A DNA stretch of 64,000 nucleotides from Boswellia sacra (lineage: Eukaryota > Streptophyta > Magnoliopsida > Sapindales > Burseraceae): the NCBI GenBank assembly GCA_013180625.2, contig SNVD02002385.1, forward strand, positions 1-64,000. Direction: 5' to 3'. The notes below the pieces were generated by a model. It worked only from the letters and a program-made list of their open reading frames with translations. It was not told the origin of the DNA and did not search any database. Made by a program: the position numbers and the translations under genes. Below, in pieces: positions 1 to 64,000 of this stretch (position 1 is the first letter of the stretch; each line of letters starts with the position of its first letter).

Positions 1-551
1 CACCATGGCTTCTCCCTACTTTACTAGCATTCGCTTGAGTCTTCTTTAACTGTTTGATCACTTGATCTTCTTCTCCCTTGGTTTCTTCTTCTTTGGTAAC
101 TTCTTTGCCCTTCTCAACTGTCTTCTCAGTTGGTTTGTCCTTTTCCTTCCCATGGTAAAAGCTACCACTCCTTGGACATTTTCTCTCTCACCCCTTAGTG
201 TTTCTCGCTCATGTGTTTCTTCCTCAATTCTTATTTCTCCTTCGTTATCACTACTAAAGTCAGCCAAAGAGTTTGGAAGGGTATTTACTTGAGAGATGTT
301 GTCCCAAATTCGCATGACTCTACTTCTTTACACCTTCTAGGCAAGTCCTATATCCTTACAAGGCTCTCAACTCGCTTCCCTTTCCTAAATTCAATGCCCT
401 TTTTCACCTTGAGTCTCTTAAGTGGTGGGCATTTTCTAGCCCCTTTTATAGCCATCCATTTTTTGCCAAATTAGCTTGATGGCATAGGTTTCTCCTTGAC
501 GGGTGTCACTTTAACTTCTTATTCTTTTCTTCTTCTTGTTCTTGGGGCTCC
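1..551. other. Unassigned flank left of the Athila-type element
   Basis: No recognised gene. The minus strand reads as a lysine/arginine-rich open stretch (about 315 down to 58) with acidic patches. It could be a scrap of a retroelement gag or tail, but no family motif is visible. The plus strand is pyrimidine-rich. The stretch ends where the TGATAG end of the 5' LTR begins. Confidence 0.4.
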
Positions 552-1976
552 TGATAGGTGTTTATTTATGTATTACTTTCATATCAATTCGTCTATGTTT
601 CTTTGCTATATTCCTTGGTATTTTTATGTTTTTGTGTGGTTTTGGATGTTTGTAGGAGTTTTGGAGCAACTTGCACAAAAATGGAGTAAAGTCCTTCATT
701 TTCACCTCTGCTAGTCAACCATCTTCTCGGATTTAATTGTATTGATATACAATGAACCCGATGACATGTTGTATACCATTGGAAAGCTCTCGAAGTCTAT
801 TTTCTAGAGAAATTCACGGTTCATGAACTCATTCAGTGTACCAAAAGTTATAATCAAAACAGTGTGAGAAGTGTAGAAATATAATTTCACAAATCTCTGT
901 CGCATGTATAATACGGGGCACTGTAGCAGGTTACTGTAGCAGAGTATATAAACACATTTTAGGGTTTTGTTTTGATAACTTGAAGAGGGGAGAACGTTTG
1001 GGAGGCTTCAGCTCTGTATTTCTCTTTCTCTCATCCCTTGGAGTTCTTGAAGGAGAAAGAAGGCTTGGTAAGAGGAAGAACAACAATCTTAGGAGATTTT
1101 CATCAAATTTGCTAAGTTTTCTTTCCCCTTCATTTTCTGGAATGTCTCCATATTGTATTGTATATGTATTGTGTCTTAATATGTGTAACTAAGTCTGACT
1201 TGGTTGAGGGTGATTTCAAAGCCCTTGATATGGTGTTTGTAAGTTGATTGTGCAAGAAAATATTATCCAATTCTCTAATTGAAGTTGCTTGTATTTTCCC
1301 ATGTTTAATGCTTATGATTGCTTGCTGGATTGTATTTGGGTGGCCAACTGAATATAATATGGATATTGTCGATTGCTAGACTAGAAATCTTGATCCGTAA
1401 TTGTCTTGAATTTCTAATCATTAGTAGCAAAATTGTGATCAGAGATTGCAATTGGAGAATATAACTTAAGTTAAATAATCCGAGCTTGTGTGTTTATTGC
1501 TTAGATCAACCTATCTTTCTTTTCGTAATGCATCCATTAAATTAAATTTAGAGAGCTTGTTCTTGGTTGTTTAATGGATAGAGATTAAATAAAGAGCCTG
1601 TTTTATTTAACAACACAGTAAGGAAAGATTGGGATAACAAAGCTTATTGTTATCTACGGTTGATAATTTCAATGGTGTAATTGGATGATAATTCTACAAT
1701 TAATTCGCAAATCCATATCTTGTGGTAGAGAATGATCCCTTAACCAGATTTCTATCATTGATTAATTCCCATTTCAATTAAGTTTGCATTTTGTTATTCA
1801 TTAATTACCGTCGTATTCAGTTTTTCATCTAGTTAATCAACCAACAAAACCCCCCATTTAGTTAATTGTTGCTGGAAATAACAAATTCAATTAGAATCAA
1901 TCCTCGTGGGAACGATATCTTACTTATCACTTTATTACTTGTGCGACTAGTATACTTGCTAGTTTCGAACGCATCA
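552..1976 (+). repeat. 5' LTR of the Athila-type element (1425 bp)
   Basis: Starts TGATAGG and ends ...GCATCA. It is repeated at 8264-9177 (internally deleted) and 62341-63755 (solo copy). The last ~120 bases, with the block CCTCGTGGGAACGATATC, are nearly identical in all three copies. CTGTAGCA motifs lie just upstream of the TATA box at 945. Confidence 0.9.
945..952 (+). promoter_or_regulatory. TATA box of the 5' LTR
   Basis: TATATAAA lies in the 5' LTR downstream of two CTGTAGCA repeats. The solo LTR has the diverged TATTTAAA at the matching place (62733). The 3' LTR lacks this region through deletion. Confidence 0.6.
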
Positions 1977-1982
1977 AGTTTT

Positions 1983-2000
1983 TGGCGCCGTTGCCGGGGA
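1983..2000 (+). other. Primer binding site, tRNA-Asp type
   Basis: The 18-mer TGGCGCCGTTGCCGGGGA starts six bases after the LTR end. It is complementary to the 3' end of plant tRNA-Asp including CCA, the primer used by Athila-group elements. Confidence 0.9.
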
Positions 2001-2089
2001 TTGATTTTCTAATCGATTTGTTATTTTGTTTTCATTGTTGATTCATATTTTCTTTGTTTTTCTTTTCTGATTGTTTGTGTTTAGACAAC

Positions 2090-3775
2090 ATGGCAGTAAA
2101 CTTCTATCAATTCAGTAGCGGATTTGAGCCACAAGTACCATGGAGAGTAAATGAGGTAAGCACTCCGAACATTGAACAACAACTTTCTGAGCTAACCTCT
2201 CTTGTGGAAAACATGGCTGTAGGAGATATACAAAAATCTTATGAATGTGGGATATATTCTACGATGGAGCATCCAATCGACATGTATCCAACTTTACCAG
2301 AAGAATATATGGAACAAGCCAATGCCATGGGTGGATTTCCAGGACAAACGAGGCAATGGTATGATCCTTTCTCTAGCACTTACAATGCTGGATGGGAAGA
2401 TCAACATAATTTCAGTTACTGGAATCATCAACCAATCACTCCAAATGTGATACCAAATCGGCCACAAGGTTTCAATCAACATAGAGTGCAGCAACCTTTT
2501 CAAATGCAACCACCACCAATGCCACATCTAGCACCGCAACCATCTTCACAAAACTCAGGTATGTCTCTCCAGGACATTGTTAATGCACTTGCCACTAACA
2601 CAATGCAATTCCAGCAGGAAACTAGGGCAAGTATCAAAAACCTAGCAAATCAAATGGGAAAATTGGCTACTAGCATGAGCAAATTTGAGGGCCAAGACTC
2701 AGAAAAATTATCTTCTCAAACGATGATCAATCCAAGAGAGACTGCTAGTGCAATAACTTCACGAAATGGAGAGCAATTAGATGTCTTGCCAAGGAAATCA
2801 CAACCTGATGAAGGAGATGACACCACTTCCATCATGAACAAAACATTGACTTCTCAGGTAAATCCGATAACTCCCATTCTTTCATATGTTACTCCTCCAC
2901 TTTTTCCTAGTAGATTTGCAAAATCGAAGAAGGAGGAACAAGAACAGAAAATCCTAGAAACTTTTTGTAAAATCGAGGTAAATGTACCACTTCTGGATTT
3001 TATCGAGCAAGTACCTCGTTATACAAAATGTCTCAAGGAGTTATGCACCAGCAAGAGAAAATTAAAAGGGAATGAGAAAGTAAGTGTGGGGAAAAATGTT
3101 TCAGCTGTACTACAAAGAAAAATTCCTCCGAAATACAATAATCCAAGTACGATCACCATTCCATGCACCATTGGTAAAACCAAGTTTGAAAGAGCTATGT
3201 TAGATTTAGGAGCATCTGTTAATGCTGATCATTTTAATGCATATCCCAAAAGAGTTGTGGAAGATGTGCTTGTGCAGGTGAATCAATTGGTTTTCCCAGC
3301 AGACTTCTATGTTCTTAAAATAGAGGATGAGACATCTCCTAATCTAACACCGATTCTTTTAGGGAGACCATTCTCGAAAACGGTTAGAATCAAGATTGAT
3401 GTTCATGATGGCACTCTCACCATAGAGTTTGATGGCAAGGTGATCTGTTTCAATATTTTTGAGGCAATGAGGTACCCTAGTGACTTGCATTCTGTTTTTG
3501 TAGTTGACATTATTGATTCTTTGCCACAACAATGTTTTGAGTTAACTCGCAAGGATGGATTGGAAATGGCTATTAGTGAGCACATAGGGACAGAAAATTC
3601 CAAAGAACCAAGAAGGTTGATACAAGTGTCCAAAGAAATGGAGGAAGCTATGGCATGCTTAGATGAGACTATAGCTATAATCACAAACAGGTATGATGTT
3701 TCGTACATTGAATTGCCTTTATCTAATGAGAAACTTCTTCCTTCTGTGATGAAAAGCCAATACCTTGGAGCTTAA
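2090..3775 (+). CDS. Athila gag C-terminal part plus aspartic protease-like domain (stop-free ORF)
   Basis: The ATG at 2090 lies in a good plant context (acaacATGG) and gives 561 residues. An earlier in-frame ATG at 2054 would only add leader-coded residues. The N-terminal capsid-like gag domain of the family is absent: the protein begins in the linker before the zinc knuckle. The knuckle, near residues 50-65, reads C-G-I-Y...H...M-Y, so two of three Cys are Tyr (TGT to TAT changes). A glutamine-rich coil (FQQETRASIKNLANQMGKL) follows. The protease shows LDLGAS with its Asp codon at 3203-3205 (residue 372). The strand between GASVN and NAYPK is missing roughly 25 or more residues compared with the family. 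The later VVEDVLVQVN, VFPADFYVL and LLGRPF motifs are conserved. Function of the product is doubtful. Confidence 0.8.
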   Translation: MAVNFYQFSSGFEPQVPWRVNEVSTPNIEQQLSELTSLVENMAVGDIQKSYECGIYSTMEHPIDMYPTLPEEYMEQANAMGGFPGQTRQWYDPFSSTYNAGWEDQHNFSYWNHQPITPNVIPNRPQGFNQHRVQQPFQMQPPPMPHLAPQPSSQNSGMSLQDIVNALATNTMQFQQETRASIKNLANQMGKLATSMSKFEGQDSEKLSSQTMINPRETASAITSRNGEQLDVLPRKSQPDEGDDTTSIMNKTLTSQVNPITPILSYVTPPLFPSRFAKSKKEEQEQKILETFCKIEVNVPLLDFIEQVPRYTKCLKELCTSKRKLKGNEKVSVGKNVSAVLQRKIPPKYNNPSTITIPCTIGKTKFERAMLDLGASVNADHFNAYPKRVVEDVLVQVNQLVFPADFYVLKIEDETSPNLTPILLGRPFSKTVRIKIDVHDGTLTIEFDGKVICFNIFEAMRYPSDLHSVFVVDIIDSLPQQCFELTRKDGLEMAISEHIGTENSKEPRRLIQVSKEMEEAMACLDETIAIITNRYDVSYIELPLSNEKLLPSVMKSQYLGA

Positions 3776-4019
3776 GCTACTTCCAGATTATTTGAGGCAT
3801 GTGTTTTTGGGTGAGAATGATTCTTTGCTAGTTATAATAGAAATGGGCCTTGCACCACTACAAGAAGAGAAACTCGTCCAAGTACTTAGAGATCACAAAA
3901 TAAATATTGGGTGGACGATTGCTAACATCCAAGGCCCAGCCATATGCATACAACAATTCTTGTTGGAAAAAGGATCCAAGCCCACTAGAGAAGCACAGCG
4001 GGATTGGACCCTCCCATGA
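3765..4019 (+). pseudogene. Start of Athila pol (truncated before reverse transcriptase)
   Basis: Shifted in frame relative to the gag/protease ORF. It reads like the linker before reverse transcriptase in Athila polyproteins: LELKLLPDYLRHVFLGEND, then EEKLVQVLRDHK, then IGWTIANIQG and EAQR. Homology stops at about 4002. All reverse transcriptase, RNase H and integrase coding sequence that should follow (normally several kb) is absent. The sequence passes directly to the noncoding motif at 4042-4080 that lies downstream of pol in intact Athila-group elements. Confidence 0.8.
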
Positions 4020-4041
4020 TGGAACCAACGTCGGGCTGAGG

Positions 4042-4080
4042 ACGTTAAACCAAGCGCTTATTGGGAGGCAACCCAATGTT
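4042..4080 (+). other. Conserved post-pol noncoding motif of Athila-group elements
   Basis: The stretch GACGTTAAACCAAGCGCTTA followed by TTGGGAGGCAACCCAATG resembles the element commonly seen directly after pol in Athila-type retrotransposons. Its position about 40 bases after the last pol codon shows a large internal deletion. A purine/AT-rich tail and pyrimidine-rich stretch fill 4081-4350. Confidence 0.6.
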
Positions 4081-4350
4081 TTTGAAAAATAAAAGAAAAG
4101 AAAAGAAAAATAAAATGAGGTAATAATGATCGATTTTTGTGTCTCAAGGAGATTCCTTTCATAGGCCATCAAATTGATCAGGTTTTATCTCTCTTTGCCA
4201 TCTGTCTCATTTGTTTTATATTTTTTTTACTTGTTTTTACTTTTGTTTGCTATTGTGTGTTTCTCTTTATGTGTCTTTAGTTTCATTTCTGCTAGTTTTT
4301 TTCCTTCCTTTTGTTTAATTTGATTATTTCGTACTTCGAATTCATTTGTG

Positions 4351-4440
4351 CAACAGCTTGAGAAAACATCCAAAGGGGAGCTGAAACCATTGCCCGAAGG
4401 TTTGAAACGTGCATATCTGGGAGAAGAACAAACTCAATCG
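4351..4440 (+). pseudogene. Second, short copy of the Athila pol start
   Basis: One frame reads QLEKTSKGELKPLPEGLKRA and continues YLGEEQT. This is the same part of pol as 3765-3815, but in a version closer to the family consensus. Only about 25 codons are present before the sequence changes to the cysteine-rich ORF. A duplicated, diverged pol fragment points to recombination or template switching between two related elements. The pyrimidine-rich stretch ending TGTGCAACAG just upstream also resembles a 3' splice site. Confidence 0.65.
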
Positions 4441-4474
4441 CATTATCGGTAATATCTCTCCTTTTCTCTCTTCA

Positions 4475-5030
4475 ATGGATGCCGATATCTTTGTGTCAAA
4501 CCTTCGTAAATATTTCCCTTCACTTCCTCAAAATGCTGTGTATAAAATTTATAAAGTACGGATGACTAGACTTTGGGCGTTGATGCTCCTAAATGTGCCT
4601 GCGGGAGATCCGATGGCTTATCGAAGCCAAGGTAAGATTGTCCGGTGAGCCGGACATTAATCTCGCAAAATACATGCCTGGTCTAGGAAAGAGTTACTAC
4701 GCCAAGAGGCGAAGAGCGAAAAGGTTACAAGTATGTTATAAATGTGCTAGATGGAATTGTAACCAGACTTGTCGTTCATTAGGTTTTGCGTCCAGGAATA
4801 GAGAAGATAAACTTTCATTTATTAAGAATGGTTTGAGTAATAAGTCGCTGGATAATGTTTTGTTAATTCTCGAGTCACATTCTTGTGGACTTGTTCAGCG
4901 TGAATTGCTTAATCTATGGACACAATTTCGTGATGAATTGCAGTGTTATAGTCTAGGGAATCTGACTAAAAACGACCCTGTTTGCCAGTTTATAAGAAAA
5001 CTGAATGGAAAGCAAATCCCCGACTCATAG
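4475..5030 (+). pseudogene. Basic Cys-rich protein remnant resembling plant-virus nucleic-acid-binding proteins
   Basis: The reading frame opens at ATG 4475 and shifts once between about 4600 and 4648. The second part then runs to a TAG at 5028. Key block: a Gly-Lys-Ser-Tyr-Tyr-Ala stretch, an arginine/lysine run (4701-4727), then four Cys codons at 4734, 4743, 4758 and 4770 (C-x2-C-x4-C-x3-C), followed about 15 residues later by Phe-Ile-Lys-Asn-Gly. A basic run directly before a short zinc-finger-like knuckle, after a hydrophobic/helical N-terminus, is the layout of the small RNA-binding silencing-suppressor proteins of Betaflexiviridae (Pfam Carla_C4 / Viral_NABP). The ORF (~184 codons) is longer than those proteins and the Cys spacing is tighter than in carlaviruses. 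The match is by eye only. The copy is broken. Confidence 0.5.
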
Positions 5031-5260
5031 AAGGCGTTTCAGCCGTTACTCGACGTAAAACCAGAGGAAGATGTGAGTCACAATCACACCTACTTGTATA
5101 TTTGAATGTGTGTTATTGTTGTCGAATTTTATTTTTTTTCTTATTTCGTTTGATCTGATTATCAATGTTGTTTTTGTGTTGTTGTTGTTTGTTGATTTTG
5201 TTTGTTTTAATTTCAAGTTTTCTTTTTGACAAACCATATGACTACCCTATGGCATAAGTA
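5031..5260 (+). other. Spacer between the Cys-rich ORF and the hairpin repeats
   Basis: After the TAG at 5028 the same frame stays open for about 24 more codons, so TAG could be a CAG to TAG change. A GTGAGT match to a 5' splice site lies at 5073-5078. The rest is T-rich. Confidence 0.35.
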
Positions 5261-5527
5261 CACGTGGGAGACAAGTGTGGAGGTTTGTCAACCTCCACCG
5301 AAAGTGTATCTCTATTTTTTATGCTTCACGTGGGAGACAAGTGTGGGGGTTTTGTCAAACCCCGCCGAAAGTGTATCTCCATTTTCCATGCTTCACGTGG
5401 GAGACAAGTGTGTAGGTTTTGTCAAACCCCGCCGAAAGCATATCTCATTTTTCAAATCTTGGGGCGATAAATCTGCATCGAGCAAACCCCCACCGAAATT
5501 ATGTCCCCATGTGTCAAATTTGAGAGT
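5261..5527 (+). repeat. Four-copy ~67-bp tandem repeat with hairpins
   Basis: Units start at 5261, 5327, 5394 and 5461 (66, 67 and 67 bp apart). The first three start CACGTGGGAGACAAGTGTG; the fourth is diverged. Copy 1 holds GGAGGTT-TGTC-AACCTCC (5279-5296) and copy 2 GGGGTTT-TGTC-AAACCCC (5346-5363). Each is a perfect 7-bp stem with the same TGTC loop, and two base pairs are changed on both sides. Copy 3 keeps a 5-bp stem. A CCRCCGAAA motif follows each hairpin. Confidence 0.85.
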
Positions 5528-5602
5528 TTTACGTGTGTATATATCCATTCTGCATATTTTCAAATGTCATTTCATAACCTGTCTTGCACTTGAATCACAT
5601 AA

Positions 5603-5647
5603 TACTAACGTGCATCATTGTCTTACACAAGTTTAGAGCACTTGTAG
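5603..5647 (+). promoter_or_regulatory. Possible branch point and 3' splice site before the LOG-like ORF
   Basis: TACTAAC at 5603-5609 is a perfect branch-site match. AG dinucleotides at 5635-5636 and 5646-5647 lie 26-38 bases downstream, the second two bases before the ATG at 5650. With GTGAGT at 5073 this could define an intron spanning the hairpin repeats. Inference only. Confidence 0.35.
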
Positions 5648-5649
5648 AA

Positions 5650-6300
5650 ATGGAGAAAACACCAATTCGGCGATTCCAAAATATATGCGTATTTTGTGGA
5701 TCGCAATTTGGTAAAGATGGAGAGTTTACAACAGCAGCTCTTGATCTTGGTAGGACATTAGCTGCGAGGGGTATTCATTTGATTTATGGAGGGGGTAGTC
5801 TTGGGTTAATGGGGTGTGTGTCAACAGCTGCATCCTAGGAGGAAGCAAAGTTCTCGGCATTATCCCTAAACCATTAGCTGTACGAGATATCGTAGGCAAC
5901 ACCATGGGGGAAGAGTTACAGGTTTCTAGTATGCATGAGCGTATTGCACATATGGTCATTAAATCTGATGCATTTATAGCTTTGCCCGGTGGTTATGGTA
6001 CATTAGAGGAGATATTTCAAATCACCTCTTGGGCACAGCTAAACATCCATCGGAAACCCATTGGTTTGTTAAATGTCAATAAGTTTTTTGATGGTTTGTT
6101 GTCTTATCTTGATCAAGCAGTAGAAAAAAAACTTCATCTCACAGTCGGCGAGGCAAATCTTGGTTACAGCTTCAACTGCAGGGGAGTTAATTGATAAATT
6201 ACAAGCATTCGTCTATTCGCCTGATCCAACAATAGCTCGGATAGATTGGTTTGCGGAGGGCAATAAAAGGCGTAAACTGGATTTAGCGCTCCATCTATAA
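5650..6300 (+). pseudogene. LOG: LOG-like cytokinin riboside 5'-monophosphate phosphoribohydrolase, intronless, two frame breaks
   Basis: From ATG 5650 the protein reads ICVFCGS, then [11 protein letters not shown], then after a frame change near 5820-5832 GGSKVLGIIPKPL, MHER and the family signature PGGYGTLEE, then SWAQLNIHRKPIGLLNV. A second frame change near 6140-6154 returns to the first frame for TASTAGELIDKLQ and a stop at 6298. The span of about 216 codons equals the usual plant LOG length (215-220). LOG enzymes release free cytokinin base from the nucleotide in the cytosol. The catalytic Arg in MHER and Glu in GTLEE are retained. Plant LOG genes normally carry several introns and none is present here, so capture through an mRNA is likely. 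It lies inside an LTR retrotransposon between pol remnants and the 3' LTR. Pseudogene here because of the two indels. Confidence 0.85.
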
Positions 6301-8251
6301 TCTTTATCTGCTGGTTTGCTTCACTTTTGTTTGCTTTCTTTTTATTGTGTTTATTTGAGATTTTTCATGTTATTTCTTTTGAGCTTTTTCAGGTTATTTC
6401 TTTCGTTCCAGGTAATATTTTCTAATCTTGGTTTTAGAGTGGTGGCTTAAAAAGTTCAAGTTCTCTTGAAACGCATTCTGGTTTTCTTTTATCCATAATG
6501 GCTGAATAAGGAGGCTAACTTCTAAACTTTTTAGACCCATTCTAACTAAATTGTTTGTGTTTGCTGGCTTGTTGGACTTTGTTATTTTATGAGTAAGTTT
6601 AGTTTTCTGTAATTTAGGGTTGTTATGTGTTTTTGTCTTTATCAGTTTCGATTCGAAAAAAAAAAAATTGTGGAAAAACCTGAGAATGGCAGAACATGGG
6701 GTTTCTGTAACCCTTGAAACGCATTCTCTTTAAATAAATCTGTAGTTTGTTTATTTCATGTTGTTTGAAGTGTCTTGTTTCTTGTTTTGTTCTTTCATAA
6801 TAAAGGTATATAGGCTGGAAACCTTAAGTCTGCGGGCTACTGGTCCTAAGGATTGTTGAAATATACAATCTTGACTCAGGTGTAACAATGCCACGTACCT
6901 CTTTTCTTGCATTTTGTGGGTCGATGATAAGATAATGATTGAATTAAGAATAACTCTTGGAAAATGATAAATGATGCATGGATCTGTGTGCTTGAAATGT
7001 TTATTGGTTTTCGCTTTGCTTTTGATTCCTTGCGCAACATTGAGCACTGAGCTATTATCACTGAGTTATTTGTTCACTTAGAGAAAGTTTATGTAATTTA
7101 AATGTTTCTTCAGATTTCAATGAATTCTAGAACTTGTTTGATGGTCACTCGAGGCGAAATCCTAGACTGTGCAACATTGGGGAAATGATTTAGGCCATCT
7201 TTGGACCGTTTGAGCCTTAATAGCCAACCTTGACTGAAATTGATCCCTAGTTAACCCTTTGAGCCTCTGTAAGCCTTTTTCTTTGTTAACTCACTAAAAG
7301 ATTTCCTAACCTCAAATGAATTTGTTCCAAACAGTTTATCCCTTACCTATGAGCATGTAGATCATTCACAATTAAATTTTGAGCTATGTTCTGGTTTTGG
7401 GAAGTTAGAGGAGGTTGGGATGTGTCATGAGCAATGCAAGTGAGTTCTATTGTGCTTGTAAAAAAAAAAAGAAAAAAAGCCAATCTGTACTTATTGTCCA
7501 CATACTTACACATTGGGGACAATATGTTGTTTAAGTGTGGGGGGAGGAGAAGTGTAATAAAAAAAAGAAAAAAAAAGAGAACAAAAGAAGAAGAATAAGA
7601 GATCTATACCCTTAAGTGTTCTTAAAAAGAATGAAACAACAAAGTGTGGGGGTGTAGTTTTCTTTTGTTTTCTACAAAAAAAAAAAAAAAGATTGAGTGT
7701 TCTAAATAAGTTTGGGGAGTAACCTGGTGAATTGAAATGAAGTTGTGTTATAGGGTTGAGCTCTACATAGTCTTGAATGATTTATGTGTTTGTGGGTGAT
7801 TTGAGCCAAATTATTATCCTTTATCATACCTTCACCCAAGCCAAACATTACAAGCTTAATAAAGCCCTACTTGATCTTTAGTTTTGTGCTTGTCTACATT
7901 AGTGGACAGTGACTTGAAAAGCAAGCCTATGGAGTTCATTTATACGCACATCTTCACTATTAAATATGATTCATTTTATGCATAAACTCATCCGGGTTAG
8001 AAATGATTAGGTGAGAATGGCTCTACACACACACACTGTGGAGGAATTGAAGTGAAGCGAAACTAATCTTTGAGATAAAATTCTTGATCAAGTGCGTTAT
8101 TTTGAAGTTTTCCTTGGGTTATAATTATGTACAATCTTTGAGGCCTATTTGCAAGTTGAAGCATTTGTGTGTTTTAATTTTTCTATGATTCTGTTTCGGT
8201 TTAGTTTTATTTCACATCGTTGTAATTGCTCGAGGACTAGCAAAGTCTAAG
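6301..8251 (+). other. 3' internal noncoding region of the Athila-type element
   Basis: About 1.95 kb without supported ORFs. It has T-rich and A-rich runs (7460, 7560, 7675) and several copies of an AAGTGTGGGGG-like phrase (near 7535, 7640 and 8250), as is common in the long untranslated part before the polypurine tract of Athila-group elements. Confidence 0.6.
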
Positions 8252-8263
8252 TGTGGGGGAATT
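8252..8263 (+). other. Polypurine tract of the Athila-type element
   Basis: TGTGGGGGAATT lies immediately before the TGATAAG start of the 3' LTR, the expected place for plus-strand priming. Confidence 0.75.
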
Positions 8264-9177
8264 TGATAAGTGTTTATTTATGTATTGCTTTCATATCAAT
8301 TCGTCTATGTTTCTTTGCTATATTCCTTGGTATTTTTATGTTTTTGTGTGGTTTTGGATGTTTGTAGAAGTTTTGGAGCAACTTGCAAAAAAATGGAGTA
8401 AAACCCTTCATTTTCACCTCTGCTAGTCAACCATCTTCTCGGTTTTTGTGAGTTGATTGTGCAAGAAGTTGTTATCCAATTCTCTAATTGAAGTTGCTTG
8501 TATTTTCCCATATATAATGCTTATGATTGCTTGCTGATTGTATTTGGAATGGCCAACTGAATATAATCTGGTTGTTGTCTATTGCTAGAGTAGAAATCTT
8601 GATCCGTAATTGTCTTGAATTTCTAATCCTTAGTAGCAAAATTGTGATCAGAGATTGCAATTGGAGAATACAACCTAAGTTAAATAATCCGAGCTTGTGT
8701 GTTTATTGCTTAGATCAACCTATCTTTCTTATCGTAATGCATCCATTGAATTAAATTTAGAGAGCTTGTTCTAGGTTGTTTAATGGATAGAGATTAAATA
8801 AAGAGCCTGTTTTATTTAACAACAAAGTAAGGAAAGATTGGGATAACAGAGCTTGTTGTTATCTACTGTTGATAATTTCAATGGTGTAATTGGATGACAA
8901 TTCTATGATTAATTCGCAAATCCATATCTTGTGGCAGAGAAGGATCCCTTAACCAAGTTTTTCTCATTGATTTTTCACTCAAATTAACTTTCTATTTTGT
9001 TATTCTTCATTTGTATTCTTAGTTCATTTAGTTAATCATTCAACAAAACCCCCTTATTTAGTTTATTTTTGCTGGAAAATAACAAATTCAATTAGAATCA
9101 ATCCTTGTGGGAACGATATCTTACTCATCACTTTATTACTTGTGCGACTAGTATACTTGCTAGTTTCGAACGCATCA
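8264..9177 (+). repeat. 3' LTR of the Athila-type element, internally deleted (914 bp)
   Basis: Matches 552-1976 from TGATAAG to GCATCA, but jumps near 8441 from CTTCTCGG straight to TTTTTGTGAGTTG. It therefore lacks about 500 bp that include the TATA box at 945 and the transcription start region. The rest aligns closely. Confidence 0.9.
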
Positions 9178-9189
9178 AATATATTGTCT

Positions 9190-10592
9190 GAAGGATATTA
9201 TGTTTGATGGTCAGGAGTCATTGGGTGTTAATATCACATACAACAAAGCATAGAGGGCAAAAGAGGCAACTTTGTAAGAACTTCACGGATCTCATGAGAA
9301 ATCATTCATACTACTCCCCCAGTATATGTACATGATTCAGAAAGCAAACCCGGGGACCAAAATGACTTTAGAAACTTCTGACAAGAACAATTTGAGATAC
9401 TTTCTCATGAGTATGGGGGCCTCTATTACCGGATTTGCATAATCAATTAGGTCAGTGATCGCAGTTGATAGATCTTTTCTAAAAGGGAAATATAGAGGTA
9501 CAATGTTTTTGGCTTCTTGTATGGATGGAAATAAACAAATATACCCATTGGCATTTGGAGTTGACCATTCTGAAAATGATGACTTATGGAACTGATTCAT
9601 GAGACAGTTGCGTGGTCATGTAGTACGAAATGTCCGAGATCTTGTTTTCATTTTTGACCATCATCGTAGCATTGAACGAGCTGTTGCAAAAGTTTTTCCT
9701 CGTGTATTGCATGGATTGTGCACTCATCATCTGAAGGGTAACTTGAAGGCCATGTTCAAGGACAAGACTTTGTTGGATATATACTCCCGAGCTGTAAGGA
9801 CATATCACTGTGTTGATTTCAACTATCATATGTGGGAAATTGAATTGTATATGCCTGCAACAACAATTTATCTTCAAGAGATTGGAGTCGATAAATGAGC
9901 ACGTTCACAGTTTCATAATCAACGGTATAACATCATGACAACAAATATTGTTGAGTCGATGAACAGCTGCTTGTGACATGTGCGATTCCTTTCGGTTACA
10001 TTATTAGCAGATTATTACTGGGCGAACTTGCAGTAATGGTTCTACGAGCATCGAGAGTTTTTTGCTAACTTAGAATTACATCTCTCGTTGTGGGCTAACA
10101 AGTTGATGGAGGAGCGTTTAAAGAAGGGCGAATGTATAAGAGTTACTAGTATCTCTCTTATTATGTATGAGATGAGAGGCAACAACCATGTCAATGTCAT
10201 TGACATGCACGTTCAGCGTGTTTGATCCTGACCAGCTTTCGTGTGCACATGTATTAGCTATTTGCAAATGTGTGAACCTACTAACATGCCATGATTATTG
10301 TGCCCATTAGTATACAACTGAAACATTACTACATGCATATGCTCTGCCAATTGTTCCTATTGGAGTTAGTGAGAATTGGATGGTTCCTAAGGAAATATGC
10401 AGCAGAGTGGTTCTACCTCCAGTCATAAGGAGACCAGTTGGTTGTCCTCAGAGGAAACGAATCCCTTCCGTCAGTGAGTCTAGTTCGTCTCAAAATTGCG
10501 GACGTTGTGAAAATTTGGAGCACAATCGTCAGACTTGTCGAAACCTAGTTCCACTTGATGTTGTTGCTGGGGTGCATCGGGACAGGGGATGA
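9190..10592 (+). pseudogene. mudrA-type MULE transposase
   Basis: Broken by stops and shifts, but long parts are readable: VIAVDRSFLKGKYRGTMF (first catalytic Asp), DGNKQIYPLAFGVDHSEND, LVFIFDHHRSIERAV (second Asp), FPRVLHGLCTHHLKGNLK, then NIMTTNIVESMNS, a decayed SWIM-type zinc finger region, AYA...VLPP repeat-like tail and a C-terminal zinc knuckle CGRCENLEHNRQTC near 10498-10540. This is the domain order of plant MULE transposases. The protein would cut and rejoin DNA at MULE ends in the nucleus. In-frame stops include TGG to TGA in the LWNWF-like motif near 9594. The start lies left of 9190 and is cut off by the LTR at 9177. Confidence 0.85.
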
Positions 10593-11019
10593 TGTCTGCC
10601 AAATGTACGGAACGAGTATTTTTCTCTATGTAATATTTTTTGTTTGCTCTATGTGATTTAGTGTATTTATATTATTGCATCAGATGCTAGTTCAAATGAC
10701 TAAACTTTTATTTATGTGCTTTTGTCAATGTATAAAACATTCATGTATAAGACATTCATTTATGTGCTTTGTCAATCTATAAAACATTCATGTATGAAAC
10801 ACGAATTTATGTGCTTTCTCAATGTATAAAATATTCATGTATGAAAAGTTTCTAACAACATACACATATGTACCAATACATCTGAAAAAAAATATATTTA
10901 CATTTTTTCATACTGACCTTTTCACTTGACTATACAAGTAATACCCCTATACATGAAAAAAATATGCTAGTATACAAAATATGTAACTATACAAAAATGT
11001 GTAAATATACAAAAGTGTG
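10593..11019. other. AT-rich spacer between convergent MULE genes
   Basis: No ORF. Holds the tandem repeat at 10711-10853 and AT-rich sequence with many short TATACAAAA-like phrases. It probably contains the 3' ends of both converging transcription units. Confidence 0.5.
10711..10853. repeat. Three-copy ~48-bp tandem repeat
   Basis: Units starting TTTATGTGCTTT at 10711, 10759 and 10806, each with TCAATGTATAAAACATTCAT or a close variant. Confidence 0.85.
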
Positions 11020-14000
11020 TCACCACAAAAAAGTGTAACATGTAACAAAAAATGATGGGACAATACATCTACCATGCATGACACAATTATGATAGATTCG
11101 TGCTGGCTGTAGCTCAACATTCGCTGACACAACATCGGCAGACCCTATGGTGGCCGAGACGGCCTCCTTCGCTTGTGGAAGAACGCGATAGGCCCAAAGC
11201 TGTAATGCCATTCTTCGTCGTAGTGGATTGTCCATGAATGCCTTAATGTCTGCCCATGGAACGCACCCTGTTATGAACTTTATGAACTTCAAACAATATA
11301 CGCCGCATGCTCGTCCCCAGCCTCCTATTGTGATACCTCGGACGAATCCTCGACGCGCTCAATGTTATAAGGGGTTGCGGGGTAGTCAGGAAGACCATAA
11401 ACCTCTATTGTCACCATACATGGTATCATCTCTATCAGGCATCAGACTGTATCTCTCATTGTGTCGATGGAATTGTACGCAACATATGAGTCATATATGA
11501 CTATCACACGGCAATTCAAATCCACCTCGGCTGCCACCTAATATTCGCTCCCGACGTTAACAGGGACATAGAGCTGAAAAGAAAATTGACAACATGGAAA
11601 TCAATGACAACATTTTGATTAAAACAGCACATATTAACACATTGAATATAAATGGACTCACCCTGTCCATATCGACCCATGGTCGTCCAACAAGGGGCAT
11701 CTCCCCAAGGAGAAACTGGATAATATCTTACTCATTCACCCAATCAATATTATCTAGTCTGTCCGAGAATTGTATCTACAACGATTAAACTTTTAACTGC
11801 AATTTCATGAGTACAGTTAGCTAACTCTTGAACAGGCACAATAATGGAATCACAAATAAACTATAATTTCATATGTTTTGCAAATAGCTACCCAGAAAGT
11901 TGTTTCTAGGAAAATAGACCTCTGGACGACACCTGCGCCCATATCGCGAGCTCTACAGCGTAACATCCATAAGTAGCTGTCAATATGCTGCATATAGTAA
12001 TAGTTATCAATAAATATTGTAATAGTATATTGTTCAAGAGGAGAAGACAAGGAATGAAACAAACCTCATATGCAAGCCACTCGGATAACGTGGTCAATGT
12101 GACGAAGAACTCACGCCCAGTTACGTAGACGCCCAAGTCAACATCACCCGATGCCTCACTCATCCATATATTGAAGCTAAGGCAATTAGCATCTGGTGTG
12201 GGGGCATATGGGTCAAATAGTGAAACCTGAGTCCACAGGACACCAGATACATTGTCTGCATCCTATGTCACAGCCTCCCAACACTGTAAAGTAGGCTCCT
12301 TCACGGGCTGAAGAACTGGACCCTCTGCAGGCTAAACAACCGGGTCCTCTGGTTGTACTTGTGGAATGTCAAAGGCTATCTCATGTGGCACGATCCTCAC
12401 TCTCTTTCTACCTGGTAGACTTACGAAGTGGCTCTGTTTATACTTTCCTAGAAATAGTCGTCGACCTCAAAGGGAAACGAAGCCCATGGGTGTAGCATTG
12501 ACGGTATGAACACTCATGTCCACAGGTTTTGGTTCTTTTGCCTCCTGACCATCATCGTCATTGCTCATACCATCATCAAAATTCTGTATTATAGGAAACC
12601 ATCACGACGGGTTAAACGATGTGACATCATTAAAATCATTAATTATTTTATTAACTTGTGCAACGTACTGTGGTAGCGTATCCAAAATGGCCACTCAGTA
12701 GCATAACAGCCCACACAAAAGTAATATCTCCTCCCACATATCCTTATTCTCTGCCCATAACATTATTGTCTCCTCCCGAAGTCCTACAAGCTCACGCAAA
12801 ACTGTGCTCTCGAACCCATCATGGAATAGATGCGCTTGTATATCATTATTCATAATCAACATGAGAAACCAACCAACTAGTAATGTAAACAAACAAGTAT
12901 GCGAATGTAAATTTTCATTATATACCTTCGAGCTCGAAGGGACATCACATATAGGAGGGGAAATGTCATGGTGGTGGTCCTGCGACTCGAAGGAGGAATC
13001 AAATTGCTTGCAGAACCATAGCTATCGAACGTGGTAGGTGTAGAATTGATAGGGGGACTAGTTGTGTCCATGACTATGCCCACATCAGGTCTGTTGATGG
13101 AACTATATCCAGCGGGATGAGTTCCTGATGGATGCCCATGACCATGACTCTCATATGCGGGAGGTGTAGGACTAACGGGGGAAGCTGGCGATGGAGACCG
13201 CATACGATCATCTGAAGGACTGGTTGTGTTGATGAATGGTCCACGTCATGTCTAATAGGGGAACTCTGACCAGGAGAAGGTGGGGCTGATGGATCCCCTA
13301 TGGGAAGTAGCTCAATCCTATCATCAGGTAGTGAAGGAGCATCCACAGATGCCGCTCATGCTACATGTACACCTCTCCGGATGCCAACTACTGCAGCAGC
13401 CTAATGTACCAATTAGTGGTCTGCTCTGCCTCAAATGGCTCCAAAACGGTGAGTGGATGAGCTTGCATCATCAAATAAGCCATCAAATTAAACAGTGATT
13501 TGATGTGACCGATAACAGGAAAAACACTCAGTGGAACCTGACATACCCTCCTCCTAACCAATATGACATCACGTTTGACATTGTCTTCTAACGGGGTTTT
13601 TTGTGTCTCCCACTTTAACAAGTGTAGTATCCTCTCCGCAAACACCTCGTTCGCTCACCCATATATTGCGCCATTATACGGCATAGCCTCGTATAACCAA
13701 ACCTTAATAACATAAGGGTCTTTTAGTGATAATAGGTATTTCAAAATGTAATCCAAAGAAACTAATAAACACGTCCAACATTTGTTATTTAGTATGTACC
13801 TGAATAGCGTAGGGGCACCCTTATAAGTTATATGTCTCGGAATGCTTCCCTTTCCCTATCATCTTCTTCTTCTTTGCTTTCGCTTGTTTTTTATACTTTT
13901 CCAACCTCTCATCCAAAGCTTTTTTCATCCCTTTAAATGTCTTATCGTAAGACACCAAACCCTATGGATAATTGTTAAAACTATCTAATGTGTTGACAAA

Positions 14001-14670
14001 ATTCAACAATTTACGAGAGACATATCGGCATCGATCCCGTCCCATGAAAAATCGCTGAAGCACGTAATACAAGGTCAGCTTTACAACATCCTTGTTTGGC
14101 ATAGCTGACACATTTAATGCTCGAAGTCTCAAATAGAAATGCATTAGCTTTATATCCTAACCCCCAAAGTACATATCTAACAAATGGTACGAATTCAAGA
14201 TATTTGGTATTGGTGGCACAGGGGTAGCAAATTTCAAACCAGTCACCATACCAAACTCATGTGCAGAAAAACGAATCAGTCTTTCTGGAAAGAAGAAAAA
14301 AATAAGATGCCAATAATGGTAAGAAAAACAAAACTACAATGATCAAATGCTAAAAAATAAAATTAGTTAACTACATTGTAGTTCAAACACCATATTTTTA
14401 CTTTTAATAAGGAACCACATTTCTTCATCGTAACCCACTGTGTTAACCTCCTACTCAAGCATATTGTGCACCAACTGAGACGGAAAGGATAGCTCCTGAA
14501 TGTCTAGGAGAAACCCAAAATATGCATTACGAAACATGTTTTGTTGCCTTTCATTCAAGTTCACAAGAACCCATTCTATACAGTCCAAACTGGCTAAGTT
14601 TGTGATAATCGGATGGTAGTGCTTATCATACGGAGTCTTTAGTGTGAAGGAGAGTCCAATGTCAACCTAC
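11020..14670 (-). pseudogene. DUF1985 / Ulp1-like cysteine protease (peptidase C48), MULE-borne
   Basis: Read on the minus strand from about 14670: a first exon with TPYDKHYHPII, MFRNAYFGFLLDIQELSFPS and MWFLI; an intron near 14380-14285 ending CTTTCCAG; then EFGMVTGLKF, VVKLTLYYVLQRFFMGRDR and LDSFNNYP (DUF1985). A low-complexity Pro/Ser-rich part follows (about 13200-12900). The C-terminal Ulp1-like domain shows GREFFVTLTTLSEWL (about 12120-12080) and CGVYCLKFIKFITG with the catalytic-type Cys (about 11315-11270), ending QLWAYRVLPQ. Ulp1 proteases remove SUMO from proteins; the role of MULE-borne copies is unknown. Stops replace Trp (the NYPWG position near 13965) and others. It is a pseudogene converging on the transposase. 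Confidence 0.75.
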
Positions 14671-14739
14671 AAAAAAAATAGTACTTTATAGTTAAATGTG
14701 ATGAAAAAAGGCAAAAAAGAAGGCTAAAACAAGCAATCT

Positions 14740-15480
14740 GTCAAAACGCTTGACATAACTCGATGGAACATGACACGCTCGATAGAGCTCAAATAGAGAA
14801 GCCGATGCTCGATGAACTCCATCGGGTGTCCGAAGAAACTTATGCTGGATTCTTGGAATCGATATATGTGAGGTTAGACATTTGGCAATACGACTGTGCT
14901 GGATGTCAGCCTCGTTAAGTGTCAGATTCAGAATCTGACAAAGTATACTCTTCGGATTCGTCTCCCTGGCTTCGAGTCACGTTGCATTTTGTAACCGACA
15001 CTCGATGTAAGTGTTTTGACTTTCATCGATTGTTGATTTTACGTTAACCGATAAAGACATTCGAAGCCCATGAAACCTACTATTGATGCCATAATTACAT
15101 GTCGTCGAGTGTCGAAGAAATGGTTTTGGTGCACCAGATGTTGGTTTACATGAAACCAACACTCGATGAAAGTGAAAATAGGTTTGTCGATGAAATGTGT
15201 CAAGTTTCATCGGATGCATCAACTGACACTCGCCATCAAAGCATTTACATAAAAACGACACTCCATATTCCCAATTACATTGACGTCGAGTGTCAGGGAC
15301 ATGGTTTTGATACACCTAGATATCGATTTACATGAAACCAACACTCGATGTCTTCAAAAATACCCTGATGGCGAGTGTCAATTGATGCATCTGATGGGAA
15401 CCGACATGTTTTGTCAAGTGTCGAGCGAACACCGACACTCGCCATCATCTACATCGTAACAAAACTCGTCGGTTTCCACC
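14740..15480. repeat. Complex direct and inverted repeats built on a TCGAGTGTC motif
   Basis: The phrase TTTACATGAAACCAACACTC recurs near 15148 and 15329. A 30-base block containing GATGCATCAACTGACACTCG near 15210 returns in inverted form near 15370 with only two mismatches, so the DNA could fold into a long hairpin. TCGAGTGTC or its complement occurs many times. Probably a subterminal region of the MULE. Confidence 0.6.
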
Positions 15481-16076
15481 ATTTTTACACACATCCAATA
15501 AAAAAAGCATCCGAATCACACTCCATTTAGCCCACAAACATAGAATAAGTACAAAATACGATCGAAAACTCAAATCTCAAATTCAAAATCCCTAAATTTA
15601 GCCCAAATCCCTAATTAATTCAAATGTGTAAATTTCCTATATACATCTCTATTGCTTCGGGTTATGCCTAATCTAAATGTTATTTTCAACCTTTAAACCA
15701 TAAAGAAAACAAGCAAAAAATTAAAAAAAAAAACATGAGAAAGAAACTCATCCGAACCGAACAATCTCGATGTCTTGCTTCTCTCCTCGTTCCTCATGCT
15801 TCTATCGAGTTAGGTTCCTCATTCCTCTTGTTATATGTTCACGGTACTGCATTTTGGATGGTGTCGAGGGGTATTGGAAGCTCAATAACACACGGTTATG
15901 GAATAGGAAGAACTAAGTGGAGGGAAGAGGGAAATAAAGGGTGTTAGGAATAAATTGAATTCCTAAGAGCATTTTGGTCATTTCATGAAGAATGTGTCTA
16001 TGGCATCAAAAGTTAAAAGAATGTTTCTATATTTCTTTTCGAACCCCTAATTTTGTCTATTTTTTCAAATTTTCCA
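15481..16076. other. Right end region of the MULE
   Basis: AT-rich leader-like sequence with no supported gene. The last ~100 bases, read on the minus strand, start GGAAAATTTGAAAAAATAGA and resemble non-TIR MULE termini. The matching left end and 9-bp duplication could not be found. Confidence 0.45.
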
Positions 16077-16235
16077 TTTTGAATCTGGAGGCTATATCTC
16101 AATTTCTTTTATTACGTAAGAATGACGTTTAATCGTGCAAGCTATATTCAACGTAGCCTCTTAATAATAGTCCCATTTTTTATTTAAATAAGAGTAATTA
16201 AAAAAATTATTGCTACCAAATTATGAATGAAAAAT

Positions 16236-17108
16236 TGTTAATGTCAAATGTGACACCTTGACATGTGTCATATACGTGATTAATTTTAAACAAATTTATA
16301 ATTAAAACATTAGTTTATATTATTTCTTATTTTATTGTTTCTAAAAGTCTTTATTATGAAGTATTAGATTCATATTGAATATCTCTTATTAGATTAGGAT
16401 ATTATTATAGTGTCCTAGTTTACTGAGGAGTATATTTTATTAATATCCTAATTTACGTAAGAGTTTATTTATATTACTTCCTATTTTATTGATCATTATC
16501 CTATTCTTACCAATTTAGTTTGATTGAGATTCTACAAGATATTGATGAGAAGGGCAACCAAACTTTACACTATATATATGATGTTATTTCTATTAACTTA
16601 CATAGATATGTGTGTGTGCATCACATTTTCAAAAATTGAGAAGAGCTCTAACGCAAAATTGGAATGCATCTTTGATTATGTTTTATGAGAGTTTTATTCA
16701 TGTATGAGATATTGTGATCGTGCATAAATTTTGTTCATGTCTGTTTGAGTTAGTATTCACTCGAGAGAATTTGTGAGTTAAGTGTTTATAATTCAATGTC
16801 AGACATTGTTGTTATGTGTTACTTAACAGTGTGTTATTAAGTTGTCAGCAATAGAGAGTGGACAATGTAACTAGAGTTTAAGATCTTGTTGGGATTTTAT
16901 TTTATAAAGACTAGATCCATGTGTGAGAATGAGTTAGCACTATAAACGCACCTAAAGATTGTACAAACATGAAATTATTTAATTCCAGCTCTAAGTTATC
17001 CGTGGACTTAGGTTTTTATAACCGAACAACGTAAATCCTCTTGTGTCATTTTAGATTACAGTTTGCTATTATATAACGTATAACTAGTCCATACTTTTAG
17101 ATCTCACA
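16236..17108 (+). repeat. 5' LTR of S1 (873 bp)
   Basis: Begins TGTTAATGTCAAATGTGACA and ends ATCTCACA; pairs with 25268-26136. TATA-like TATATATA at 16571-16578. Confidence 0.88.
16571..16578 (+). promoter_or_regulatory. TATA box of the S1 5' LTR
   Basis: TATATATA follows TTTACAC; the same place in the S2 LTRs has TATATATA after TCAC (50489 and 59600), so position and motif are conserved between families. Confidence 0.6.
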
Positions 17109-17110
17109 AT

Positions 17111-17122
17111 TGGTACCAGAGT
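17111..17122 (+). other. Primer binding site of S1, initiator tRNA-Met type
   Basis: TGGTACCAGAGT two bases after the LTR; the usual plant copia site is TGGTATCAGAGC. Two differences, both transitions. Confidence 0.8.
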
Positions 17123-17169
17123 AGGTTCATTAACATACAAGCGAAGAAAGATCATGTTAATTTGAAGGT

Positions 17170-20100
17170 ATGGAGTTTATACGAAATCGAGGATCTGGAT
17201 CACAAACACTGATTCTTAATGAAGGTAATTATTCATTTTGGAAAGCGAGAATGATGATGTATATAAAATCTCTTGATGACAGGAGATGGACCAGTGTCTT
17301 AAGAGGTTAGACAACATTGACACAATTAAATGCATTTGGAGCTTCAGTACTTATAGCTAAGGAGGAATCAACTGATGAGGAATACAAGTGTTCTAGTTGG
17401 AATTCAAAGGCACTCAATGCGATTTTTGCAACTGTCAATCTTAACAACTTTGGTCAGATTTTAAGATAAAAATTAGCTAAAGAAGCTTGAGATATTATTG
17501 AGGTAAAACATGAAGGTACAACTTTTATTAAAAGATCTAAATTGATGAGATTGAATTCACAATTTGAGAATCTAATGATGCATGAGGATGAATCAAGATC
17601 TAATTTTTATTCAAAGTTGTGTCATATTACAAATTATGCATATATGCTTGGTAGAACTTTTACAGATGCAAAAATTGTTAGTAAAATCATTAAGTCTATT
17701 CCTAATAAATTTCAACCAAAGATCTCTGCCATTGAAGAAGTAAAGAACACTGATGAGATGAGGGTTGATGAACTTGTTGGCATTCTTCATAATTTTAAGA
17801 TTAATCGTAACACTAGGAAGCAAAAAGGTAAAAGCATTGCATTCATTGTTAAGACTAAAAAACCTGATGATAAAGGTAATGATGAGTTTGATGAAATTGA
17901 TTCATAACAGATTGCTTTTCTAACAAAAAATTATGTTAAGTTCATGAAAAAGAATTTTAGGAAAAAAATCAATGAAAGGTGTCAAGCTCAAGTGATGACA
18001 AATTCAGAAAATTCATCAAGGAGAACGACAAGAAGAGTCCAAAACAACCTGATAGGAAATGGCAGATTCAATGCTATGAGTATTCTGGTTATGGGCATAT
18101 TCAATTTGAATGTACTAATCTCAAAAAAAAGAAGAACAAAGGAATGTCAGCTACATGGAGTAATGATTCAAAGACTAATTTAGATGATCAAGAATGCATT
18201 AGCAACTTTGTGGTATTCACAACATCTGCAACTAATAAAGGAAAAGCTGTTATGTCTAGTACAACAAAACAATGCAGAACTGATATGAACATTCAGATGC
18301 AGAAAATGATCCTAAATATTATGAAGAGTTCACAGAAACCTACAATGCACTTTATATTGAATGGCTGAATCAGAAAGAGGAAATTAGAACTTTGGAGAAG
18401 GAAAATGAAGTGCTGAAATGTGAAAAAGCCTTTGTTGAAAACTGCACCAGTGAACTAGAGTCTGCATTGAAAGACAAAATAGACCATGTTTAGAAAATTA
18501 GCAGAACTAGTTGAAAGCAGAAGATTTGTTTATCAACATAGAACTAGGTCTACAAAACTTGATCAACTTTTGAGCCTTGGGAGAAACAGTTCTAACAAAC
18601 ATGGCTTGGGTTACTCAGAAGGTAACATTGCATCTTTATCAAATATTATGTTTGTAAAAGCCTCAACATCAGGTAACATTTCTAAACCTAACTCAAAAAA
18701 GTCAAGCCCTAGCTTAAAAAGTAATGATGTTTTATGTCTCCTTTGAGTTCTTTTAATTCTAGTCCTGAAAAGGGAAGACTATTTGTTCCACCATGTTATT
18801 TTTGTGGTGTCAAAGGGCATATTAGACCTAGATGTTAAATTGTTGAATCTTTTGTATGAAAGATCAAAATAGTTCAAGCAATTACCTAAGACACGACAGC
18901 AGCAGATTAAGAAAAATAGAACAACCTGCAATGTTGCTCTTACTACACTTAATGATACTAATGACATGTGGTATTTTGATAGTGGCTACTCCAGGCATAT
19001 GACTGAAAATAGAAATTTTTTGAAAAATCTCGAGTCATGCGGGGAAGGAAATGTCACATTTAAAGATGGTGCAAAGAGCAAGGTGATTGGTAAGGGCACT
19101 TTAAATGTGAAAGGCTTACCTAAATTTCAAAATGTTTTGCTTGTTGATGGATTGAAAGCTAATTTGATTAGCATTAGTCAGATATACGATGACAGGTATG
19201 TTGTTAACTTTACTCATAATAAATACATTATTTTAGATGGTGTAGGAAAATGCATTTTAGAAGGAAATAGATCTTCGGATAATTGTTGCTTGGTAACAAA
19301 TGCATTTCATGCTAGGATATCAGATTTGGAATTATGACATCAAAAGTTAGGACATCTAAACTATAAAGACTTGGTTAAACTAACTAAGTTGGGTGCTGTT
19401 AGAGGTGTTCCTAAACTTAATGATAAATCTGATGGGATATTTGGACCATGTCAATTAGGAAAACAAATTAGAGGGTCACATAAGTCTATATGACATCTTC
19501 GCACATCTAAAATACTTGATTTGTTTCACATGGATCTTATGGGTCCTATACAGATTGAAAGCAATTCTGTTAAAAGATATGTATTGTTGTGTCGATGATT
19601 TCTTTAGATACACTTGGATTAATTTTATTAGAGAAAAGTTTGACACATTTGAAGCTTTCAGGAATCTTTGTGTTAAGCTTGAAAATGAGCAAAACAGGAA
19701 CATTGGCAGGATAGTAAGGATAAGGAGTGACCATGGCAAGGAGTTTGAAAATGTCAGCTATGCTGATTTCTGTAAATACCATGAAATTACACATGATTTT
19801 TGAGCCCCTAAAACATCTGAACAAAATGGTGTTGTCGAGAGAAAGAATATGACACTTCAAGAGATTGCTAGAGTGATGCTTAATACCAAAAAGTTGACCA
19901 GAAGGCTATAGGTTAAAGTAATAAGCACTGCTTGTTATATTTCAAATAAAGTTTTTCTGAGACCTAGCACTAACCAAACTGCTTAGGAAATTTAAAAGGA
20001 AGAAAACCTAACTTGAAGTATTTTCATGTTTTTGGATGTAAGTGTTACATCTTAAACGACAAAGAGCAAGTAGGTAAATTCGATCCTAAAAGCGATGAAT

Positions 20101-22036
20101 GAGTCTTTGTGGGATATGTACTGAACAATAAGGCATTTTGAGTTTACAATCTTTAAACTAAGACTGTAATAGAGTCTGCAAATGTATTATTCAATGACCT
20201 TAATGATTATACAAAGTATTCTGATGAAGAAAGCATAACCAGCTTCACAGAAAATGTAAAGAAGATTCTGTTATGAAAGAGGAAACAATTGCTGTTACAT
20301 CAGATACAATAATAACATTTGATAGCACAGAGTTGGATAGAAACTTAATAAAAATGATGATGAAAGAAAAGATCCACCTTCTTGGATACAAAGGGCACAT
20401 CTAACCGACTCAATCATTGGAAGTCTAGATGGTATGATGAAAACCAAAATCAAGGTAAGAAATCAGATTAGATTTGTTTGTTATTTTTCATTAATTGAGC
20501 CTAAGAATGTGAAAGAAGCCTTAAAAAAGGATGTTTGGATTCAGGCTATACAAGATGAACTTAATCAGTTTAAAAGAAATGAAATTTGGGAATTAGTTCC
20601 TAGGCCACAAAATGCAAATGTCATTAAAACCAAGTGGATATTTAAGAACAAAACTGATGAGAGTGGTCAAGTAGTTAGAAATAAAGCTAGATTAGTGGCA
20701 CAACATTTCACACAAGTAGAAGGCATAGACTTCGATGAAGCTTGTGCACTAGTAGCTAGACTTGAGTCTATCAGATTATCACTCGCTATTACTTGCTTGC
20801 TTGCTTGATTTTAAATTGTATCAAATATATGTTAAGACAATCTTCTTGAATGGTTATCTTAATGAAGAGGTTTTTGTTGAACAACACAAAGGATTTGAAG
20901 ATCCTAAATATCTTGATTTTGTGTACAAGTTGCATAAAGCTTTGTATGGTTTGAAACAAGCTTTAAAAGCTTGGGATGAAAGGTTGACAAATTTTCTGAT
21001 TAAAAAAGGTTGTACTAGGGATAGCAATGAAATAAGACTTTGTTTATCAATATCCATCTAGTTATTTATTGTTGCTCAAGTGTATATAGATGATATTGTG
21101 TTTGGCTCAACTAACAAAAACAAGACTAATGAATTTGTTAAGTTGATGCAAGAAGAGTTTGAGATGAGCATGGTAGGGGAATTAAATTTCTTTCTTGGAT
21201 TATAGGTTAAGCAAAATGGATGATTGGATATTCATATATTAATCAAAATATGCTAAGAATCTTGTAAAGATATTTGAACTTGAAAAGGAAAAACCTATGA
21301 GAACTCTTATATGTACTAACTTGAAACTTTCCAAAGATGACGCAGGAAAAGAGATTGATACAAGTTCGTGTAAGAGCATCATTGGCAGCTTATTATACCT
21401 CACTACAAGTAGACCAAATTTATATTTCAGTGTAGGACTTAGTGCAAGATTTCAAATAAATCCTCAGGAATCTCACTTCGCAGCAACCAATAGAATCATC
21501 AAGTATGTTCATGAAACTTATGACTACGGAATATGATTTTCTTACAAAATAAATGCTTATCTTGTAGGGTTTAGTGATATTGATTGGGCAGGGAATGCAG
21601 ATGACAAAAAGAGCACATCAAGGGGATGTTTTTACCTTGACACTAACTTGGTTTTTTGGCATAGCAAAAAGCAAAATTCCTTCTAATTGTCCACGTAGAA
21701 GCAGAATACATTACAGCAAGGAGTTGTTGTACACAACTACTTTGGATGAAGTAAATGCTAAGTGATTATGGTATTGAATGAAAACCTATAACTATGTTTT
21801 GTGATAATATTAGTGCTATAAATATTTTCAAAAATCTAGTCCAACATTCTAGAACAAAACAACATTCTAGAACAAAACACATTGACATAAGATACCATTT
21901 TATAAGGGAGCTTGTAGAGTCAAAGGTAATACACATTGAACACATTTCTAACGAATTTCAATTAACTGACCTGTTCACTAAGGCATTAGATGCAACAAGA
22001 TTTGAGAATCTAAGAAAGGCTTTAGGCATTTGTTAG
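17170..22036 (+). pseudogene. S1 gag-pol (copia) remnant
   Basis: Starts MEFIRNRGSG at ATG 17170 and ends at TAG 22034. Gag has NYSFWKARMMMYIKSLDD and SKLMRLNSQFENL (DUF4219/UBN2-type). Its knuckle near 18072-18113 has Tyr for the second Cys. Protease has the DSG Asp at 18978-18980. Integrase keeps Asp codons at 19533 (HMDLMGP) and 19729 (RSDHGKEF) and Glu at 19837 (VVERKN), but one zinc-ligand Cys is Phe (FGPC near 19440). Reverse transcriptase has KARLVAQ and YIDD at 21083-21094. RNase H and the tail HSRTKHIDIRYHFIRELVES end the polyprotein. More than a dozen stops and several shifts make it non-functional. A 15-bp duplication (HSRTKQ repeat) lies near 21845-21875. Confidence 0.88.
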
Positions 22037-22141
22037 TTTTCTGGATAGGCATTACTTTTTGTTATGTTAATTATATCTATAATATCATAAGTTTTCTTTT
22101 AATTAAATATGTGTGAGCTATAATATATGTTGTGTATTATT

Positions 22142-22293
22142 AAGATATTGGTTAACTAAATAAAAGAATACAGAGAGTGCTACCAGTATATGATGTGTGA
22201 AAGTCATCCTTGGGAGTAACCTCAAGGTATATCAGAAATATGTTGAGGTCACTTACTCAAGTGGAAAGGGCATTCTCTATATTGTGTGAAAGC
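22142..22293 (+). other. Noncoding block conserved between S1 and S2
   Basis: The stretch with TACAGAGAGTGCTACCAGTA and TATGATGTGTGAAAG, and a second TGTGTGAAAGCT, matches 56117-56283 in S2 although no shared frame is open. It lies between pol and the envelope-position ORF. Confidence 0.7.
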
Positions 22294-22821
22294 TGTTGTA
22301 TCTAATTCATAATCCAATATGATTAGTTTTTGTGAACATGTCAAAATGTTTTTGACATCTTAATTGAATGAAAAATGAAGTTAAACAACTTTACAATGTT
22401 GATTATAAACAGCTTTGAAATATGCTTCTTTAGAATGATTCACATGATCTTTAGATATTGTTGTTATATTAACTATAATTGTTTTCTATTACATTATTTA
22501 TAACTTACAATATCGTTTGTGCCTGACTGAAATTTGATTTTCTTGTATGTGTACATGTGTCAAAGGTGCCATGTCAGCATTATTGGTTTGAGGGGAAGAG
22601 TTTTCGGTAGTGAGAATCATTTCTCATATAGAATTCCTTATTTTAATCAAAATCAATTTTTGAATTTACTTCATTTATTACCGTAATGGGTTTGTTTTGG
22701 AAAATTAAATAAAATCAAATTTAAATTGTTTTAGAAACCGAATTGGACTAGGACTTTTTCTTTCCAAGTATATCACAAACTCAGGTAGGGTTATTTTGTT
22801 CTCTATCCAATTCGTATATTG

Positions 22822-22825
<4 letters not shown>
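22294..22825 (+). other. S1 leader before the envelope-position ORF
   Basis: No gene seen. AT-rich sequence that partly aligns with 56284-56840 of S2 (for example CATGTGTCAAA followed by TGTCAGCA). Confidence 0.5.

Positions 22826-22859
<34 letters not shown>
22826..22859 (+). repeat. (CT)n microsatellite
   Basis: A run of CT dinucleotides just upstream of the TTGTGCAG acceptor-like site (22881-22888). It could serve as the pyrimidine tract of that splice site; S2 has no such expansion. Confidence 0.9.
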
Positions 22860-22862
<3 letters not shown>

Positions 22863-22886
22863 ATCTTTGTTCTTTAACCCTTGTGC

Positions 22887-22888
22887 AG
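22887..22888 (+). promoter_or_regulatory. Candidate 3' splice site before the S1 envelope-position ORF
   Basis: CCCTTGTGCAG ends at 22888, 22 bases before ATG 22911. S2 has TTTTTTGCAG ending at 56850, 16 bases before its ATG 56867. Same place and type in both elements. Confidence 0.5.
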
Positions 22889-22910
22889 CACCAAAAATAA
22901 AATCCCGATA

Positions 22911-24681
22911 ATGGCATCTTTAACTAAATATGAGAAATCCACTAGCAGCTCATCATCATCAAGTGGTTTCAGCAATCACACTAGTGATAATAGGTTGCAA
23001 TCGCAACAATCAAAACAACATGCAGAAATTTTGATTGACCCAGCGATGAGTGATGATGAAGAAGTTCCTGTTGGATGAATGGAGGACAAAGTCAAGCCCA
23101 AGTTCAATAAGTTTCTCGCCACTGAAGTGAAGAACAACTTTTTAAAATATACTTCGAAGAGGAGTTGCAGATTGAAAGGTTAGTAAAGGTTTCTGATTTC
23201 AATATGTATGGCCTAGGTGAGCTTCTTGAGTCCATATATTGGGCCAGAATAGTAAACAACTTTCTACCTATGTTAAGACTCTCATTCAAGAGTTTTATGC
23301 TAATATACCTTATTCGATTGATGATCTTAAGAGTTTTTATTATCACAAAGTATATTGTAGAGGTAGATTGGTGAAATTTTCTTCCAATGTGATTAACACA
23401 TTCTTTGATATTCCAATTGAGAGTTTACATTCTATTGATGGTAATTTTGAGATGGAAACTGTTCATAAAGAGTTACCTAGTTGTGATGATTTGAAATGGA
23501 ACTCATGAGATGGGATTGATAAAAAATATCTTATTAAGAAGTATAGGGTCCTGCATTTCAACATATCAAAATCAAGTTAGAGATGATAGGGTGAAATTTC
23601 TATTTTGTTTGGGCACCAATAGACCAATTTATTTAGGCTTGTGGATATATAGGATGATAGTATAGATTGCACCTTACAAATCTTATTATCATTTGCTTGT
23701 ATTTCCTTGTTTGATTTAAGGAATTTTAGCACAAAATGGTGTTCCAATAAGCTTTAAAGAGATGTCTGAAATCTGCCTAAGCCTATTATAAAAGGCTTCT
23801 TATCCAAATTGCATGACAAAACTGATTTGCTTGATAATTCTCAACCAAGACGACCAAATCCAATGAGTAATATAGAAGAACAACTTGCTCCAATTAATGT
23901 TACTCTAGCTAATATAGTGCAAGATATTAAGGAAATCAAGGCAAAGCAATTAGAGCTAGAAAGGAAAATTGATGGCAAAAAAATTGTAGATGAACAACCT
24001 CATATGGAAACTGATGAGACCATAGAGGAGCATCTAGAGGAGACTAGGTTAGACGAGAAACATGCTAAAAAGACTGCTATTATGACAGACAAAGCAACAG
24101 AGAATAAGAAAAAGAAAAAGGATGAAAAGAAGAAATCAAAAGGCACTGAGCTGAAAAAAAAGGTCAAGCTTGTCAAGAGGAAATATGCCAAGAAGTACAC
24201 TACTACAGAGAAAGTTTATAATCAACTTATAGTATAACCAGCTCATTTTCAAAGCTCTAATAACCCAATACAAGAAGAACCAACTCAAGAGGAGCCAGTA
24301 CTGCCATTACCTACTTCACGACATACTCTACCACATCATGAAGAATCTACACGTGATCTAGCTCCTAAACCTGAGAAGGTAGATGAGGAGATTCTGCTAG
24401 AACTTGCATCTGAATCTCTAATGGGGTTATCTCACAATGTTGAAACTAATGCTGAAAAGCTTGACAAGTCTATTCACAAGATTGCGGCAGAAGTTACTGC
24501 ATCTTCTTATGATACAATAGCATAACAGGACACTCTAATAGCTTCTGAGCAACCTATTCCATCCAGCGTAGGCAAAATGTTCAGGACCAAAGCTGGCAGC
24601 TCCAAGAAAAGGCCTAGGCTACCATCCAAACTGCCTGTTCGCAAATCAGCAAGATTTAACATATTTTGTACTAGTTTTTGA
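22911..24681 (+). pseudogene. S1 envelope-position ORF (putative plant transposon protein domain)
   Basis: Starts MASLTKYEKSTSSSSSSSGF and has a Ser-rich head, then AEILIDPAMSDDEE, KFNKFLA, LQIERLVKVSDFNMYGLGEL, a core with EFYANIPYSIDDLKSFYYHK and VYCRGRLVKFSSNVIN, a Lys/Glu-rich coil (about 23930-24200) and a basic C-terminus KKRPRLPSKLPVRKSARF. The core is the putative plant transposon protein domain (Pfam PF20167) often found in third ORFs of plant LTR elements. Function is unknown; no signal peptide or clear membrane segment is visible, so a true envelope role is not supported. Stops at 23077, 24236 and 24524 among others, plus shifts near 23160-23240, inactivate it. S2 holds a better copy. 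Confidence 0.75.
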
Positions 24682-25253
24682 ACTTTATTTTTTTACTTTG
24701 TGTTCAGTTTTTCAGTTTTTGAAACTTGTCCTGAAACCAAGGAAGAGAAGTGTGGTTTTTGATTGGTTTCTACTTGTACTTTGCTTTTGCTCTGAACTGA
24801 TTTTTATTTAGATTAGTGTGTTAGTTAGGAGGAGTAATAGCCTTTGCTCTGATATGATACTTTGATGCATTTTGACCTTTGCAAGAGCTAATTAGTTTTG
24901 CATGCATATTTAACTTATCTGCTTTGTGTTTGATTAACTTTGATCTCTTTGTAGCAATTTATTTCATTTTAGTTAAATCTGATTTTTTTTGGATATATTA
25001 TTAGCTCTCATAATTTTACTTGCAAGTTATCTGTTACTAGCACAAGGTACTTTACTTGCAGGTTATTAGATTTTAGTCATTTTTTGTTATGACTATTTCT
25101 GTGATATGTTTTGTAACTGACAAGTCGTTATTCCTATTGGTGTAGTACTTTTACTTATGTTTGATGTATTTGTTTTCAGTTGCATTAGACATATATGTGT
25201 TTACATGCTAAACATTACTTCAAAAACAAGTTGATGTTTTCATCACAAGTTGT
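24682..25253 (+). other. S1 region between the envelope-position ORF and the polypurine tract
   Basis: AT-rich, T-rich, no gene seen. A 20-base phrase around ACTTGCAAGTTATCTGTTAC is partly repeated near 25050. Confidence 0.5.
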
Positions 25254-25267
25254 CAAAAAAGGGGAAT
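25254..25267 (+). other. Polypurine tract of S1
   Basis: CAAAAAAGGGGAAT directly before the 3' LTR; S2 has CAAAAAGGGGGAGAT in the same place. Confidence 0.8.
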
Positions 25268-26136
25268 TGTTAGTGTCAAACTTGACACCGTGACATTTGT
25301 CATGCATTTGATTAATTTTGGACAAACTTGTAATTAAAACATTAGTTTATATTCTTTGTTATTTTACTGTTTCTAGACGTCTTTATTAGAAAGTATTAGA
25401 TTCATGTTGAATATCTCTTATTAGATTAGGATATTATTCTAGTATCCTAATTTTCTTAGGAGTATATTTTATTAGTGTCCTAATTTACTTAGGAGTTTAT
25501 TTATATCACTTCTTATATTATTGATCATCATCTTATTCTTACCAATTGAGTTTAATTGAGATTCTATAGGATATTGATGAGAAGGGCAATTGAACTTCAC
25601 ACTATATATGTAATGTTATTTTCAATAACTTACATAGATATGTGTGTGTGGCATTGAATTTCAAGAAATTGAGAAAAGCTTCAACGCAAAATTGGAATGC
25701 ATCTTTGATTATGTTTTATGAGAGTTTTATTCATGTATGAGAGGTTGCGATTGTGCATGAATTTTGTTCATGTCTGTTTGAATTAGTATTCACTTAAGAG
25801 AACTTGAGAGTTGAGTGTTTATGTAATTCAGTGTTAGACATCGTTGTTATACTTAACAGCGTGTTGTTAAGTTGTCAGTAATAGAGAGTGGGTAGTGTCA
25901 CTAGTTTAAGATCTTGTTAGGATTTTATTTTACAAAGATTAGGTCTGCGTGTGAGAGTGAGTCAGCACTATAAACACACCTAAAGATTGTTCAAACAAGA
26001 ACTTAGTAAATTGCAACTCTAATCTATCCGTGGACGTAGGTTTTTATAACCGAACCACGTAAATCCTTCTATGTCATTTTATATTACAGTTTGCTGTTAT
26101 GTTACATATAACTGATTCATACTTTCAGATCTCACA
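25268..26136 (+). repeat. 3' LTR of S1 (869 bp)
   Basis: Begins TGTTAGTGTCAAACTTGACA and ends ATCTCACA; pairs with 16236-17108 with many scattered differences, showing an old insertion. Confidence 0.88.
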
Positions 26137-27013
26137 AAGACAAAAAATTATTTGAGTGAGATATGCATGTGACATGCATTTTTGACTCCTACACAAATTA
26201 GATTTACAAATTTTGAAGGTAATTTTGAGCCTAAATATATCTTAAAAAGAACTTTTAATTATTTAGTCAAATATAAGGCATTTGAATAAAAGTATCTGTC
26301 CTTATTGTCTATGTAAGGCATTTGAATAGATAGTAATCTTATGTTATTTAGTCAAACATAAGGCATTAATTTGAATAACAATATTTGTCGACAATGTTTA
26401 TGTGAGTATATTTCATAAACATTTGACTTGCGAGACAAATTATTATGGAGACAACAAATAAAATGTTATACCATTTGCATGATGTAATATTAACCTAGTC
26501 TAAAGACTTGAATTTTTTACCTGATGGAATATTAACCTAGTCTAGACACTTAAATTTGTAGGTTTTCGATATTACTACTTTATCTTTATATTTTAATAGA
26601 GACTAACATTAATATTTATTAAATAATCGAAAAAAGTTATGCTAAATATACAACCACGTTATACAACCTAACTCATATAACCTAACATGGCATAAATTCA
26701 CTAGGTGAATAAAAATAAAAAATAAAATAACTAATTTTTAATAAATAAAATAGGGCTCACTCATCCAATAAATTTGTATTATGTCAGGTTGTATGAGTTA
26801 GGTTTTATAACTTAGTTGTATATCTAGCATTATTGAATTGAAAAATATAAAATATTAAGATGAGAACATTAATTTAAAAAATTTAAAATCTAAATTTAGG
26901 TTGAATAATTCTCATAATGTCTATAAAATTTTCCATTACTCATTCATGAGTAATTATATCTTGTGAAAAATCAGACAAATTTGATAAATTATTATCCAAC
27001 GACTAATAAAATA
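26137..27013. other. AT-rich spacer with a MITE
   Basis: No gene. Several AAGGCATTTGAATA phrases near 26270-26370, and a ~43-bp tandem duplication at about 26475-26560 (GATGTAATATTAACCTAGTC). The MITE at 26639-26830 is listed separately. AATAAAATA at 27005-27013 is the left target duplication of the next element. Confidence 0.6.
26639..26830. mobile_element. Hairpin MITE (192 bp)
   Basis: About 60 bases at each end are inverted copies: left ATGCTAAATATACAACCACG and right, read on the minus strand, ATGCTAGATATACAACTAAG, continuing through CCTAACTCATA. The spacer is AT-rich. No clear target duplication is visible, so the superfamily is open. Confidence 0.75.
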
Positions 27014-27102
27014 GGGGATAATTATGTTGTCCCCCTAAGGTTACACATAAATAAAGTTTTCTATTGAGAGATCAAATATTACAAATTGTCCCCTCATTTC
27101 AT
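27014..27102 (+). repeat. Left terminal inverted repeat of the 27014-30571 MULE
   Basis: Matches 30483-30571 in inverted orientation over about 88 bp with gaps; shared words include GGGATAATTA, AAGGTTA/GAGGTTA and AGAGATCAAATATT. Confidence 0.75.
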
Positions 27103-27515
27103 TTAGGGCCTATTTATTTAATTACTTAAGACTTTTTAGATCTAAACACTTTTTAGAACATAAATTATGTCATTCAAAATTATGTTTGTTTTTCATTTTG
27201 TGTACCACTTAAAAAAAGTGATAAAGCTATATCTTATTTTAATTTTGACTAATTTATTCTTTAATAAAAACTATTTATTTATATATTTTTTTGTTACAAA
27301 CCAAGATTACTAGATATTTATATGCTTTCCTTGTTTCATCGTTTCATAGTTAATTAATTGAAATTATTTATGATTAAAATAAAAATATATTACAATAAAT
27401 TTATTTTATTTAATTATTTTCAAAGGCTAGATTTAATTGTTTGGACTATAAATAATTAAAAAAGTTATAATTAGAAAATTAAAAAAATTTAAAAGTTTAA
27501 AAAAAGTTACGGATA

Positions 27516-27949
27516 GTGTCAAACCTACATCGTTTTGCTTGTCTGGGTTTTGGTGGTAGGAGAAATCCCATGGCTGCCACTGTATTGCATCTTCTTTGTT
27601 CAGCGAATATCAAGAGCTTTTTCCCTATATTCTTCCCTATATCGACAACATATTATGGTACGACATCGGCTTCACGGAGCGAAGAAAGAGGCATCGACCC
27701 ACTCGAGATATCGTCTTTACACAAAGACATTCTCGCCTCCGTCGCCTCGCAAACGCTGTTGCAACTACTATAGGTTTTGGTGTCTTCCCTTACTACTGGC
27801 TACCATGTTTTTTGAGACAGAGGAGGAAGAAGAGAAGTAAAAAGAGAAAAATCAGTGTAGCCCCAATGCAGGTGGCGACAATGGCAGCCTTTGAGAGTTT
27901 TTCGATTTGCTTATCGAGGGGAAGTGATGGTGGGGTTGAAAAGAAGTAA
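27516..27949 (+). other. Possible captured gene fragment
   Basis: More GC-rich than its surroundings, with two overlapping open frames (27516-27773 and 27596-27949). The first reads MAATVLHLLCSANIKSFFPI from an inner ATG at 27570 and looks like the start of an organelle-targeted protein, but no family is recognised and the frame choice is open. It sits between two partial inverted sequences (about 27108 and 28165) with AGGGCC/GTGCCC ends that may mark a nested hAT-like element. Confidence 0.3.
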
Positions 27950-28506
27950 GGCTAGGTATCACAAATGAGATTTGTTTTGTTGCATAAGGAGTGGTATTAA
28001 AGACATTTTATATTTTCAAATGTTTTAGAAGAAAAAAAGAGATATTTTTTCACTTTTTTAATTCAAACTATAATATCTGAAAATAAGTGATTAGATATTA
28101 AAACAAAAAAGTTTACCACTTATTCCCATTCATATTCAAATTTCAGTGGATAAAACAAATGGGCACTCAATTTCAAAGGGGAAAATGTAAAATATAATGA
28201 AACCCCATATTACCCTTAGTAATTTTAAATAAAATAAAATAATTAATTAAATAATTTTTGTAAAAACTACTATTAATCTTCTTCAACAACTCAAACACCA
28301 TCCCAACTCAAAAACAAATCACTCACAACTCTTCAATTTTTGAATCTTTCTCGTTCCCAAACATTTTTTCTAGATTTTCTTAACAACCAAACAACTAAAA
28401 AGGAACCAAGACTATATTTGGTGTATCACATAGGTTTGTATAATTATCACTGTAATAGATAGCATTGTGTTGAATTGTATTACACAAGAAATAAGTAAAT
28501 TATATA

Positions 28507-29411
28507 CTGTGTTTGGTTTGTCATTGTATTTGATAATTGCTAATTAATATTGTGTTTGCTAAAAAAATGAATTAGATAGTATTAATTTTTTATATAAATT
28601 AAAATAATTTAAAAAATATAATATAAATTTTAATTAAAAAATTCATAAATTCAAACTTAAATGAAATTATATTTATTTTTCTAAATACACATTGTGGAAA
28701 TATAATAATAAATCAAATATCAAATTAAAATTGCAAACCATATTAAAAAAAATTAGATGGAATACGAAAAAATGAAAATAAATGATTCTTAATTTTAATC
28801 AATATAAAATCCAATTCTCCAAATATAGAAAAAAAATCAATTGTACAAAAAAATTATCAAAATCCAAAAGAAAAATAAAAACCTAGAATTATTAATTAAT
28901 TAATTCTTTCTTTCTTGATTGAAGCAGAGATAGGAGGAGAGTGACGTGTGAGTGGAGGAGGGTTTGATCGAAATGCGGCAAAAAAAGGTGGGGACCGAAA
29001 GTGTCGGAGGAGGTTGGCATAGACTGGAGGTAGGTCTAAGCTGCCTGCTTCACCAAACTGTTACGGATGGAGATTTTGTAGCTGGAGTTAGCGGCAATGG
29101 GGAGTTGACAGCAGCGGCGGGGGAGGAAGGGAGGAGGTCTTTGACGAATGTGTTAATTGGGAAGAAGATCTGAGAAAGAGGAGCTCGCAGGATGATTATG
29201 ATGACGATGATGCTGGGGAGTTTGGGAGGTTGGAGTGGGAAACGAGGGTGAAGAAAGAGAAGCGAGAGTTTTTGCTAGGAGAAATTAAATGCAAATAGTT
29301 GTTATGCAGCCTTAACCGAAAGTCTCTCGCGTCATAAGTTTTGTTGCCTTTATGCACTTCTTATGCGGTTTTTAACAATCCTATCCCCACTTGATTTTCA
29401 ACCAAACACAG
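28507..29411. other. Segment bounded by inverted CTGTGTTTGGTT words
   Basis: CTGTGTTTGGTTT at 28507 and its inverse near 29400-29411 enclose AT-rich DNA and a GC-rich plus-strand stretch (28930-29300) with an open frame at 28952-29173 of no known family. Could be a nested MITE-like insertion; no target duplication confirmed. Confidence 0.3.
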
Positions 29412-30482
29412 CTAAAACCAAATATTATAGCCCTTTGTACAATGCTATGCAGGCCGTCGTACACGCCCTAAAACTTTAAAGAACTCCTTAAACAGAAACA
29501 ACTAAGATTGAAAACTCAATTTACGTAAACTTGAATAAAATCTTACAAAACACACCAAAAAGCTTAGCAACATCAAAGGCATCGTTGTTTTGTTCATGCT
29601 AGCACTTCTCCTTTTCCAATAGCTCCCCTGAATCCACCACCACCTCCTCTCCCAACTCCACTGCCACCACCATCATCTACTCCTACGCCATCACTGCCAC
29701 CTATTCCATCACTTATCACTTGGCCAATACCAATTTCCAGTACCACCACCACCCGCCCCTAGCCCTCCTCCTACACCGCCACCAACTCCTTCACCTCTAC
29801 CAATTCTCCTACCACCACTATCATCGACCCCCTCCTCCACTATCACCATGACTAGTTGGCCAAACACATCTTCCTTTACCACTGCCAATCGACCAAACCG
29901 CTACCATCTCCAAATCCACCACCATGCCCAAATCCTCCACCCAAACCGCTACAATTCCGATACATAATCAACTCTAAAATCCACAAAACACCCTTAAAAC
30001 GCCACAATTCCACACCACACAACAAACCTACAAAACCCGCCAACTCAAAAAAAAAAAAAAAACCTACCTAATACAACCACTGATTCATATGGATTTGGGG
30101 AAAAAAATGAAACAAACTTAAGGATGCTGAGGTAGCGGGAGCCTTTGACGTAGCTGGGGAAGTTGGAGAGGAGAAAGTGGTGGACGCAGTGCAAATGCCA
30201 TGGGAGAGGTCAAGGAAGGTGTTGACTTGAATCTAGGGCTTGGGAAAGGAGGTCTGCCACCCAGTCGTGGAAGCGGCGGTGGTTAAGGAGGAAGCCAAGG
30301 AGGTTTCCGATGACGGGGTAGGATTGTGGAGATGGGGTTTCGGTTGACAAGTAGAGAAGAAGAAGAAGTGGAATCTGAATTTTATTTTTTCAATTATCAA
30401 TTTAATTGATATATTAAAATAATTATTTATTTTATATTGTATCACCAATTATCACTTTACCCTTTAATGTATGGCTGAAATT
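29412..30482. other. Low-complexity Pro-codon-rich stretch and GC-rich block
   Basis: CCACCACC-type repeats at 29630-29960 would encode Pro/His-rich or, on the minus strand, Gly/Trp-rich peptides. A GC-rich block at 30125-30370 has a weak minus-strand open frame. No recognised protein. Confidence 0.35.
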
Positions 30483-30571
30483 CTAATTGAGGGGAATTTG
30501 CAATATTTGATCTCTTAAGAGGAACTGTGTTTTCGTTTAACCTCAGCGAGGGAAAAGTAATTAATTATCCC
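30483..30571 (-). repeat. Right terminal inverted repeat of the 27014-30571 MULE
   Basis: Inverse of 27014-27102; ends ...TTATCCC next to the AATAAAATA duplication. Confidence 0.75.
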
Positions 30572-30580
30572 AATAAAATA

Positions 30581-31572
30581 TTTGATGTAAAAAGTGTTGG
30601 AGATAAAAGGTTTAAAATAAACATTTACATCATAAGTTATAAAATTTATTTTAAGATTAATTTCATACGTTAGAAGTATAATAAAAACATGATTACGACA
30701 CTTATTGTTTGTAACGTTCATGTTTTTATTAAGAACATTATGGCTTAGGAGTTAAAAGAAATTTAATTTATAACTTACTTAACTAAGAGACTACTATATA
30801 AAGGAGTCTCAAAAGTTCTAATATGGATATGATATATTTTGAGTACTTTATAATTTTGAGCAGCCGCGACATATGAAGACATGTTATTTTCTTCTGGTGA
30901 TTGTGCTCATCGAGAAGATAAGCTGTAAGCACTAGGTTGTATCTTGGAGTCCTTGAGTACTGATATGACCCGCACGAGGGGAGGACTCTTTGGCTTTAGG
31001 ACAATGCCTTTGACATGCCTCCCAAGTGCTCAAGCCGCATATTTCTTACTCTATCTCTTTACTTGTTCTATTTATTTAATATATTGTTTTGTTAATCTAA
31101 TTTATATTTTATTATTTCTTCAATATGTTGTTGTTTGATTTTATTATTTAAATTTATTATAAATATTCTCAACAAAAAAATGCTTGAATTCTGCGCTGTT
31201 GTTATGTTCTCACTCATAGTTTTTCAATCTAATTCTTCTATGGATTATCGCTACTTAATGCATGGTTGGCTGTTTAGCTGACTGCCGCACTGCTTCCCTT
31301 CCCTGTCCATAGGCATAGAAACTCAAATTAGTTTGATTCCTTTAACGTTGCACTCCTCACATCCTAGCCTAAAATTCGGTAACGCTCCACACCGTATCAC
31401 TATACTCGTCTCCCTCCATCCCCTTCTACCTACCTACTTGTGGCTTGTCCCCTGCCTATCCCAAGCACGCTTAAAGCCATGAAACATATTCCACCTGGCA
31501 CCCACGTTGCTTCCAATTTAGTAGTGATGTATATCTAAAAATTTATTTTGAAGTCATATATTTATCAAATGA
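30581..31572. other. Spacer between the MULE and the CACTA element
   Basis: No gene recognised. 30940-31030 and 31190-31500 are less AT-rich and may be old gene or transposon scraps, but no motif can be named. The TGA at 31570-31572 is the left target duplication of the CACTA element. Confidence 0.45.
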
Positions 31573-31819
31573 CACTACAAGAAAAACAGTTTTTTGCGAC
31601 AAAATTTTTTACGACGAAATAAAATTCGTCGCAAAAAGCGGCCTTTTGCGACAAAATTATTATTTTGTCACAAAAGTTAGCATTTCAAAAGAAAAGATAT
31701 TTTGCGAGGAATTTTTCGTCGCAAAATAAAACCTTTAGCGATGAATATTCATTTCCTCGCTAAAAACTCGAGTGACTAATTAGGGAAGCATTTTTTGCGA
31801 CAAGATAAAACCTATTGCG

Positions 31820-32800
31820 ATAAACTTTTCATCGCAAAACATATTACACAAAAATAGGATTTTGTGACAAAAATTTTATAGCAACATGAACATTTTTTGC
31901 GACAAAATTATATTTCTCGCGAAAAAAACTTTTTGCGACAAAAAATTCATCACTAAAAGCCATTCTAATTTACCATGCATATATGGCAATACTTGACATT
32001 TTGCGACGAAAAAATAATTCCTCGCAAAATGTGACCTTTTGTGAGGAAAATTTTCTCGCAAGAAATCTATTTTTTGCGGCAAAAAATTTATTTTTTGCGA
32101 CAAAAAATTCCTCACAAAAAGCCATTTTAATTTACCCTGCACACATGGCAATACAGGACATTTTGCGATAAAAAAGTGATTCCCCGTAAAATGTGACCTT
32201 TCGCGAGGAATTTTTTGCGCAAAATATCTATTTTTCGCGACAAAAAATTCCTCGCGAAAAGCCATTTTAATTTACCATGCACACGTGGTAATAATGGATA
32301 TTTTGCGATAAAAACGTAATTTCTCGCAAAATGAGACCTTTAGCAAGGAATTTTTTGTCGCAAAAGGTCTATTTTTTGCGACAAAAAATTCCTCACGAAA
32401 ATCCATTTTAATTTACTATACACACGTGGCAATACTAGACATTTTGTGACAAAAACGTGATTCCTCGCAAAATTTAACTTTTTGCGAGGAAAATTTTCTC
32501 GCAAAAAATAGACCTTTTGCGACAAAAAATTCCTCGCGAAAAGCCATTCTAATTTACCATGCACACGTGACAATATTGGATATTTTACGACGAAAATTTG
32601 ATTCGTTGCGAAATGTTACCTTTTGCGACGATAAATTCCTCACAAAAAAATCAAACTTTTGCGAGAAAAAATTTCTCGCGAAAAGCCCGTCTAACTTATT
32701 AGAACACGTGACAATACTGGACATTTTGCGACGAAAATATAAATTCCTCACAAAATATGACCTTCTACGAGAAAAAATTCCTCGCAAAAAGTTATTTTTT
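31820..32800. repeat. Tandem array of ~141-bp subterminal units in the CACTA element
   Basis: The landmark GCCATTYTAATTTACCATGC recurs at 31959, 32121, 32261, 32402, 32543 and, diverged, 32685: spacings 162, 140, 141, 141 and 142. Each unit contains several GCGAC/GCGAG and complementary motifs and often CACGTGG/CACACGTG. Confidence 0.85.
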
Positions 32801-33087
32801 TAAAATTAAAACTTAATAACTTTCCTCTTTTGCTTTCTTCTCTTTGTTTGTAGTTCGTCTAATATATAAGTCTTTTTTTAAAAAATGACAAAAAAAAAAG
32901 AATAAAGAAAGTATTAAAAATCTAATTTGATTTTATATAAATTGACAGTTTTTAAATATAGTAGGGTCATTTGGATATTCATATAAATTTTTATTAAAAA
33001 AAACCCTATGTGATTCCATTCATGCTTTTAAATGTGAAAAACTATTAAGACTAGTATTTGTAAAAGAGATAAATAATTAAAATAAAC

Positions 33088-33156
<69 letters not shown>

Positions 33157-34825
33157 GTGTGCGTGTGTGTGTGTGTGTGTGATATTAATCGTTAATAATC
33201 CAATAATCAAGCAGAAAATTTATTGCTAATTATTTATATATAATCTAATTTATGTATGATTTATATATGTCTAACTGCTAAATTACAATTATGATAAACT
33301 TATTACTATGACTAATTTTTAATTGATGAAAACGAGATTGGAAAAAAAATCCAACTTCTAAAAATCTAATTTATTTTTCAATGTTTAATTATATGTCAAA
33401 TAAACATAAATAAATAAATAATTAATAATCATGTAATGTTGCTTATAATTATGTTTTTTATTTTTTTGTTATAAAGTGTATTAATTTAGACAGTATATTT
33501 TTCTTAGACTTTTAATTTTTATCGTATAGCTTTGAGTAAATTGTTGAGATATTTTAAACAATTGTTAGAGTTTATTTTAAGGAGATAAATAATTAAAATG
33601 AACTCTATAACAAAAAATAAATACATTTGTTACATATTACTATATGAATAATTAATCATTTACTGGTAAATGGCAAATACTAATTTTCAATTCATAATAC
33701 ATATGATACTTGTAACATATGTATATGTATATATGTCTAATAATTAAATTACTTATATGAAAAAAATATTTTTTATAATTGTAAAAAAATATTTTTAATA
33801 ATTGTTATTTTTATAAAAAATGGATAATTAATTTAAAGGCATTCTATACTTGAAAATAAATGCAATTTTGTTACATTTTTATATAATTATAATATGAATA
33901 AGTAATCATTTACTAATCAAATTAGAAAAGCTTATTTTCAATTTCTTATAATAACAAATATGACATATATAGATATCTAATTATTAAATTATAACTATTA
34001 CAAACTTATGGTTTGCATTTGTCAAGATATTTTAAATATTAATTGTTAGCATTTGTAAAATGAATAAATAATAAAAAATATTCACTAAAAATAAATGCAT
34101 TTGTTACATAATAATTATAATATGAATATTTGATCATTTATTTATTATAGTATTAAAAACTTATTTTCAATAACTCGCACATGACAATTATGTCATATAT
34201 ATAGATGTTTAAGCATTATGCATTTATTAATGATAGTTGAATTGTGTGTATTTTATTAACACTTTAATACATATGACAATTATGACATATGTTTATATGT
34301 TAATAATTAAATTATCTCCATCACAAATTAATTTTTTAAATTTGTAAAACATATTTTTAGTGTTTTTAAAAGAAATAGATAATTAAAATAAATTATAGCT
34401 AAAATGAATAGAATCTTTTTGTTACATATATGATTATAATATCAATAATTAATTATTTGTTGATCACTAAGAAATTTTTTTTTGAAATTCCTCATATAAC
34501 AACTATGACATATGTATAAATGTCTAACTATTGTTTACATTTGTTAAATAATTCTTGAATTGTTGTACCTATTTTATTAACATTTTAATACTCAATAAAA
34601 AATAATTAAATACCATATAATGTTTTATATTTCTATTGTATATGGTTGTTATATTATTTATTAATTTGTCATCAAATTATTTAGTACCAATCCAATATTA
34701 TATAAATTTAATTATGGATGAAAATTTAATTAATAAATAAACTTATAATTATCCAAGTCTAAGTATGGTTTATTTAAATATTTTTAATTTTAGATTTAGA
34801 TTTTAATTTTAATATTTTTTTAAGA
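32801..34825. other. AT-rich interior of the CACTA element
   Basis: No ORF of note. Many loosely repeated phrases such as AATTATGACATATGT and AATAATTAATCATTTA suggest old internal duplications. Contains the (TG)n tract at 33101-33181. Confidence 0.6.
33101..33181. repeat. (TG)n microsatellite with GCGCGC interruption
   Basis: About 80 bases of TG dinucleotides preceded by (TA)n and interrupted by CGCGCGCG near 33142. Confidence 0.95.
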
Positions 34826-36272
34826 CTTATAGCGACAAAAATTTTGTTGCAAAAGATTAGCATTTTGTCGCTAAAGATTAGCATTTTAGACTTTTAGCGA
34901 CCACTTTAAAATTCCTCGCAAAATGGGGTCTTTTGCGAGGAAAATTTAAATTCAAATTTGTCGAAAAAACTAAATTTTAGGCGGACTTTTTTCTGCCTAT
35001 TAAATTTCTAATTTTTACACCTTTAGCGACAAAGTTTCGCTAAAGACCAAACTTTTGTCGCAAAAAGAAAATTTTAGGCAGACTTTTACCCGCTCCTATT
35101 TATTTCATATTTTTTAAATTCTTTTACGACAAATTTTTCGTCGCGAAATGTCTAAATTTCATCGCAAAAAATCAATGCCTTTATTATATATACACCACCT
35201 AATTCTTTGTTTTACTTCATTTTTTTTCATCTATTCTACTTTCCTCTTCATTTCCATTTTTATCTACTTCTCCTCTTTCCCTAACACTATTATTAAGGTA
35301 AATATTTTTACTCATTTTTTCTTTTATGTTGTAATATATTTACTTACAAGATTCATATAATTTTTATTTTTTAATTGTCAATTAATATTATACTTTTTCG
35401 TTTAATAGGTATTTTGGAAGAGGGAATGCAATTAAAAATCTTAAGTTCTTTATTTCTTTAACATTTTTTTTGTATACATTTATCTCTCATATCCTTTATT
35501 ATTACTCATTAATATTTTACTTCTTTTTTGTTTTTAATAGGTATAATTGAAGGTGGGGTATATTTGAAGACTTGAAGATTGATATAAAATCAAGCAACAA
35601 AAAATTTAGTGGAGGATGAAGTTTTGTATTTGTTGTGTTATCTTTTTTTTTTTTTTCCATGTACAACCAAAGTTCCAATGTTGCATTAAAATTTTGTAAT
35701 TTGTTATTATTTAATAAAATTATTCTTACAAAGAATTATGTTGCATAATGACATAATTTTGCTGTTTTATTTTCGAATTTATAACAAATTAAAATAAATT
35801 TTATGAATTCTTAAAAAAATCAATTATGTTAAAAAAATTAGGTCTTTCGCGACGAATTTTTTGTCGCTAAAGATCAGATTTAGTGACAAAAAAATAGTCG
35901 CAAAAGATATTTACAATGAAAATAATTTGTTTTAAATACAATTTTGGTATAAAATTTTTTGCGACAAAATTCAAATTTGTCGCAAAATATGCTCTTTTGC
36001 GAGGAATTTTATATTGTCGTAAAAAGTTAACATGACGTAATCCTATTTGCGACAAAATATTTGTCGCAAAATACCACTTTTTGCGACAAAAATTTCCTCG
36101 CAAAAAGTCTTTTTGCGAGGAATTCAAGATTCGTCGCAAAAAAACCTATTGTGACTCACATTTTGCGACTAGAATGCGACGAATTTATTTTCGTCGCAAA
36201 AACCTATAGCGACGAAATTTTGACTTTTTGCGACGAAATATTTCGTCGCAAAAAGTCATTTTTCCTGTAGTG
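34826..36272. other. Right subterminal part of the CACTA element
   Basis: GCGAC/GTCGC motif clusters at 34830-35170 and 35840-36260 flank an AT-rich, intron-like stretch (35180-35800). No clear gene. Confidence 0.6.
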
Positions 36273-36580
36273 TGATATAGTATTAACATAATTTGTAACA
36301 TTATCGAACTGTTCATTACACAAACATTAATTCAAATACATTATTTGAGATATAAATTTTGGAATAGAATTCAAAATTATCGTTTCCAATTTTAAGAACT
36401 CGCAGTCGCAGTCAACTCAATAATTTTTTCTGATGTTGTCAAAAAAGTAGGGGCATGTCAGTTTTGAATTAAAAGGATGGGTATGTCAGGGTGTGTTCTT
36501 TCTTGTTTCTAGTGTTTTTGTTTCTAAAATGATTTGGAAAATGAATTTCATGGATTCAGAGAATGTATTTTAAGTAAAGG

Positions 36581-36825
36581 ATATGCGTTTGGAAATGTTT
36601 TCTGAAATTGGAATTTTGAAAACAAAAACAAGATATGCGTTTGGAAATGTTTTCTCGAATTGGAATTTCGAAAACAAAAACAAGATATGCGTTTGGAAAT
36701 GTTTTCTGGAAATGGAATTTTGAAAACAAAAACAAGATATACGTTTGAAAATGTTTTCTGGAATTGGAATTTTGAAAACAAAAACAAGATATATATTTGG
36801 AAATGAATTCTAGAATTGTTATGCT
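36581..36825. repeat. 52-bp tandem repeat, four and a half copies
   Basis: Units start ATATGCGTTTGGAAATG at 36581, 36633, 36685, 36737 and (partial) 36789, exactly 52 bp apart. Open frames on the minus strand across it are simple translations of the repeat. Confidence 0.95.
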
Positions 36826-39200
36826 CTGTTCTTTCTTGTTTTCAAATCTTGTTTTCTGTTCTGCACATTTTCCAATACAATTTATATTCAATTGCCTCTT
36901 GTAATATCCTTGAATCATTTGCATTGCCTTCCCATCCCGTTAGCACGTGTATATATGAATGATTGAGAAACACTATTTAGTTGATTAAAAATGAAAAAAT
37001 CCACTACTTCTTTTGATTTCTTTAATCATTAATTGTATTTGATTTTGAAATCTAACATAATATATAATATTAAATCACAAATTTATAAGATTTTTAAAAT
37101 TAGAGACGATTATACGAAATTTTGATAAACCTCGTAAGAACTTTATTTGATTTGCTCTAGTTAACGATAAGTAAAGAAAAATATGAAAATATGTTTATAA
37201 AACAAAAATTTTAAGTTATTTTTCCAATATTAATAGAATTAGTGACATGTTATCTTAATTATTTAATGAGTTTCTTTAGACTTGAGTCAAATATTAAGAA
37301 ATTTAAAATAATAAACAGTAAATTTACTATCATTAATTAAAAAACTCTAAAAAAATTTTTAAAGAAGAATTAGTTGAAGGCCAAGAAAAAGGGTTATTGG
37401 TAACCTGTTGTCAAAAACCGTTGGCACGTAGAATTTAATTGAACAAATGGGGAAGAAGAGTACAAAAGAGAATTGTTCGCATTCGTCGATAATCTAGGGG
37501 TTGCTTAATTGAATGCAATGATTGAATAAAACATCAAAACTAGCAGACAACTTGAAAATTTTAATTTAAAATTTATGCATCCTTCAATAACCAATAAGCA
37601 GTGATCACAATTCACAAGAACATTCTTCTAACTACTAATTAGATAGATAAACCAAAAACCAAAAAAAAAATTCAGAAGAAATTATTTTGAACTCTTTTTA
37701 AAAAAGGAATAAGAATTGTTTAATTCGGTTTTATTTTCTTCATAGAAAGTAAAAAAGCGTATCTCCCACAGCAAATTAATTCAACATTCCAAAAATAAAA
37801 ATGAACAATCATAAAAGAATATTCCTAACTTATCTAATAAACATGTAGATGTTTAATTTAAAAAGCTAACTTATCAAGAAATCAATTCTTCTTATAAATT
37901 CAAAACCTCCTCACCAAAATTATATGTATTCGACATAGAATAACATATACGTCCCACCTAATCTTTTAGCGTGTGAACACACAATGGATTTAGCATATGC
38001 CAGCTAAGAAAAAGTGGCCAGTTTCTTCATTTTCAGGATTCGAGTTGCAAATTTTCTTATGTTTCCATTAAGGAAAGATGCAAGGTGGAACGGTGTGCTT
38101 GTATGATGACAAAAACACCTGCAACAATTAAGAAGAACCCTTACATATCCTGACATTATTCAACAAATATGTAGCCACAAAAGATTTTGCTTATCACTTA
38201 ATGCTATCTGTTTCTATATACTATACACACAAAACCTCTCTTTTTTAGAAAGTAGCAATTCATGATGAGCAGTATAGTAGATGTTCCATATTCCAGTAAA
38301 CTCAAAGATCAAGATTTACTCAATAGACAGTTAGCAATATAAATGCCGGTCCAAAATGTACATATCATAATCAAATTCTTCTGTACGCTATTAACTATAA
38401 TATAAAAATACCCAAGTCCTCTTCTCTCACACCATTTTGGATAATAAGCTGCCATCCATTAAACAGTAAGTTTGTTGCTTAATCTACCACTTAACACTAA
38501 TGCTTGACTCACATATTCTTTGATTAATTCGTGGCATGTGTGGATTGATCAATAATTAACTGAGAAATCAACTATTTCAACAATGATTAAATACATTAAC
38601 TACATGAATATAAGTATGAAAATTTGAAACAGAAAATCGAGAGGTAGGTGGCATAGACATATGTACAAACTAACAAGTAAATTATTCTTTACACACACAA
38701 CGACATAATAACTATCACTGCTGACATGCAATTTCCTAACCATATGCAGACAGCGAAAAATTGATGCATTTCATATTGATTTATCCAAAAAAATTCACAT
38801 TCACACATCAGCCATCTTGATTCTAAATTCCAGATTTGGCATACTTTGTATCTTTGTGAAATGAAATGTTAAACAAAAAGCAAATGCATTTCCAAAAAAG
38901 GCAAACCGTGTGTGAGCAATCAATCTAAATTAAAGCACAAAAAACAAATCAATTTCACAACAACCCGCCAAATACACACAGAAAAACACCTCAATTCAGC
39001 CAATTCATTTCACCATTTCATTTCAATTCAAGAGAAACCCAAAAATCACCCCAATTCAGCCATCAATTTCATTTTTATACACACAGAAAAACAAATCAAT
39101 TCCGCAACAACCCGCCGAATTTTGAGCAACCAACATCCACTACCACCAGCAAACACACCAATCTCCACACATTTTTCATTGAATAAATCCACAAAAACCC
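36826..39200. other. AT-rich interior of the PIF-like candidate
   Basis: No recognisable gene on either strand. 38912-39268 is a low-complexity open stretch (Asn, His, Thr, Lys codons). Confidence 0.45.
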
Positions 39201-39279
39201 AATATATTCATACAACTGTTACCTCACACAACCGGGTTTTAGTTGAGCAGATCGGCGACGGCGAATGAGAGGAGATAGG

Positions 39280-39745
39280 AATAGGCGAGATGGGAGGTGG
39301 TGAGGTCGAGAAAGGCCCAGCACTGATGGGAAAACGACTGATGTCGAGGCTGGTGACGGTGGCACCGACAACGATGACGATCTGCTGCGCTTGTTCTGCT
39401 TGTGTCGGTGGCGAAGATGAGCAGAGATGAGGAGATGAGAGGAGAGGTGATGAGGCCGAGAAAGGCCCAGGCGCCGATGGAGAACGGGAGAAGAGGAGGA
39501 GGCGATGTGGCAAGGCAGATTGAGCGGCTGTTCTGAGGTGGTCTTCGGTGGAGAACGAGAGGAAAAGTTCAAGAGAGTTAAAAACCCGCCGATGGAGAAC
39601 GAGAAAGGCTCAGGCGCCGATGGAGAACGAGAGGAGAGGAGGAGGCGATGGTGGCAAGGCAGATCGGGCGGCTGTAAGAGAGGTTGTATTCGGTGGGGAA
39701 CGGGAGGAAAGGTGCAGAGGAAACCAAAAACGATTTAAGGGTTTG
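39280..39745. repeat. GC-rich block with ~145-bp duplication
   Basis: GAGAAAGGCYCAGGCGCCGA and GGAGGCGATG...GGCAAGGCAGAT occur twice (about 39455-39590 and 39600-39740), and a third diverged version starts near 39300. The minus strand is open with Ser/Pro-rich codons, plus strand with Arg/Glu/Gly. It looks like an amplified first-exon or CpG-rich promoter piece; no protein family recognised. Confidence 0.6.
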
Positions 39746-39906
39746 GGAACTGTTTGTAGATTTGGGGATAAACCAGGGGTAAAAACGTCCTAAAATATGT
39801 TTTATGAAAATGAGTTTTGGGAATAAAAACGCACAGTTATCCCTTGTTTTTGAAAACGTTAAAAACGGAAAACGGGAAAATGAAAACGAAATCGAACACA
39901 GCCTCA

Positions 39907-42081
39907 GTTTCTAAATTGCAGAGAGATATTTTGTCAGTATCGCCAAACCTTAAAGGTGTCTATTAATTTAAATTACCTGGTTATAATCATAATAGATACT
40001 TTAAATTCAAGTAAAAGTATATTTTTATTTTCCTTAAAAAGTTGGGTTACCATTTTAGGCTAACTTAAGCGAGGAATGGTAGTTAGTAAGGTAATGATGT
40101 AGATGCTATTTAGCACGACTGGAAAACAATAGGCTTATAAAAAATCGTTCGGTACAAACAAATATCACAAAAATTCTACATAAAAATTGTTCTAATTTGT
40201 CAGATCAATGCGATAAATTATGTAGTCTTTGATCAAAGATTACTTCAGGATTTAGTATAAATTATGTGGTTCTTGAATTGTTAAGTTATTTTTAAAGTGA
40301 CTATATGTGTTGAAATTTTAAATGAAAGTATGATTTTAAAAACAATGAATTTCTTTTTCCTATTGTGTTAAAATTTTGAGTCAACAAAATTTATACAAAT
40401 TGTACAATATAAAATTGTTGCCGAATTGAGAGGATGAAAAAACCGTTTCTCACTCGATTGTTAGGTTATAAATGGAATAAACTAAAACCCAATTAATCCA
40501 TAATAAAGAGGTGGTGTGCGACACTATCGTATAAGTTGTCACATCAATTTAGTTTTCTTTTTTTAATTTTTAATATAAGGTAATGCCCTGGCATCACTAA
40601 ATTATTAGCCACGTGGTTTAGCAAATAGTCAAAGATGTCCTTAGCATTTGCTGTCCCAAAATGTTCTGAGATGTCTAAAATCTCCTCTCTACCCTTTTAT
40701 TGGACGCCCAGGTGACTGATTTGGCCACATAATTTGGAGCCTATTTGATATGAAATTTGAAATGCAACTTTTTATTAAAAATAAGAAATTCAACAAATTT
40801 TAAGAAAGTAAGTTTTAATTTTTCTCTTTCTAAAACAATTTTCCGTATTCGAAAAATCAAAGAATTTTATCCTTGAAAAGCAAAGAGAATTAAATTAACA
40901 TGAAGAATTATATTGGTTAGTTCCCTTTTTTAATGGGTCCTTTTTGGAAAACGCAAAGTAACAAAGTTGATAGGTTTTTTTTAAAATTTTTTATTTTATA
41001 TAACTATAAAAAAGTGCTATTGTTTATATAATGTAACCAAACTCAACGTTAAATGTCAAATATAATTTCGCATTCATAAGATTAGATAAGTTGATATATT
41101 GCCCATCAATTTGATATTATATTGAATATTTGTTCCACATTATTTAATAATTAAATAAATATCTAATTAAGTTACGGAGCAAATCAACTTCAAGTCTTGC
41201 TCAAAACTTTGATATTTAACTAACCACTAATAAAAGTAAAAATTTTATTATTTTTTAAAAACATAATCGTGAGTTGACTTATTATGTTTAATTTTATTTT
41301 TATGTCGGTAAGTTTGAACTTTGAAGGCAAGGTTGGATTGTAGTCCAGGCAAGAGACGTCCAAATACAATGTTAGGGTTACTTTATACAAGGTTGCTATC
41401 TAAGGGTGCTTGTGATTTTCTAACTGTTTACTGCTAGTTAATATTTTGTTTAAAGTTTTACAACGTTGGTTTGATATGGAATCTAAATCACAATAAATCT
41501 GTCTTTGAAACAAGTAGTATAAAATACTGTCTTTATTTTTTTTGAAAAAGGTGCTAAAAGGATAACCCAACTAAATATGTCATTTTTTTAGAATACTTTT
41601 TTAGGATCGTACTATATGCACTCAAAATTTTAATCTTAAGACACTTTCTAAGAGGCTAATTATTTTTTTGATATAAAGTTTGAATTTAACTTATTCTTAG
41701 AATTTAGCTTTTTGTGATTTTTTTTAAATTAAAACTTAATCTAAGACATTTTTAATTATCTGAATAAAAAAAACTAAAATATTTAGTTTTATCTGAATGG
41801 TTTAATCACCTTTAATTCTAAAAAAAATGTCTATCTGATTCATTTATTACGTTCTATATGTGACTTTTGTACAATAATAAATATTTAAATAACTACATGT
41901 ATGATTACACTATAAATTATTCTTTTACTAATTTAGAAAAAAATAATTTATAGTATAGTGATAAAATATTTAAAATAATAAATATTTATATACTTCAATT
42001 TTAATTTCTACAAAATATTAATTTGCAAATATTATTAATATGTTAGAAAAACACAAGTCAAAATCAAATAATAAGGATATA
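39907..42081. other. AT-rich spacer
   Basis: No gene, RNA gene or transposon end that I can support. Long A/T runs and short degenerate repeats only. ATATA at 42077-42081 is the left target duplication of the next element. Confidence 0.5.
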
Positions 42082-42743
42082 TGTGGAGTGTAAAAATTGG
42101 TATGAACTTTGGAGTGCTATAAAGTTTCTGAATGGAATCTTTATAAAGCTACCAAGTGGAACTTTTCATAATTTCAGAGTAGATTAGGTAGGTGATGCTG
42201 AATTCAAGGTTGGTGAAACTCAATTTTATCGAGTAAAGCATTTGAGCTTACTAAGGCTTCCGAGTCAAAATTACGAAGTAGATGAATTTAGCTTTGAATT
42301 TGAATATTCAAGTTGAGTTAGATAAGTCATCTATCAAGTATAGTTTCCGAATTCGAATAAACAAGTAATTATATGATCCCTCTTATTTGAGATCGGAGAT
42401 GATTAAGTGAAATTGACTATTATCAAAATCATGAGGGTTATCTTCATCTTGATAGAAATTAAATTCGAAATCAAAGTCTATCCAATGATTGGATCCTTGT
42501 TGAACAACGGTTAAAAATAGCTAAGACTCTAGTATAAAAGGATGCAAGGACTTGAGGTAAATGGATTGAGAGATCATTCAACTAAACAAATTTCCTTTAG
42601 CTACTAACTTGAATGTCGGAGAGTCTTAGTCGGCACCTCTGTCGGCTAATCCTCTGACCATTTTTCTCTGTTCTGTAGATATTTGACTACCACATGAGTC
42701 TGCCATGTGTATTCAAAAAGTAGGCAAAATTTTGGCGTCTACA
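42082..42743 (+). repeat. 5' LTR of the gypsy element (662 bp)
   Basis: Starts TGTGGAGTGTAAAAATTGG and ends TTTTGGCGTCTACA. TATAAAA at 42533-42539. Pairs with 48134-48795, whose first dinucleotide is TA instead of TG. Confidence 0.9.
42533..42539 (+). promoter_or_regulatory. TATA box of the gypsy LTR
   Basis: TATAAAA in AGTATAAAAGGATGC; the same motif lies at 48585-48591 in the 3' LTR. Confidence 0.65.
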
Positions 42744-42745
42744 GT

Positions 42746-42761
42746 TGGCACCATTTGTGGG
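42746..42761 (+). other. Primer binding site of the gypsy element, decayed
   Basis: TGGCACCATTTGTGGG. Plant gypsy elements of this kind usually have TGGCGCCGTCTGTGGG; the three differences are all C/T or G/A transitions, two in CpG. Confidence 0.7.
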
Positions 42762-43399
42762 AATTGTAGATAAAAAGTCATGACTACAAATCCAACTGAG
42801 GACCATATGGTGACAGTTTTAGAAACTCAAGATATTAGAAACACCAGTTAAACTTTGTGAGAAATTGCAAAGGGAAAGAAACCGCAAAGAAAAATGACGT
42901 AAGTAAATGCTGGGATCAAAAATTCAAAGGCTCCTAATGCTAATACAGAACTCAGAGACCTGACCTAATAGAATCATGAGATGAATGCTAAGATGAAGGA
43001 AATGATGGATCAAATGAACAAAATCAAGGAGACAGGACATGTTAAAGATCACTGAAGCCATTAGGATCATTCCAATCATGAGAAGGGAAAGAAGCCAGAG
43101 GATGACAATGTTGTTGATTCTCGTAGTAGACGTTGGGATGAGTTTAGAGGAGACTCATTTACGAATAAAAATGCAAGATCGATCATAGAGAATGGATTAG
43201 GGAGCACCCATACTCGAAGGGAAAGTCTTGACAGAAGTGATCTAAAGCATTCACTTGATGCACAAAGGTGGTCTAAATGAAGGGATGATTAAAAAGGCTT
43301 CAACTGGACAGATCAATGGTAAGCTAGAGTTCAATCTCTAGGGTAACAAATGGAGAACCTTCATGGTTCAAAAACACTTGGACCAAAGGCTATAATCCT
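42762..43399 (+). other. Leader and 5' gag decay zone of the gypsy element
   Basis: Codon-like stretches such as EMNAKMKEMMDQMNKIKE near 42985 suggest the N-terminal part of gag, but stops break every frame. Confidence 0.5.
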
Positions 43400-44420
43400 T
43401 TGAGGGAGTTAAAATCACCATTTGTTGGGAGAATAGAACAGACTGAACTACCTAGGAGGTTTGTCATGCCACAAATAGCATCATATTCTGGGAAATCTAA
43501 TCCATTAGCTCATATTCAACTATATAAAGAGTTAATAGATGTGGAAGGTTCACATGATGCGAAGTGCAAGACTTTCCCCTTAACTTTTGCAGGTGTTGCT
43601 CGTACATGGTACAGGAAGCTACGACCAAAGAGTATTCACTCTTTCTCACATCTATGTTGAGAGTTCGCTAACCACTTCCGAGGGGCAAAAAGTCCTGAGA
43701 GAGAAGTTTCTTCACTTATGGAAATTCATCAAGGAGAAGATGAGTCTCTTTAAAGCTTTGTCAATAGGTTTCATAATGATGTAATGCAACTTTGGGCTTT
43801 CAAAGATCGATATGCATTAGATGGAATCACTCGTAACAGGCGCTCAAGTAGGCTTTGGTTTTCTTTTCAAGAAAATAAACCAAGATCATACTCTAAGGCT
43901 TACAAGCGCACGTTAAAGGTGGCTGAAGCTAAAGAACTATTTCTGGCAAAAAGAGAGTCCCTTAGTATGACTAGCAAACATAAGAAGAGAGATGATAATC
44001 GAGAAGACAGTCGATTTGGGAAAAAATTCGAAACCACAGAAGGTGATTCTACTATCGAGCAAAACTCAAAGAGACAGAAAGGCTTTACTTGGTACACAAC
44101 CATGACACCATTTACAGCAAGTAGAGAACACATTCTTACAGTGATGTGTGATCAGAAATTGTACAAAAAGCCCCCACCAATTCAAGATGATTTGGCAAAA
44201 AGGAATAAAAGAAAGTATGGTGATTTTCATGACAATTACGAACACAACACTGCAGATTTGCAAGATCAAATTGAAGATTTAATCAAAGAGGAAAAACTAA
44301 ATGAGTTCATTACGAAAATGCAAGAAGCCCAACAAGATGTCCTTAAGGCCGAGTTTGAACAAAAAGTTTCTAGGATACAAGTGATGATGAGTACAACCAT
44401 ACCATTTCTTGAGGTTTGAC
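43400..44420 (+). pseudogene. Gypsy gag (Retrotrans_gag-type) remnant
   Basis: Reads across two or three frames. The first part has PFVGRIEQTELPRRFVMPQI, ASYSGKSNPLAHI, HDAKCKTFPLTFAGVARTWY and SIHSFSHLC, the typical capsid core of Ty3/gypsy gag (PF03732). After a stop and shift near 43660, EFANHF, SSLMEIHQGEDESL and a basic stretch follow. Near 44190-44300 comes KYGDFHDNYEHNT...LQDQIEDLIKEEKL, the decayed form of the family's KYCxFHxxxGHxTxxCxxLKxxIExLI zinc motif, with Cys lost. Gag packages element RNA in cytoplasmic particles. It is a pseudogene; neighbouring pol is essentially gone. Confidence 0.8.
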
Positions 44421-46173
44421 ACTAGCAGGTACTTTGGTACGAAACGGGATAAAAAGTATTCAAGTGAAACTGTTCCTAGGAAGGAATGCATAGAGATTAG
44501 ACTTAGTCCGCAAGAAGCAAAAAAGATTTGACACCAAATGAATCAATTCAAAATTTCAGAATTATTATTAGTAAGTCAATATCTTTCATTTGTTTTCTTT
44601 AGATTAAATTTCATTATTAGGTTGAATAATCCCTTAAGGATCATTAAAATAAAGTCATGTTATTTAGTTAAATAATCCCTTCAAGATTAAGTTCTTTTAT
44701 GCTGGTTAATCCCTTGAGGTTTATTATATTGAGCAATAACTTTTATTTGTTTCATATGAATGAGTAGACAAATGATTACAGTTTAAAGCAAATTTAGCTT
44801 TAAGTCAATCATGCTCATGAGGCTAAATAAGTCCAAATGGCGAATAGTAAGCCATAAAAGGCCTTCAGAAGTTGGGTACTTTAGATAGCTAGGAAGAGAA
44901 AGAAATCATGTAGAACAACTGATGCCATAATATACTCTTGTAAAAAGAGGAAAAAAAGTCTCTTCTCTCTAAACAATTCATTAGGTTTCAATAAGCTCGA
45001 ATTGGAATATATTTTGGTGAGTTCCGATCAATCTGATTTGGAACAACATATCCTTGGTAGATTCCAATCAATCTGAATTGGAACAATCCGAATAAAGACA
45101 TAATTGCATGTGGGTTCCTGTAAAATTGAATAGGAATACGACAATTGCATGAAAAATATAAAGACACATGTCATATGAAGGACAATCCGTGAGAATCTGA
45201 GTCAATATGTTAAACATTTCAAGGCCGACTAAATTCAGAATAATGGATTATAGTTAGTTACAAATTTCTAGAGTTAGATAAAATTTATTATTTTAATCTT
45301 ATTAGAAAGTTTTGAATGGAATAAATATTATTTCTATTTAATTCCATTTATAAATTTTTGGGTGGAATGACTATTTTGTTTAATTCTACCGTATACAAAT
45401 TCTAATAGAGTAAAACACTTGTAGTTAACTCTATTGGAAGCAAGTCAGTATTTAAAATAAAAAGACTTTGGCTATCTTCCAAAAGTAGAGGGGCCGAATG
45501 AAATAAGGTTATGTCTGGACTACCGAATTAATCAAAGCAGCCCACTTTATGATTCAATCAATATGGCCTAGATGAGTTGCTTATATGGAAAATCAAAGTG
45601 AATATGAGTGCACGTGTTTATAGAAAAGTTAAAAAAGAAATTGAAGGTATGGAAGTTTTAATTTCTTTATGTACTTCCAAATAAAACATTTCTATTGAAT
45701 ACAAGTAGTATGAAGTTCAGTCTATCTGTGGAAGCAAGGTTGAAACAAGTGGTGTAAGAGAAAATAAAATACTAGTCTGAAATGCTAAACTGATTAGAAT
45801 TGTTGGCTTGGACAATTCAATCATGGTAGTCTAAATATTAAAAGTTAGCAAAATATATTTGCATGTTAAAGACGAGAAGAAAGAGAAGTCAAGAGTTGCA
45901 CGGTTATAGAACTTAGGGGACTCTGACATGATGAGACAAGTTAATTGTTGTATAATTAATATTGGAGTGCATCACTACAAGACTAACCATATAGTATGTG
46001 GAGCTTTGGATTTGAACCTGGGTACGAATGAAATGCCAAGAGAAAAAGACATAGGACATTGGCTGCTTTGAAAGGTGGAGATGTCAAATACGATAGAGTG
46101 TTAGCTATTCTTAAAAACCAAGTTTGATATGCCGTGTAGATTTAAATTGTTGTCTTGGTCCTCTAATCAACAT
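44421..46173 (+). other. Decayed pol region of the gypsy element
   Basis: No open frame. A stretch near 45490-45530 reads PNEIRLCLDYRINQS and resembles the CVDYRxLN block of gypsy reverse transcriptase; nothing else is certain. Confidence 0.4.
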
Positions 46174-46181
46174 AGTACGGA

Positions 46182-47657
46182 CAGGGGCGACCCAAACGCT
46201 AGGCAAGTGAGACGGTTGCCTAGGGCCCCAAAATATGAAAGGCCCCAAAATCTTGAAAATTTATTTTATGTATTATGTTAATTTTTTTTATATCGTTTTA
46301 AAAGTTTAGTTCAAATAAATAACTCCATCCCGCCCATAAATGCGATCATTGTACTTTTACTTTGATATAATTAATTTATTAACTCCACCTTATTGTTATG
46401 GATATAAATAAAATAAAATAAATTTAGCACGTCGTTAAACAAATCTTATTCAATTTTTTTTAATAAGCCCACCACCTAATTATTGTACTTTTTTTTTTAT
46501 TGTTTGTTGTCAACTCTATCAGGTTTCCTTATTCTCTCTCTCATTTTACTGCTTTCTCATTCTTCACAAGTTCACAACTCTCACTTTCCTTTTGCTATAC
46601 ATCTTCTTCCTCTTATTTCTCCGTTTTCAAGCTAGACCAAGGCATCCAGGGCAGTGATCTTTCTTTAAACTTTCTATTCTAACAAAGTTGAATGCAATTG
46701 CAATTTTACAACTTCTATTATTTCACGTTTTAATATTTTTATTAATTTTAGATTATTGTCCATATTAGTAATTTATTCATATTTTTTATAGTTATTATTT
46801 TATTATTTACTTGTAGTTATTGTTTATTTTGTATTTCATGCTTATTATTTATTTATTTGTAGTTTTTTGGATTTTTATTTACTATAAAAAAATAAAGTCT
46901 TTGAATGATGATTGTTTGACAAATTTTTGTCGGAATCTAGAAATTGTTTTCAAATATGATATGTTTTTAGATATTTATGGGTTAAATTTATTTTCATAAC
47001 TTAAGGTTTTAAAAGAGGTTATACAAGAAAAAAAAAATACTCCAAAAATACTTAACTAAATAAAAAAGTATATTCTTTTCCAAATTCTTATATTGCTTAT
47101 AGAATATTATTAACAATACCCGTAACAGTTGATTCAATAGAACAACGCTTTTCAAAAATAAAATTAATGAAAGACTAATGCTAGACTTAAAATATTCATA
47201 CAACATAAACTCTGCAATATGATGTACTAGTCTATATGGTGAAAATTCACTTGAGGAGGAAAAAAAATTTATGAGTGAAGTTATATCTTCAACAAGACTT
47301 TGCTATGTATGCTGCCACGTCATTTTGTATAATTTACGTTGTATGAATATTATAAGTCCAGCATTATTGCTAGTAAAATAATATCTACAATCAAGTATAA
47401 TACAACACAAATTAAATAGATTAGTTTTATTGTCTATTGAAAAAGAAATATTGGAAAACACTTGAATATAAGGATTTGATAAATAATTTTACATTTCAAA
47501 AGACAAGAAAAATTAATTTTAGACAAAATATATTTTTTTTAAAAATTAAATGTATAATTATTTTAATTAAATATAAAGGGTCTCGTTTATAAATTTCGTC
47601 TTAGGCTCGCACAACCCATTTCGCCTTAAGCCCCAAAAAACCCTTGGGCTAGCCCTG
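46182..47657 (+). mobile_element. Nested hAT element (1.48 kb) inside the gypsy element
   Basis: Left CAGGGGCGACCCAA and right, on the minus strand, CAGGGCTAGCCCAAG are inverted. The eight flanking bases are AGTACGGA (46174-46181) and AGTGCGGA (47658-47665), a 7/8 match. The ends and 8-bp duplication fit hAT elements. A remnant of the transposase C-terminus is present at 47095-47174. Confidence 0.8.
47095..47174 (+). pseudogene. hAT transposase dimerisation-domain scrap
   Basis: Reads AYRILLTIPVTVDS followed by IEQRFSKIKLMKD and then a stop. This is the highly conserved LLTIPVTVASAERSFSKLKLIK-like block at the C-terminus of plant hAT transposases of the zinc-finger MYM-type-1-like group. About 27 codons; decayed sequence upstream (near 46890-46990) may be the preceding part. 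It cannot be functional. Confidence 0.7.
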
Positions 47658-47665
47658 AGTGCGGA

Positions 47666-48120
47666 TATGAAGAAATAGTGGAAATCATTGTGAAGACCAT
47701 GTTATACAACTACAAGAATGGATATGGAAGAATAAAGAAGATAGTATGGTAGAGAAAAATTTGAGGTGCTGAATTTCTCATCTAGATTACTGAGTAGGCT
47801 ATGAATTGAAGAAGTCGGAGTTACAGAGTCCAACCTTCTTAGTGAAAACATTCAAAGCAAAGTTAACAGAACCAAGTATAGAAGACTGAGTAAAATCCAT
47901 TCTGCACTATCGAGTACAAATTTTACGGAGTTAATACATTCTGAGTTAGTGCAACATGCTGAGCACAAGCTTCCAAGATCAAATTTTCGAATGAATCACA
48001 TTGTTGAGTAATTGAAAACATGAAAGTGTTTATTCAATGGACAAAAGAAGAAGATTTATTCCCAATTTATTTACACAACAGAAGTCATAAAGCTTTATAG
48101 ATTCCACTAAAATCTAAAAA
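47666..48120 (+). other. 3' internal region of the gypsy element
   Basis: No gene seen; broken codon-like sequence continuing the element after the hAT insertion. Confidence 0.5.
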
Positions 48121-48133
48121 GCTGGGGGGCTTA
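48121..48133 (+). other. Polypurine tract of the gypsy element
   Basis: GCTGGGGGGCTTA directly before the 3' LTR. Confidence 0.65.
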
Positions 48134-48795
48134 TATGGAGTGTAAAAATTGGTCTAAACTTTGGAGTGCTATAAAGTTACTGAATGGAATCTTTATAAAG
48201 CTACCGCATGGAACTTTTCATTAGTTCGGAGTAGATCAGGTAGGTGGTGTAAGTTCAAGGTTGATAGAGCTCAATTTTACCGAGTTAAGCATCTGAGTTT
48301 ACTAAGGCTTCCGAGTCAAAATTACCAAGTAGACGAATTTAGCTTTGAATTTGAATATTCAAGTTGAGCTAGATGAGTCATCTATCGAGTATAGATTTTG
48401 AATTTGAATTATTGAGTAATTATATGATACCTTTTATTCAAGATTGGGATGATTCGATGAAATTGATTTTTATCAAAACCAAGAGGGTTATCTTCAACTT
48501 AATAGAAATTAAATTTGAAATCAAAGTCTATCTTGTATAATTGGATTCTTGTTGAACAAGGGTTAAAAATAGCTAAGACTCCAGTATAAAAGGACGCTAG
48601 GACTTGAGGTAAATAAATTGAGAACTCATTCGACTAAATAGATTTCCTTCAATCACTGACCTGAACGTCGGAGAGTTTTAGCAGGCACTTTCGCCGGCTA
48701 ATCCTTCGACCATTTTTCTCTATTCTACAGATATTCGACTGCCACATGAGTCTGCCACGTGTATTCAGAAAGTAGGCAAAATTTTGGCGTCTACA
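48134..48795 (+). repeat. 3' LTR of the gypsy element (662 bp)
   Basis: Begins TATGGAGTGTAAAAATTGG (TG to TA at the tip) and ends TTTTGGCGTCTACA, followed by the ATATA duplication. Confidence 0.9.
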
Positions 48796-49872
48796 ATATA
48801 TATGTAAAATATTAATTTTAAACATTTTAATTTAGATATTGAAAATAGAAAAACAAATAAATTATACAGATTTATATATTCAGATATATTCAGACTTCAG
48901 TTTAATTCAGGCCTATTCGGATTTCAGGAAAAAAAATCTCTTAAGTGTATGTAACATTAATTTTTTAAATTATACTTTTACCCTTCTTTTTTTTCATAAT
49001 TTCAAAATTATTCTCATGTAATCAATATAAATTCAATAGATTGGAACTTAATTGTATAAAATATACAAGCAAAATAAATAAAAATTCCACAAATGATGTA
49101 AGATTTTAATACAAATATTTTTGCCATTGATTTTTGTAATCAAACTTTTAAAAATGGTTATTGATGTTATTTTTATTAAATTACAGGTTAATCTTTTGAA
49201 TGTTATTGATTAATTGATGTCATTTTAAAATTACGGAGATAGAGTTTATAAAATTTTAATTTAAAAATTGGGTGATGCTATTTCAACCTCACCCATGAAC
49301 TAAAAGGACCCCATTTTTAATTTAAGTAATTTGTAATAAAAATTTAACACATGTGGGGCCGGTACATTTAAGACTTCTTTTATCATTGTCTCTCTTCTTC
49401 ATTAACTTCTCGAGTCTCCTTCGCATAATCAACTTCCGTCCCAAACTTCCCGAACGCATACGTTCTCACACCAATATTAAAAAAAAAAAAATCCACAAAA
49501 CATTCATTGAAGACAACCCAAGTATTCGTTGAAGACAACGAATCCTTCGCTCACAAATTTTAATAAACTACTCAAGTATCATTCTTAAAAATACAAGTTT
49601 CACAAATGTAATGTGTGATTAACCATTTTAACTAGGTAGAAGATCCTTTTAACGACATTTTTTTTTGGATTCTTTTTCACAGGCAGAGAGGAGATCATCC
49701 TTTCCACGCGGAACATTAATAACATTAATTAATATTTATCATGTTATAGTCATATAATAACGTCATATGATAGATGAGTTTATAAGAATAATTTGTAAGT
49801 ATAATACCATTCAATTAAGAGATGAACATTACACATTTACAAAGGGTTTATTAAGTAATTGGATGCTGAAAG
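48796..49872. other. AT-rich spacer
   Basis: No gene. 49375-49480 is pyrimidine-rich. GAAAG at 49868-49872 is the left target duplication of S2. Confidence 0.5.
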
Positions 49873-50165
49873 TGTTGGTGTCGAGATGTGTTGAGTTGTG
49901 TCGAGTTGATTATGTCAAGATGTATCGAAATATGTTGAGCTGTGTCGAGTTGATTATGTCAAGATGTGTGTCGAGTTGATCATGTCGAGATTATTAGTGT
50001 CGAGTTTTTGTCGAGTTTCGATTTCGTCTAGTGTCGAGTTTTTGTCGAGTTTCGATTTCATCTCGTGTTGAGATTTTGTCGAGTGTCGCGATTATGTCGC
50101 ATTTCGAGACTGTTGTGTCAAACTTGTTGAGTGTCGAGTGGTGTATGTCGAGCACTTGTACCGAG
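49873..50165 (+). repeat. TGTCGAG-word array at the head of the S2 LTR
   Basis: Words such as TGTCGAGTTGATTATGTCAA, TGTCGAGTTTTTGTCGAGTT and GTCGAGTGTCG recur with variable spacing. The 3' LTR has the same array (58979-59275) with different copy numbers of some words. The S1 LTR lacks it. Confidence 0.8.
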
Positions 50166-50488
50166 AATGTTGGTGACAAAATTTTTTGTCAACATGCATG
50201 TGTCATGCACATGTTATATTTTGATCAACTTGTGATAAAACAAGAATGTTATTTTGATTATTATTTTACTGTTTCTAAAATTATATTTTAGGAAGTATTT
50301 GATTTATAATAAATATCCTTTTAGATTAGGATATAGTATCATGTATCCTAATTAGAATAGATATTTATTTATCTTAATTTCTTAGGAGTTTAATTATATC
50401 ACTTCCTATTTTATTTCTCCTAATCCTCATATGATTTTGATGTAGATCTTTTATAGGATTTCTAGGAGATTTCGTCCAGGCCTCTCAC

Positions 50489-50496
50489 TATATATA
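50489..50496 (+). promoter_or_regulatory. TATA box of the S2 5' LTR
   Basis: TATATATA after CTCAC; repeated at 59600-59607 in the 3' LTR and matched in S1. Confidence 0.6.
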
Positions 50497-51070
50497 CCAT
50501 GTTATAACTAAGGGCTGAAGATGCAGAAGAGAGATTAACGAGTTAGCTGATTTAGTTTTGAGAGAGTCTTGATTTTGGCATTCCATGAATTGATAGAAGA
50601 ACTTCAACGCAAATTGGAATGCTTCTTTAATTTGATTTTTTGAGTCTTTTGATTCATGTATGAGTGGTAGAAATCATATATAAATTGTTGATTGAGTTTA
50701 TGTGAGTTAGTAGACACTTGGGATAACTTGCGGGTTAAGTATTTATGTAATTCAATATCAGACGTCGTGTGTTATGTATAACTTAATAGTGTGCTGTTAA
50801 GTTATCTACGACGGAGAGTGGGCAGTATCACTAGAGTTTATGATCTTTGCGAAGATTTTGTTTTACAAAGATTAGGTCAGTGTGTGAGGGTGAGTCAGCA
50901 TTGTAAAAGGTCATAAAGATTGTACAAACAAGAACTTAGTGAATTGTAGCTCTATAGCTGTCCATGGACGTAGGTTTTATAACTGAACCATGTAAAAATC
51001 CTCTTGTGCCAATTTACTTTACAGTTTACTATTGTATTTTATATAACTGCATACTTCTAGAACTCTCAAT

Positions 51071-51082
51071 TGGTATCAGGGC
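51071..51082 (+). other. Primer binding site of S2, initiator tRNA-Met type
   Basis: TGGTATCAGGGC two bases after the LTR, one mismatch from the usual TGGTATCAGAGC. Confidence 0.85.
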
Positions 51083-51131
51083 AAGTTTTCTGATAGACAA
51101 GTGAAGAAAACGATCACGTTGATCTAGAAGG

Positions 51132-54100
51132 ATGGAGTTTATTTGCAATGGAGGATCCAGAACACAACCACCTATTCTTGATGATAGTAATTACTCATAT
51201 TGGAAGATAAGAATGTTGATGTATATCAAATCTCTTGATGACAGGGCATGGACTAGTGTGCTTAAAGGATGGACACTGCCAACAAAAGTGAATGCTTTTG
51301 GTGATTCCAAACCCAAATCAGAGGATGAATGGACTGATGAAGAATAACGACGTTCCAATTGGAATTCAAAGGCTCTCAATGCAATCTTTGCTGCAGTGGA
51401 CTTAAACAACTTCAAACAGATTTCAAGGTGCAAAGTAGTCAAGGAGGCATGAGACATACTTGAGGTAAAACATGAAGGTATTGTATCGTTAAAAGATCTA
51501 AATTGATGAGATTAAATTCTCAATTTGAAAATCTGACGATGCATGAGGATGAGTCAATTTCTGAGTTTTACTCTAAGATATGTCACATTACAAATTCAGC
51601 ATACATGCTTAGCAAAACTTTCACTGATGCAGAAATTGTTAGCAAGATAATTAGGTCTGTTCTAGATAAATTTCAACCTAAAATTTCAGCTGTTGGGGAA
51701 GTTAAAAACACTGATGAGATGAGGGTTAATGAATTGATTGACATTCTCCAAAACTTTGAAATTAATCAGAGTACTAGGAAGCAAAAAGGTAAAAGCATTG
51801 CATTCAATGTGAAAACTGAAAAATCTGATGATGAAAGTAGTGATGAGCATGATGAAACTGATTCTAAACAGATTGCTTTTCTAACAAGAAATTATGTTAA
51901 GTTTACGAAAAGAAATTTTAGGAAAAAGAATCAAGGAAAGCCATCAAACTCAAGAGAAGAAAAATTCAGAAAGTTCAGCAAGGAGAATGACAAGAAGAAG
52001 TCAAAACAACCTGAAAAGAAAGGGCAGATTCAGTGTTATGAATGTTTTAGTTATGGGCATTTTCAATCTGAATGCGCTAATCTCAAGAAGAAGAACAAGG
52101 GACTGACAGCAACTTGGAGTGATGAATTAGAATCGAAGTCAGAAGATCAAGATTACATGAGCAACTTTGTTGCATTTACTACATCTGTAGCTGATAAAGG
52201 GAAAGCTGTTATGTCTGACATGACAAAAAATTACAGAACCAGTGTTGATCATTCTGATGAAGAAGATGGACCAAAATACTATGAAGAGTTGCAAGAGACA
52301 TACAACGTACTCGATGGTGAATGGCTGAATCAGAAGGAAGAAATCAAAATCTTGAAAAAGAAGATTGAGGTGCTGGAATGTGAAAAATCGTATGCTGAAA
52401 AACAGATCTCAGGACTGGAGACCGTTTTGATAGACAAAACAGCGCATATTGAGAAAATCACAACAGAACTGGTTGAAAGCAAGAGGTGTGTTGATTAACT
52501 CAAAATAGGAGCAGGTAAACTTGATCAGGTCTTGAGTCTTGGAAGAGACAACTCCAACAAACATGGATTGGGGTACATAAAAGGTAATGTTGCATCTTCA
52601 TCAACAACTATTTTTGTTAAAGCTTCAACATCAAGTAAGAATTCGGATCTTAACTCTTTAAAGTTAAGCCCTGATTCCAAAAGCAGTAAGACATTTGTCT
52701 CTCCATCGAGTTCTTTTAAATCTACTTCTGAAAAGGTAAAGAAATTCATACCAACTTGTTATTTTTGTGGTAAAAAGGGACATATTAGGCCTAAATGCTT
52801 TAAACTGTTGAGTCTATTGCATAAGAGATCAAAATAGTTCAAACTGTTACCAAAACCACAACTGCAGTGGGTTAAGAAAGACAAGACAGTATGTCATGTT
52901 GCTCTTACTGCTCTTAACCAATCATCTAACGATTTGTGATATTTTGATAGTGGTTGTTCCAGGCACCTGACTGGAAATAAACTATTTCTAACAGATTTTA
53001 AAGCATGTAGGGATGGTAATGTCACCTATGGAGATGGAGCAAAGAGTAAGATCATTGGTAAAGGTACTTTGAATATCAAAGGTCTACCCAATTTTCAAAA
53101 TATCTTGCTGGTTGAAGGTTTGAAAGCTAATCTTATTAGTATTAGTCAGATTTGTGATGACAAGTATATTGTTAATTTCAAACAAAACAAATGCATAGTC
53201 TTAGATAATTTTGGTAAATGCATTCTAGAACGTAATAGATCTTTCGATAATTGTTATTTGATAAAGAGTGCATTTCATGCTAGGATTTCAAATTTAGAAT
53301 TATGGCATAAAAAATTAGGACACTTAAATTACAAAAACTTGGTTAAATTAACTAAGTTAGGTGCTGTAAAAGGAGTTCCTAAACTTGATGACAAACTTAA
53401 TGGAATTTGTGGACCATGTCAAATGGAAAAACAAATTAGAAGTTCACACAAGTTAAATCCACATCTTAGCACATCCAAAATACTTGATTTGCTTCACATG
53501 GATCTTATGGGTCCTATGCAAATTGAAAGCATTACAAGTAAGAGATACATATTTGTTTGTGTGGATGATTTTTCTAGATATACTTGGGTTGATTTTATTA
53601 AAAAAAATCTGACACTTTTGAAGCTTTTAGGAATCTTTGTGTTAAGCTTGAAAATGCACAAAACAAGAACATTGGCAGGATTGTGAGAATAAGACGTGTT
53701 TATGGCAAGGAATTTGAGAATGTTAGCTATGATGACTTCTGCAAATATCATGGCATTGATCTTGAATTTTCAGCCCCCACAACCCCTGAACAGAATGGCA
53801 TTGTGGAAAGAAAGAATAGAACTCTTCAAGAGATGGCTAGAGTGATGCTCAATAGCAAAAAATTGACCAAGAGCCTATTGGTTGAAGTTATAAGCACTGC
53901 TTGTTATATTTCAAATAGAGTTTTTCTTAGACCTGGCACTAACCAGACACCTTATGAAATTTTGAAAGGTAGAAAGCCAAATTTGAAATTTTTTCATGTT
54001 TTTGGATGCAGATGTTACATCTTAAATGACATAGAGCATTTAGGAAAATTGGATCCAAGGAGTGATGAAGGAGTCTTCATGGGATATGCCCAAAATAGTA

Positions 54101-56021
54101 AAGCATTTCGAGTTTACAATCTGAGAACTGAGGCAGTCATGGAATCTGTAAATGTAGTATTTGATGATCTTGATGATTATGCAAAGTACTCACTAGAGAA
54201 ACGCATAACCAGCTTTATAGAAGACACAAAAAAGTCAGTTTTAGATAGCAACAATAAAGAAGATTCTGTTATGAAAAAGGAAATAGCTGCTGTTACACCT
54301 GACGTAACAGTAACATCTGACAACTCAGATTTGAACAGGAATTGAATCAGAAATGAAGAAGAAAAGAAAGATCCACCCACATGGATTCAGAAGGCACATC
54401 CAACAAGTTTTATCATTGGAACACCAGATGGTATGATGAAGACTCGGAGCAAGGTAAGAAATCAAGTAAGGTTTGCACGTTATGTTTCTTTAGTTGAACC
54501 AAAAAATGTGAAAGAAGCCTTAAAAGAAGATGTTTGGATTCAAGCCATACAAGATGAACTTAATCAGTTTAAAAGGAATGAAGTATGGGAATTAGTTCTT
54601 GGGCCAGAAAATGCAAATTTCATTGGAACTAAATGGATATTCAAAAATAAAACTTATGAAAGTGGATAAATAGTAAGAAATAAGGCTAGGCTAGTTACAC
54701 AAGGTTACATACAAGTAGAATGCATAGACTTTGATGAAACCTTTGCATCAGTAGCTAGACTTAAGTCAATCAGATTACTACTTGCAATTGCTTGTTTGCT
54801 TGATTTCAAATTGTACCAAATGGATGTTAAAACAACATTTTTAAATGGCTATCTCAATGAAGAAGTCTTCGTTGAATAGCCTAAAGGATTTGAAGATCCT
54901 AAGCATCCTGATTTTGTGTACAAATTGCATAAAGCTTTGTGTGGTTTAAAACAAGCTCCTAGAGCTTGGTATGAAAGGTTGACAAACGTTTTGATCAATA
55001 GAGGTTATAAAAGAGGCAGCAATGATAAGACTTTGTTTATCAAACATGCATCTAACTATCTTATTATTGCACAAAATGTTGTTGACATTGTTTTCGGATC
55101 AACTAACAAAAGCAAAGCTAATGAGTTTGTTAAGTTGATGCAGGAAGAGTTTGAGATGAGCATGGTAGTAGAATTAAATTTCTTTCTTGGATTACAGGTT
55201 AAGCAAATGAATGATGGAATATTCATATCTCAATCAAAATATGCTAAAAATCTTGTAAAGAAATTTGGGCTTGAAAATGCAAAACCAATGAAAACTCCTA
55301 TCAGTACTAATCTAAAACTTTCAAAGATAATACAGAGAAAGATGTTGATGCAAGTTTGTACAGAAGTATTATTGGCAGCTTGCTATACCTCACAGCAAGT
55401 AGACCAGACTTGTGCTTTAGTGTAGGATTGTGTGCAAGATTTCAAGCAAATCCAAAGGAATCACATCTTGCAGCAGCTAAGAGAATCATCAGGTATGTTC
55501 ATGGAACATATGATTATGGAATATGGTTTTCTAAAGATACAAATAATTATCTTGCAGGGTTCAGTGATGCTGATTGGGCAGGAAATATAGATGATCGAAA
55601 AGCACTTCGGGAGGTTGTTTTTATCTTGGTACTAACTTGGTTTCATGGCACAACAAAAAAACATAATTCTATTTCTTTGTCTACTGCTGAAACCGAATAC
55701 ATAGCAGTAGGAAGTTGTTGCACATAACTACTATGGATGAATCAAATGTTGAGTGGCTATGGTTTTGAACAAAAGGCCATAACTGTGTTTTGTGATAATA
55801 CTAGTGCTATAAATATTTCTAAAAATCTTGTTCAGCATTCTCGAACAAAACACATTGACATAAGATACCATTTTATAAGGGAACTAGTAGAATCTAAGGT
55901 AATACACATTGAACACATCTCTACTGATAGACAATTGGCTGACTTGTTCACTAAGGCATTGGATACAACAAGATTTAAAAATTTAAGAAAAGCCTTAGGC
56001 ATCTGTCAGTTATCTGAATAA
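51132..56021 (+). pseudogene. S2 gag-pol (copia) with few lesions
   Basis: Starts MEFICNGGSRTQPPI; gag has YWKIRMLMYIKSLDD, a long open part (51503-52498) with an intact CCHC knuckle (CYECFSYGHFQSEC, 52034-52075) and a second knuckle CYFCGKKGHIRPKC (52757-52798). Protease DSGCSRHLTG has its Asp at 52946, right after a TGG to TGA stop. Integrase has HHCC residues, HMDLMGP and VERKN (Glu 53806), but the second catalytic Asp is Val (53698, RRVYGKEF against RSDHGKEF in S1). Reverse transcriptase lost its YVDD box: it reads N-V-V-D at 55075-55086. RNase H (SDADWAG) and the HSRTKHIDIRYHFIREL tail are well kept. Stops at 51345, 51450, 52496, 52937, 54667, 54878 and 55725, plus a few shifts. Inactive. 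Confidence 0.9.
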
Positions 56022-56116
56022 ACATTGTGTGCTGTTATGTTATTTGTAACTGTAATATCATAAGTTTTCTTCTAATTAAGCATATGGGAGCTGTGATCTA
56101 AAAATTGAGTGAATGA

Positions 56117-56283
56117 TAAGATACTGGTTTAAAAATAAAAAATACAGAGAGAGCTACCAGTATATGATGTGTGAAAGCCATCCATTGAGAGTAACTTTAT
56201 TGTATCTAGGAAATATGGTGAGGTCACCCACTCAAATGGAAAAGGGCTACCTCTATACATGTGTGAAAGCTACTGTATTTATT
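56117..56283 (+). other. Noncoding block conserved between S2 and S1
   Basis: Aligns with 22142-22293 of S1 (TACAGAGAG..GCTACCAGTA, TATGATGTGTGAAAG, GTGTGAAAGCT). Between pol and the envelope-position ORF. Confidence 0.7.
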
Positions 56284-56848
56284 TATAAAATTCACATTGA
56301 GACTAACTTTTGTGTGTGTAAGAAGCATGCTCAAGTTGATCACTCAATTGGATTAAGCAAAAAAAAAAAATAATAATAATAAAGGTAAATAATCAGCTAT
56401 GAAATATCCCTTCTTAGAATGATTCATATGATGTACAGATACTGTTGTTATGTTATTGTTAACTGTCAGCTGTTACGTTTTTCTTAACACCCGATGCTCT
56501 TTGTGCTTATTTAAAAAATTTGATTTTCTTATGTGTCCATGTGTCAAAAATGTCATGTCAGCAATATTAAATTAAAGGGGAGAAGTTTCAGTGGCGGGAA
56601 TCCTAATTCTATTAGAATTCCTTATTCAAATGGGCATCAAATATTTGAATTTGTTCATTAATATCAGTTATGAAACAGTTTGGAAAGGGAATAAATATTA
56701 AATTTTTGTTAAAAACAAAATTATTTCAATTTTGGCCTAGTATATTACGAATAGTTTTTGGGCTTCTCCTGTTCATACCATACTCCAACTACAGTATCTT
56801 CCCTGTCCCACGTCTTGCTTATCTCTTTCTGTTCTGAAAATTTTTTGC

Positions 56849-56850
56849 AG
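56849..56850 (+). promoter_or_regulatory. Candidate 3' splice site before the S2 envelope-position ORF
   Basis: TTTTTTGCAG ends at 56850, a textbook acceptor, 16 bases before ATG 56867. Matched in S1 at 22888. Confidence 0.55.
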
Positions 56851-56866
56851 ACCAGTAACCCTAACT

Positions 56867-58614
56867 ATGGCGACCTCCTTTGAGGAAAAAAAGACAGCCA
56901 ATACTTCATCTTCTCACAGTGACTCTAGCAATAGTGTACCGTCATCTCCGAAACAACACGAACATGCAGAGATTGCAATTGATCCAGCCATGAGCGAAGA
57001 TGAACTTATTCCAGTAAAAAAGATAAAGGACAAAATCAAGCCGAAGTTCAACAAATTCCTCACAGCGGCCATTAAACAGAAGTTCATGAAGTACACTTCA
57101 AAGAGGAATCTACAAATAGAAAGGCCGGTACAATTGTCAGATTTCAATACCTATGGTTTGAGTGAGATGATTGAGTCTATTTACTAGACTTATACGGTAA
57201 CAAACTTCCTACCCCCTGTGAAGGCTTTAATTCAGGAATTCTATGCAAACATTACTGCCGCCATTGATGATCCTAAAAGCTTTCTGTATCACAAAGTTTA
57301 TTGTAGAGGAAAGTTTGTTAAGTTCTCTCCGAATGCTATAAACACTATCATGAACATTCCCATAGGCAGTTTACATGCATTAGATGAAGAATTTAACATG
57401 GCCGAAGTAATAGAGCAATTGACTGGTAGAACAAACATTGTTTGGTAGTCGAAGGATGGTATAGACCAGCAATATCTTCGGAAGAAATATCGAGTGTTGC
57501 ATAAGATAACTCAATTCAACTGGCTTCCTTCTTCCGATCAAAATCAAGTTCGGGAAGACAGAGTGAAATTTTTCTATTGTTTAGGCACCAATCGACCAAT
57601 TAACTTTGGTTTGCTAGCCTATAGATCAATTGTACAGATTGGATCTTATCACTCTGATCATTACTTGCTTGTGTTTTCTTGTTTGATTCAAGGGATTCTT
57701 GCACAGAACAACATCCCTATGAGTTCTAATGAACAGACAAAAATTCTATCTAAATCCATTACAAAGGGATTTCTTCAGAGATTGCATGACAAATCTGATT
57801 TACCTGCACCTGAACCTAAGCCAAAGACAGTCAGGAAAAATCAGTTGAACAATATTGAAGAATAACTTGTACTGATCAACTCTGCTCTGACAGAAATTGT
57901 GTAGGATTTGAAGGACATTAAACTCAAGCAATCTGCTTTGGAAGTAAAGATTGCAGGACATCCTGGTACTACAACCGAACCACAGACCATGGAGATTGAC
58001 ACTGTGGTTCCTGAGAAACCAACTGAGGAGATACCTGAGGCTGATGAACCTCTGCCTGAAGTAGTTGATCAAATGCCAGCAGCAGGTCAAGCTACACAAT
58101 TTGCTGTTGAGATAGACATAACTGCAGCACAGAAGCAAAAGGCAAACCCAATTCTATCTCCTGCAAAGGGAACTAGAAGGCAGGGAAAGAAAACAGTTGA
58201 AGTGGTAAAGAAATCATCTGACCAGACGAAGAAGAAGAAAATCAAATCATCAGCTCCAGCTTTAAGAGATGAATCTGTGTCAGATGAACCAAAACAAGTA
58301 GAATCCAAAATGAAATAGACTTCACCAATTGCTGAGGAAGCCCCACATGATTTCCCTCTCCCTAAAGCAACTAAAGCAGAACCTCATACCTCTCTACCAC
58401 CAATGCAGAACTTCATGAGAAGGACATCCAAAGAATTGTGGCTGAAGTCACTACTACTTCTTCTGACATTACTGATGCATCGCCAACACCTGTACCCTCT
58501 GAACAGCCTACCCCCTCTACGAGGCGCAAGTTTAAATCTGTAGCTCGCAGGACTATAAATTGCCGTGGCAGCTCCACTTCTCACCCAGTTAGCAAGTCTC
58601 CCAGACTTAGTTAG
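56867..58614 (+). pseudogene. S2 envelope-position ORF (putative plant transposon protein domain)
   Basis: Starts MATSFEEKKTANTSSSHSDS. Ser-rich head, AEIAIDPAMSEDE, KIKPKFNKFLTAAIKQKFM, then the core DFNTYGLSEMIESIY, ALIQEFYANITAAIDDPKSF, VYCRGKFVKFSPNAINTIMN, FYCLGTNRPINFGLLAYRS and SYHSDHYLLVFSCLIQGIL (PF20167-type). The C-terminal third is Pro/Glu- and Lys-rich, ending SKSPRLS after a shift near 58405. Five stops (57187, 57446, 57863, 57903, 58316) replace Trp or Gln; otherwise the frame is nearly continuous for about 580 codons. No signal peptide; the core contains moderately hydrophobic stretches but no clear membrane anchor. Role unknown. Counterpart of 22911-24681. Confidence 0.8.
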
Positions 58615-58963
58615 TTTTGGCCACTTGTGCTAAAATCAAGGGGGAGAAATGAGGGAGTTGCTACTGATCCTTTTTTGTGCTGCTGCTGCTGATCTTTTTG
58701 TTGTTTTTTTGTTATCTCTTTAACTGTGTTCTGAGTTTTTTTTCGCTTATTCCTCAACTGTGCAGGTAAGAAGTGACGGGGAGTAAGAACTAAATTTCTT
58801 ATGCTATGTGTGTGCTTTCATCTATTTTGATGTTATGTGTTTTTTCTGTGTTTTATCTTGTTTGCAGGATATACAAAGTTATGATAGTGTTCTATTACGA
58901 TTTTTGTAACAGCTCACATGTTATTTTTATTAGAAACAGTTTAATGTTTTCATCACAAGTTGC
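58615..58963 (+). other. S2 3' noncoding region
   Basis: T-rich sequence between the third ORF and the polypurine tract. A GGGGGAGAAATGAGGGAG phrase near 58641 resembles a second purine tract. No gene. Confidence 0.55.
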
Positions 58964-58978
58964 CAAAAAGGGGGAGAT
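58964..58978 (+). other. Polypurine tract of S2
   Basis: CAAAAAGGGGGAGAT directly before the 3' LTR, typical of Sireviruses. Confidence 0.85.
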
Positions 58979-60179
58979 TGTTGGTGTCGAGATGTATCGA
59001 GATGTGTCAAGCTGTGTCGAGTTGATTATGTCGAGATGTGTGTCGAGTTGATCATGTCGAGATTATTAGTGTTGAGTTTTTGTCCAGTTCCGATTTCGTC
59101 TAGTGTTGAGTTTTTGTCCAGTTTCGATTTCGTCTAGTGTCGAGATTTTGTTGACTGTCAAACTTTTGTCGAGTGTCGCGATTGTGTCGCATGTCGAGAC
59201 TGTTGTGTCAAACTTGTTGAGTGTCAAGTTTCAAGTGTCGAGTGTCGAGTGGTGTATGTCGAGCACTTGTACCGAGAATGTTGGTGATGGAATTTTTTGT
59301 CAACTTGCATGTGTCATGCACATATTATATTTTGATCAACTTGTGATAAAACAAGAATGTTATTTTGATTATTATTTTACTGTTTCTAGAATTATATTTT
59401 AGGAAGTATTTGATTTATAATAAATATTCTTTTAGATTAGGATATAGTATTTTGTATCCTAATTAGAATAGATGTTTATTTATCCTAATTTCTTAGGAGT
59501 TTAATTATATCACTTCCTATTTTATTTCTCCTAATCCTAATATGATTTTGATGTAGATCTTTTACAGGATTTCTAGGAGATGTCGTCCAGGCATCTCACT
59601 ATATATACCATATTATAACTGAGGGCTGAAGATGTAGAAGAGAGATTAACGTGTTAGCTAATTTAGTTTTGAGAGAGTCTTGATTTTGGCATTTCATGAA
59701 CTGATAGAAGAACTTCAATGCAAATTGGGATGCTTCTTTAATTTGATTCTTTGAGTCTTTTGATTCATGTATGAGTGGTAGAAATCGTACATCAATTGTT
59801 GATTGAGTCTGTGTGAGTTAGTAGAAACTTGGGATAACTTGCGGGTTAAATGTTTATGTAATTCAATGTCAGACGTCGTGTGTTATGTATAACTTAACAG
59901 TGTGCTGTTAAGTTGTCTGTGACAGAGAGTGGGTAGTGTCACTAGAGTTTATGATCTTTGCGAAGATTTTGTTTTACCAAGATTAGGTTAGTGTGTGAGG
60001 GTGAGTCAGCAGTATAAAAGGTTCTAAAGATTGTACAAACAAGAACTTAGTGAATTTCAGCTCTATAGCTGTCTGTGGACATAGGTTTTATAACCGAACC
60101 ACGTAAAAATCCTCCTGAGCCAATTTACTTTACAGTTTACTATTGTATTTTATATAACTGCATATTTCTAGAACTCTCA
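58979..60179 (+). repeat. 3' LTR of S2 (1201 bp)
   Basis: Starts TGTTGGTGTCGAGATG, ends AACTCTCA; flanked by GAGAG. Differs from the 5' LTR by point changes and by copy number in the TGTCGAG array. Confidence 0.92.
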
Positions 60180-62340
60180 GAGAGTAATATTTTGGCATAA
60201 ATAGGCCGCAAACATTATTTCATTGTTTAAATACATACAAAGTTATGAGAAATTTATATCACCCAATAAGCCAACAAACACCACATGCCTATTTACTTCA
60301 CTTCTACATCTAATCTATCAAATGTCATATTGCTCAATGACAATAGATACGAACATAGGATAAAAATGTTTTAAAGTAGTTTAGATTGGCGTTCAATCAT
60401 AAAATTAAAATCACTAGAAAAGGTTGAGTTTCAAAGTGAAACATCAAGACTTATAATTATCTAACATTGTCTAACAATAGCTCAACAATTGGACAGTGTG
60501 CTAGAAATTTATCTAACCAAAAATTGAAAAGAGATATACAAGCATCTAGTGTATTGGTTAAAATGCTAGACACTTTAGACATTTCTTGATTGTTGTCTAT
60601 TGTATATGTTTCTTGACTTTAAATTTAACTATACAATTAAATTTTACAAGTTCCCAAAAAAGATTTAAAAAAAAAACCTCTTAAATGGTTTTTTTTTTCG
60701 GTTTGAAATTTCACTTGATTTATTTCTTCAGATCCTTTTTTCTTTTTTCTTTTTCTCATATCTCTTCATAAATAGATTTGTTGTATGAGAAACGTTGGCA
60801 AGCCTCTTTTGTCACTCCTTACTTTTGGTGTATCCACTAACCTTTTTTTAAAAAAATTGTAATAATGAAAAACGAATCATCAACTCATTTATCAATTATT
60901 AAAGTTTCAAGATACATGTCGACCCAAGTAAGTTAAGAGGGAGAACAAGAAAGAGTGTTGCTCGTATTCCTCTTGTTGTATTTTTTTACTCTAAACTTTA
61001 AAGTTTCCGAAATAGATATCATTTAGACCTCACAACTATCTGATATCTTGTTTACACTTTTGTTAACCAGAATATTGTATTTGAAAATGGAAATCCCTAT
61101 ATTGCACTCAGCTTATAATAAAGAATGTATAATCACAGTTTATTTTTTAGTGTCCTGATTAAAATAGGCACACAAACTTTTTTTTTTTTTTTAATCAAAG
61201 TCTCCGAGCTAGCTTATGTGCAACTCGACTAATTCGCGGGGAAGACTGACGTAACCACAATCCACTGTTACAGTCTCTAACTTTAATAAACTATATATAT
61301 AACATAAACTAATAAAACTTAAATGGTTATATAAATTTACAAAATAATCATCTTTAATCAATTTCTTTATTAAATAGTAAGAGGATAATTTTCAAAATCA
61401 AAGTTATTTTTTATTTTATTTTTAAAATAGTTATGTAATAAGGGTACATTTTTAAATAAAAATTAATTTAAATATCTAAGAATTATATAAATATTAAAAA
61501 ATTTATCTAACAAAATATAATATCGGATTAAGCTATCATAATTTAAGTTTTTTATTTAGTAATTAATAAATATGGTAGTTATTGCTTTCATCTTACCATA
61601 AAGGACAAAGAATTTAATTAGAACCTTATTAACAAGTGTAAACACTTTACAAAAGGTATTAAAAGGGAGTATATGAGGAATAATGGTACAATTCCTAAAT
61701 TTTGCATAAAAAATGAAGTGCATTACTAACAAGTAAATAGGTTGATGATATAATAATAATGTGGTAGTTTTAAATTCTTGTTAAGTCATTTGAGATATAT
61801 GATTTTGAGATAAAGTTTAAAATGTGTACCACTACTTTTATATTAGAAACGACACCTACAATTTGTTTTGATATCAAGTAGAAAACAACTATTCTATTGC
61901 ATTTATATCATTGCATCTCTTTCGATTTCATTTTTTATCATCAAGGTTCTTCTGATGGATTTTGTGTGCTTTTGAACTAGCAAAAAATTGAAAACACTAC
62001 ATTATCCTTATTTTCCTTAATCCTTTATTGTCCACCAAAAACCCTAAATTCCATGTTAATAAAAGAAATGATTGTTGTTCTGGTACCCCCTTATGTATGC
62101 CACTCAAATCCATGGTTATCGACTCCATTTTCAGGCAATGACATAGCCACATCCGGTTCTGCGTCTACCATAACCATTTCAGATGTAGGACAAGAATATT
62201 TCAATTTAGGATTATTGAGGTTATTTTTGTCATATGTTTATTTTAGGGTTTAATTGAATTAATACTTAAATATCTAAGGATTTTGACTCAATTAGGAATT
62301 CTGACTTCTCCTAATTTGACTCAAATTTCAATATGTTTGG
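60180..62340. other. AT-rich spacer
   Basis: No gene supported. Holds the SINE-like piece at about 61175-61275. The short open frame at 62053-62253 has no recognised motif. Part of it may belong to the LTR whose primer site appears at the window end. Confidence 0.45.
61173..61275 (-). mobile_element. SINE-like 3' end (Au / Angio-domain type)
   Basis: On the minus strand the phrase GCGAATTAGTCGAGTTGCAC, then AAGCTAGCTCGGAGAC and a short run of A, resembles the conserved 3' domain of plant Au-type SINEs followed by its A/T tail. The 5' tRNA-like part is not recognised, so the copy may be truncated. Confidence 0.45.
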
Positions 62341-63755
62341 TGATAGGTGTCTAATTATATATCATTTTCATATCAATTCGTCCATGTTTCTTTGCTATAT
62401 TCCTTGGTATTTTTATGTTTTTGTGTGGTTTTGATATTTGTAGGAGTTTTGGAGCAACTTGCACAAAAATGGAGTAAAACCCTTCATTTTCACCTCTGCT
62501 AGTCAACCATCTTCTCGGATTTAATTGTATTGATATACAATGAACCCGATGACGTATCATATACCGTTGAAAAGCTCTCGAAGTCTACTTTTTGGAGAAA
62601 TTTACGGTTTATGAATCCATTCAGTGTACCGAAAGTTGTAATCAAAACAGTGTAAGAAGTGTAGAAATGTAATTCCACACATCACTGTAGCATGTATAAT
62701 ACGGGACACTGTAGCACGTTACTGTAGCAGAGTATTTAAACACATTTTAGGGTTTTATTTTCATAACTTGAAGAGGGGAGAACGTGGTGGAGGCTGCAGC
62801 TCTGGAATTCTTTCATCTCTTGGAGTTCTTGAAGGAGAAAGGAAGCTTGGAAAGAGGAAGAACTACAATCCAAAGAGAACTACATCAAATTTGCTAAGTT
62901 TTTCCCTTTCCTTTCATTTTCTGGAATGTCTCCATGTTGTATTGTATTTACCACGTTCTTAAACATGTGTAACTGAATCTGAATTGGTTGAGGGTGATTT
63001 CAAAGCCCCTGATATGGTTTTTTGTGAGTTGATTGTGCAAGAAGTTGTTATCCAATTCTCTAATTGAAGTTGCTTGTATTTTCCCATGTTTAATGCTTAT
63101 GATTACTTGCTGTTGTATTTGGGTGGCCAACTGACTATAATCTGGATATTGTCTATTGCTAGATTAGAAATCTTGATCCGTAATTGTCTTGAATTTCTAA
63201 TTATTAGTAGCAAAATTGTGATCAGAGATTGCAATTGGAGAATATAACCTAAGTTAAATAATCCGAGCTTGTGTGTTTATTGCTTAGATCAACCTATCTT
63301 TCTTATCATAATGCATCCATTGAATTAAATTTAGAGAGCTTGTTCTAGGTTGTTTAATGGATAGAGATTAAATAAAGAGCCTGTTTTATTTAACAACAAA
63401 GTAAGGAAAGATTGGGATAACAGACCTTATTGTTATCTACGGTTGATAATTTTAATGGTGTAATTGGATGATAATCCTACAATTAATTCGCAAATCCATA
63501 TCTTGTGGCAGAGAATGATCCCTTAACCAGATTTCTTTCATTGTGTAATTCTCAATTGATTTAACTTTGCATTGTATTGTTCTTCATTTGCTTTCGTATT
63601 AAGTTTAGTTAATCAATCAACAAAACCCCCCCTATTTAGTTTATTATTGCTGGAAAATAACAAATTCAATTAGAATCAATCCTCGTGGGAACGATATCTT
63701 ACTTATCACTTTATTACTTGTGCGACTAGTATACTTGCTAGTTTCGAACGCATCA
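62341..63755 (+). repeat. Solo LTR of the Athila family (1415 bp)
   Basis: Full-length match to 552-1976 from TGATAGG to GCATCA with no internal region. Flanked by TTTGG (62336-62340) and CTTGG (63756-63760), a 4/5 target duplication. It was left by recombination between the two LTRs of an inserted element, and supplies the part missing from the 3' LTR at 8264. Confidence 0.9.
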
Positions 63756-64000
63756 CTTGGACTAGTATAAATTAAGTATCTTAGTTATTTGAATTCTTAG
63801 GCTTGCTATGAATTGATTATTGAGAATAAATAATTGTTTTCCCATAGTTGGTGTTTGGCTTCGTGTTGAGAAATTGTTGATTTGGTATTAAATGAGTGAT
63901 TGTTTGAGTTTGTTATTGGTTGTTCTTGGTGTTTGTTTTGTTCTGTTATGAATTCCTCATCAAATTGTTATCAGAGCCTAACTTCGTTTCCACAAAATCA
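63756..64000 (+). mobile_element. End of another LTR and start of its internal region (cut by window edge)
   Basis: TTGTTATCAGAGCCTAACTT at about 63965-63984 resembles the tRNA-Met primer site with following bases seen in plant LTR elements (TTGGTATCAGAGCCTA). TCATCA just before it would be the LTR end. The solo LTR at 62341 would then be nested in this LTR. Confidence 0.45.

Follow-up and report, generated by a model that had tools for sequence, protein, structure and literature searches.

NABP and LOG-type genes between pol and the 3' LTR of an Athila-like Ty3/gypsy lineage in Boswellia sacra, with a pol-deleted subfamily

A LOG (YgdH) domain has been described in Ty3/gypsy elements of Citrus and Populus (Steinbauerova et al. 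2011, as cited in PMC9289625). The elements analyzed here are similar in that a LOG-family domain is contained within a plant gypsy element but differ from that account by a NABP partner, an amplified pol-deleted subfamily and a selection test, none of which is mentioned in the section of PMC9289625 on the Citrus and Populus elements. The original prediction of a new kind of transposon cargo thus stands only in part: LOG in gypsy was already in print, whereas the accessible open-access literature yielded no report of a NABP-LOG pair in a retrotransposon. The terms LOG, YgdH and carla are absent from PMC6317226 and PMC11963269, and NABP is not mentioned in the portions consulted of either PMC3136472 or PMC2714080.

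Several other systems, as portrayed in the accessible portions of the respective papers, are similar in part. Plant LTR elements of the aORF-3S type contain an extra sense ORF between pol and the 3' LTR, but that ORF is env-like, whereas two genes, of the LOG and viral NABP types, are found here (PMC7264820). In Phalaenopsis, a gypsy lineage has likewise captured an accessory enzyme, albeit an AlkB demethylase rather than LOG, and no viral-type partner is named (PMC9289625). The R1 LINEs of insects encode tobamovirus-like helicase domains, a case of an RNA-virus gene in a retrotransposon with a proposed role in silencing suppression, although these are non-LTR elements of insect hosts (PMC4686597, PMC6338049). 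Finally, the carlavirus p12 protein (chrysanthemum virus B) acts as an activator in the nucleus and suppresses silencing; it shares with the element-encoded NABP the Viral_NABP and Carla_C4 domains and a basic stretch ahead of a Cys cluster, the latter protein being distinct in its length (about 182-184 aa), its CX2CX4CX3C pattern and its location in a retrotransposon (PMC7588395).

The window element and its two accessory ORFs

The window, that is, the entire analyzed stretch of 64,000 nucleotides, corresponds to positions 1 to 64,000 of the forward strand of contig SNVD02002385.1 (assembly GCA_013180625.2) of Boswellia sacra (Burseraceae). It contains a Ty3/gypsy (Athila-like) copy of the pol-deleted type, in which a NABP ORF is followed by 67-bp repeats and then by a LOG ORF, with the following features:

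552..1976, + strand: 5' LTR (TG...CA); its 5' flank, GCTCC, is unpartnered at the 3' end
1983..2000, + strand: primer binding site TGGCGCCGTTGCCGGGGA, with at most one mismatch in 9 further copies examined
2090..3772, + strand: gag/protease remnant ORF without the capsid domain
3753..4016, + strand: pol pre-RT stub, 88 codons
4003..4032, + strand: pol-deletion junction, found at 3,322 host-genome places (at most three mismatches)
from 4020: post-integrase untranslated motif
4357..4449, + strand: cassette leader with a pre-RT peptide relic (ELKPLxxxLKxxxLGE)
4475..5030, + strand: NABP ORF (Viral_NABP / Carla_C4), broken, open part 4593-5030
5261..5454, + strand: 2.9 units of a 67-bp tandem repeat that separates NABP from LOG
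5650..6300, + strand: LOG-like ORF, intronless, broken
6265..6297, + strand: C-terminal KRRKLDLALHL, a basic stretch plus LxLxL, common to many retro-LOGs
6301..8263, + strand: 3' untranslated part with the purine tract at its end
8264..9177, + strand: 3' LTR, without about 500 internal bases

All the element marks that had been predicted around the cassette, namely the paired LTRs (552-1976 and 8264-9177), the primer site (1983-2000) and the purine tract (before 8264), were located, and the pol start, predicted at about 80 codons, is the 88-codon stub. In this copy, about 500 bases of the 5' LTR are absent from the 3' LTR; the flanks (GCTCC and AATAT) form no matching target duplication; about 780 bases of the 5' part of gag, found in copies L037 and L038, are missing; and a Pfam scan of the gag remnant detected no Retrotrans_gag (capsid) match.

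Both the viral-like and the intronless LOG-like ORFs proposed originally were recovered as broken ORFs with Pfam matches. The window NABP matches Viral_NABP (E 8.2e-10; 39.5 bits against a cut-off of 23) and Carla_C4 (E 2.7e-5; 24.5 bits against 20.9), as do 36 and 37, respectively, of 39 rows, the window included, at E 0.01. The intact protein consists of 184 aa, and the Cys pattern CX2CX4CX3C is present in 99 of 120 relatives. NABP relatives were detected in Rhamnella, Populus, Xanthoceras and Orobanche. Contigs sized 8723, 2128, 2425 and 4511 appear in both the NABP and the LOG match lists from other plants, and one sized 10263 in both the NABP and the integrase lists; judging by these equal contig sizes, NABP and LOG may be linked in other plants as well. 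A scan of IMG/VR with the NABP alignment yielded 36 pattern matches and no relatives, a search of phage records gave none, and a PDB sequence search returned only two matches (E about 0.9); the structure model (P0001) is poor (pTM 0.32, mean pLDDT 69).

The LOG-like ORF belongs to the LOG family by its Lysine_decarbox match (E 6e-32 on the piece 5799-6191) and its PGGxGTxxE motif. Of 120 relatives, 104 have this motif, and fragments account for several of the 16 that do not. The intact protein has 216 aa, and the LxLxL tail, although not universal, is found in 43 of 63 long relatives.

The tandem repeats between the two ORFs are real, with three 67-bp units in each of 21 copies (63 units), whereas the predicted hairpins are weakly supported. 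In an alignment of 57 units, which excluded those from L016 and L023, 93.6% of the outer helix cells and 67.8% of the inner ones are paired, for an overall 79.3% compared to 47-65% in slid versions, but the covariation is no better than in shuffles, 309 of 500 of which reach the observed value. An Rfam scan of 500-9300 gave only two matches, both in the LTR and far under the family cut-offs, and none in the repeats.

pol and the cassette across the host genome

A search of the host genome with 4378-6300 as the query showed that, beyond the window, 21 of 40 scored matches cover the query nearly in full at 92-96% identity, and intact NABP and LOG ORFs are present among the host copies. In the host assembly (638.6 Mb searched), the intact pol 3' end occurs at 516 places and the NABP 3'-end 30-mer at 4,806. 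Of 10 pol-deleted copies, 7 are flanked by perfect 5-bp target duplications (the window copy, L010 and L016 being the exceptions), and the pol-bearing copy L028 has both LTRs and a TTGAC duplication. Thus, the cassette is cargo of the element, as predicted, present in many colinear copies, some with intact ORFs, with target duplications of their own. The alternative of two ORFs inserted independently into a single copy, by artefact or coincidence, with each cassette end a separate insertion, is contradicted by the 4,806 NABP places and the colinear copies; we found nothing in its favor and give it no credence.

The claim that the cassette replaced pol did not survive. In the pol-bearing copies L009, L015 and L028, matches to RT, RNase H and integrase precede the same cassette, and 8 further copies, chosen for their pol 3' junction, all contain NABP, with LOG in 7 of the 8. 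Because pol and the cassette occur together in three copies, the cassette sits between pol and the 3' LTR, and the loss of pol is a separate event, an internal deletion common to the pol-deleted subfamily, with TGATGG at both ends. Replacement is therefore ruled out for present elements, and for the window element, where the order of parts considered alone would fit it, we regard it as improbable in the extreme. In the leader, aligned in 41 copies including the pol-bearing ones, a peptide located directly 5' of NABP resembles the pre-RT region (a comparison made on copy L009 only); this relic could be the trace of an ancient replacement and may leave room for an older replace-and-rejoin step.

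The family has the LTR pair, primer site, purine tract and 5-bp duplication of Ty3/gypsy elements as well as the gag-PR-RT-RNase H-INT order, with the protease, unmatched in Pfam, assigned solely from its position and alignment and with the capsid domain and RT-INT missing from the window copy; L009 and L028, both pol-bearing, have the capsid domain in their 5' pieces. Even the pol-bearing copies have interruptions in their pol frames. The Pfam ATHILA ORF-1 domain, which we take to be a mark of Arabidopsis Athila that many Athila elements lack, had no match in the gag pieces scanned. The pol-deleted copies form a non-autonomous subfamily, with one internal deletion common to many independently inserted copies: the junction is shared by 15 of 20 copies picked by the cassette. 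Among the 20 junction-picked copies as a whole, all contain NABP and 19 contain LOG.

Constraint on the cassette and its source

NABP and LOG are element genes under purifying selection. The in-frame dN/dS is 0.25 and 0.26 for the two ORFs, compared to 0.77-1.57 in the other frames. When the first 21 copies are compared with a reference copy, dN/dS is 0.27 for NABP and 0.23 for LOG; none of 200 context-matched neutral placements falls that low (means 0.66 and 0.74, the neutral expectation here being under 1). In the pol-deleted copies, variants found in at least three copies have N:S of 6:23 and 15:34 for the two ORFs with no stops, compared to 69:25 and 92:28 for singletons, among which stops occur; variants in exactly two copies are singleton-like (11:6 and 22:8).

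These near-neutral singletons with stops, together with the thousands of dispersed copies, many of them broken, indicate the pattern of a mobile lineage rather than a fixed host gene. Although the LOG family match and the retained catalytic motif would suit a domesticated LOG/NABP reservoir of antiviral or developmental benefit to the plant, we consider such host service highly improbable.

Selection within the pol-deleted copies themselves is less secure. The shared variants also found in pol-bearing copies are constrained (N:S 3:18 for NABP and 9:32 for LOG), whereas those private to pol-deleted copies have N:S of 3:5 and 6:2, which weakens the case for selection in these copies. Moreover, pol-deleted and pol-bearing copies are interspersed in the LOG tree (10 changes, AU p 1.5e-135), whereas the post-integrase tree separates them, so the constraint may have been imported by recombination with pol-bearing copies. 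Under this alternative, the cassette of the pol-deleted elements would be a passenger, selected only in pol-bearing elements and resupplied by template switching, and the subfamily would owe its success to its LTRs and packaging signals alone. We view this as possible if somewhat doubtful: homology between the two types extends to the protease-like region, which is nevertheless unconstrained in 15 pol-deleted copies (dN/dS 0.59; other frames 0.60 and 0.73), in contrast to three pol-bearing ones (0.25; other frames 0.89 and 1.79), and the cassette is retained in each of the 12 junction-picked pol-deleted copies, with one LOG truncated at the contig end. The pre-RT region has a dN/dS of 1.03 in 16 pol-deleted copies. 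Neither the gag nor the protease remnant of the pol-deleted copies thus shares the purifying selection seen in the cassette, a difference that recombination with pol-bearing copies may account for.

A potential role for the two genes

The explanation that we favor, and consider fairly probable as a whole, is a Ty3/gypsy lineage with two selected accessory genes after pol, accompanied by a non-autonomous deletion subfamily. The Athila-like lineage has a NABP with kinship to the cysteine-rich proteins of carlaviruses and a LOG-type enzyme in the post-pol ('env') position, and the TGATGG-flanked deletion, combined with capsid loss, produced the subfamily at about 3,300 places, with pol-deleted copies presumably spreading via Gag-Pol supplied in trans. 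NABP can be predicted to bind nucleic acid and to damp RNA silencing and/or to act in the nucleus like carlavirus p12. LOG would release active cytokinin and thus favor dividing, meristematic cells, in which new insertions could become heritable, and the basic-LxLxL tail might add a nuclear or repressor function. The two proteins could act jointly in manipulating hormone and silencing states. It appears unlikely, however, that the Gag/Pol-less population of thousands of copies is itself selected to deliver a silencing suppressor or transcription factor along with a cytokinin-activating enzyme; were this true, it would be a selfish element that reprograms the hormone and silencing state in germ-line founder cells.

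A conserved pair consisting of a viral-type silencing or nuclear protein and a cytokinin-activating enzyme would equip the element both to counter host control and to promote the proliferation of host cells. Naturally intact copies make these functions directly testable, and the non-autonomous subfamily provides a test case for the action of cargo genes in cis on the element that carries them.

Architecture of the element and position of the cassette

The copy in the window begins with the 5' LTR and a primer site, followed by a gag/protease remnant whose frame is open and by 88 codons of the region preceding reverse transcriptase (pre-RT). Next come an untranslated motif that lies 3' of integrase in pol-bearing copies, the NABP ORF, 67-bp tandem repeats and the LOG ORF. 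A long untranslated 3' part and a purine tract lead up to the 3' LTR, which has an internal deletion of ~500 bases.

552-9177: the element, window copy
9596-9898: open frame just outside the element, resembling a MULE-type transposase by eye
10721-10861: direct repeat of three 47-bp units
17491-20808 and 51476-55727: frames for Copia-type gag, integrase and RT, by eye seemingly two more retroelements

The NABP piece of this copy exceeds the curated Pfam cut-offs of both Viral_NABP and Carla_C4, and the LOG piece clearly matches Lysine_decarbox; over residues 5-201 of 216, the full-length relative P0122 can be aligned with an Arabidopsis member of the LOG family whose structure is solved. Both ORFs are broken here, as the original prediction stated.

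A search of the host assembly (638.6 Mb), whose gene and repeat content is that of a plant, with window positions 4378-6300 yielded matches in all 40 scored candidates (of 6,373); besides the window, 21 span nearly the whole query at 92-96% identity, and 20 of these were retrieved for comparison. Fifteen of the 20 have the arrangement of the window copy, with pre-RT directly followed by the post-integrase motif; in three (L009, L015 and L028), ~2.65-2.8 kb lies between the two. In all three, the extra stretch contains RT, RNase H and integrase, with interrupted frames. The cassette thus follows pol and did not replace it, contrary to the initial claim. The other two copies, L011 (cut by a contig end) and L021 (nested), have flanks of the pol-bearing type and were treated as putative pol-bearing copies in later comparisons. 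A capsid domain is present in the 5' pieces of L009 and L028 and absent from the pol-deleted type; L028 also has two LTRs and a TTGAC duplication. In pol-bearing copies, TGATGG occurs at each end of the stretch that was lost, with one internal occurrence, so that the deletion is compatible with a jump between short repeats. L014 and L016, on two contigs, share alignment values and the 5' flank in their 5' halves and differ in their 3' halves, a pattern of recombination, haplotype or assembly join.

The leader 5' of NABP (window 4357-4449) was present in all 41 copies viewed, of both types, a few of them with indels. In L009, the copy tested, it encodes a relic of a pre-RT peptide that matches at 11 of 19 residues (E 1e-5 in a single comparison; score above 1,000 shuffles), perhaps a scar of cassette joining. 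A possible splice donor, TGTGAG, lies 3' of NABP (5072-5077; 36 of 41 copies) and, with an acceptor-like TTAG 5' of LOG (5618-5652), brackets the repeat spacer.

Abundance, intact reading frames and insertion marks

The deletion junction (30 bases, at most 3 mismatches) occurs 3,322 times in the assembly, the pol-bearing 3' junction 516 times and the NABP 3' end 4,806 times; reversed control patterns gave 0 occurrences in the assembly. If most are full length (about 9.2 kb), pol-deleted copies would make up an estimated nearly 5% of the assembly. These counts, with the near-complete matches, bear out the prediction that the cassette is multi-copy element cargo.

A second sample, avoiding choice by cassette similarity, consisted of 12 pol-deleted and 8 pol-bearing junctions, hand-chosen for contig room among the first 100 listed exact matches per junction. 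NABP is present in all 20 copies (with only 412 bases in L056) and LOG in 19, being absent from L056 and cut by a contig end in L046. The intact copies sought were found: both ORFs are full length or one codon short in three of the 20, and a fourth has LOG and a longer NABP frame; of the 21 copies in the first set, window included, 7 have an intact NABP and 3 an intact LOG. Distinct target duplications, also sought, were perfect (5 bp) in 7 of 10 pol-deleted copies, the exceptions being L010, L016 and the window copy, at whose ends no matching duplication was found. LTR-pair distances ranged from 0.0155 to 0.0716 in six of the seven copies with perfect duplications, indicating that insertion was repeated over time.

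Selective constraint and exchange between element types

Pairwise dN/dS among junction-picked copies was 0.25 for NABP (20 copies; other frames 0.77 and 1.05) and 0.26 for LOG (19 copies; 1.06 and 1.57). The first 21 copies gave 0.24 and 0.34, respectively, pairwise, and 0.27 and 0.23 against one reference copy; when the same base changes were placed at random in matched contexts, all 200 trials exceeded the latter values (means 0.66 and 0.74). Singletons, with nonsynonymous to synonymous (N:S) counts of 69:25 in NABP and 92:28 in LOG and 10 and 7 stops, mostly represent post-insertion decay; variants held by exactly two pol-deleted copies are singleton-like (11:6 and 22:8). Variants in at least three pol-deleted copies are 6:23 and 15:34, with zero stops, and it looked as if the non-autonomous elements themselves were under selection for the cassette.

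Alternatively, this constraint may be carried by exchange with pol-bearing elements, given the mixed LOG tree and the variant ratios. The two types are intermixed in the LOG tree, which covers 39 of 41 copies and has 10 changes between types (a single clade is rejected, p 1.5e-135). They are nearly separate in the post-integrase tree (40 copies, 2 changes); the NABP tree (40 copies) is intermediate (6 changes, p 0.21). Variants common to both types have N:S of 3:18 (NABP) and 9:32 (LOG), and the few private to pol-deleted copies 3:5 and 6:2. Unlike the cassette, however, the gag remnant and protease-like part of pol-deleted copies showed no coding constraint (dN/dS 0.64 in 14 copies, other frames 0.60 and 0.71; 0.59 in 15 copies, 0.60 and 0.73), their variants in at least three copies (49:26 and 21:11) being no different from singletons; in three pol-bearing copies, protease dN/dS is 0.25. 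We retain both readings, selection on the non-autonomous elements and exchange.

Relatives in other plants and predicted function

NABP relatives accounted for 213 of 222 candidates; many of the 120 listed are 181-184 aa long, and their named hosts are Rhamnella, Populus, Xanthoceras and Orobanche. Listed LOG relatives come from several plant orders, with hosts including Rhamnella, Xanthoceras, Reevesia, Diplodiscus, Primulina, Orobanche and Diospyros. Contigs of identical size (8723, 2128, 2425 and 4511, all above 2 kb) appear in both lists, which suggests linkage of the two genes in other plants; a contig of 10263, likewise matched on size, is common to the NABP and integrase lists, and shorter coincidences (905 and 734), too small for both genes, were ignored. 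The N-terminal stretch of a Primulina LOG model (P0228) resembles an integrase C-terminus by eye; Pfam reported no such domain. An integrase relative filed under the bacterium Modestobacter lapidis (P0356; 67% identical to the element's plant integrase, 1.3-kb contig) is likely contamination.

A quick tree sets 61 of the listed LOG relatives, together with one copy from this genome, apart from four host LOGs and a bacterial one (support 92, with few hosts and a long outgroup branch); the label "retro-LOG" was assigned on similarity, not genomic context. A C-terminal LxLxL, the pattern of EAR-like repression motifs, occurs in 43 of 63 LOG relatives of at least 205 aa, 42 of the 43 with a basic pair.

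LOG within Citrus and Populus gypsy elements is already published, according to PMC9289625; searches of open-licence papers turned up no description of NABP paired with LOG, of the conservation of the pair or of a mass-amplified pol-deleted form. The element is therefore placed as a new form within a known group, LTR elements with extra ORFs between pol and the 3' LTR. The element's NABP shares its family with carlavirus p12. According to PMC7588395, p12 activates transcription in the nucleus and suppresses silencing in the cytoplasm; cytokinin activity is regulated by LONELY GUY proteins according to PMC9289625, whose reference list contains titles on cytokinin-activating enzymes and a direct activation pathway. 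The pair may act jointly on silencing and cell division: NABP would reduce silencing, and LOG would increase the number of dividing cells.
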